NCBI GenBank assembly: GCA_905236065.1
Contig: CAJONZ010000088.1
Span: 1 to 39,642, forward strand
Length of the DNA stretch: 39,642 bases
Source: an uncultured Bacteroidaceae bacterium
GTDB lineage: Bacteria; Bacteroidota; Bacteroidia; Bacteroidales; Bacteroidaceae
Reading direction: 5' to 3'
Shown here: positions 1 through 39,642 of the stretch, one piece after another
How the letters are laid out: the number at the start of each line of letters is the position of its first letter
Position numbering within the stretch: position 1 is the first letter of the stretch
Notes under the pieces: model-generated
What the model was told of the DNA's origin: nothing
Seen by the model: only the letters and a program-made list of their open reading frames with translations
The model's database searches: none
Program-made: the position numbers and the translations under genes

Positions 1-543
1 CTTAAGAAAGACGTTCCTGGCTTAGGCTACAAGGACGAAGTCCTCACAGTGAAGGACGGATATGGTCGCAACTACCTTCTTCCTCAGGGTTTGGCAGTAC
101 TCGCTACTGAAAAGGCTATAAAGCAACTCAACGAGGAATTGAAGCAACGCGCCCACAAAATCGCCAAAATCAAGGCTGATGCTGAGGCCAAGGGTGCTCA
201 GTATCAAGGCGTATCGCTCGAAATCAAGGCTAAGGTTTCAGAGGGCAAGAACATCTACGGTTCCGTAGGTCCCAAGGAGGTTGCCGCTGCCCTTGCAGAG
301 AAGGGTCTGGAGACCGACGTGAAGTTCATCACCATGAAGTCTGCAAAGGCGCTCGGTTCCTACGAGGCCGTTGTACACTTCCACCGCGAGGTGAACATCA
401 CCATTCCTGTCGAGGTTGTCTCTGAGGAACCCATCGTAAAGGCTCCGAAGGCTGCTCCTGCTCCCGTCGTAGAGGAGGCTCCCGCAGCTGAGGAAGAGGC
501 TCCTGCCACAGAGGAGGCTCCCGCTGAGACTCCAGCAGAATAA
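1..543 (+). CDS. rplI: 50S ribosomal protein L9, 5' end cut by window edge
   Basis: Large-subunit ribosomal protein that binds 23S rRNA. The frame is open from base 1 and reads LKKDVPGLGYKDEVLTVKDG, the classic L9 N-terminal domain with its conserved VKDGYGRNYL and P-G segment, so only a few N-terminal residues are missing. The GTG at 49 is an internal Val, not the start. A long charged helix follows (about residues 35-60 of the visible part), then the C-terminal domain. The visible protein is about 180 residues, longer than the usual ~148; the excess is an acidic Ala/Glu/Pro-rich tail of about 35 residues (repeats of EEAPA). It is normally the last gene of an rpsF-rpsR-rplI operon, which fits the terminator directly behind it. 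Confidence 0.97.
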   Translation, partial: LKKDVPGLGYKDEVLTVKDGYGRNYLLPQGLAVLATEKAIKQLNEELKQRAHKIAKIKADAEAKGAQYQGVSLEIKAKVSEGKNIYGSVGPKEVAAALAEKGLETDVKFITMKSAKALGSYEAVVHFHREVNITIPVEVVSEEPIVKAPKAAPAPVVEEAPAAEEEAPATEEAPAETPAE

Positions 544-573
544 ACAGACGCTTTGTATAAAAGATAACCCACG

Positions 574-606
574 AGGCTGACATTTTCACGATGTCAGCCT
601 TTTTTT
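574..606 (+). terminator. Rho-independent terminator of rplI
   Basis: AGGCTGACAT (574-583), a 7-base loop, ATGTCAGCCT (591-600), then six T. The 10-bp stem is perfect and lies 31 bases after the rplI stop. It separates rplI from the fimbrillin operon. Confidence 0.93.
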
Positions 607-711
607 GCGTGACAAAAATCGACAGGCCATCCAGGATAATGGCAATTTGGATTCCTTTGTAGGCAAAATGGTGCTATTAGAGTGTTTAAAACGGATTTTT
701 GCGTGTGACAG

Positions 712-744
712 TTTGTCGAATAGCTCATTTTTCCGTAACTTTGC
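712..744 (+). promoter_or_regulatory. Bacteroidota promoter of the plus-strand fimbrillin operon
   Basis: The -33 element TTTG is at 712-715 and the -7 element TAACTTTGC at 736-744, with 20 bp between them, matching the Bacteroidota sigma consensus TTTG/TAnnTTTG. The transcript should start near 750, leaving a leader of about 35 bases before the ATG at 786. A small palindrome GACA-GTT-TGTC (707-717) overlaps the -33 element and could be an operator; that part is speculative. No flanking inverted repeats of the phase-variable promoter kind were seen. Confidence 0.8.
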
Positions 745-785
745 CCTGTTTTCTATTTAATAATGTGTAGGGTGCTGAGGTGGTG

Positions 786-2450
786 ATGAAAAAGCGATTG
801 GAAATTACTACGAAATCGAACCAGATATCAACTTATATTCTCATCTTTGTTCTTTTCCTCCTTTGTTCTTGCAGTCAAAAGGGCGAAGATGATTTCTTGG
901 TTGCCGAAGCCGAACAGACGCCTGTGAGTTTCAGCATGTATCTTGCCCCGCAGGGCGAGACTCGTGCGGGTGTGCCGGGCGAGATGGACAATGCCACGCT
1001 ACAGACGGAGGGATTCGGCGTTTTTGCCTATCTGACAGACGAGAAGGACTGGAACGGATCGCCTGCTGCAAAGGACGTCGCCACCCCCAATTTCATGTAC
1101 AATCAGCAAGTGCTTTACAGTGCGGATGCTTGGACCTATACTCCGCTGAAATATTGGCCAAACGACTTCTCCACGGGAGCGGTCGATGACCAAGACGACG
1201 ACCGTGCGGACAACCCTGCCACAGGCTCCGTGAACGGCGGTCGGTTGAGTTTCTTTGCCTATGCGCCCTACGTGGAGGTAACTCCCGGTACGGGTGCTGT
1301 CACGGGTGAGGCCAGCTATGGCATCACGGCCTTGACGGGCAATACGGCTACGGACGACCCGTTGGTGACCTATAAGCTGAACCCCTCGGTGACCTTCCGG
1401 GATGCAGCGGACGCCTCCTTCTCTCTTCCATCGCCCTTTGCCAAGGACAATGTGGATTTGCTCTGGGGCGTTGCTGCCACTAACCACTTCCACACGATAC
1501 TGAATAACGGAAAATCGCTGACGGAGGGTCTGCCGCTGACCGACCTGACGAAACCGACGACGAGCGAGGCTGTGAATTTCCGTTTCCTCCATGCCACGGG
1601 GATGCTCCGGCTGTTGGTGCAGGGAGCCTTCGACGAAGTCAGTCCTGGAGAGGAGAATGTGGATTTGTGGCAGACGCGCATCCTGGTCAACCGCCTGAAC
1701 CTTGTGGTTGGCAAAAAGGAAGGCGAGTTGAATCTGTGCAACACGACGGCCAATGTGGCGAAGTGGGATGTAGCGGGGAAGGCCGACCAGGAAATTCATC
1801 TGTTTAGCACGATGAAAGAGCGCAGGGAGTACGACGAGGGTTTTGCGTATATCAATCTGATGAACCCCACCCTCAACAATGAACGCTATGCCAAGAGGAC
1901 GATGCCTGTTGATTATGAGGTGACTCCCAGTAACTCCGACTGGTCTGCGATGACTTCCGACATTCTGTCCTCGGAAACTTATATGTACAGCACGTTGACC
2001 CCTTCGGTGTTTGAGACATTGCCCGAGGGCGTGACAAACGAGGCCAAGAACGTGCTGAACTTGCCGAAGAAAGACACGGATGGCGACGGAGTGGTTGACT
2101 CGGAGGACGAGACGGGCTATGGCATCCTGTTCATACCTGCATCCACGGAGAGTCATGGCAGGCTGAAATCCATCAACGTGCGCATCTGCTACGATGTCAT
2201 TACGAAAGACGCCTCGCTGGTGCGCAACAAGCCGGCGGGCTTCTCCATCATTCGCAACGACATCGCTCGCACCCTGACCCTTCCCGACGATTATTATTTC
2301 GATGCAAACAAAATATACACCCTGCGCATGGTATTGGGGTTGACGACCGTGAAGTTCGAAGTCGATACGATTGATGAGTGGGGTGTGCCCGTCACCCTGA
2401 CCCCGTTGGTGAAAGACTGGAAGGTGGTGACGACGGAGTTTGACATTTAG
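786..2450 (+). CDS. Fimbrillin family (Mfa-like) lipoprotein with EF-hand-like loop
   Basis: Predicted surface lipoprotein, 554 residues from the ATG at 786; GTGs at 780 and 783 are alternative starts. A hydrophobic segment runs into a lipobox LLCSC (Cys27 or Cys29), then an acidic linker and the candidate maturation site GETRAG (Arg60). Mfa-like family signatures follow in order: GFGVFAY, NFMYNQ...PLKYWPND, LSFFAYAPYV, NVDLLWG, FLHATGMLRLLVQ. An unusual insertion near residues 430-441, DTDGDGVVDSED, has acidic side chains at loop positions 1, 3, 5, 9 and 12 and looks like a calcium-binding EF-hand or thrombospondin-3 loop. It is the first gene of the operon; the next starts 21 bases after its stop. 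The exact role (stalk, anchor or accessory pilin) cannot be told from sequence. Confidence 0.88.
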   Translation: MKKRLEITTKSNQISTYILIFVLFLLCSCSQKGEDDFLVAEAEQTPVSFSMYLAPQGETRAGVPGEMDNATLQTEGFGVFAYLTDEKDWNGSPAAKDVATPNFMYNQQVLYSADAWTYTPLKYWPNDFSTGAVDDQDDDRADNPATGSVNGGRLSFFAYAPYVEVTPGTGAVTGEASYGITALTGNTATDDPLVTYKLNPSVTFRDAADASFSLPSPFAKDNVDLLWGVAATNHFHTILNNGKSLTEGLPLTDLTKPTTSEAVNFRFLHATGMLRLLVQGAFDEVSPGEENVDLWQTRILVNRLNLVVGKKEGELNLCNTTANVAKWDVAGKADQEIHLFSTMKERREYDEGFAYINLMNPTLNNERYAKRTMPVDYEVTPSNSDWSAMTSDILSSETYMYSTLTPSVFETLPEGVTNEAKNVLNLPKKDTDGDGVVDSEDETGYGILFIPASTESHGRLKSINVRICYDVITKDASLVRNKPAGFSIIRNDIARTLTLPDDYYFDANKIYTLRMVLGLTTVKFEVDTIDEWGVPVTLTPLVKDWKVVTTEFDI

Positions 2451-2471
2451 TTCTGAGAACGAAAAATAGCA

Positions 2472-3344
2472 ATGAAGAGACTGAACATATTGCTGCCGGC
2501 AATCTTCCTGTTGCTGCTGACATTCAGCTGTTCCCATGAGGACGGACAGCTGATGGAGGGCGTTGTCCCGGCGCAGCACCCCACAAGCCTTACGTTCGAC
2601 GTGAGCGAGGAGCCCTGGCAGGACGAGCGGATTCTTATGACCCGTGGTGCCACGCTGGACGGACTGAAAGGGCTGACGGGCTTTGGCCTGTATGCTACTT
2701 CGGCACTGATTTCTTTTACGAATACACAGGTGACGTGGGACAATGTGAATGCAAAGTGGACTTATGCTGGGGAGAAGACGTTGCTATGGCCGGCGACACC
2801 GCCCACGCTTTATGCCTATGCGCCGTGGATGGCATCGCCCACGTATAATGCAGGCACGCTGACGTTTACGCCCGGACTGGAAAATACGACCGATTTGCTT
2901 TGGGGTGAGACGAACGTGCAGGCGGACGGAACGGCAAAGCTGAACTTTAAACATGCCTTGGCAAAGATTTCCTTCGGGACGATTACGAACCATTCGGGGG
3001 CGTCTGTGTCATTGACAGGCATTTCGCTGACAGGAAATTTTTACCAAGACGGGAAACTTTCGTTGAGCGATGGAACCTGGTCGGAGAAGAACTCTTTCAC
3101 CCCAGCCTCTCAGACCCTTTCGCGCAATCCGGCCTCTGCCGTGGTGGTGGCCAACGATGCCACGGCGAATATTGGCGTGGCTGACGTGTTGCAGATACCG
3201 GGGCCGACGGTGGCTGTCACCTTCACGTTCACAGTGGGCGGGGTGGAGCATACAGCGACGGTGAACACCACCCTGACACAGGGTAGGCATACGACCTTTT
3301 ACGTGACGATACAGAATCATTTTGAAGTAATCATTACTTCTTAG
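2472..3344 (+). CDS. Fimbrillin family (Mfa-like) lipoprotein, short form
   Basis: 290-residue predicted lipoprotein. Signal peptide with lipobox LTFSC (Cys20), acidic linker, then LMTRGA with Arg58 as the candidate proteolytic maturation site. Family signatures: GFGLYAT, LLWPATPPTLYAYAPW, TTDLLWGE, LNFKHALAKISF, and a beta-rich C-terminus ending HTTFYVTIQNHFEV. It is the shortest of the six fimbrillin-like proteins here, with compact domains and no added insertions. It lies 21 bases after the previous gene and 9 bases before the next, so it is probably co-transcribed. It could be a structural pilin or a minor component; sequence alone does not decide. Confidence 0.87.
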   Translation: MKRLNILLPAIFLLLLTFSCSHEDGQLMEGVVPAQHPTSLTFDVSEEPWQDERILMTRGATLDGLKGLTGFGLYATSALISFTNTQVTWDNVNAKWTYAGEKTLLWPATPPTLYAYAPWMASPTYNAGTLTFTPGLENTTDLLWGETNVQADGTAKLNFKHALAKISFGTITNHSGASVSLTGISLTGNFYQDGKLSLSDGTWSEKNSFTPASQTLSRNPASAVVVANDATANIGVADVLQIPGPTVAVTFTFTVGGVEHTATVNTTLTQGRHTTFYVTIQNHFEVIITS

Positions 3345-3353
3345 AGACAGGAA

Positions 3354-4679
3354 ATGAAACGATTTGAGGCTTACATATACGCTCTTTTGACGGCTGTCGC
3401 CATGGTGCTGACGGGCTGTTCGGCAGACGACGGGAATCTACCTTCGCAGGAGACACGCAGTGGGGTGGTGTTCGGTGCCTGTGTGAAGGCTCCGGCGACT
3501 CGTGCGGGACAGGTTGGCGACATGGATTTCAAGGCATTGGCAACGTCGGGCTTCGGTGTGTATGCCTACGGCTTTACGGCTGACGACTTTTCTGCCTCGG
3601 TGCCCGCCCATGCAACCTTGTCGGGCCAAATCTCCTATACGGGCACTACCCCCGCAGCGGAACTGACGAATCCCACCGACGTGTTCTTCTATCCGGGCAA
3701 CTGGACTTATCCGGGAAGCGTGATAGACTGGCCGGATGCCATTCAGAAAATATCCTTCTTTGCATACGCACCCTACGTGGCGTCTCCGGGTGGGAATGAG
3801 GGTATCACGGCCATCAGTAGCGGGTCGGGCGACCCGAAGGTGACTTATACCTTGGCCCTTTCGCCCGACAAGGGCGTGGATTTGCTTTGGGGCATCAACG
3901 AGACGGACGGCCTGCCTTGGGTGAACAAGACCCTGGCGGACACCTCCGATGGCAGCGGAGCCGTGCTCTTCACCTTCCACCATGCGCTGAGTGCCATCGG
4001 CTTTCATGTGCAGGCGATGATTGACAAGAAGAACGAAACGGGCAACCTGACCGACGTTTCGGAGGTGGCAAACTTGCTGGGTACGAGCGAAAACTATAAG
4101 ATTACGGTCAAAAAACTGACGATAACCGGTGCCTTTTATCAGAGTGCCAAGTTAAACTTGAACAGCACCTCGGCCTACATGCCAAAGTGGGAGGACAAGA
4201 CGGACGAGGCATCAAGGACGCTGACCGTTGGGAACAGTTGGGTGAATGCGGCGTTTCGTCATCCGGACGACGTAACACCGACGACAACGGCCGCGGCGGA
4301 GAGCATAATGACCGGCTCCTTAACGGGTGTCACGCAGACCGCCCAGCAATTGCTGATTGCCAAAGATGGCGATGTGGAGCGTTGTTTCTATGTGATACCC
4401 AACAGCACGGCGAATGATTATACCATTGCGATTGACTGGTGTATCAGTGGCAAGGCTCCCAATGGCAGCTATATCTTTGAGGATAGGCACTCTGAGGTGC
4501 CGCTGACGGCCTGGACATGGGAGCCCGGAACGAAATACTATTTCAATTTCGTGATGGGCCTGAAAACCTTTAAGCTGAGTGTGGATGCCGTGGACTGGAC
4601 TTCGGAGACGAAGACGGTCAACATCGCCACGGAGAACGGCACCAGCGCAAGTGAATCGCTGGCAAAAGGAAGAAGGTAG
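3354..4679 (+). CDS. Fimbrillin family (Mfa-like) lipoprotein
   Basis: 441-residue predicted lipoprotein. Lipobox VLTGC (Cys22), acidic linker, then PATRAG with Arg50 as the candidate maturation site. Family signatures: GFGVYAYGF, WTYPGSVIDWPD, ISFFAYAPYV, GVDLLWGINE, FTFHHALSAIGFHV, and a C-terminal YYFNFVMGLKTFKLSVDAVD strand region that resembles the YTLRMVLGLTTVKFEVD segment of the first operon gene. A low-complexity tail (ESLAKGRR) follows. It sits 9 bases after the preceding fimbrillin and 37 bases before the giant protein gene. Confidence 0.87.
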   Translation: MKRFEAYIYALLTAVAMVLTGCSADDGNLPSQETRSGVVFGACVKAPATRAGQVGDMDFKALATSGFGVYAYGFTADDFSASVPAHATLSGQISYTGTTPAAELTNPTDVFFYPGNWTYPGSVIDWPDAIQKISFFAYAPYVASPGGNEGITAISSGSGDPKVTYTLALSPDKGVDLLWGINETDGLPWVNKTLADTSDGSGAVLFTFHHALSAIGFHVQAMIDKKNETGNLTDVSEVANLLGTSENYKITVKKLTITGAFYQSAKLNLNSTSAYMPKWEDKTDEASRTLTVGNSWVNAAFRHPDDVTPTTTAAAESIMTGSLTGVTQTAQQLLIAKDGDVERCFYVIPNSTANDYTIAIDWCISGKAPNGSYIFEDRHSEVPLTAWTWEPGTKYYFNFVMGLKTFKLSVDAVDWTSETKTVNIATENGTSASESLAKGRR

Positions 4680-4716
4680 CCGAAGTGAAACTGAAAGAAA
4701 TGACATGATAGAATAG

Positions 4717-7700
4717 ATGATGAACGTGAAAACCAATATAATATATCTGCGCTCTGTCTTGCTCCTCTTGCTGATGATGGTAGCAGGAAAGGGAGACGTG
4801 TGGGCCGAGACGACGTCGGCTACGGTGTTGATGACCTATGTGGATTATAATAACCCGAACACGGCATACGGTGTGATTACGGGAGATGATGTAGCCGAGG
4901 CAGGATATAATGTGGTGAATGACGGGTATGTGGGATTTGGCAATACGAGATGGAATGTGAATTATATCACCTATTTGCAGGTGGATGCTTCATCGGTGGA
5001 AGCTGGTGAGATAACCCGTGTGACATTGAGTTTCAAGGGCTCTGGTTCTGCAGCATCCCCTAAAAACCGTGCCTCTGTCTATGGGGCTGGTTATAATAAT
5101 TCCACGTGGTCAAGCACAATGACATATAATACTGCTGACAAGTCAATAACTCCAGTGGGTTTTACTTATACGACGACATCTGCAAGATATGATTCTTTTG
5201 AGGACGTGACCTTGGACATCACAGAGGCGTTTTTGGAGGATGGGGATAAGAAAGCGACCATTATCGTCTATGAAACTGCCGCCGACCACAGTTACATTAA
5301 GAATCCTGTTGTTACAGTTGAATACACGCCGTATTATAATTATACGGTTCAGTCCAGTCTGGGAACAGCCATACAGACTGGCTCACAATTGAAAGGGTCA
5401 ACCATTTCTTATCATTACCCGGAGTTTGAGCTGAATGCCGGAAAATTATATCAGGCAGCCAAACAAGTTGACAATCCTTGGTATGGAAAATCGTTTTCCC
5501 TGACTACAAACAATCAAACGGAGACGGTTTCTTATAGTGAGGCTGTGTCGGATGTCGTATATTATAAGGAAGCGGAAAACATAACAGGCGCAAATGTTCA
5601 GTCTGGTAGCAATGCCGATATCCGTTGCTCTGGTGGCAAGGGTGCCGCTTTTACCAATGACACGAAAATGACCACGTTGCCAGCAGGATACTATAAGGTC
5701 TGGGGACAGGTCTGGGGTAATGCTGCCACGACGTTCAATATTGCTGCTCCGCAAAATGTTGCGGGGAATATTGTGTTCCAAAATGTTTGGACACAGGCTA
5801 CGACAGGTTCGCTTACAGAGCGTGAAGCAAGTTTCCAGATGGAAAGCGGTGACGTCCTCATTCGTGCAGGAGGTGACAAGAACCACATGCTTGATGCGGT
5901 TTACATCAAAGCGCTGTTTGCTTTCAAGACTGGAGGCAGTGAGGTCGGGAAAGGCGCGACGCATACTTATGACAGTGGTGACATTTATGGACATGATGGT
6001 ACCGTTACCTATGAGATTCGGAATGCTGACAATACACAAGTCCATACAGGTCCAAACCATGTTGCCACGGTGAACCCAACAACAGGCGAGGTTACGGGTG
6101 TGCATAATGGAACGGCTATTCTGAGAGCGAAGAAAACGATAGATGCGGAATACCATACCGACCACCTTATTACCGTAACGGGTGGTAGTTGGGCATCCTC
6201 CACTTGGTCGCCGGAAACGCCTGGTGCCAACGATGCTGAGACTTTTACCTTCACGGGTGCGGGCGAAGGGCTGCATTCCACTACCAGTAAAAGTGGAAGA
6301 ATCGAAGTTGAGTTTGGCAATGCGGCAGAAGCAAGAACGGTGGAAACTGTAGTAGGAAAGTATGCCCTCTATGCCTTCGATGGCAATGGCTATAGTCACA
6401 CGCTTGCTTCTTTTGGGATTCCCAGCATGGGTACTTATTATGTACTCAAACCAACAACAAGTGGCTCCATAAAAATTCATGGCTTGATGAGTGATAATGA
6501 CAGTATCAGGTTGGTGGATGCGACAGGAAAAGTCTTGGAACGAATCGCCGTGGATGATGCAGACATAAATGTTTGGAAGGATTACAGTTTCAATACGTTG
6601 TTGGTAGGTGGTAATACTTATTACATCTATGCTCGAACAGGATGGATGGGGTCAGATGAAATCAAAAAGACACCGACGCTTTATTTGAACAGTCTGACCT
6701 TTACACCGATGGAGGGTACGACCATCAGTTTGATAGACCAGTCGTTGTTGTTTACCGCAGAAACTAATGCAAACAGAAATCAGTTGGATAGAACCATACC
6801 TGGCTTTAAACTGACTTTTGGTGGTGGCGACGGAGTAAAATATACAGGTGGAGGATTTTTTGTTGTTCGAAATGCTGAGGCAAGTTCAGAATCCCAAAAT
6901 GGACAATTCACGATAACCCCTCGTATCGCGGATGCGGATAAGAACGATGTCACTTTTACCAGTGTAACGTTGAATACTGGTGCAAAGCCGTCGGGGGTGG
7001 GGGATAATCCCGGCATTTATATTTATAAAGAGAATAATGCACTTGTGTTTAATAATAAAACGGTTGCACATGCCCAGAATAATACTTACGATTTGACAGG
7101 GCAGGACATTCATGAACTGACTATCAAATTAAAGGGAGAAGCATCCGCGAAGACTTTGGGATTCCATCTGAATTCTATCACCTTCAAATATACGGTAACA
7201 GGAGGCAAATCTCTTGATACATCCAAGGGCGAGGTGGAGTTGAAACTGGCTAATGAGAATTTTTTGTATGGGTATGAGGGAAAAACGGTTGATGATGACC
7301 TTTATTTCAAATCTCCCATAGCTTTTGATGGCGATATTTCTGTTACTCCGGCTGATGCGGATGGAAATACTGGGCTTGTGAAAGTTCTCGACGTGCTTGA
7401 CAGTAAGGGAAAAGGCAATGCGTTAATCCACTTTGGAACGAATGTGCAAAAATATGCTTCGGGCGTAAATGAGGGAAAAGTAGAGTCTTTCGACGACTAC
7501 AAGATAAATGTCAAGCGAGGTGTATATGAGTTTACCGCAGCGTTTGCCGAGACCCCCTATTTTAAGGCGGCAACGGCAAAGACCAGAGTCTATAGCCGAG
7601 ATTATGAGGAAACGCCGGAAAAAGTGTTGAACAAAGATGAAAGTTACACGGTGCCTGTGGGTGCGGGACTTTTCTTTGCCTTGACGGCTACCAGTGCGAG

Positions 7701-10700
7701 CGGAACGGAGATTATAGAGCTGACCAACGTGGTGAATACGTCTGCGACGGCCAATGGCGAACGCTTCCTGACAACGGCTGTTTCCGACGGTTCGGTAACC
7801 ATAACCAATCGTGGTGACCAACCTATTACGATTACTAAGATTGAAGTTTATCGTAAGCAGGGAATCCTGAACATCGATTATGCGGGACAAGGCATGGACG
7901 GCAATGTGTTTTTCTTTGGTCAAAATTATACTCCCTCTTTCACCATCACGGGCGAAGATGGAATCTCCGATAAATACAAGGCTACAGGAACATATAGTAT
8001 TACAAAGTCTTTGAGTGGTGTCACGCTGCCAGTTGCTTCAACGGGAACATTAAATGTCAGTGAGGATGCCGACCAAGGGTATGTTGATGTAACGCTGACG
8101 GTTGAGCCTCTGGATGGGCAAGAAAAAGACTATGCTCCCATCAGCAAGACTATTCGCCTCTATGTGATTGAAGGAATGTGGGATTTCAGAGAATATAAAT
8201 CTTGGCATCATCGTCTGTTGTTTGGTTCTGCGGGATGGTATGGAGGCTATACGGAATATAATCAACTGCGTGATACGGAGGACTTTGAGTATTTCATACA
8301 GAACGACGGGGAACCTTTAATACTGACGCTTGGACTGGAGTCACGCTACAAAATGCGAATGACTTGGGCTAAGAATAATGGCGATGGTCGTCTGCATCTT
8401 TTTGGTCAGGGTAGCAATGAGCAGAACAAAGCTCGCTATGGTCATGGCGGCATTTTAAGAGTGCCCGTCCAGAAAGGTATGCTTGTGGAAATCAATGCCT
8501 ATTCAAATGGAAATTACTCAGAAATGGACTTGGAGGGACTGAACGACGAGAAAAACGTGGCGCTTGTCAATCATTTTGAAGTACATGAAAATGCAACGTC
8601 ACAGTTCTTCATTGCTAATCGTGATGGCTATTTTGACATTATAGACCCTTCTTATAATCTTGACCTTTACATCAACTATATTAAAGTTTCTGCCAAAATG
8701 GTGTTCAGATACGGGGAAGAAACGTTTATCTCACCCCGTGGAACGCCTGGTAATCCAGATACTTTTGAAAACCCCATTGTCAATAAAGGCGATGGCGGTA
8801 CAACTTTCACTTTCACTAAAACGGCTTCTGCGCCAGCCGATCTTGTTACAAGTATCAACGCGGAAGGCGTAGCTACCTTACGTTCTGCAGCTGAAGGGTA
8901 TTATACGGTGAATGTGGATGGTGCAGGCTCAGGGTTGTTGGCTGGGAAATCTGCCTCTTATACGGCTCATGTGGTGACGATGACGACTACGTCTGTTACT
9001 ACAATGGTCAGCACCTCTTCCCAAACTTTTGACCTGAAAGACAGGGTGTCTATTAGTTTGGGGGCTGGTGAAACGATCACGAACGAATATGCCAAAAGCA
9101 AAGTAACCTTCAGCCTTGATAAGAACGATGAATATCTGCGTGGTGTGTCAACCATTGACGAAAATGGTGTGCTGACCGTTGTGGGTGCCGCCTATCTTAC
9201 TGTTACTGCAACGCTTGGCACCATTTCGAAAGATTTCAATGTCATTATCAATGGTGCTGGCATCGTAGATAAGTCTCCAGTTGTTTATAGCAATGCAACA
9301 TCATATACGGTGAAGACTATCGGAGATTTTTGGGGTGATCCTTATAAAGTAACGGATTTCAGTTTTGATAAGGCGAGGATGCTTGCAGGCATTAAGGGAG
9401 ATTTGACTGGTGTTACGTTGGAAGGACCTGTTTGGCAGAATAATAATTATGAACTCAAGATTAATTTACCTGGCAACGGAAAAGGTGGCATCGTTCCCAT
9501 TTATATTCAGTATAAGCATCAGGCGACAGGAGACGTCGTTTATAGGGATTCTGCCGTCTTGACGGTTGCTTACCAGGAAAAGGTTTGGGATTTTGATAAG
9601 AATCTGATTGGAGAACTTTCTGACTGGTGGCCTTCGTCCTCTCGCTTGATAGCTTCAAAAACAGGAGATTGGGAAACCACTGCCACTTTTGACGAACCAA
9701 CAGACGATGACGACCCTAATGCCACCACGCCTGGCGGCCATACTGATACGCACGATTGGAAGTTTGTACGAAAAATGGGAAGAACCCATCCGGAGTCATC
9801 CATCATTTATTACTACAATCATTCTGTGGCGGGCATCAATGCGCTGGTCATTCCAAGCACAGAGGGCTTGAAAATCAGTTCGACCAAAAGCGGCAAGCAA
9901 ATGGGTGTCGAAATGATGTCAACGCGAAAGGTGAGGGATGGATATGAAAGAGGATATGCCGAAGCCAATACTCCTTACGATTGTCGTAATCTCATGCTTT
10001 TACGTGGTGGTAGGTTTGTCGTGCCGAAGGTGAAACCAGGCCAGTGGATTGAAGTACGCTGGACACGCCACCAAGAGGATATGGCCGAACGTCTGACCAT
10101 GGAAAATCTTTGCGACGTGGAGGGGAAGTACATCAGTGAAATCTATAAGATTGGAAACTGTTTCTACAACCTGCCTTGGTCCACGAGTACATATATGTTC
10201 CAAGTGGCACCTGAGGGAACGGACAAAGGCGACGGCACGACGGTGACACTTGATGAAGATGGTTGTGTGGATGCCGTGTTCGAGGTGGCCGACAACATTT
10301 ACATTAGTATTCAGCAGATTGAACTCCATGAACCGGGATGGAATTATCTTTCTTCAATGGTGACCCAATTGAATGGATATGTGGGTGCTGCACCTGTTGA
10401 GCCGGAAGATGGTTGGACGCTGGATAAAGACCCTTTGACGGACGCACCTAAGTTAGCTTTGCATTATGTGTTGGATGGAGAGAACAGTTTGACCTTGCTG
10501 CCTAAACAGCTTCAGAATGCGCCCAATGCCCCCCATGAATGGAATTTTGAAGCCGACCCGACTTTTGAGGATGCCGATTTGGAGTTTGACAAGGATTTGT
10601 CGAATGGAGCCAAGTTGACTTACAAAAACGGCTGGGGCAAGGTGCGAGTGACGCTAACCAGCTATTCACAAAATCTGAAGTATGTGGCCAACCACAAGCA

Positions 10701-12222
10701 GTGGGTTATCACCTTTGGACAGGCACCCCGTCAGACTTATCCTTACACGTGGGACTTCACGAAATATTACGAGACAACAGCCGATTATATAGGTGCTTAT
10801 AACACCTGGTCAAGGGATGTTAAGACCCATTCGATTCTGTATAATAATTACAACACCAACATTTACGCCTCGTATTATGTGGAGGGAGCCCAGTTGCCCA
10901 GTTATAATCTGTGGAAGAAGAAAGGCAACGGCCTGTTGCCAGAGACGGATGGCTTGGGCTTTGTCCTGAATGCTGATGATAATGACGAGAGCGATGCTTC
11001 CACAAAAGACAATGATGCCACCTTGGCATTGAAAATGGAGAATACGGTGGCCGATGCAGGTGTCAGGGCCTCGGCAGGTAATACATGGAGGGCAGATGGC
11101 TATTTGAGCATCGGAGCCGGTGGAAAGATAATTGTGCCCAAACCGGGGGCAAGTTACGATGACTATTATATATATATAAGGTGTAGCACGGAACCATCAG
11201 CGGTCACGAATACCCTTAAAATCACCAGTGAAAATGCTACCGCAAACAGCACTTATTACGATGTTGCCGAAGACGTTGACGACGATGGCACCGATCAATA
11301 CAAATATCGCTTTACGGATAATGAAAATGCCGAGTTGACTTTCTCCGCAGATACAAAAGTCTATGCCATTGGTGTGACGAATATTTTCAAGCAGATGACT
11401 CCTATTGGTGACAAGGCATGGGCAACGGAGAGCCGCCGTCGGCCTATCGACCATGCGCTCACGGGCTATCTGACTACGAATCCGACAGGAGCATACGCCA
11501 GCATCGAGAGTGCGACGAATCCTACCTATACCTCTAATGGAAAAATCGCCAACATCAAGATTAATGACCGACGTTATGTAGTGCCGGCAAAGAATGGCGT
11601 GATTCTGAAGCAGACAACAAGTTTGTTAAACAACACGGGCTACTCAGTTCCGCTTTTTGTTCCTGCCGTCACAACGGCAGAGGATGGGGCCGCTGACTTC
11701 ACGGGCAATATGTTGATGGCCAATCTTGAAGAACGTACGCTGACCCAAGAGAAGGAAACAGGTGTGCTGGATGACGACGAAGATGCCATTGACGACACAG
11801 GCAGTTTTTCTGGCGATTACACCCGCTTCATCCTCTCTAAGACTTATATGACCTGGACCCAGGTGGATGATGCTGCTGCCACCCCTGATGCAGGCAACCA
11901 TGCGGGAGCCGACGCCGCCTTCTATCGGCTGCACATCTATGGCGATGGAAAGGATGTCATGGCGGCCAACAAGGCTTACCTCCTGCTGCCTACCAACAAA
12001 GTGCCTAAGGCATTGTGGGACGACACGTCCGCCCCTGCCCCTCGCCGCTATGTCGGCATTGTGGGCGAGAGCGAGGTTACAGGCATCGAGGACCATTGGG
12101 TCGACGATACGCAGCCCGCCGACGAAAAACTCTTCAACCTCAACGGCCAGCAGCTCAATCCCGACCGTCCCCTTTCGCCCGGCGTTTATATCCGGGGCGG
12201 CAAGAAAGTGCTGATAAAATAG
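4717..12222 (+). CDS. Giant secreted multidomain surface protein (2501 residues), adhesin-like
   Basis: Predicted exported protein of roughly 270 kDa. The N-terminal hydrophobic segment ends at VWAET and lacks a lipobox, suggesting signal peptidase I. Next comes a beta-rich domain with a DYNNPNTAYG motif (about residues 40-205) reminiscent of DNRLRE/CBM96-type modules. A carbohydrate-binding-like segment follows (EAENITG...LPAGYYKVWG, about 285-405), then a Big2-like immunoglobulin fold (about 410-490, VNPTTGEVTGVHNGTAILRA). A second Big2-like stretch lies near 1480-1515 (IDENGVLTVVGAAYLTV). Modules starting with a WDF motif recur near residues 1155, 1624 and 2012. The C-terminus (LFNLNGQQL...GVYIRGGKKVLIK) is the short terminal motif common on Bacteroidales secreted proteins. 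Domain names come from motif reading only; no enzyme active site was recognised. It is the fourth gene of the operon. The alternative start is the ATG at 4720. Confidence 0.85.
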   Translation: MMNVKTNIIYLRSVLLLLLMMVAGKGDVWAETTSATVLMTYVDYNNPNTAYGVITGDDVAEAGYNVVNDGYVGFGNTRWNVNYITYLQVDASSVEAGEITRVTLSFKGSGSAASPKNRASVYGAGYNNSTWSSTMTYNTADKSITPVGFTYTTTSARYDSFEDVTLDITEAFLEDGDKKATIIVYETAADHSYIKNPVVTVEYTPYYNYTVQSSLGTAIQTGSQLKGSTISYHYPEFELNAGKLYQAAKQVDNPWYGKSFSLTTNNQTETVSYSEAVSDVVYYKEAENITGANVQSGSNADIRCSGGKGAAFTNDTKMTTLPAGYYKVWGQVWGNAATTFNIAAPQNVAGNIVFQNVWTQATTGSLTEREASFQMESGDVLIRAGGDKNHMLDAVYIKALFAFKTGGSEVGKGATHTYDSGDIYGHDGTVTYEIRNADNTQVHTGPNHVATVNPTTGEVTGVHNGTAILRAKKTIDAEYHTDHLITVTGGSWASSTWSPETPGANDAETFTFTGAGEGLHSTTSKSGRIEVEFGNAAEARTVETVVGKYALYAFDGNGYSHTLASFGIPSMGTYYVLKPTTSGSIKIHGLMSDNDSIRLVDATGKVLERIAVDDADINVWKDYSFNTLLVGGNTYYIYARTGWMGSDEIKKTPTLYLNSLTFTPMEGTTISLIDQSLLFTAETNANRNQLDRTIPGFKLTFGGGDGVKYTGGGFFVVRNAEASSESQNGQFTITPRIADADKNDVTFTSVTLNTGAKPSGVGDNPGIYIYKENNALVFNNKTVAHAQNNTYDLTGQDIHELTIKLKGEASAKTLGFHLNSITFKYTVTGGKSLDTSKGEVELKLANENFLYGYEGKTVDDDLYFKSPIAFDGDISVTPADADGNTGLVKVLDVLDSKGKGNALIHFGTNVQKYASGVNEGKVESFDDYKINVKRGVYEFTAAFAETPYFKAATAKTRVYSRDYEETPEKVLNKDESYTVPVGAGLFFALTATSASGTEIIELTNVVNTSATANGERFLTTAVSDGSVTITNRGDQPITITKIEVYRKQGILNIDYAGQGMDGNVFFFGQNYTPSFTITGEDGISDKYKATGTYSITKSLSGVTLPVASTGTLNVSEDADQGYVDVTLTVEPLDGQEKDYAPISKTIRLYVIEGMWDFREYKSWHHRLLFGSAGWYGGYTEYNQLRDTEDFEYFIQNDGEPLILTLGLESRYKMRMTWAKNNGDGRLHLFGQGSNEQNKARYGHGGILRVPVQKGMLVEINAYSNGNYSEMDLEGLNDEKNVALVNHFEVHENATSQFFIANRDGYFDIIDPSYNLDLYINYIKVSAKMVFRYGEETFISPRGTPGNPDTFENPIVNKGDGGTTFTFTKTASAPADLVTSINAEGVATLRSAAEGYYTVNVDGAGSGLLAGKSASYTAHVVTMTTTSVTTMVSTSSQTFDLKDRVSISLGAGETITNEYAKSKVTFSLDKNDEYLRGVSTIDENGVLTVVGAAYLTVTATLGTISKDFNVIINGAGIVDKSPVVYSNATSYTVKTIGDFWGDPYKVTDFSFDKARMLAGIKGDLTGVTLEGPVWQNNNYELKINLPGNGKGGIVPIYIQYKHQATGDVVYRDSAVLTVAYQEKVWDFDKNLIGELSDWWPSSSRLIASKTGDWETTATFDEPTDDDDPNATTPGGHTDTHDWKFVRKMGRTHPESSIIYYYNHSVAGINALVIPSTEGLKISSTKSGKQMGVEMMSTRKVRDGYERGYAEANTPYDCRNLMLLRGGRFVVPKVKPGQWIEVRWTRHQEDMAERLTMENLCDVEGKYISEIYKIGNCFYNLPWSTSTYMFQVAPEGTDKGDGTTVTLDEDGCVDAVFEVADNIYISIQQIELHEPGWNYLSSMVTQLNGYVGAAPVEPEDGWTLDKDPLTDAPKLALHYVLDGENSLTLLPKQLQNAPNAPHEWNFEADPTFEDADLEFDKDLSNGAKLTYKNGWGKVRVTLTSYSQNLKYVANHKQWVITFGQAPRQTYPYTWDFTKYYETTADYIGAYNTWSRDVKTHSILYNNYNTNIYASYYVEGAQLPSYNLWKKKGNGLLPETDGLGFVLNADDNDESDASTKDNDATLALKMENTVADAGVRASAGNTWRADGYLSIGAGGKIIVPKPGASYDDYYIYIRCSTEPSAVTNTLKITSENATANSTYYDVAEDVDDDGTDQYKYRFTDNENAELTFSADTKVYAIGVTNIFKQMTPIGDKAWATESRRRPIDHALTGYLTTNPTGAYASIESATNPTYTSNGKIANIKINDRRYVVPAKNGVILKQTTSLLNNTGYSVPLFVPAVTTAEDGAADFTGNMLMANLEERTLTQEKETGVLDDDEDAIDDTGSFSGDYTRFILSKTYMTWTQVDDAAATPDAGNHAGADAAFYRLHIYGDGKDVMAANKAYLLLPTNKVPKALWDDTSAPAPRRYVGIVGESEVTGIEDHWVDDTQPADEKLFNLNGQQLNPDRPLSPGVYIRGGKKVLIK

Positions 12223-12234
12223 TTTTTTGGGGAG

Positions 12235-12297
12235 CTAGAAGTTCTAGAAAGACTAGAAATCCTAGATAGGCTAGAAAGGCTAGCCTGACTAGAAAAA
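12235..12297 (+). repeat. Seven-copy 9-bp tandem repeat, each unit starting CTAG
   Basis: Between the giant gene stop and the next ATG, units CTAGAAGTT, CTAGAAAGA, CTAGAAATC, CTAGATAGG, CTAGAAAGG, CTAGCCTGA and CTAGAAAAA follow each other without a break. CTAG recurs exactly every 9 bases while the other five positions drift, mostly as purines after CTAGA. A poly-A run then leads into the ATG at 12310. The array occupies almost the whole 87-base leader of the next gene. Confidence 0.93.
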
Positions 12298-12309
12298 AAA
12301 TAGAAAAAA

Positions 12310-13773
12310 ATGATGCAAAGACAAATCTTCATATTCTTCATTCTCGGCCTACTCTGTAGCTGTTCTGCAGAGCAGGCCACCGACACATTGCCTGCGGAGG
12401 CCGAACAGACGGCTGTATGTTTCGATGTGAGTCAGGTGGAGACCCGTGGCGGTTATATGGGAGAGCTTGACTTGGACGGACTAAAGAATCACACAAGCTT
12501 TGGTGTCTATGCCTACTATTCAGGACAGCAACTGTGGTCTGCCTACGCCACCTCCGCTACGGTCGCCGCAGGTAAGACGTGGCCCAACTTCCTGTACAAT
12601 CAGCGTGTCAGTTGGAATACCAGCAGCACCCAATGGTACTACGACCCCGTGAAATACTGGCCCAATGGTACAGGTACGACCGACGACACCCGCTGGATGG
12701 GCGAGAACATGGAGCGGGTCAGTTTCTTTGCCTATGCTCCCTTTGATGAACTGAAAATCAACACCGAGAATCTTTCCGTCCTCAACGACCCTTCTTCCAC
12801 ACCTTCCTATGGCATCAAGGCCATCAATGGTACAGGCCTGTCGGAGACAACGGCATACACGGAGAACTACTATGCCCCGACCGTTGATTACATCATGCCT
12901 GCCGACGGAACCGTGAAGAATGTGGACTTGCTATGGGCCACGCCCCACCTCGATTTGTTGAAGCCCTCGGTCAATGCAAAGATTCCATTCACCTTCCACC
13001 ATGCCCTTGCCGCCCTCCGGGTGATGGTGCAGCGTGTCTATAACGACGGCTTGCCCGGCGACGAGACGCAGAGCCCCGATAACGAGAACGATACACGTAT
13101 CTTCCTGAGCGGCCTGAAGCTGGTGCCCGATGGGGTGTCCTGGTATAAGGGCGGCACCCTGAACCTTGGCGATGGCCATTGGAGCAACTTCGTGACAGGC
13201 TCTGCCGTGGATGCGAACAAGGTTTTGACCTATTCGCCTTCCGACATGGACATCCGGCTTTCGGGTGCAGCTGTCGATTTGGCGACGGTCTTTGCCGGAG
13301 ATTATGATGCCGCCTTGATGAATGTACGCAACAACGAGTTCTTCAAATGGGACAAGAAATACAACGCTTCTGGTCTGCTTGACGATGCTGGTGAGGTGGT
13401 CGGTGTCATTGAAACGCCCCGTTTGGTCGGCAAATCGTCCAACACCTTCTTTTTCCTGCCTCAGACCGTGACGCTGACCCCCTACGTATCCTACTCGTTC
13501 GTGACCCGTGACGATGCCCTTGAACTCAACTACCTGACCGATGCGGATGAGGCGCACCGCTATACCCGCATTTATCATGAGAACATGGCGGGTAACACGC
13601 TCACCCTCAACATTGAGCCGGGCAAGAAATACACCCTTCTTTGCCTCATCGGTGTGGAGAGTGTAGAGTTTCTGGTCGTCAGTGTGGAAGACTGGGATTT
13701 CCCGCTTCGCTACACCACCAACGTCGGCACGTGGACAGAGACGGGAAAGGAAAAAACCTTAGATGAGGAATAA
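12310..13773 (+). CDS. Fimbrillin family (Mfa-like) lipoprotein
   Basis: 487-residue predicted lipoprotein; ATG codons at 12310 and 12313 are both usable. Lipobox LLCSC (Cys16 or Cys18), then VETRGGYMGELD with Arg46 as the candidate maturation site. Family signatures: SFGVYAYYS, PNFLYNQRVSW, YDPVKYWPNG, VSFFAYAPFD, NVDLLWATPH, FTFHHALAALRVMVQRV, and a C-terminal YTLLCLIGVESVEFLVVSVEDW. It is the closest in motif layout to the first operon gene (NF-YNQ, P-K-YWPN and a high similarity around the lipobox and EAEQT segment), suggesting duplication within the operon. It overlaps the next gene by 11 bases. Confidence 0.88.
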   Translation: MMQRQIFIFFILGLLCSCSAEQATDTLPAEAEQTAVCFDVSQVETRGGYMGELDLDGLKNHTSFGVYAYYSGQQLWSAYATSATVAAGKTWPNFLYNQRVSWNTSSTQWYYDPVKYWPNGTGTTDDTRWMGENMERVSFFAYAPFDELKINTENLSVLNDPSSTPSYGIKAINGTGLSETTAYTENYYAPTVDYIMPADGTVKNVDLLWATPHLDLLKPSVNAKIPFTFHHALAALRVMVQRVYNDGLPGDETQSPDNENDTRIFLSGLKLVPDGVSWYKGGTLNLGDGHWSNFVTGSAVDANKVLTYSPSDMDIRLSGAAVDLATVFAGDYDAALMNVRNNEFFKWDKKYNASGLLDDAGEVVGVIETPRLVGKSSNTFFFLPQTVTLTPYVSYSFVTRDDALELNYLTDADEAHRYTRIYHENMAGNTLTLNIEPGKKYTLLCLIGVESVEFLVVSVEDWDFPLRYTTNVGTWTETGKEKTLDEE

Positions 13774-16700
13774 TATGGTAAATCGTAAATACATTCTTTT
13801 CTTTTCAGTCTTGTTGCTATCGGCTTGTACCGACAAGCTGTTGGACGCATTCAATGCCGATGCCGAGGATTCGGAGGGCATGGCGTTCACCCTGAACGTG
13901 CGCGAGCAGAAAGACATGGCCTATGACTATGGCAGCACCCGTGCAGCCACAGGCGACTCCGAGGAGCTTGCCAACGAACTTTTTGGCGCACGTCCCCTTT
14001 CTGGTGAGAGTCAGGGCATTCAGCTCTACACCTTGCCCCTGCCCGTGATGGGCATCCACCCCGGCACCGTGGGACAGGGCGATCATAACAGCACCACCTT
14101 GGCCAGCCGTGCCACGGCGGCGGACATTGTCTCTGCGGGCAGTTCCCCCCTCAACTTCCACGACTCGCTGACCATTTGGGGCTACACCAATACCGGTTAT
14201 CAGCTTTACAAGCAGAACCTGGTCAAGAAGATACAGGGGTGGCGCACTTCCATCCACTGGCCCTACGGACAGGGGGAAACCATGCGCTTCTATGCCGTCT
14301 CGCCTTCGTTGGAGAATGTAGATATTCTGGTGGATAATTCCAATACAGTGGGCTATTCCGAGGCACCACAGCTCACCTACAAGGTGCCCGATGTTCCCAG
14401 CAAGGACGGCATCGACCAGCGTGACCTTTTGTTTGGCATGTCACAGGAAATCAGCATTGCCGCCGGCCCTCCCGGAAAGAATGGCGACGGTCAGGGCGAA
14501 TACGAGTCAACAGGTACCACGGAGAAAGAGCAACACCTGGGCGACGATGACAAGAAAATCAACTTGGACTTCCAACACCTGCTCACGGCCATCCGCTTTG
14601 CACAGGGAAAAATCCCCGTGGGGGTTCACATCAAGCAGATTAAGTTGGAGAATATCAAGAACCAAGGCACCTATCTGCCCGATGATGACGACGACGTGCT
14701 GATGCCTTGGCAGGTCGTGGCTGACAAGGGGCGTTGGAACGTCGAGTCCGCCACGGAGGGAAACTATACGCTGACCACCGACTGGACTTCGGAGCAATAT
14801 CAATACACGGCGTCGGTCAATCCAGACAATTCCTCCGAGCATGTCTATAAGAATGCGGGGGGGGAGAACGTCTATATTGACGGTGGGCAGATTCTCTTCC
14901 TCATGCCCCACAACATCACCGCTGCGGCAGAGTTGCTGGTCACCTGCGACGTAAAGATTTATGAACGCGATGCGAACGGCGACCTCCTGACCGACGGTTC
15001 CGGCCACTATATCGTGCAGAAAACCTGTTCCAACATTACGCTGAAAGCCAGTCTGCAAGGCTGTCGCTGGAAGAAAGGCTATACCATCACCTATTACCTG
15101 AGCGTCGGCAAGGTTTCGGAAGGCTACTACTTGTTGGCGGAGCCAGTGGCCGCCACCTCCAACAACCACGAGAGCAGCGACGTTCCCGTCTCCGGCTCGT
15201 TTACGATTCACAGCTACCGCAACTATCTGGACTACTCAGACAATGAGGCGGGCACCGATGTCTTCACGGCTGTACCCTGGCAGGTGACGGGCTTCTCCGA
15301 TGCTGAGGACGGAATTTATGACCCTGCAAACTGTCCTGCCTGGCTGACTTCCATCTCCGGTTTTGCCATGGAACCGGCCAAGAGCCCCATACCCGTCAAT
15401 GGTAGTGGTACGGGAATGAGCCAGCACGTCAGCTATCAATTGAAAAAGCAGGAAATTGTAGCTAGCAAAAGTCACACGACCATTCTGGATGCCAACCCTA
15501 CGGTGAGCAATTTTGACTTGTCCAATAAAATTCCTGACGGCACCTCCTCTGGCACATCCCGATCATCTCAGGAAACCGCCAACTGTTACATCGTCAATGC
15601 AAAAGGCAGCTACACTTTCCCGACAGTCTATGGTAACGCAATAGGCGGTAATCCGTCGCTTCTGGGTGATAGCCGTTTCAAGGACCATGAAGGGAACACA
15701 ATCACTTCTGCCTATATTTTTACCCAGACAAGCCATACGATATATGCCGACAAGGATGTTACCTCCGAGGTTGTTTCGGCTACAGACCAAACTGCCGGGT
15801 GGCGAGCCAAGCAGACCTTGGAAACCTTTTATGTCACGGGACCCAAACGGACGTATGCTGGGCTTGGGGAAAATGAAACCGCGAAAGACCCGATAGTCGA
15901 ACTCTTATGGCAGGACTATGCTTCGCAGATGTTTTCCTCCATGGCCTATAGCGAGGGAAACTATATTACTTTCACCGTTGCCAATCCTGCCCCCTGCAAT
16001 GCGGTCATTGCTTTGAAGGGGTATAAGGCAACCGTCACCACCACTACCAAATACAAAACTATATACGCAGAGGGTGAATCTGCCGCCGTGACGACGACAC
16101 CAAGCGTTTCCGACACGCCCGACATTCTTTGGACTTGGCACATTTGGGTGACCGACGAGGTCTATCCAAACTCGACTTCTGCAGATGTGGATTTGGAAAC
16201 CAACTATCCCTCCTACGCGAACGGAAGTAAGTTGGTGGCACTGAAAAACGCCGATGGAAGCAACGCGGGCATCAGCCTTATGCCCGTCAATCTGGGTTGG
16301 GTACCAGCTGACGATTCGTTCGGCAAGGTGGAACAGCGCAACATCTGGGTGGAGATTGCGCAGACGCAGCCCAGCGGAGATAAACAGAAAATCCACCTGT
16401 GCATTCACCAGGATGCCGTTCAGGAACTGATAACGGGCACCAGTACGGTCTATCAATGGGGCCGTCCTACCGCCTTGCCAACGGTGAAGACGGTGGCCGG
16501 CGACGACCGTACCATTTACAACAATGCAAGTTCGCCTGTGGCCATGTCCGATGGCAATTTCTCCAATGCTGCCGGAAGTTTCATGCACGACTTCCTGCAA
16601 CATCCCAATTCCCTGATGTACAACCTGGCTTCCAGCAATGCGTGGTGGAATCTCGCAAACGGTGAGCCTGCCTATTGGGCCGACGGTACGAAGACACTCT

Positions 16701-17116
16701 ACGACCCTTGTCCGCCAGATTTCCAGATGCCACCGAATACGCTGTTCCGTTTCTTCTCCAAGAAGGGGGCGGGCGACAACCTGATATCGAACACCGAGGC
16801 AAACCAGCTGAATCTCTGGGGCGATAACTGCTGTGCCGAGGGCAAGGGTGCCTATATCTATGCCCGGCCCAAGGAGACCAACCGCTACGGACAGACGGTT
16901 TTCATACCCTCTTCGGGCTATTGGAACGGTAACGTTGCCGGACTGATGAAAAGCCACTATCAGGAAGCCCTCAGTAGCTATTTGTGGACGACGGGAAAAG
17001 GTGTGTGTGTGTTGATGAAGCCCGTGTGCAACCAATACACGCACGATGCGTTCAAGTACGACCTTGTCCTGCCTTACAGCACTGCCATGCCCGTCCGCCC
17101 CATGAAGACGGAATAG
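13763..17116 (+). CDS. Large fimbrillin-like lipoprotein with FISUMP-like C-terminus, candidate tip adhesin
   Basis: 1117-residue predicted lipoprotein. Lipobox LLLSAC (Cys22), then DYGSTRAATGD with Arg60 as the candidate maturation site. The N-terminal half keeps degenerate fimbrillin signatures (WRTSIHWPYG, MRFYAVSP, QRDLLFGMSQ, LDFQHLLTAIRFAQG). The C-terminal 250 residues read YQWGRPTALP, then DPCPPDFQMPPNT, then TVFIPSSGYWNG and SSYLWTTGKG, which is the FISUMP (Fibrobacter succinogenes major paralogous) type pattern found at the end of some Bacteroidota fimbrial tip proteins. Last gene of the plus-strand operon; the start at 13763 overlaps the previous gene by 11 bases, and an ATG at 13775 would avoid that overlap. 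The tip role is inferred from size, position and C-terminal domain. Confidence 0.83.
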   Translation: MRNNMVNRKYILFFSVLLLSACTDKLLDAFNADAEDSEGMAFTLNVREQKDMAYDYGSTRAATGDSEELANELFGARPLSGESQGIQLYTLPLPVMGIHPGTVGQGDHNSTTLASRATAADIVSAGSSPLNFHDSLTIWGYTNTGYQLYKQNLVKKIQGWRTSIHWPYGQGETMRFYAVSPSLENVDILVDNSNTVGYSEAPQLTYKVPDVPSKDGIDQRDLLFGMSQEISIAAGPPGKNGDGQGEYESTGTTEKEQHLGDDDKKINLDFQHLLTAIRFAQGKIPVGVHIKQIKLENIKNQGTYLPDDDDDVLMPWQVVADKGRWNVESATEGNYTLTTDWTSEQYQYTASVNPDNSSEHVYKNAGGENVYIDGGQILFLMPHNITAAAELLVTCDVKIYERDANGDLLTDGSGHYIVQKTCSNITLKASLQGCRWKKGYTITYYLSVGKVSEGYYLLAEPVAATSNNHESSDVPVSGSFTIHSYRNYLDYSDNEAGTDVFTAVPWQVTGFSDAEDGIYDPANCPAWLTSISGFAMEPAKSPIPVNGSGTGMSQHVSYQLKKQEIVASKSHTTILDANPTVSNFDLSNKIPDGTSSGTSRSSQETANCYIVNAKGSYTFPTVYGNAIGGNPSLLGDSRFKDHEGNTITSAYIFTQTSHTIYADKDVTSEVVSATDQTAGWRAKQTLETFYVTGPKRTYAGLGENETAKDPIVELLWQDYASQMFSSMAYSEGNYITFTVANPAPCNAVIALKGYKATVTTTTKYKTIYAEGESAAVTTTPSVSDTPDILWTWHIWVTDEVYPNSTSADVDLETNYPSYANGSKLVALKNADGSNAGISLMPVNLGWVPADDSFGKVEQRNIWVEIAQTQPSGDKQKIHLCIHQDAVQELITGTSTVYQWGRPTALPTVKTVAGDDRTIYNNASSPVAMSDGNFSNAAGSFMHDFLQHPNSLMYNLASSNAWWNLANGEPAYWADGTKTLYDPCPPDFQMPPNTLFRFFSKKGAGDNLISNTEANQLNLWGDNCCAEGKGAYIYARPKETNRYGQTVFIPSSGYWNGNVAGLMKSHYQEALSSYLWTTGKGVCVLMKPVCNQYTHDAFKYDLVLPYSTAMPVRPMKTE

Positions 17117-17136
17117 TGCAGAACCACTTTCGTTTT

Positions 17137-17216
17137 CGTTCTTAACCGTTGAAGTCTCCGTTCTTAACCATTCGTCTCTCCGTTCTTAACTGTTGAGATT
17201 TCCGTTCTTAACCGTT
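17137..17216. repeat. Four-copy tandem array with exact 22-bp period
   Basis: The 14-mer CGTTCTTAACCGTT or a one-base variant starts at 17137, 17159, 17181 and 17203. The 8-base spacers are gaagtctc, cgtctctc and gagatttc. The array lies 20 bases beyond the stop of the last plus-strand fimbrillin gene, in the gap between convergent operons. Confidence 0.92.
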
Positions 17217-17245
17217 GCGAATGTGCTTCCGTACCATTCAGAAAT

Positions 17246-17283
17246 TGACGCAGAACTGTAGCGAAGAATACAGTTCTGCGTCA
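17246..17283. terminator. Perfect 15-bp hairpin between convergent operons, possible bidirectional terminator
   Basis: TGACGCAGAACTGTA (17246-17260), 8-base loop, TACAGTTCTGCGTCA (17269-17283). It lies between two converging gene ends, where a shared terminator is expected, but neither side has a clear T-run, so termination is inferred. The arms belong to the same repeat family as 17288-17332 and 36849-36940. Confidence 0.5.
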
Positions 17284-17287
17284 TCTT

Positions 17288-17332
17288 GAATAGAGTTCTG
17301 CGTCGTCTCCGATAGAGTTCTGCGTGAATTTT
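17288..17332 (-). repeat. Left copy of ~45-bp inverted repeat bracketing the minus-strand operon
   Basis: Two direct copies of ATAGAGTTCTGCGT (from 17289 and 17312) around a short spacer. The reverse complement of this segment matches 36850-36893 at 42 of 45 aligned positions (two substitutions and one single-base indel). Confidence 0.9.
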
Positions 17333-17359
17333 GCGTTTTCGCACTGCGGCTCCCTAACC

Positions 17360-19177
17360 TTACCACTGGTCGGTTTGCCGCGAAGGGTCGAAGACCACGG
17401 TAATGCTTTCGGGACCAACCAGTTTGTCATCGCCCGGCGAGAGTTCATCTACGTAGGCGTAGCAGTAGATGAAGCCACTCTCCCAACGGATGGCCATGTT
17501 GAGCAGGTTGATGGTCACCTTGCCCGAAGCGGTGGTGCCGGGGGTCACGGTGTAGGCACTGCCGTCCCATGTGTAGGTGCCTAAGGTGCCACGGGCTGTG
17601 ATGGTGATGTTGGGCACGTTGTTGTCGTTCAGCACCTGCGGCACGGCCAGGATGATGTTGCCGGGGGCGTAGTTGTAGTGCTTGCCTGTGTTTGCGGGCT
17701 TGCCAGAGCGGTCGAGCAGTTCTTTGCCGGCATGGCCGTCTCCGTTGTCAATGTCGTAGCCTAAGCAGTTTTCCCCTTTCCCGCTCCAGTCGATGCCGTC
17801 GATGTTGTCAACGGAGGTGGTGCCAGTGGCTGCCGGTGTGCCTTCAAAGTAGTCGTACATGTAGGTGTCGTTCAGCATCACACGCTTTTTGTTCTCGTCG
17901 AAACGGAACCAATAAGGGTTCTGGATGTAGTGGTTGACGGTGGTGCTGCTCAGGCTTCCTTGGTTGACGTAGGGGAAGGTGGTCTTCCCGGTGCCGGCAT
18001 CATAGGTGGGCGTGAAGAGGGCACTGGTGTAGATGTTGTTGAACGACATGGTGAGCTTGCCCTCGGCGGTTTTGTTGCCGTTCTGGTCTTCGTTGGCCGT
18101 GCGAACCCAGCGTTGCGTCTTGACTTCCGTCACGACGCCCTTGGCGGTCAGCCAGGGGGTGTCGTCGGGGAGGGAGTCGCCGACGGCCAGTGTCTTCGTG
18201 TTTCCGTATCGATCTACGTATTTGTCATAGACATCAGTATAATCGGTGGTCGTCGTGCCGTCGGAGAGGGTGACGGTGTTCGCAGTGACGGCGGTCACCT
18301 TGAGGGTTCCGTTGGCAGATTTGGCATAGACCATCTTGTCGGCCCCTGTCATCCAGGCATAGAGGCGTACCTGTGCCAGCATGTGGTGGAAGCGGTGGGG
18401 TACGCGGCTGGGGATGCCCTTGTCGAGCAGTGGGTACTGGTCTTTGGAACCGTCGGCCTGTAGGTCGCTTATCATGAAGTCGCTGTGCTCACCGGCATCC
18501 TTGTCCATGGTGTAGGCAATCTTTCCCATGCCCAGGCTTTCCCCCACACCGCTGGAGGTGGGGACGATGGAGATGCCGTACTGGCCGACGCTCCCGCTGC
18601 CAACCGTCTCGTTGTAGGGATAGTAGGCCCAGAACGTGACACGGTCGTACTGGCTACCGGTTTTCAGGTTGGGCCAGAAACGGATGGGGGCGTAAGTGAG
18701 GGTACCGTCGTTGTTGATGTCGGCCTTCTGGTTGTACAGGAAGTTGGCGGTGTAGTAATCGTTCAGGACTTTGAGGCGCTCGGCCTTCTCGTTCTCTGTG
18801 AGTGCGTCAATCTCCCCCGCGCTCATGTTGGCTTGTGTCGTCAGGCTGGCCCATGTGTGTTGCTCGGTGTAGCAACCGAAGATGCCGACGGAATAGGTGT
18901 CGGTCTTGGGCACGACCGTGCCCTCGCTGTTCATGACGTAGTAGGTGCGGTCGGCGGTGGCAGGCAGTGCAGTCTCCAGTCGGTTGACGAGCGAGGCGTT
19001 GGCGCGTGTGTCTGTAGCCAGCTGGCTGCTCACCACCGTGGCGGAGAAGGCAATGCCTTCCTGCTGCTCCTCGGACTGCGTCGTCCCGGAGGGGATGGTT
19101 TCTGTCCCATCGTCGTTCCAGTCGGAACAGGCGGTGAGGAAGAGGAGGAACGTGAGAAGTGAAAAATGAAGCTTCAT
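17360..19177 (-). CDS. Fimbrillin family (Mfa-like) lipoprotein
   Basis: 605-residue predicted lipoprotein. Lipobox FLTAC (Cys17), acidic linker, then ATDTRAN with Arg58 as the candidate maturation site. Family signatures: ANFLYNQKA, YAPIRFWPN, VTFWAYYPYN and PHRFHHMLAQVRLYAW. The usual DLLWG motif is replaced by SDFMISD. An NNDGT turn and several insertions make it longer than the stand-alone pilins. It is the second gene of the minus-strand operon, starting 26 bases after the stop of the 5813-residue gene, so co-transcription is likely. It may anchor or display the giant protein or form part of a pilus; that is inference from gene order. Confidence 0.87.
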   Translation of the reverse strand: MKLHFSLLTFLLFLTACSDWNDDGTETIPSGTTQSEEQQEGIAFSATVVSSQLATDTRANASLVNRLETALPATADRTYYVMNSEGTVVPKTDTYSVGIFGCYTEQHTWASLTTQANMSAGEIDALTENEKAERLKVLNDYYTANFLYNQKADINNDGTLTYAPIRFWPNLKTGSQYDRVTFWAYYPYNETVGSGSVGQYGISIVPTSSGVGESLGMGKIAYTMDKDAGEHSDFMISDLQADGSKDQYPLLDKGIPSRVPHRFHHMLAQVRLYAWMTGADKMVYAKSANGTLKVTAVTANTVTLSDGTTTTDYTDVYDKYVDRYGNTKTLAVGDSLPDDTPWLTAKGVVTEVKTQRWVRTANEDQNGNKTAEGKLTMSFNNIYTSALFTPTYDAGTGKTTFPYVNQGSLSSTTVNHYIQNPYWFRFDENKKRVMLNDTYMYDYFEGTPAATGTTSVDNIDGIDWSGKGENCLGYDIDNGDGHAGKELLDRSGKPANTGKHYNYAPGNIILAVPQVLNDNNVPNITITARGTLGTYTWDGSAYTVTPGTTASGKVTINLLNMAIRWESGFIYCYAYVDELSPGDDKLVGPESITVVFDPSRQTDQW

Positions 19178-19203
19178 AGTTTGTATAGGGGAAAGTTCTC
19201 CCG

Positions 19204-22200
19204 TTACTTTATTACAACTTTCAGGTGGCCGAAGATATAAACACCCTTGGGCAGGCCCGGATGGTTGTGACGCAGGGTCGCAGGCGTTTCGTTGCGAGCC
19301 ACGCGACGGCCTTGGAGGTCATAGACATCGCAGGGCCAAGGGGTATCCGTGTCCTCGGAGAACGCTGCGTTCTCGAAGGGCTCTACGTCCTCCTCGGATT
19401 CCGTGTCGTCGGTTTCTTCCGTGTCACCGGCGAAGCGAACCTTGATGTAGCGGATGCTTGCATGGTCTTTGACTTCGGGCTCATAGACGTAATAGACCTT
19501 GTTGTGATAGACGTAGGTGTTGTGGCGCTGTGCCTTGGTGGCGTTGCGAGCGTCTGACCAGTGGGCGTTCTCCCTCTGTCCCTTTGTGGCTACATCTGCG
19601 GCAGTGAAGTTGGCGGAAGCGGTGATGGTGGTGTATTCCATGTGTCCGCGCCACCAGTTCTCGTTCGTGTAGAAGCCTGGCTTCTCCACGGCTGGGTCGT
19701 AGGCGTAGAAGTCGAGCGAGCCATGAGCACCCACAGTGTTGCTCCACGGAATGCTGTCGTTGTTGACATTTCCCTTGCCTGTGAACGGACGACCGAAGAC
19801 CATGACGGCGTGGGTGGACATGTTGACTTCGCCCGTGCCGTCGGGGTAGTCGGGTTGGCCACTGCCCGTATCAGAGCCGATGTTCTGATCCAGGTATTTA
19901 CCCTTCAGCTTAATCTTTGACGCATCGTCGAGCACCGTTGGCGCACCGTTGGGCAGGTAGAGGTCAACGTGGGGCTTGATGGCCGTCGTGTTGTCGCTGC
20001 GCTTGGTGATGGTGGTTCCGTCCTCAGCGGTGATGCTGGTCTTCGGACTGGCGGTACGGATGACGACGGGCCAGCCTGCGGGGATGAACTGTGGGTTACC
20101 CATGCCGTTGAGTTGGCTGACAGAGTTGAGCACCACTTCGAGCGGTCCGGGCTTTGCCACAGTGCAGGTGAAGGCGGCATCGACGGTGGAGTTCAGTCGG
20201 CTGTCGAACGGTACATAGTATGAGCTGTAGTAGTTATAGATGTTGGCACCGTTGTCGTCCTGACCCTTCACCTCGCCCTTCTGTACCTCCAGGCGGAGTG
20301 GCATACTGTTGTTGTAGGGCCAGTCGCCGGGGATGCCGACGGGTTTCAGAAGCCACTTGGTGTCTTGGATGCCGTAGCTCTTTCCATCGTCAGACCATTG
20401 GTGTCCCTCGTAGTAGTCGCCCGTCTCCTCCAACTCATTGTCAGTGTGGACGGTGATGCGGTAGCGGTGGGCGGCATCGATGCTGAGGTAGTTGGTCTGG
20501 ATGTTCTTCGTCACGTTGTGGTCGGCATCGGTGTCCCAGTTTCCAGGGATGACATCGAGTGTGCGGAAGGTGAAGGCCGTACCGCCGATGTCGTCCATGC
20601 GGAATGGGGTGGCACTGCCGACGGCGGTCACCATCTTGGTGGTGCCAGCATCGCCAGAACCAGCCACGCCGTTGACGTAGAGACCCTGTGTGCCGAGGCG
20701 GTATTGGCTATAGCCTGCGGTGCCTGTGGGCTCAAAGTAGAAGATGCTGCTGGGGTCGTACTCGGCAGGCAAGATTTCAATGTTGCCTCGCATGGCGGGG
20801 TGCGGGGTGAGGCGGCGTGTCTTTGAGTCGCCTTCGCTCAGGCCTGCGACGTACTCGTTCAGCTGTCCGAATGTCTTGAAGGTACTATGTTGCTCGTCAG
20901 TCTCGATGAAGTGGAGATGACGGCTTCCTGCTTGCAGGGTGCTGCCATCGTAGCCGGCATAGTCCCTCTCGGACAGGAATCGGTAGCCGCTGATGAAGCG
21001 TGGTCCCGTGATTCCGCTGATGTCAGTGCCGTCCTTGTCGAGCTGACGGCGCGAGAGGGCTTCAATGCGGTAGTAGCCTTGTGCCATCGGCACGAGATTG
21101 TTGCTGACGAAGCGGAGTGGCAGGTCGGCATCGGCTGTGGGTCGGTCTTCTTCCGCAGGGAGTTCGGCTCCGCCTTTCTTCAGGAACTTACCGGCATAGA
21201 CCACTTCGCGGATGTGGTCGAGCACCTCGAAGTCGGTGGTCGTTGGGTCTGCCTTGTAGGCGTTCAGCTTGCTGTAGTACTCTCGGTTGACGTGGTTGTC
21301 TGCCACATTGGGCTTGAGTCCGCCCACGTAGCCGGCACGGTCAAAATAGGGGAGCAACTGCTCGGGAGTGGCGACGAGACGCCAGTTGGCATCTTGCCAG
21401 CCATTGCCATTGCGCACGGTTGCTGCGTTGGCATTGTATTGGAGCTGTGCCTTGTGCTCTGCCGTCTTGTGTACCATGTAGTGACTGCCGAAGGCATCGC
21501 CCGTGGTGTTGATGTAGGCACTGGTTGGGTGCATGAGGAAGGCATTGCTGTAGAGGGTGTTGCCCCTGAACATCTCATAGACAGCATTGGTGGCGCCGGC
21601 AGTGTTCTTCTCTTCGTCGGTGGCACCCACGTCGCCCTCACCATATTTGTATTGTACAATCTTCCGCTGCTGATAGTTCTTCTTCTTCGTGTAGGTGGCG
21701 TTGTCGGATTCGGGGGTCGTCGTGGTTCCCTCCGTGGGCAGTGCCGCCGTGGTGGTGACGACTACGTTGTCCCAGCCGGAACCATTGAGAGTGGCGTAGC
21801 GGTTGTGGAGCGTGAAGCCATACGGGTCGCCGACGGGTGCCCACAGGTAGTTGTTGGTGTAGTGGGCCTCCTTGTCGGGTCGGGCACCCACGCCGTCCTT
21901 GTAGGAGAAGTTCATCAGACCGTCCGCATTCTCGTTGCAAGTCATCATCTGGTACCAGTTGGTGGTGTTGCGCCCCATCTCGGTGAAGCGGAACTGCTTG
22001 GGGTTGACCTCATAGACCACGTCGATGAGTACGATGCGGTTCTTGTGGGTGTTGTCCAGCTTGGTGATGATTTTTCCGTTGGCGGCTTCCACGGCATCTT
22101 TATCCTCGGCATAGCCTCCGCCTGTCTTTTCCTTCGTGACAGACTGCCATGTCACTTCCCAAACCTCCGTGAATCCTTCTCCCGGAGACACTTGGTCGGT

Positions 22201-25200
22201 GGTGTATTCGGTTTCGCCTGTGGAAAGGTTTTGCCAGATGTATTTTCCTTCGGAGTTCTTCGCCTGTACATCTGTCATCTCGGAGCGGAGCACGTCGCGC
22301 TGGTAGAGTTTGTAGTTACAGAACTGACGGCGCATGTACCAAGGAACATCCAGCATATTGCCAATGCCGACGCGGTTGACTTTCAGATTCTTGACTGGAT
22401 AGCTGACGAGGTCGCGCAGGGAGGCTTTCTTCATGAGAGCCTTGATGGCTGCCCGGTCGTCATCGTTGGTGATTGTGGTAAGGTCGGCTTTCCCGTCGCC
22501 GTCGATGTGCCCGTCCTTGAAGTCCCAGGCAATATAATTCTGATAGTCGTCGTAGTTGTAATCCTCGTCCGCCTTAAACTGTAGGTATTCGTCATAGTCG
22601 CCCGTACCATTCAGGTCGGTGTCGCCATGATAGTGCAGGTACTCGGCCATGTGACGACGGATGAGCTTCTTGTTGAGCGCCTGAGCCACGGTCGTTGCTC
22701 CGAGCTGCTCGTCGGTGTTGGTGTAGTCGCTGCTGTGCTGGTGGGCGATGACAAGGTGGTAGATAACCTGTTGTGCGTAGGCCATGAGGTCCTTCAGGTA
22801 GAACGGCTTCACGTTGTTGACGTTGTAGAAGTTTCCTGTCGGGTCGGAGGTGTGGGGGTCGCCGGCCTGATAGATGAACTGCTCGTTGTCCTTCAGCGTG
22901 TTTCCGCCCTTCAGACGTTCAAAGGTGATATACTTCAGGATGTTTCCGTCCTCGTCGATGATTGCCAAGTAGGGGGTGCCGTCTTTGGCTACGGCCAAAG
23001 CCCAGCTGCTGGCCTCGGTGTTGGAGAAGTTGATATTCGCCTCTTCGTCACTGAAGAGCGAGAGGTTTTCGTCCTGCAAGTATTTCTCGTAGTTCTTCAA
23101 CTGGAAGTCGTAGGGATCACCGATGAAGGCCCACTTCTGATAGTTGTCTTCCGTCTGATTCGGGTCGTTTCCGTATGCCTGTTCGCCGTCGTCATGGCTG
23201 TTGAGCCATCCGTAGGTGGTATAGACCTGGCTGCCACCGCCGCTTTCCACAGCTTTGCCCACCCAGTCCTTGATGACGTCCTGCACTTTTCCTTCGGCAT
23301 CGTAGAGGTAGCCCACGATGTCAAGTTCGTATTTATAGACCGTGATTTTTCCGCCCTGGATGCTCTGGTCCCACTTGAAGTAGGCGTTGGTCCAGGTCAT
23401 CTGGTCTTCCTTGGCCTCGTCCTCCGTGGTGAAGAAGGGCTCCATGTCGCTGTCAACGGTATAGACGTAGGTAATGATGGGGTAGCCGTTGTTGGGCTTG
23501 TTGGCCTCCGCCTCATTGCCGATAGTATAGTCCTTGTATCCTCCAAAGGTGGTGATGGAGGGGAGCGTGGTGGGAAGCAGGTTGGTCACTTGCGTACCTG
23601 TTCCCGTGGCTGGGTCGTAGTTGATGTAGCAGGTGTAGGAGCATCCGTAACGCTTGAGGGTAGTCGGCATGTTGACGACGGCATCGCCGTATCTTACCTC
23701 AGCCTTGTCCTTGTAGGCTTTCAGGTTGCCGTATTGGTCATAGACGCGAATGTTGGCATCGAAGCAATTGTTTTGTCCGGCATCCTCGTCCTCGATGACC
23801 GCCGTGCAAATCTTGGTCTTTTGGATGGAGTCGGTCGGCGTGGAGAGACTGAATGGGATGGTGATGTACTGTGATTTGCTCGGATCCTTGCTGTCAGGAT
23901 ATGCGTAGTGCGTCAGCTGCCAATAGTGGTTGGTCTCGTTGGCCGTCTGGTTGTTGATGGGGTCATTCGTGGTCTCCTTCAGGGATGCGGTGCGGATGAA
24001 GGCATCGTCTTCGCCACCCGTCTTGGCATAGATGAACGACCACTGCGTGAGCTGAGAGGTGGTCGTCTCATGGGCGTACTCGGAACTTTCGGGAGTAAGG
24101 TTTATCTCTGAAAGTCCTTTCAACTGGGTGTACCAAACGGTGTCACTGGTGCTGGCCAATATGCGCGTGTAATTCACACCATTCTTGTTGAAGGTGGTTG
24201 TGAGGTCGCTGGCCGGGTGACCGTCGCCGTCTTTTGTGGCTACCAACAGCGGATAGGTGGTGCTGTATGTCTTGTCGTCATACTGTCGGCGGTTGATGGC
24301 AATGAAGTTGTAGGGGTCGCCGATGAAGGCCCAGTGGAGTCCCTTCAAGCCCGTCGTCCAACCATTGTATCCATTGTCTTTAGGGGTGAAGGCACTGGTG
24401 TAGTCCACTCCCTTGTCGCTTGTCTTGTCGTAGAAGACCCAGGTGCTGCCATTGACAGACAGGTCGAGCCAGGTGGCGTCGGCGTTGAGGTTGTAGTTTG
24501 GATCGTTGAGGCTTGTCAGGACGCTCGGACTGGTGAACAGGTGTACGGGGGTTCCGCCCTCTTTCGGTGTGTTCAGGTCATCCAACTCGTAGAGCACGTC
24601 GATTTTGAATTCTGCCTTCGTCTGGCTTCCATCCTTGAATACGTCGGTGTAGGGGCCACCGTCGATGCCGAGGGGATGTTCGGTACATGCTTGCAGTTTG
24701 TAAGCCTTTTCCTCGGTGAGGGTGAAGGTGCTGAACTGGTCGGTGGATGTTTTATCGTCAGGCTTTATAACCGTGTTCTCCGTTTTTGAGGTCGTATATC
24801 GTATATTGTCGTTATATTTTACATACTTACGCTTCAGGTGTCTTGGCACGTCGTTGAGTGGCTCGCCCACACCAAAGTATTCTGAGAGTTCGTCGGTGGT
24901 CTGCTTGTTTATGGCCTTGAACGTGTGGTCACCGTCGTCCTTGTAGGCACTGACATAGACCTTGGCCGGCTCAACGAGACGGATGACGGCGTTGTCGCCG
25001 TTGGCACGGTGATACTCCGGGTAGTCGCCAGTCAACTGCTTCTCGTTGTCGGGGAAGTATTGCAGGTTGATGGGGAAGGGCTGGTCGGTCTTTGCCTCAT
25101 CCGTTGCATAGTACTTCTTCTTCGTTCCGTCGTGTACCAGATAGTAATACACGTCCCGATAGCCCATGAGTTCGTTGTTGGCCTTGAAGCGCAGGGCAAA

Positions 25201-28200
25201 GGTGCCCTCCTCTGTGGAGGCGGCGGGAACCATTTCCCAATAGAAGTCGCCGTAGTAATATTCTCCGTATTCAGGATTCTGAACGGGTTCTGTATTGAGA
25301 CCTCGCTCATCCAGATAGAAGTCAACCATCTGACGGGTGTCCTTCACAGTGTAGTCTGGGAGACGCAGGTGGACGCAGTCGATGACGAAGCGGAAGTTAC
25401 TCTCCGTCTCGTCGAATCGGGCCAGGTTGGCGTTCTTGGTGTTGATGGCCGCCTTGGTTGCACCCGTCTCGTCTTTGAGGTCTTCCGTGTTGAAGAATTC
25501 CGGCTTTGCCATGAAGACTTGTAGTTTGTAGGGGTCGCCCACGAAGTACCACTTCAGGTCTTCGGGCACGGACTCCATGCGGTTTGAAGTCGTCTTGAAG
25601 TTACAGAAGTTGTATCTCTGCGTATCGTCGTCCACGAAGTTGGAACCGTCCCATTTCAGTTTTTCGGTCTTGTTTCCCATCTCACTCCGATAAATCTCGA
25701 ACGTCGTGTAGGGGGCGTAGTAGGCATGGTGCCCCTTGTCATAGCCCTTTTCGTCCTTGTTCATGGTGAAGTCCATGAAGTAGAGGTGGTCATTGTTTTT
25801 GAGCATGTCTGTCACCTCAGCCTTGGTCGGTTCCGTCTTCAGGAAGAGGTCGCTGGTCACCTTATATTTAATATAGGCTCGCTGCGACGTGTTGGGCGAA
25901 GCCAAGTCAGAAGCCAACGCCGCCAATGCCGCTGCGTCGTTGTTTTTTTGCGCCAGCTTTGCGGCTTCTGCTTTTTCGACGGTTGTATAATAATTGTAGA
26001 GGGGCTGCTTGTTGTCGTCCAGCTTCATCTTTTGCTTCGTCTGCCCATTTTCGATGTATTCTTCCATTTGGACATCACCACGGAACGGGCCTTCCTGTAC
26101 TTCGTAGATTCCGTCACCTGCATTTTCAAAAGGCGTGGTCTTCACTTTGGTGCTCTCAACCATCTTGTAGTTGGAGTAGAACGTGTAGTCGCAGTAGGCA
26201 CGTTTCACTTCCAGAGCCAGTATGTCCTCCGTAATCTTGTCGCCCTCGGCATAGCGGCGGTCTTCGGCGGCAAAGATGAGGCGGTGGAGACCTGTCTTCA
26301 TGTTTGCCAGCTTGGTAGGCTTATCACCCTCTGCGGCAGCGAGATAGTCGTTCACTTCGTCGTCGCGGCGGATGACCAACTCAATGTCCTGATAGTTGAC
26401 AGGTATGTAAGGTAACAACTGGATGGCATTCGAGCGGTCTTCCAAGGACTTCGTCACGCCTTCCACGCCTTTGGTGGTCGTCTCCTCTGTGGTGTGAGTC
26501 ACCATCTGCCAGTAGAGTTCCTGGGTGACATCAATGGTGTAGGGGAGTCCAGTTGTGCCAAAACTCTCGACGCTTCGGGTGAATGCGGTTGATACCAGGC
26601 TCATGGTCTTCTCCGTTCCATATCCCGTACAGAGTCCCCAGCTGTCATGCTCGGTCGGTTCCTCTGTCGGGACGCTGACTGGGTAGGTTTTTGTTCCAGT
26701 CTTGTCGTCGGTGACTTCCGACATGACGGTGTAGCAGTTGTCGGCAGCCTCCAGCGTATAGATACCCACGCCCTTGGCACTGACACCCGTGGCCGACTCG
26801 AAGTTGAGCAACTTTGTGTTGTAGGGGTCGTCACCGACAAAGGCCCAGAGCCAGCGTCCTTCACGGAAGGCATCGTTTTCGCCCTTTTGGTACCACTCAG
26901 CCATTCGGGAGTAGGTGTAGTTGTTGTAGTTGTCCTCCCGTTCCTTGTGGAAGGCGAAGGTGTTGTCCATCCAGCAGACACTTCCGTCATTCTCACGGCG
27001 CAGGAAGTATTGGTTGCCCACGTAATGCTTGTGTCCCTCGCCGTCGATGGTGCGTGTGATGCCCTCGTCCGTGTCGAGCACCATGAAGAACCATTTCGTC
27101 TGCATGGTCGCTCCGTTCAGCTGTCCCTTCTCCTGATGGTAGGCTACGTCGGCGGCTACCTGCTCCGGGGTGCTGTATTGGAAGGGCAACGTGCTGTAAC
27201 TCTCCGATGCCGCAATTTCGGCGTTGGTCAGCGGTTTGTACTTAAAGTAGATGTGATAGGTGTCGCCATTATCAATTTCGGGATAGACATCGTCTTGGTC
27301 GCTATTGTCGTCGTGAACCTTCTCGGTCATCTCCTGGTTGCTGTAGAAGCGTCCGTCGCCCACATCCGAGTAGTCAACGAAGACGTTGCTCGTGTTTTCC
27401 TTTTCGTATCGCGTGAAGAGTCGTTGCAAATCTTCCTCCATCTTGACAGGCATCAGCCAGTTGCGTCTCAGTGTGGCCGTCCAGGTCACTTTGGGCTTGC
27501 CGTTCTCGTAGGCGTAGGGCTCCGTTCCCGTCTCGTTGAAGCGGATGCCGTGGAAGGTGTAGTAGCGCACGGTCGGTGCCTTGAAGAACTCATAGTCATG
27601 GCCGTCGGCGTTCTGGTAAGGGTTCTCAAGCGATTCGTCAATGTTACTGTGCCAGTGCAACCAGGTCTGGTCCCAACGGGGGTTGTGCAGGTAGAAGGGC
27701 AGCTTGTTGGTGGCCACGATTCGGATGGCGTTTCCTTTGGGTTTCAGAATCATGAAGGTCTGCACTGCATCGTCCGGGTCGTTGGAGAGGATGAGGCTCT
27801 GGTTCTCGCCTTCGGTGGCCTCGGCAGCCGCCAGCCAAAGGTCGTTGTTGAGGGCGGGCTGAATCTTGATGGCATACGGGTCGCTGCCCGTCATCTTCCA
27901 CATATAGGGCTTCGTACCCTGGAAGTCGAAGTTGCCGTCATGCTTGGGGTATCTCGTGAACTGGCTGTACTGAGCCGGGCGGTCGATGTGGCTGACTTTG
28001 TAAACACCATTTTTGTCTATGTAGGCATAGAACCAGTTATCCCCCCATGAGTACGAGACCATATTATACCATGTGCTGCCCGTCAGGTCCAACGGCGTAT
28101 AGGTTGGTGCCATTTCCGAGGTGAAGTAAGTGTCCTTCACGGTGAAGGGACAGGTCTCCACATTGTAATGATAACGCACATAGACGGTGTCGGAGGGCAG

Positions 28201-31200
28201 ACCGAGCAACAGGGTGGTGCGGTCTGCGTCGGCGAGGGAGTAAGTGTCTGTACTCTCGTTGTATGTGGCGTGCATATAGTAGCTGAAATCCTCCACGTTG
28301 AGCAGCGGACTACGTGCCCACGGCGGCAGGATGGCCGTAGGCCGTGTGGGTTCGCCCTTGGCGCGGGAGGCCGGCTCCTTGGCTATCAATGCCTGTTTTC
28401 CCTCGTTCGTGATGACAATGTATTTTACGTTGGTCGGGGCACCCTCGCCGAAAACAACCTGCGAACGTGTGCCGTCGTAGGTTCCGTCTGCACCGAATCC
28501 CAGTTCCTCCAAGAAGGCGATTTCGATAGTGCTTTCTGGCTTATGCGTACTCAGGAAGACGTATTTCTCGGGACTGTCTTTAAGGCCTGCTACGACTCTT
28601 CCTGCCACGGCCAAGGCCAATGAGTCTCCGTGGGCCAGCAGGGCAAAGTGGTAGGCCCATCGATCCGTAGGACGTGCCCGGTTGAAACCGCTGACGTTGT
28701 AGGGGTCGGGCACTTCCGTGGTGGCATTACCGATAAACTTACACTCCCAGTATTTTCTGTTAGGGTCGTCCATGCCGGGCGCTGTTTCAATCACCATCCG
28801 ACTGGGATTTGCATCCCAATCTACTTTCACGTGATTGTAATTAATGTCGATGGTGTGCCAGTCACCCTCGGAGAGCAACTTGTACTGGTCGCCCTCGGGG
28901 TTGAACGAGTAGCGTACATAGACGATGTTGTTCTTTCCTGTGACTTCGGCGGCGGCGAAGGTCGTTCCAATCAGTTTGGCTGATAGGTCGGTGCCTGCCG
29001 GGATTTCTGTGTAGGTCGTATCGTCACCCGCTTCTACTACCTTTGCCAGATCTTTGTAGAACCTGAAATCCTTGGCCAACGGGCTTTGGAAATGTGTGGG
29101 TATCGAGGGCGACACCTCGCCGAGCTTGCCTTTGTAGCGGAGCGACTCGTGTCCCTCGTTATCGACGATGATGTAGGTATAGGCCAAGGGGCGCAACAGG
29201 ATGGTGGTCTGCGCATTCTCGCCGTCGTTGGCTGGTGCCGCTGAGTGCTGGGCATCCAGCATCGTGAAGTTGGTCACCACGTGGCTGTGGTCGAAACGAG
29301 GCATCAGACGCATGTTTCCGTTGGCATCCTGTACGGCCATGAAGGTGGTGTTCGACATCTTGAGGGTCACGTTGTCGTGGCCTTTACCGTCCGTAATGGC
29401 TGAGGCATCCGTTAGGCTGACGGTCATCGCTCCGCTGTAGGTGGAGGCCATGCTGGCCGTCGCATCCAGTCCGGCACCCGTGGCGTTGGTCGTCAGGTAT
29501 TTCGTGGGATATTTCTTGCTCTGTATTCGCAGGTTGTAGGGGTCAAAGCCGTTCGTCCACGCAGGGGTGACCCCATTGAAGTAGTCAGCCTCGGTTTCGT
29601 CTTTCGTCTTTTCTTGGTAATACCCCTCGTAGTGGTAGCCCATTTCCCCGTCGATGTTGAAGTTGGGTGCGATGTACCAAAGCATTTCGTCCGTGATACT
29701 GTTTACATCGTTGTTGGCGATGGCCGTGGCAGGTGCTGTAGTCGTACTGAGGGTGTTGCCATCGGTGGTTTGGGCATAGTTTTGTCCTTGGCGCACCAAG
29801 AAATCACCTTTCTTCACGGCTCCTTCCGTGGCTGCTCCCGTGTAAGATGCTGCATACTCTTCCTTCACTTCGTAGGTGACGTACTGGTCCATGACGTTCC
29901 CTTTGGTATCAAGAATGTTGTCTGCTCGCAAGCTTTCCGTGTAAGGGGGCAATTGGGTCAACGAGGTGGAGGTGTATTCCTTACCGCCCACAGTGATGTG
30001 CTCGGATACTTTGTATTTGTGGTAACCGTCCATCTTCTTCCCTGTGTGCCAGAAGTGGTATGCCTTCACCATCGGACTGTCGTAGGGACGGATGGCGGCA
30101 TACTTGGCATCCTTCTCGGCTTGTGGGACAGTGTATTTACTGGGAATAGGTTTTCGCATAATCTCCCATCCGTGTTGGTCGAGCAGAATTAGGACGGGGT
30201 CGATGGTCATTTCCTCTATTTCAAACGTCTCACCCATCGTGATGGTTTGGAACCAGTGGTCTTCGTACTTGTACGTCTTGCCTTTCGAATCCCATGGGTC
30301 ACAGTGTGCCCACGCCTTGTAGCGATGCCAGCCTAAGGCGGCAAGCTTTGCATTGTCGGCGGCGGGTTCCTTTACACCAGCCTCCCCTTTTACGGTGGGG
30401 TTGTTCTTCCAATATTGCTCAAAGGAGGTGACGGTACGCCGCTCATTGCTCTCCCCTGGGTCGTTCGTGTCTCCGTCTTCGTTCAGGTCGAGTGCCACGT
30501 CGTCAACCGTCATCAGTCTGCATTGGCTGAGCGAAGTGCCCAGCACCATGTATTCGGTGGGTACAGCCGTGGCATCGCCGACTCCTGCGGGAGCACTGGT
30601 AACGCAGGTGTGCTTGGTGATGGCGCCCGTGACAATATGGCCATAGCCTTTGGGTTGGTAGGTGCGGAAATAGACACGCAATTTTTTGATAGTATCACCG
30701 ACCACCGTTCCGTTGTCGTATTGCAGGTTGTAAAATGTAGAACTGGCACTGCATATCTTGACGTGGTAGGGGTCGTTGTGCTCGCTCTCGAAGTACCACG
30801 TCCATCGGTTACGTGTGCTGGCGGCAGCTCCCATTTGGGTGTTGAGTTGATTCTCACCATACACATAGAAGTTGGCATCGCCGTTTGAGTAGGGGTAGAT
30901 GGCCTTGGTGGAGGTTGACTCCACATTGTCGTGACCATCCTCCTGACGGAAAGACGCTCCACCATGATACTTCAGACGGTAGAACGTTCTGTCGCTATCC
31001 TTGGTTTGTGTGGACGTGTACATCTTGACGGCATCACTCACGTCGTAGGTGACATATATCTGATAGACATCCGCTTCGGTGGTGGCCTCTGCGATGGTTT
31101 TTAGGGTATCGACAACATCCTTCAAAACGTATGTAGCGGAAGAACCGGAACCCGTGACATTGAAACTATTTTTGTCGTAGTAATAGTACTTCGAGACAAA

Positions 31201-34200
31201 GGGGCTGCGGATGGAGGCTGGTACCTGTAACTCTACGTTCTCTTCTTCTGCGGTAATGATAACCTTGTTTTGTTTGTCAATGATGTGGTAGAGGGCACGC
31301 AAATCATTGGTGGATAGAATCATCTGCAACGGGGTGGCGGCGTGGGGATAGACATCGTCACGATAGAGTTTTACCGTCGAATTGGTCTGGTCGTGGCCGA
31401 TGCTGAAATAGTGATCCGTGCCAGCATCGGTTCCTGTGGCAGCCATCAGCTCATAGCCGTTGTTCGTGGTGCGCATGGCAATGAAATAGCAGTTGGCCAT
31501 GGTGTCCGTGCGGAACGTGAGGTCATTTTCGTCGTTCGTCGTGCTTGCGTATTGTATCCATTTATTGTTGGCTACGTTGTGTATCTTGACGGCGTATGGG
31601 TCACCGCCAAAGAGATTCCAATAGTGGGTGTTTAAGGTCTTGTTGGCGTCGTTGGTTGTCGTATGGATTTCTTCGCCGCTCGTATAGATATAGTTCTGTC
31701 CGCCAATGCGCACGTTGAAGCTGCGGGCACCCGTCAAGCGGAAGGGCTTCTCCGAGAGATGGTTGGTGGTGTAGCGCACGTAGATGTCGGTGCCCGTGGT
31801 CGCGGGAGTTTGGGTCATTTTATCCGACAGGTCGTATTTGGTCTGCCCGGCATGAACCTCTCCGTTGGCGGTTGCCGTGTTGTAGAATGTCATCGTCTCG
31901 TCCACCAGGTAGGGACTGCGGATAGCAGCAGGGGTGTTGTCAAAGTTGAGTGGCATGTTGGCGGGAATCTCTCCCGTATATTTGATGGCCTCACGCCCAC
32001 TGTTGTCGATGATGTGGAAGGTGGATACGTATTTCACCAACTCAAACTGTAGCTTCGTGGCGTAGGCTCCATAACGGTTGCGATCGGAATAGTAGTGAAA
32101 ATAAGAGTCATTGCACATCACTTTCACGATTCCATTATGACTACCCCAATAGGCAAGATAGAACTTCATGCCGATGTAGGCATCGTCGCCAGCGGAACCT
32201 AAGTTAAAGTTTTTGTTGACATACCATTGGTTATGCACGGCTAAAGTTGCATAGCCGTCCTCATGTTCCAACAGCATAAACGTAGAATAGGTATCATCGT
32301 TTACAGTAAGTTGGTTATCCCAGTAGTTGCTCGTGTCGTGTTTGAGTTTCTTGTTATCTTTACCATTGGTAATATGAATGTCGTAGGGGTCAAGCCCGGA
32401 GAACGACCACATGAAATACAACGTGTTTGCTGCGGCAGCTCTTGTTCTGACGCCCGTCCAAGAAGAATTTTCGTCCTGCCGGTAATAATAGATTGGGTCG
32501 GCACTATTGGGCGACGAGATACCCTTGATGTTGTACCAGCGTTCACCCTTGAGGTCCATCACCTCAGGGTTGTTCACATAGTTGTAGCCCAAGTAGATTT
32601 CGTTTTGGGTTGATGGTGCCGTGGTGATGGCGCCCTGTGCTGTGGCCACCTCGTCCGTGGGGTTGGCATTGTAGGCGGCGGCCTTCTCCTGTGTGGTGAA
32701 GAAACGGTACTGGCTGTTGGTCATCAATGGGGTACGCAGACCCGTGGGCACGGTCAGCGGCGAAGTAGCCGGCATATAGGCTGAGACAGCTTTGTTGCCT
32801 GCCTTGTTCACCACATGGTAGAGATACAACTGCGTGAGGACAACCTTCTGACGAGCGTCTCCACCCCGTGTGTTGCGTTGCAACAAGGCGTAGGAGTTGT
32901 TATGGTTGTAGAGGTATGACTGTCGGCCCGCCTTGTTGGGGGGAGTTGCCACACCGATGACCAGGCCGATGTCGCTTTGGGTGAAGAAGAAGCTGTGTAC
33001 CTCGTCATGTCCGTGGCTGTTGCTGCCTGTGACTCTGTTGAGGTACATACCGTGGCTGGTACTGTAGGCACCAGCGGTTCCACCGCTCTCCAAGTAGTCT
33101 AACTGGTCGTGCAGGTAGCCGTCGGGCCAGTAGGGCGATTTGATGCGGATGTCGTAAGGGTCGCTGTTTTCGCTGAAGAAAATCCACTGGTAGTTGGCCG
33201 AGGGAAGTTCGTTACCGCCGTCGCCGAAGTTCGGACGGTTGTGCCAGTCTTTGTCCGATGCTTTCCAATATTTGTCGTTGATTTGCACATGGTAGCGCGT
33301 GGCAGATGCAACCGTGGTTCCCAAGGCTGGCACCCCGGCAGGGCAGTTTGTCGCATCGTAATAATAGCCCACATAGACCTCGGTCGAGGGCAGGGCTGCC
33401 AGCGCATCGTAGGTGGTGAGGGCCGTTTCGGCGGCAGCCGTGCGGTCCTCGTCGGTGGCTGCAGCCGTGTAGGTTGCTGCCTCGGCCTGTGTGGCAAAGT
33501 AGCGGTAGTGCAGGCCGTCGTCGATGATGTGGGCCGATTTCAGGTCGGCGGGAATGCTGAGGTCGCCCGTCATGAGGCGCGGCACACGGGTGCTGACGGC
33601 GATGTCGCCCGATTTGTTCACTACGTGGTACCCTACGGTGGCGGCATTCAGCAGGATGTCGGCCTCGCTGCTGATGTTGCTCAGTTCGTCTTGATAAGTC
33701 CAGGCGGTGTTGCTGAAACGAACCACCTTCGTGTCCGTGCCCGGCACGAGGTTGCTCACAAGTTTGTTGCCCGTCAGCAGGGCCCAGGTGCGAACGCAGG
33801 TGCCTACGGCTGCGTCGGGAATCAGCCACGAGGTCGAGCCACTGCCGTTCCATGTGCTGCTACCCGAACCGTTCGCGTTGCTTTGGGGAGCCAGGAAAAA
33901 AGTGCGGGCAACAGGCATGGCACTGCGGATAGTGATGCAGTAGGGGTCGGGCACACCACCAGTGGCCGAGCCGAGCGTCCAGAGGTAGTAGTCATTCCAA
34001 GCCACGGCAGGGTCGGAGGTGTTGTCGCGGTGGACGTAGTAGGAATCGTTGGAGGATTCGAACGTTTGACGGGAATTTGTAAAGCCTAAGTACCGTTTTG
34101 AGGACTCCGTACTGGTGTTGATGGTGTAGCGCGTCTGTCCCGTCAAATCTACCTGTAGGGTGTTGGAACCGAAGGTGATGCTGTTGTCGGGGTCGTACTC

Positions 34201-36645
34201 GTACTTGACATAGACCGTGGTGTTGTCCGTGCTGGGATAGACGGTGCTCTCCACGGCATTGCCGTTGAGCACATAGCGTCCATCGGTTACGGTGAACTGG
34301 TCTTCCGTGTAGTATTTGTAGTTCGTTGCCAAGGGGCTGCGTAACCAATCGGGCAGATTCAGGGACGCACCGGCTACGTCCTGTTGCGTGGTGCTATAGA
34401 CGACGTGGCCACCGCCTGTGTCGCCATACGTGATGCTGACAATCTTGTAGGTGACGTGGATAAGTCGCTCCCGGTATGTTAAGGTGATGGGCGCAGCAGA
34501 CTTGATGAAGTCCAGGTCGCTCTCCAGGGTGATGGGCAGGGCGCTGTTGCTGCCGTAAATGTTGAACCACTGCGTACTGCCCCAAAAAAGTACATACACC
34601 TTGTCTGTGTCGGCGTGGCGGGCGAAGCAGATGAGGGTGGGGGTGCCGTCGCCGTTGTTCAGATAGGCGAATTTCTGCACCTCGGTGGCCGTGTTGTAGA
34701 GTTTGTTCTGTGTGCCCGTATGTCCTGCGTTGTTGCCGTTGACAGGCTGTCCGTTGTTGTTCCAAGCGGAAGAAAGATGATAGCCCGGATAGGCCACGTT
34801 CCTCAGCTCAATGTCGTAGGGGTCTTGGTGGGTTCCGCCATCCAGCGTCCACAGCTGATTGTCGTAGCCCGTGTAGGCAGCGTTGGGACGTGCGTTCTCG
34901 GAAACGCTGGAGAATTGCAGGTAGGTTTCGGCCTCCGTGTTGGGACCACAGCAGAAGGAGTAGGTGGTAGTGCCGTCGAAGTGCACGGAACCGTCTCCCG
35001 GACCAACGTCGTAGCCCACGTAGATGTGCCGTCCGTTGTCCTTGGCATTCACGTCGGCATAGGTGGTTACTTTCTCGGCTACACCGTCGGTATTGGCGGT
35101 AGCAGCGGCCACCGTGGAGAAAAAGCGGAAATTCGTGGCGTAGGGGCTTTGCAGACGGCTGTCCAGCGAAAGGGCGCCCGTGCTGGTGGGAGCCACTGTG
35201 TAGCTGACCACCTCCACGCCCGAACGGTTGATAAGGTGGTAGGTGTAATATTGGTCTGCGTCGGCGACCTCCTCCAATGTCCAGCGAATGCTGGGTTCAA
35301 ACTGCTCCACGTTGTCCAAGCCGTTCATGCGGTCGGCTCGCAGGTCGAAGGGAGCCGTGCCGCGGCCATCGTGGTAGTGGATGAACGTGCGGTTGGACAT
35401 GTTGATGCCGTTGTTGACACTCGTGCCAACGCCGTTGCTGGAGAAGTACAGGCCGATATGGTTGTTGTCGATGTGGCGCAGCCGCAACTTACCAGAGGGG
35501 GGGTAGGCCGTGGAGACGAATTGGGGAGTGACTAAGGCGAGTCGCTTGTTTCCGTCCTCGGCATACATGTTTCTGTTCATGGCCAGGTAGCGGCCATCGA
35601 CGGAGACGAAAAAGTCGTCGTCCACCTTTGTCAGGGTGACGCGCTCGGTCTCGTTGCTGTAGGTAGAGATGGCGGTCGCCGGATTGTTGTTGCCATTGCG
35701 ATGCAGGTATTCGCCGTTTGCATTTTTGATGTAATAGCGTTTCCCAGTGGATGGTTCGTTGTAGGCCGTGTTCAGGAAGGTTTCCTTGGCGGTGAGCAGG
35801 TTCTCCCAGGCAGTCTGAATCTGGGCAGTGGTTCCGTTCTTGGCCGTGTTGGCTGCATCGATGGCGGACTGGAGTGCCGTCTTGTAAGAGGCATCCTTTA
35901 TTTGATTGTAGGCTGTACCTACGGTGGCGTTGTCATGCAGTGTCTGGGAGACACTGATTTCACTTTCCAGATACTCCTTCGGCTTGTAGGGGATGACAAT
36001 CCATTGACACAAGGTGTTGTAAGCGACCTTGCCGTCCAGATAGACAAAACAACCCTCTTCAAATCCTCGGTAGGCAACCATGTAGCCATCATCCGTGGTG
36101 GCACCACTGGCGTTCTTGCTGATGACGAATCGGACATGGTTCGTGTTGGCAATATTCTCAATGCTTTTCACGTAGCCTTTGCTGCCATCGGGCAGGACGT
36201 CGTCCGTCCTCGTCTCGATGCCCATGTCTCGGTCATTGGAGGCTGCTGCCAGGTACGTGCGCCCACTGCCATTTTGGGTGTACATGAAGATTCTCCCGCT
36301 GCCATCCTTCTTAAAGTAAAACACCTGGCTGTCGTCCGTGAAGTCAGCTGTATAGATGCGTCCCTTCGTGGTGCGCCATCCCGCCTGTCCTTTGTCGTCG
36401 GTGTCGGGCTGCCGGGTCGAAAGGTTCATGCGGTCGCTCACGGCATTGCGAATCCAATAGCCGGTTGCACCCGTAAAGTCTATCTCGTCGGCCATCTTGT
36501 ACCATGTCGTCTGAGCCAACACTCCGTTGACTACTCCCCCCAGGAGGAGCAGCAAAAGGAAAAGGAATCGTTGTAAAAAGGTATGGTGTGCCCACATCTG
36601 GGTCGTTGTCTTATCTGGTTGAATCCCACTTATCACCTTCTTCAT
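19204..36645 (-). CDS. Giant modular secreted protein (5813 residues) with about 14 diverged repeats
   Basis: Uninterrupted 17.4-kb reading frame encoding a roughly 640-kDa protein. The signal peptide hydrophobic core is at about residues 26-43 with likely cleavage at VLA/QTT (44/45); Met17 is an alternative start giving a more ordinary signal length. A short helical segment (about 225-295) precedes a beta-trefoil-like stretch (YYIKNANGEYLHRNG). About 14 modules follow, each with a W-x-F-x-G-DPY-x-h core, alternating with a segment like YHVVNKSG...P..LRSP...YRFF...IYVxYxY. Near residue 4675 there is an EF-hand loop (DTDLNGTGDYDE). A secretion-type C-terminus (VYDLQGRRV...KGVYIFGHLKVVIK) ends the protein. 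I do not recognise a named family for the module and see no catalytic motif; surface adhesin or matrix protein is an inference. Confidence 0.9.
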   Translation of the reverse strand: MKKVISGIQPDKTTTQMWAHHTFLQRFLFLLLLLLGGVVNGVLAQTTWYKMADEIDFTGATGYWIRNAVSDRMNLSTRQPDTDDKGQAGWRTTKGRIYTADFTDDSQVFYFKKDGSGRIFMYTQNGSGRTYLAAASNDRDMGIETRTDDVLPDGSKGYVKSIENIANTNHVRFVISKNASGATTDDGYMVAYRGFEEGCFVYLDGKVAYNTLCQWIVIPYKPKEYLESEISVSQTLHDNATVGTAYNQIKDASYKTALQSAIDAANTAKNGTTAQIQTAWENLLTAKETFLNTAYNEPSTGKRYYIKNANGEYLHRNGNNNPATAISTYSNETERVTLTKVDDDFFVSVDGRYLAMNRNMYAEDGNKRLALVTPQFVSTAYPPSGKLRLRHIDNNHIGLYFSSNGVGTSVNNGINMSNRTFIHYHDGRGTAPFDLRADRMNGLDNVEQFEPSIRWTLEEVADADQYYTYHLINRSGVEVVSYTVAPTSTGALSLDSRLQSPYATNFRFFSTVAAATANTDGVAEKVTTYADVNAKDNGRHIYVGYDVGPGDGSVHFDGTTTYSFCCGPNTEAETYLQFSSVSENARPNAAYTGYDNQLWTLDGGTHQDPYDIELRNVAYPGYHLSSAWNNNGQPVNGNNAGHTGTQNKLYNTATEVQKFAYLNNGDGTPTLICFARHADTDKVYVLFWGSTQWFNIYGSNSALPITLESDLDFIKSAAPITLTYRERLIHVTYKIVSITYGDTGGGHVVYSTTQQDVAGASLNLPDWLRSPLATNYKYYTEDQFTVTDGRYVLNGNAVESTVYPSTDNTTVYVKYEYDPDNSITFGSNTLQVDLTGQTRYTINTSTESSKRYLGFTNSRQTFESSNDSYYVHRDNTSDPAVAWNDYYLWTLGSATGGVPDPYCITIRSAMPVARTFFLAPQSNANGSGSSTWNGSGSTSWLIPDAAVGTCVRTWALLTGNKLVSNLVPGTDTKVVRFSNTAWTYQDELSNISSEADILLNAATVGYHVVNKSGDIAVSTRVPRLMTGDLSIPADLKSAHIIDDGLHYRYFATQAEAATYTAAATDEDRTAAAETALTTYDALAALPSTEVYVGYYYDATNCPAGVPALGTTVASATRYHVQINDKYWKASDKDWHNRPNFGDGGNELPSANYQWIFFSENSDPYDIRIKSPYWPDGYLHDQLDYLESGGTAGAYSTSHGMYLNRVTGSNSHGHDEVHSFFFTQSDIGLVIGVATPPNKAGRQSYLYNHNNSYALLQRNTRGGDARQKVVLTQLYLYHVVNKAGNKAVSAYMPATSPLTVPTGLRTPLMTNSQYRFFTTQEKAAAYNANPTDEVATAQGAITTAPSTQNEIYLGYNYVNNPEVMDLKGERWYNIKGISSPNSADPIYYYRQDENSSWTGVRTRAAAANTLYFMWSFSGLDPYDIHITNGKDNKKLKHDTSNYWDNQLTVNDDTYSTFMLLEHEDGYATLAVHNQWYVNKNFNLGSAGDDAYIGMKFYLAYWGSHNGIVKVMCNDSYFHYYSDRNRYGAYATKLQFELVKYVSTFHIIDNSGREAIKYTGEIPANMPLNFDNTPAAIRSPYLVDETMTFYNTATANGEVHAGQTKYDLSDKMTQTPATTGTDIYVRYTTNHLSEKPFRLTGARSFNVRIGGQNYIYTSGEEIHTTTNDANKTLNTHYWNLFGGDPYAVKIHNVANNKWIQYASTTNDENDLTFRTDTMANCYFIAMRTTNNGYELMAATGTDAGTDHYFSIGHDQTNSTVKLYRDDVYPHAATPLQMILSTNDLRALYHIIDKQNKVIITAEEENVELQVPASIRSPFVSKYYYYDKNSFNVTGSGSSATYVLKDVVDTLKTIAEATTEADVYQIYVTYDVSDAVKMYTSTQTKDSDRTFYRLKYHGGASFRQEDGHDNVESTSTKAIYPYSNGDANFYVYGENQLNTQMGAAASTRNRWTWYFESEHNDPYHVKICSASSTFYNLQYDNGTVVGDTIKKLRVYFRTYQPKGYGHIVTGAITKHTCVTSAPAGVGDATAVPTEYMVLGTSLSQCRLMTVDDVALDLNEDGDTNDPGESNERRTVTSFEQYWKNNPTVKGEAGVKEPAADNAKLAALGWHRYKAWAHCDPWDSKGKTYKYEDHWFQTITMGETFEIEEMTIDPVLILLDQHGWEIMRKPIPSKYTVPQAEKDAKYAAIRPYDSPMVKAYHFWHTGKKMDGYHKYKVSEHITVGGKEYTSTSLTQLPPYTESLRADNILDTKGNVMDQYVTYEVKEEYAASYTGAATEGAVKKGDFLVRQGQNYAQTTDGNTLSTTTAPATAIANNDVNSITDEMLWYIAPNFNIDGEMGYHYEGYYQEKTKDETEADYFNGVTPAWTNGFDPYNLRIQSKKYPTKYLTTNATGAGLDATASMASTYSGAMTVSLTDASAITDGKGHDNVTLKMSNTTFMAVQDANGNMRLMPRFDHSHVVTNFTMLDAQHSAAPANDGENAQTTILLRPLAYTYIIVDNEGHESLRYKGKLGEVSPSIPTHFQSPLAKDFRFYKDLAKVVEAGDDTTYTEIPAGTDLSAKLIGTTFAAAEVTGKNNIVYVRYSFNPEGDQYKLLSEGDWHTIDINYNHVKVDWDANPSRMVIETAPGMDDPNRKYWECKFIGNATTEVPDPYNVSGFNRARPTDRWAYHFALLAHGDSLALAVAGRVVAGLKDSPEKYVFLSTHKPESTIEIAFLEELGFGADGTYDGTRSQVVFGEGAPTNVKYIVITNEGKQALIAKEPASRAKGEPTRPTAILPPWARSPLLNVEDFSYYMHATYNESTDTYSLADADRTTLLLGLPSDTVYVRYHYNVETCPFTVKDTYFTSEMAPTYTPLDLTGSTWYNMVSYSWGDNWFYAYIDKNGVYKVSHIDRPAQYSQFTRYPKHDGNFDFQGTKPYMWKMTGSDPYAIKIQPALNNDLWLAAAEATEGENQSLILSNDPDDAVQTFMILKPKGNAIRIVATNKLPFYLHNPRWDQTWLHWHSNIDESLENPYQNADGHDYEFFKAPTVRYYTFHGIRFNETGTEPYAYENGKPKVTWTATLRRNWLMPVKMEEDLQRLFTRYEKENTSNVFVDYSDVGDGRFYSNQEMTEKVHDDNSDQDDVYPEIDNGDTYHIYFKYKPLTNAEIAASESYSTLPFQYSTPEQVAADVAYHQEKGQLNGATMQTKWFFMVLDTDEGITRTIDGEGHKHYVGNQYFLRRENDGSVCWMDNTFAFHKEREDNYNNYTYSRMAEWYQKGENDAFREGRWLWAFVGDDPYNTKLLNFESATGVSAKGVGIYTLEAADNCYTVMSEVTDDKTGTKTYPVSVPTEEPTEHDSWGLCTGYGTEKTMSLVSTAFTRSVESFGTTGLPYTIDVTQELYWQMVTHTTEETTTKGVEGVTKSLEDRSNAIQLLPYIPVNYQDIELVIRRDDEVNDYLAAAEGDKPTKLANMKTGLHRLIFAAEDRRYAEGDKITEDILALEVKRAYCDYTFYSNYKMVESTKVKTTPFENAGDGIYEVQEGPFRGDVQMEEYIENGQTKQKMKLDDNKQPLYNYYTTVEKAEAAKLAQKNNDAAALAALASDLASPNTSQRAYIKYKVTSDLFLKTEPTKAEVTDMLKNNDHLYFMDFTMNKDEKGYDKGHHAYYAPYTTFEIYRSEMGNKTEKLKWDGSNFVDDDTQRYNFCNFKTTSNRMESVPEDLKWYFVGDPYKLQVFMAKPEFFNTEDLKDETGATKAAINTKNANLARFDETESNFRFVIDCVHLRLPDYTVKDTRQMVDFYLDERGLNTEPVQNPEYGEYYYGDFYWEMVPAASTEEGTFALRFKANNELMGYRDVYYYLVHDGTKKKYYATDEAKTDQPFPINLQYFPDNEKQLTGDYPEYHRANGDNAVIRLVEPAKVYVSAYKDDGDHTFKAINKQTTDELSEYFGVGEPLNDVPRHLKRKYVKYNDNIRYTTSKTENTVIKPDDKTSTDQFSTFTLTEEKAYKLQACTEHPLGIDGGPYTDVFKDGSQTKAEFKIDVLYELDDLNTPKEGGTPVHLFTSPSVLTSLNDPNYNLNADATWLDLSVNGSTWVFYDKTSDKGVDYTSAFTPKDNGYNGWTTGLKGLHWAFIGDPYNFIAINRRQYDDKTYSTTYPLLVATKDGDGHPASDLTTTFNKNGVNYTRILASTSDTVWYTQLKGLSEINLTPESSEYAHETTTSQLTQWSFIYAKTGGEDDAFIRTASLKETTNDPINNQTANETNHYWQLTHYAYPDSKDPSKSQYITIPFSLSTPTDSIQKTKICTAVIEDEDAGQNNCFDANIRVYDQYGNLKAYKDKAEVRYGDAVVNMPTTLKRYGCSYTCYINYDPATGTGTQVTNLLPTTLPSITTFGGYKDYTIGNEAEANKPNNGYPIITYVYTVDSDMEPFFTTEDEAKEDQMTWTNAYFKWDQSIQGGKITVYKYELDIVGYLYDAEGKVQDVIKDWVGKAVESGGGSQVYTTYGWLNSHDDGEQAYGNDPNQTEDNYQKWAFIGDPYDFQLKNYEKYLQDENLSLFSDEEANINFSNTEASSWALAVAKDGTPYLAIIDEDGNILKYITFERLKGGNTLKDNEQFIYQAGDPHTSDPTGNFYNVNNVKPFYLKDLMAYAQQVIYHLVIAHQHSSDYTNTDEQLGATTVAQALNKKLIRRHMAEYLHYHGDTDLNGTGDYDEYLQFKADEDYNYDDYQNYIAWDFKDGHIDGDGKADLTTITNDDDRAAIKALMKKASLRDLVSYPVKNLKVNRVGIGNMLDVPWYMRRQFCNYKLYQRDVLRSEMTDVQAKNSEGKYIWQNLSTGETEYTTDQVSPGEGFTEVWEVTWQSVTKEKTGGGYAEDKDAVEAANGKIITKLDNTHKNRIVLIDVVYEVNPKQFRFTEMGRNTTNWYQMMTCNENADGLMNFSYKDGVGARPDKEAHYTNNYLWAPVGDPYGFTLHNRYATLNGSGWDNVVVTTTAALPTEGTTTTPESDNATYTKKKNYQQRKIVQYKYGEGDVGATDEEKNTAGATNAVYEMFRGNTLYSNAFLMHPTSAYINTTGDAFGSHYMVHKTAEHKAQLQYNANAATVRNGNGWQDANWRLVATPEQLLPYFDRAGYVGGLKPNVADNHVNREYYSKLNAYKADPTTTDFEVLDHIREVVYAGKFLKKGGAELPAEEDRPTADADLPLRFVSNNLVPMAQGYYRIEALSRRQLDKDGTDISGITGPRFISGYRFLSERDYAGYDGSTLQAGSRHLHFIETDEQHSTFKTFGQLNEYVAGLSEGDSKTRRLTPHPAMRGNIEILPAEYDPSSIFYFEPTGTAGYSQYRLGTQGLYVNGVAGSGDAGTTKMVTAVGSATPFRMDDIGGTAFTFRTLDVIPGNWDTDADHNVTKNIQTNYLSIDAAHRYRITVHTDNELEETGDYYEGHQWSDDGKSYGIQDTKWLLKPVGIPGDWPYNNSMPLRLEVQKGEVKGQDDNGANIYNYYSSYYVPFDSRLNSTVDAAFTCTVAKPGPLEVVLNSVSQLNGMGNPQFIPAGWPVVIRTASPKTSITAEDGTTITKRSDNTTAIKPHVDLYLPNGAPTVLDDASKIKLKGKYLDQNIGSDTGSGQPDYPDGTGEVNMSTHAVMVFGRPFTGKGNVNNDSIPWSNTVGAHGSLDFYAYDPAVEKPGFYTNENWWRGHMEYTTITASANFTAADVATKGQRENAHWSDARNATKAQRHNTYVYHNKVYYVYEPEVKDHASIRYIKVRFAGDTEETDDTESEEDVEPFENAAFSEDTDTPWPCDVYDLQGRRVARNETPATLRHNHPGLPKGVYIFGHLKVVIK
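21820..34824 (-). repeat. Fourteen DPY-core protein modules inside the giant gene
   Basis: The Asp of each DPY core falls at residues 608, 900, 1162, 1419, 1682, 1958, 2368, 2647, 2922, 3273, 3704, 4110, 4510 and 4940. Intervals are 257-292 residues for most of the N-terminal half (with one of 410) and 351-431 in the C-terminal half. Examples of the core: SENSDPYDIRIKSPYW, NLFGGDPYAVKIHN, WAFIGDPYNFIAIN, WAFIGDPYDFQLKN. DNA identity between modules is low, so this is an old protein-level repeat, not a recent tandem duplication. Confidence 0.85.
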
Positions 36646-36700
36646 GTCAGATCTTTATTCTCTTCGTTTTTTCTTTGGTCAATGGATTTTGCATAATAAT

Positions 36701-36720
36701 GTGCGCGCACTTGGTGCGTA
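36701..36720 (-). other. Palindrome and short hairpin in the giant gene leader
   Basis: GTGCGCGCAC (36701-36710) is a perfect 10-base palindrome, followed by TTG and GTGCGTA. In the minus-strand transcript this can form a CGCAC/GTGCG stem with a 3-base loop about 15-30 bases from the predicted start. A role in translation or mRNA stability is possible but unproven. Confidence 0.4.
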
Positions 36721-36738
36721 CAAAAATATAAAAAGCTA

Positions 36739-36771
36739 ACAAAGGTAAGGATTTTTTAGACAGGAAGCAAA
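36739..36771 (-). promoter_or_regulatory. Bacteroidota promoter of the giant-protein operon
   Basis: On the minus strand, TTTG (36771-36768) is followed after 20 bp by TACCTTTGT (36747-36739), a full match to TTTG/TAnnTTTG. Transcription should begin near 36733, giving a leader of about 90 bases to the start at 36645 or about 135 to the alternative Met17 codon at 36597. Confidence 0.8.
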
Positions 36772-36848
36772 GTAAAAGTGTTAAAAGTGGCTTTTCCTGC
36801 CGATATTTGGGAAAAACTGGCCCGTCTTTCCGTAGGAATCGTTAATTG

Positions 36849-36940
36849 AAAAATCACGCAGAACTCTATCGGAGATGACGCAGTACTCTATTCGATTTCA
36901 CGCAGTACTCTATTCACGAAAAGAGTTCTGCGTGATTTTT
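36849..36940. repeat. Right repeat cluster: 19-bp perfect inverted repeat enclosing two direct repeats
   Basis: AAAAATCACGCAGAACTCT (36849-36867) is the exact reverse complement of 36922-36940. Between them lie two direct copies of ACGCAGTACTCTATTC (from 36878 and 36900). The part 36850-36893 is the right copy of the ~45-bp inverted repeat also found at 17288-17332. It sits between divergent promoters, upstream of the giant gene on one side and of menA on the other. The right arm ends in five T, so it could also stop plus-strand transcripts. Confidence 0.9.
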
Positions 36941-36990
36941 GAAAGACTGAAGCGGGAAAATAAAAGCAAAAGCAAGGCTGGTTGAAGATA

Positions 36991-37072
36991 CCAAAACGTA
37001 GCACTTTTGCCCGCTTTTTGTAAGTTTAACTGTGAAAGCGGACAATAATTGAAAGAAAATGTGTATCTTCGC
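36991..37072 (+). promoter_or_regulatory. menA promoter region, member of a duplicated promoter pair
   Basis: A near-consensus -7 element TATCTTCGC is at 37064-37072; GGACAAT (37040-37046) lies at the -33 spacing in place of TTTG. The upstream block 36991-37030 matches 38003-38042 at 33 of 40 positions, and the distance from block to -7 element is identical (34 bases) in both. Confidence 0.6.
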
Positions 37073-37098
37073 AGCAAATATACTATTACATAGCAACT

Positions 37099-37995
37099 AT
37101 GGCAAAGAAAATGGAACAGATTCTTCTTTGGCTTCGCATCATACGTCCGCAGACGCTGTTTGCCTCGCTCTGTCCGGTGCTGGTGGGATTGATGGTGGCT
37201 CATCAGTTCACAGGACGAGTTGAACCTCTCACGGCTGCCGTGACAGCCTCGTGTGCCCTCGCCCTGCAAATCCTGAGCAACCTCATCAATGATTATTACG
37301 ACTTCAAGCGCGGTAGCGACAAGCAGGGACGTGTGGGTTTCAAACGTGCATTAGCTGAGGGACTCGTAAGCGAACGGGCAATGCGCAAGGCCTGCTACAT
37401 CACGCTGGCCATCAGCCTGTTGCTTGGAACGGTGCTCTGTTACATCGGCGACTGGGCGATTGTGGCGATAGGCGTAACTGCCCTATTGTTCGCCTGGCTC
37501 TACACGGCTACACCTTACTCGCTGTCTTATCTGGGCATTGCCGATATCTTCGTGTTCCTCTACTACGGTGTCATTGCCTCATGGGGTACCGTGTGGCTGC
37601 AAATGTGTGACGTTGTGTGTTCGTCGGATTGTCAGATTGTTGCCGTCTATGCCGGTGCTGTGTGCGGACTGATTTCCATGTGTGTGTTGGCCATCAATAA
37701 CATTCGCGATGTAGAGGATGACCGTCTGGTGGGCAAACTCACCATCCCCGTCCGCATAGGGAAACGGGCTGCTCTCGCTCTGCTGGCAGTCATCGTCCTA
37801 CTCATGCCTCTGTTTGCCGCTCTCGCCTTCGGCCTCAGCTGGGCCGTAGCTGTGATTATCCCAGCCTGTTTCCTTTACTATAAAGTACTGAAGGCCGAGG
37901 GTACACAATACAACAAATGTCTCCTTATGGCTGGCATCGTCAACCTCATCTATGTATGTCTCGTATGGTTGAGTTATTCAACTTTCAGTAGTTGA
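37099..37995 (+). CDS. menA: 1,4-dihydroxy-2-naphthoate polyprenyltransferase (MenA)
   Basis: Integral membrane UbiA-superfamily enzyme that attaches a polyprenyl chain to 1,4-dihydroxy-2-naphthoate with loss of CO2, giving demethylmenaquinone in menaquinone synthesis. At 298 residues it has the usual family length. The first Asp-rich motif NLINDYYDFKRGSD spans residues 61-74 and the second, NNIRDVEDDRLVGKLTIPVR, spans 200-219; both bind Mg-diphosphate. Between and after them are about eight to nine hydrophobic helices. The N-terminal LRIIRPQTLFAS is typical of MenA. No other men genes are in the window, so it appears as a single-gene unit with its own promoter. Menaquinone is the respiratory quinone expected in Bacteroidales. 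Confidence 0.95.
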   Translation: MAKKMEQILLWLRIIRPQTLFASLCPVLVGLMVAHQFTGRVEPLTAAVTASCALALQILSNLINDYYDFKRGSDKQGRVGFKRALAEGLVSERAMRKACYITLAISLLLGTVLCYIGDWAIVAIGVTALLFAWLYTATPYSLSYLGIADIFVFLYYGVIASWGTVWLQMCDVVCSSDCQIVAVYAGAVCGLISMCVLAINNIRDVEDDRLVGKLTIPVRIGKRAALALLAVIVLLMPLFAALAFGLSWAVAVIIPACFLYYKVLKAEGTQYNKCLLMAGIVNLIYVCLVWLSYSTFSS

Positions 37996-38002
37996 TAAGA
38001 TG

Positions 38003-38084
38003 CCCAAACGTAGCATCTTCGCCCGCTTTTTGCATATTTAACGGGCTAAAAGGACAATGATTAAGAATAAATGCTTATCTTTGT
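38003..38084 (+). promoter_or_regulatory. Promoter region of the DUF3791/DUF3990 cassette, second copy of the duplicated pair
   Basis: The -7 element TATCTTTGT at 38076-38084 is a full TAnnTTTG match. GGACAAT (38052-38058) stands at the -33 position, as before menA. The 5' block 38003-38042 resembles 36991-37030. This placement makes the ATG at 38101 the likely start, with a short leader of about 10 bases. Confidence 0.7.
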
Positions 38085-38100
38085 ACGCAAAAGACATCTT

Positions 38101-38319
38101 ATGTTTAGCATCAAGGACATATCCGAGTACATCGTACTGCTCATCGCAGCTTTCGCCAGTCACTATCAGATGACCGATGCCGAAGCCTACCGCTATCTGA
38201 GCCGCTACGGAGCCATCAAAGTGGCTCACGACTTCTACGACGTGATGCACACCCAGCCGATGGGCGACATGGTGCAGAGCATGGCCTCGTACTGCCACAG
38301 AAAAGGAGGTCATCTATGA
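38101..38319 (+). CDS. DUF3791 family small protein
   Basis: 72 residues from the ATG at 38101; an upstream in-frame ATG at 38071 is rejected because the -7 box at 38076-38084 would then be inside the gene. The sequence follows the DUF3791 pattern: a helical N-terminus (DISEYIVLLIAAFASHY), then MTDAEAYRYLSRYGAIKVAHDFYDVMHTQPMG matching the family's G-KEV--LF-KYG---Y---FYD-LHT core. DUF3791 genes are commonly found next to DUF3990 genes, as here. The stop overlaps the next start by four bases (ATGA), indicating translational coupling. Its function is not established; a partner or antitoxin-like role for the DUF3990 product is inference. Confidence 0.85.
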   Translation: MFSIKDISEYIVLLIAAFASHYQMTDAEAYRYLSRYGAIKVAHDFYDVMHTQPMGDMVQSMASYCHRKGGHL

Positions 38320-38795
38320 TACGGCTTTACCACGGTTCCACGGTCAATATCGAACACATTGATCTTCTGAAGTCCCGTCCCAACAAGGATTTCGGACGAG
38401 GTTTCTACCTCTCTGCCGACCGCCAGCAGGCATGGCGCATGGGCGAGTTTAAGGCTCTTACCGAGGGTGGTGTGCCCGTGATGAATATATACCTTTTCGA
38501 TGAGACAGTGCTCACCTCTGGCGAATTGCGTGTGCTTACTTTCGAAGGCTACACCCGCGAGTGGGCTGAGTTCATCTTCCTCAACCGCAACAACCGCAGT
38601 GCCACTCCCGCCCACCAGTACGACATCGTCTATGGTCCCATTGCCAATGACCGCGTTGGCGTGCAGATAGGAAAGTACGAAGCAGGCGACATTTCCCTCG
38701 ACCAGTTCCTCGAAAACCTGAAATACATGAAGGGTGTGACGTTCCAGTACTTCTTCGGTACGGAACTCGCTCTCGCTAAACTCTCTAAGATATGA
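38316..38795 (+). CDS. DUF3990 family protein, ADP-ribosyltransferase-like
   Basis: 159 residues. The opening MIRLYHGST (residues 1-9), DFGRGFYLSADRQQAW (25-40), REWAEFIFLNR (81-91) and YDIVYGPIANDRV (102-114) are the conserved DUF3990 blocks, ending with FQYFFGTELALAKL (143-156). The HGS and F-x-x-GFY-x-S pattern resembles the NAD-binding face of ADP-ribosyltransferase folds, so NAD-dependent modification is plausible but catalytic residues cannot be proven by eye. It is joined by ATGA overlaps to both neighbours, giving a tightly coupled three-gene unit of the size and shape of a toxin-antitoxin cassette. No signal peptide, so it acts in the cytoplasm. Confidence 0.87.
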   Translation: MIRLYHGSTVNIEHIDLLKSRPNKDFGRGFYLSADRQQAWRMGEFKALTEGGVPVMNIYLFDETVLTSGELRVLTFEGYTREWAEFIFLNRNNRSATPAHQYDIVYGPIANDRVGVQIGKYEAGDISLDQFLENLKYMKGVTFQYFFGTELALAKLSKI

Positions 38796-39004
38796 CCGAA
38801 CCAAACGTTACCCCACAGGAGTTCAATCGTCTGAAAGAGCAGCTGACTGCCAGTTTGATTCAGATACTTGTCGAGGAGCATGGCTACTCACTTGAAGATG
38901 CCTTTGCCTGCGTCTATACCTCGCCCATCTTCGAGAAACTTTCTGACCCCAACACAGGCCTTTTCTTCCAGTCGCCCCGCTATGTCCTCTCGTATATAAT
39001 ATAA
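38792..39004 (+). CDS. Small conserved-type protein, third gene of the DUF3990 cassette
   Basis: 70 residues, predicted helical and soluble: an N-terminal helix (QEFNRLKEQLTASLIQILVEEHG), then SLEDAFACVYTSPIFEKLSDPNTGLFFQSPRYVLSYI. The DA---VYTS-IFEKL-DP-TGL-FQSP-YV pattern resembles a small protein often encoded beside DUF3990, but I cannot name the family with certainty. The ATG overlaps the preceding stop as ATGA. A role in neutralising or partnering the DUF3990 protein is inferred from coupling and size. Confidence 0.75.
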   Translation: MTEPNVTPQEFNRLKEQLTASLIQILVEEHGYSLEDAFACVYTSPIFEKLSDPNTGLFFQSPRYVLSYII

Positions 39005-39028
39005 AGGTACAGACGGAAAAGAGGTTCG

Positions 39029-39037
39029 TAACTTTGT
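39029..39037 (+). promoter_or_regulatory. Candidate -7 element for the 49-residue ORF
   Basis: TAACTTTGT matches TAnnTTTG and lies 28 bases before the ATG at 39065. No TTTG is found at the -33 spacing, so confidence is moderate. Confidence 0.5.
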
Positions 39038-39064
39038 ACGCAGTTATTATGATTTCAGATAGTT

Positions 39065-39214
39065 ATGGCATACATGAATAGATTCAATCAGGTAGACGAA
39101 CATCGTCGTGATGAGCTTATCCGCATCATCGAGCATTCTGTGGAGAAACTGACCCTTCAGGAACTGGAGGCGCTATATTATGACATGACAACGAGATCCT
39201 ATATCAACGATTAA
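39065..39214 (+). CDS. Small hypothetical protein (49 residues)
   Basis: ATG at 39065 to TAA at 39212. The product, MAYMNRFNQVDEHRRDELIR followed by IIEHSVEKLTLQELEALYYD and a short tail, is strongly helical and charged with no signal peptide or membrane segment. A -7 element stands at a sensible distance upstream and a hairpin follows the stop by four bases, which supports a real gene. It is not part of the ATGA-coupled cassette (60-base gap). Function unknown; the size and location next to a DUF3990 cassette would suit an accessory or regulatory peptide, but nothing in the sequence shows it. Confidence 0.6.
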   Translation: MAYMNRFNQVDEHRRDELIRIIEHSVEKLTLQELEALYYDMTTRSYIND

Positions 39215-39218
39215 TTTA

Positions 39219-39238
39219 CTCAACTTTCGCAAGTTGAG
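39219..39238. other. Perfect 8-bp hairpin after the 49-residue ORF
   Basis: CTCAACTT, loop TCGC, AAGTTGAG. No T-run follows, so it is a weak terminator candidate at best. A related but imperfect sequence (AGTTGAGCTTGCGAAACTTG, 39391-39410) stands on the other side of the nested inverted repeats, so the pair may delimit one element. Confidence 0.55.
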
Positions 39239-39265
39239 TCCAAAGGGAATGGAAAGGAATAGAAA

Positions 39266-39385
39266 GGGAGTTAAAAGGAAGTTAAAGGGACGATACCGTG
39301 CCAATGGTAGTCCTATCAACACCACATACGTCCCTTTAACTTCTAAGCAAAGCGATAACTTCTCTTTAACTTCCTTTTAACTTCC
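39266..39385. repeat. Nested, mutually exclusive inverted repeats upstream of the flavin-reductase-like gene
   Basis: 39278-39292 (GAAGTTAAAGGGACG) pairs perfectly over 15 bp with 39329-39343. The overlapping left arm 39266-39287 pairs with 39364-39385 over 22 bp with one mismatch. The two hairpins share left-arm bases and cannot form together. The 218-base gap 39215-39432 holds no other gene. Confidence 0.85.
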
Positions 39386-39432
39386 AATGAAGTTGAGCTT
39401 GCGAAACTTGAATTAATTTAAACAGGGCGAAG

Positions 39433-39642
39433 ATGAAGAAAAGTACAATTATCACGGCATTTGCAGCCATTTTGATGATGGCAGTGACTCCTGCGTTTGC
39501 ACAGGAAGAGAATGGTTTTAAGAAGTTTAACGTGAGGGAGGACTTCACGGAGAACGGTTTCCAATGGTTCCATGATGCAGAGCTATTGGCGGCTGGCGAC
39601 AAGGAGAAAAGCAATGCCATGACCATCGGGTGGGGAGGCATC
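39433..39642 (+). CDS. Secreted flavin-reductase-like protein, 3' end cut by window edge
   Basis: First 70 residues only. A signal peptide (MKKSTIITAFAAILMMAVTP, cleavage after AFA) is followed by FQWFHDAELLAAGDKEKSNA then MTIGWGGI. The LLAAGD-xxxxNAMTIGWG segment is the N-terminal FMN-binding block of flavin reductase-like split-barrel proteins, a family that in Bacteroidales often carries an export signal. The catalytic half lies outside the window, so substrate and cofactor use cannot be judged. A long inverted-repeat leader precedes it and no TAnnTTTG box was found close to the start. Confidence 0.75.
   Translation, partial: MKKSTIITAFAAILMMAVTPAFAQEENGFKKFNVREDFTENGFQWFHDAELLAAGDKEKSNAMTIGWGGI

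What the first reader, a model, noticed from the sequence alone, without database searches (positions are those of the whole stretch)
19204..36645. 5813-residue protein built from an unrecognised ~14-fold module
One open frame of 17.4 kb encodes a secreted protein in which a W-x-F-x-G-DPY core returns 14 times together with a paired YHVVNKSG...LRSP...YRFF...IYVxY segment. I do not recognise a named domain for this pair, so it may be an undescribed repeat fold. The length places it among very large bacterial surface proteins.
Basis: partly seen in the sequence, partly recalled or inferred. Interest (0 to 1): 0.8.

Follow-up and report, generated by a model that had tools for sequence, protein, structure and literature searches.

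The report
Giant lectin-fold surface protein, fimbria-linked
A gut bacterium related to ruminant-gut Prevotella encodes a 5,813-residue protein built of about fourteen predicted beta-trefoil (lectin-fold) units, probably a very long surface adhesin, whose gene sits beside a fimbria-type gene with a peculiar fixed ending.

Summary

The family is patchy: 25 of 399 genomes sampled in the family, 2 of 393 in the order, and only the window's own genome of 395 in the phylum. The 14 modules look old and position-specific, not freshly amplified.

New here: 16 of 17 giants examined lie next to a same-strand, fimbrillin-like frame ending in ...QW, and all 16 QW-ending frames among 118 are such neighbours. 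The tail resembles a short type IX secretion signal (below the curated cut-off), and the genome has SprA, GldM, PorU and PorV. Best reading: an exported, fimbria-associated giant lectin-like adhesin that works like P. gingivalis Mfa5. Export route, sugar binding and physical pairing are inferred, not shown.

The parts
19204..36645 (-). 5,813-aa giant protein, whole frame
   Evidence: residues 2742-5813 colinear with three orthologues at 37-40% identity
36511..36645 (-). N-terminal signal-like stretch (residues 1-45)
   Evidence: direct reading; not tested by a signal-peptide program
35248..36510 (-). N-terminal region before module 1 (residues 46-466), unassigned
   Evidence: no module-profile hit
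34630..35241 (-). module 1 (beta-grasp-like + trefoil)
33769..34410 (-). module 2
32863..33630 (-). module 3
32023..32838 (-). module 4 (residues 1270-1541), the unit folded by AlphaFold2
31321..32019 (-). module 5; with 6 and 7 it corresponds to modules 3-5 of the own-genome paralogue and 1-3 of G004
30460..31290 (-). module 6
29260..30180 (-). module 7
28444..29175 (-). module 8
27673..28422 (-). module 9
26488..27354 (-). module 10, DPY trefoil core; beta-grasp part not recognised
25426..25998 (-). module 11, DPY core; profile support not above the control
   Evidence: not significant in held-out profile; control
24133..24870 (-). module 12, DPY core; profile support not above the control
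   Evidence: not significant in held-out profile; control
22948..23703 (-). module 13, DPY core, weak
   Evidence: not significant in held-out profile
21547..22290 (-). module 14, DPY core; overlaps the best conserved stretch of the protein
19342..21546 (-). conserved C-terminal region (residues 5034-5768), unassigned
   Evidence: 48-54% identity with four orthologues over 4852-5813
19207..19341 (-). C-terminal tail (residues 5769-5813) resembling a short T9SS sorting signal: YDLxGRxV ... GVYI ... KVVIK
   Evidence: TIGR04183 sub-threshold, 17-18 bits against 23; 5 of 5 members match at E<=1; tails listed
17360..19177 (-). 605-aa lipoprotein ending TDQW, 26 bp downstream of the giant: the conserved partner (fimbrillin-like family)
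3354..4679 (+). fimbrillin-like protein of the same cluster (Mfa_like_1)
   Evidence: PF13149 E 3.6e-12
780..2450 (+). 556-aa lipoprotein, weakly Mfa_like_1
   Evidence: E 0.027, below cut-off
2472..3344 (+). 290-aa lipoprotein of the cluster
   Evidence: direct reading
4717..12222 (+). second large protein of the cluster, 2,501 aa, short T9SS-like tail (EVT/GIEDH...GVYIRGGKKVLIK)
12310..13773 (+). 487-aa lipoprotein of the cluster
   Evidence: counterpart in 8 of 10 named relatives
13763..17116 (+). 1,117-aa lipoprotein, convergent with the giant-partner pair
   Evidence: counterpart in 8 of 10 named relatives

Best explanation
A giant, exported, fimbria-associated adhesin. Proposed mechanism: Sec export by the N-terminal signal; recognition of the short C-terminal tail by PorV and passage through SprA (type IX secretion); then either sortase (PorU) attachment to surface polysaccharide or incorporation into a type V-type fimbria with the help of the adjacent ...QW lipoprotein. 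The mature protein is a long string of about 14 beta-trefoil units, nine of them spaced by small beta-grasp-like domains, each unit with its own conserved identity, displayed for multivalent binding, most likely of glycans on plant fibre, mucus or neighbouring cells. Shown: repeat, locus conservation, partner association, T9SS genes in the genome. Predicted: the folds. Inferred: export route (the tail is below the curated cut-off), surface location, glycan binding, physical pairing.
Against: No conserved acidic/aromatic pair that would mark a sugar site stands out; conserved trefoil positions (W144, DPY, I156, N158, F187, L190, L199) look structural. TIGR04183 is below its cut-off for the window's tail. 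The window's own partner (605 aa) has no Pfam hit itself, and a profile-profile comparison of the two partner types aligned only 48 N-terminal columns (probability 61%). No Foldseek match reached E<=0.001 for either model. Trefoils also serve non-sugar roles (the same lists hold growth factors, protease inhibitors and ryanodine receptor domains). One of 17 giants (G004) lacks the partner. In four loci of another genus with the third architecture, a frame ending in ...VYNW, not QW, is found upstream.
Confidence: 0.6

Rival explanations
1. A SprB-like mobile adhesin: T9SS-secreted giant filament moved along the surface by gliding machinery, unrelated to fimbriae.
For: Size, repeats, T9SS presence incl. 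SprA and GldM.
Against: Tail resembles the type A signal and no type B model was listed; no PorP/SprF-type family was listed for the neighbouring frames scanned; the partner family is fimbrillin-like instead. SprB features are recalled from general knowledge.
Confidence: 0.12
2. A purely structural stalk or coat (S-layer-like or spacer): trefoils are rigid beads and only the conserved C-terminal half binds anything.
For: Conserved trefoil positions look structural; the best conserved stretches lie in the C-terminal part; the number of modules varies between orthologues, 12-16 by profile.
Against: Modules keep position-specific identity across proteins, which pure spacers need not do.
Confidence: 0.2
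3. A nutrient-capture scaffold: a surface glycan-binding protein that tethers plant polysaccharide for degradation, with fimbrillin-like lipoproteins as surface glycan-binding partners rather than pilus subunits.
For: Four of ten named relatives come from roe deer or sheep stomachs by their titles; trefoil fold common in carbohydrate-binding modules (recalled; lectin and galactanase trefoils).
Against: No SusC/SusD or glycoside hydrolase family was listed in the window frames scanned (only a 16.5-bit SusC signature against a 46.2 cut-off). The frame 1-543 and small frames were not scanned.
Confidence: 0.15

Closest known systems
Porphyromonas gingivalis Mfa5 (type V fimbria, T9SS-exported tip protein)
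   Same: Large multi-domain protein in a fimbrillin gene cluster, with a T9SS-type C-terminal signal (PMC8313007 and PMC7835359, passages).
   Different: Mfa5 genes are 2.9-6.6 kb (PMC8313007, passages), with von Willebrand and Ig-like domains in some genotypes; here 17.4 kb of trefoil/beta-grasp modules and a ...QW neighbour.
Ricin-B-like beta-trefoil lectins (e.g. Macrolepiota procera lectin 4izx)
   Different: 11% identity; no ricin-type Pfam family listed for any of 47 modules; the conserved feature is a W...DPY junction, not QxW repeats (QxW recalled).
SprB of Flavobacterium johnsoniae (recalled)
   Same: Giant repetitive T9SS-dependent surface adhesin.
   Different: Different signal type, different neighbours, gliding not indicated.
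Short T9SS C-terminal domains of Prevotella intermedia (PMC11969387, passages)
   Same: Motifs B (YDxxGR), D (GVYI) and E (KVVxK) near the end; the neighbouring 2,501-aa protein also has a T/GI cleavage-type sequence.
   Different: Distance between motifs B and D is about 18 residues in the giant against 1-6 in that paper's short signals; no T/GI site seen in the giant's tail.

Membership tests
beta-trefoil fold | model matches known trefoils over the whole domain | tested here: met
ricin-type lectin sequence family (Pfam) | profile match | tested here: not met
   not among the 18 families listed for 47 modules at E<=1; profile search of PDB sequences 0 hits at E<=10
beta-grasp (ubiquitin-like) fold for the paired segment | significant structural match to beta-grasp domains | tested here: inconclusive
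T9SS cargo | C-terminal sorting domain over the curated cut-off | tested here: not met
   TIGR04183 17-18 bits against 23 for the window's tail; 5 of 5 relatives match at E<=1, best 2e-4
T9SS cargo | T9SS machinery in the same genome | tested here: met
   SprA, GldM, PorU, PorV, each over its cut-off
type V fimbria component | gene inside a fimbrillin cluster | tested here: met
type V fimbria component | incorporation into the fimbria | not testable with these tools
   needs purification of filaments
fimbrillin-like (Mfa_like_1) for the QW partner | Pfam PF13149 match | tested here: inconclusive
   window copy: none; 10 of 11 family members match at E<=1, best 1.6e-11
lectin by function | binds a sugar | not testable with these tools
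   needs glycan array or co-crystal

The most novel reading that the evidence does not exclude
The giant and the ...QW lipoprotein form a dedicated two-component appendage: the QW-tailed fimbrillin uses its invariant C-terminal strand as a plug into the T9SS-exported giant, so that a type V-style pilin and a T9SS giant adhesin are welded into one hybrid fibre of about 14 individually specialised lectin-fold beads, a class of appendage that none of the paper listings searched here describes.
Probability: 0.25. Interest if true: 0.75.

Novelty: new variant of a known kind. Interest (0 to 1): 0.5.

Why it matters
It gives a predicted fold to a family of giant proteins (about 3,000 to 8,400 residues) in gut Bacteroidales that matches no Pfam or NCBIfam model, gives a simple gene-pair rule (giant plus ...QW lipoprotein) that can be scanned for, and points to a testable link between the type IX secretion system and type V-type fimbriae outside Porphyromonas. 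If the modules bind plant or mucus glycans, it bears on how ruminant-gut bacteria hold on to fibre.

Tried and rejected
Rejected: 'new fold'. Rejected: recent tandem amplification; modules are about 18-30% identical within the protein, and all 14 match some module of eight other proteins better than any of their own (three 100% own-protein entries there come from the 30-residue extension that I added and that overlaps the next module; modules 1 and 13 win narrowly). Not supported: mobile-element origin; no relative found in viral contigs by two short patterns and no match in plasmids; the phage collection was not searched. A degenerate DNA pattern of my own for the core found nothing in the own genome. 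The first genome-contig scan with a single 796-aa query found nothing; the alignment query found ten. Known-structure sequence searches with the giant's modules gave nothing. Profile-profile comparison of the two partner types gave only an N-terminal stretch. The partner lipoprotein itself gave chance-level hits to the module profiles (2.7e-4 and 6e-4), which is why modules 11 and 12 are not claimed on profile evidence. InlB-B/MucBP-like repeats were my first guess for the paired segment from memory; the lists show mainly ubiquitin/PB1-type domains, which neither proves nor excludes it. Literature searches (PMC open library only; listings seen) showed no title or abstract start describing this module family or the QW pairing; passages on giant proteins in PMC13104272 concern other phyla/families.

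Full report
Observation. The minus-strand frame 19204-36645 is open for 5,813 codons. DPY occurs 14 times, against a mean of 1.3 and a maximum of 8 in 2,000 shuffles. Twelve of the 14 have a tryptophan 5-9 residues upstream; the strict W-x-F-x-G-DPY string occurs three times. An iterated profile finds 98 modules in nine giant proteins, including all 14 of the window. That profile includes the modules it scores, so I repeated it with relatives only: modules 1-9 have E 1.3e-16 to 7.7e-36, module 10 1.8e-6, module 14 1.4e-4, and modules 11-13 are not significant (0.17-0.24). The best reversed or shuffled hit was 0.015, but the neighbouring 605-aa lipoprotein scored 2.7e-4, so values near 1e-4 do not count. 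A trefoil-only profile gives 9.5e-8, 1.4e-5 and 6e-5 for modules 10, 13 and 14, 8.9e-4 for 11 and 0.007 for 12; the same lipoprotein gets 6e-4. The trefoil core thus has profile support in 12 of 14; modules 11 and 12 rest on the DPY core and on its conservation in four orthologues. The paired YHVVNK...IYVxY segment is found in 9 of 14.

Relatives and distribution. A 2,276-residue piece finds relatives in 7 of 61 genomes (own plus six of the same genus), in open frames of 2,970-6,009 residues without internal stops, including a 2,957-residue paralogue in the window's own genome. Residues 2742-5813 are colinear with G008, G019 and G027 at 37-40% identity, and residues 3030-5813 with G034 (37%); the stretch 4852-5813 reaches 48-54%. 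With that stretch as alignment, ten named contigs were found, labelled Prevotella, Prevotellaceae, Bacteroidaceae, Bacteroidales or uncultured bacterium; four titles name roe deer rumen/omasum or sheep abomasum. The C-terminal profile hits 10 of 45 genomes of the genus, six of them over its whole length. The module profile hits 25 of 399 genomes sampled in the family, 2 of 393 in the order and 1 of 395, the own genome, in the phylum. These tallies include the own genome, and the listings show at most six candidates scored per genome. A number of the family hits are short, trefoil-only stretches in proteins of 588-1,873 residues with E no better than about 5e-9, which I did not examine.

Architectures. 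(1) The window type, 5,192-5,990 residues in five complete copies, 12-16 modules by profile, with a conserved C-terminal half and tail. (2) A smaller type of 2,957-3,486 residues in four copies, and 4,284 in G007; 8 to 10 modules by profile in the three tested. (3) A third type: three modules, then other sequence without the tail. It is 3,265 residues in G004, 2,455 in G579 and 7,851, 8,060 and 8,447 in three genomes of another genus, the last three with 14-15 scattered VYGGGN-like motifs after residue 2300. Modules 5-7 of the window correspond to modules 3-5 of the own-genome paralogue and 1-3 of G004, but the large orthologue G034C1 has no close counterpart of 6 and 7. All 14 window modules score higher against some module of the eight other proteins than against any of their own, narrowly for modules 1 and 13. 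I infer that the modules are old and individually conserved.

Neighbourhood. The giant is followed 26 bp downstream, on the same strand, by a 605-aa lipoprotein ending TDQW. In 17 giants examined (the window, eight others, six contigs not already counted, G147 and G435), 16 have an adjacent same-strand frame ending in QW, at gaps from -26 to 601 bp; among 118 other frames of 200 or more residues on those stretches, 16 end in QW and all 16 are these neighbours. Six of these giants are cut by the locus start, and the neighbour in G034C24 lacks a signal in the frame as I called it. The exception, G004, belongs to the third architecture. In four loci of another genus that carry the third architecture (one cut by the contig end), no QW frame was seen, but a frame ending in VYNW lies upstream of the large proteins. 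The neighbour lies downstream in the large type and in G007, upstream in the other four small-type cases. It belongs to the fimbrillin-like families: 10 of 11 large-type partners match Mfa_like_1 at E<=1 (best 1.6e-11; the window copy does not); in a mixed set of eight, six match at E<=0.1, best 2.2e-39; and a profile of four small-type partners plus one further fimbrillin of the paralogue's cluster matches the solved 'putative cell adhesion protein' 4k4k at 7.4e-21. A direct profile-profile comparison of the two partner types aligned only 48 N-terminal columns, so their common ancestry rests on the Pfam family, not on that test. The rest of the cluster in the window is lipoproteins (one Mfa_like_1) and a second large protein of 2,501 aa. 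In the ten named loci, the convergent lipoproteins of about 1,060-1,124 and 460-516 aa recur in eight (in L041 with an inserted frame between); the second large protein, cut by the locus end, is seen in seven of these; L035 and L043 end before it and L037 has other genes there.

Export. The tail reads YDLQGRRV...LPKGVYIFGHLKVVIK. TIGR04183 scores it at 17-18 bits, under the 23-bit cut-off, but all five family members match at E<=1. Passages of PMC11969387 describe Prevotella intermedia cargo with short signals having motifs of this kind and only three predicted strands; the giant's spacing between motifs is longer than theirs. The own genome has SprA, GldM, PorU, PorV and eight TIGR04183 matches, six of them over the cut-off. 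Passages of PMC8313007 and PMC7835359 state that P. gingivalis Mfa5, an ancillary fimbrial tip protein, needs the T9SS whereas the other fimbrial proteins do not. The giant looks like the same kind of thing in a fimbrillin cluster, with different domains. By the curated cut-off I do not file it as a T9SS cargo; I say that it most likely works like one.

Mechanism and limits. I propose an exported, fimbria-associated giant adhesin whose trefoil beads bind glycans. Glycan binding is the weakest step: conserved trefoil positions look structural and the fold has many non-sugar uses. Physical pairing with the QW lipoprotein is inferred from gene order alone.

Novelty. The sequence family and the QW pairing were not found in the libraries and literature searches named under Tried and rejected; the folds and the general kind of system are known. 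I therefore file it as a new variant of a known kind.

Noticed in passing
4717-12222 (+): Second giant (2,501 aa) of the cluster, G+C 0.45-0.49 against 0.49-0.59 elsewhere in the window, with a short T9SS-type tail preceded by EVT/GIEDH; large frames with similar tails lie in the same position in seven of ten named relatives.
   Followed up: partly
L072 7539 to L074 3434 (G744), and the matching loci of G779 and G772: Proteins of about 4,100-4,200 and 7,850-8,450 aa side by side, with 3-4 and 14-15 VYGGGN-like motifs; no Pfam match at E<=0.01 in the two 2,800-aa pieces tested. Several lipoprotein-looking frames precede them (read by eye), one of which ends in ...VYNW in each of four loci.
   Followed up: partly
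38316-38795 (+): Small protein with a strong DUF3990 match (E 5.6e-43) near the fimbrial cluster.
   Followed up: no
37099-37995 (+): UbiA prenyltransferase (E 1.1e-28), divergent from the giant.
   Followed up: no
19342-21546 (-): C-terminal region (residues 5034-5768) is among the best conserved parts of the giant and has no family match; its role is unknown.
   Followed up: partly
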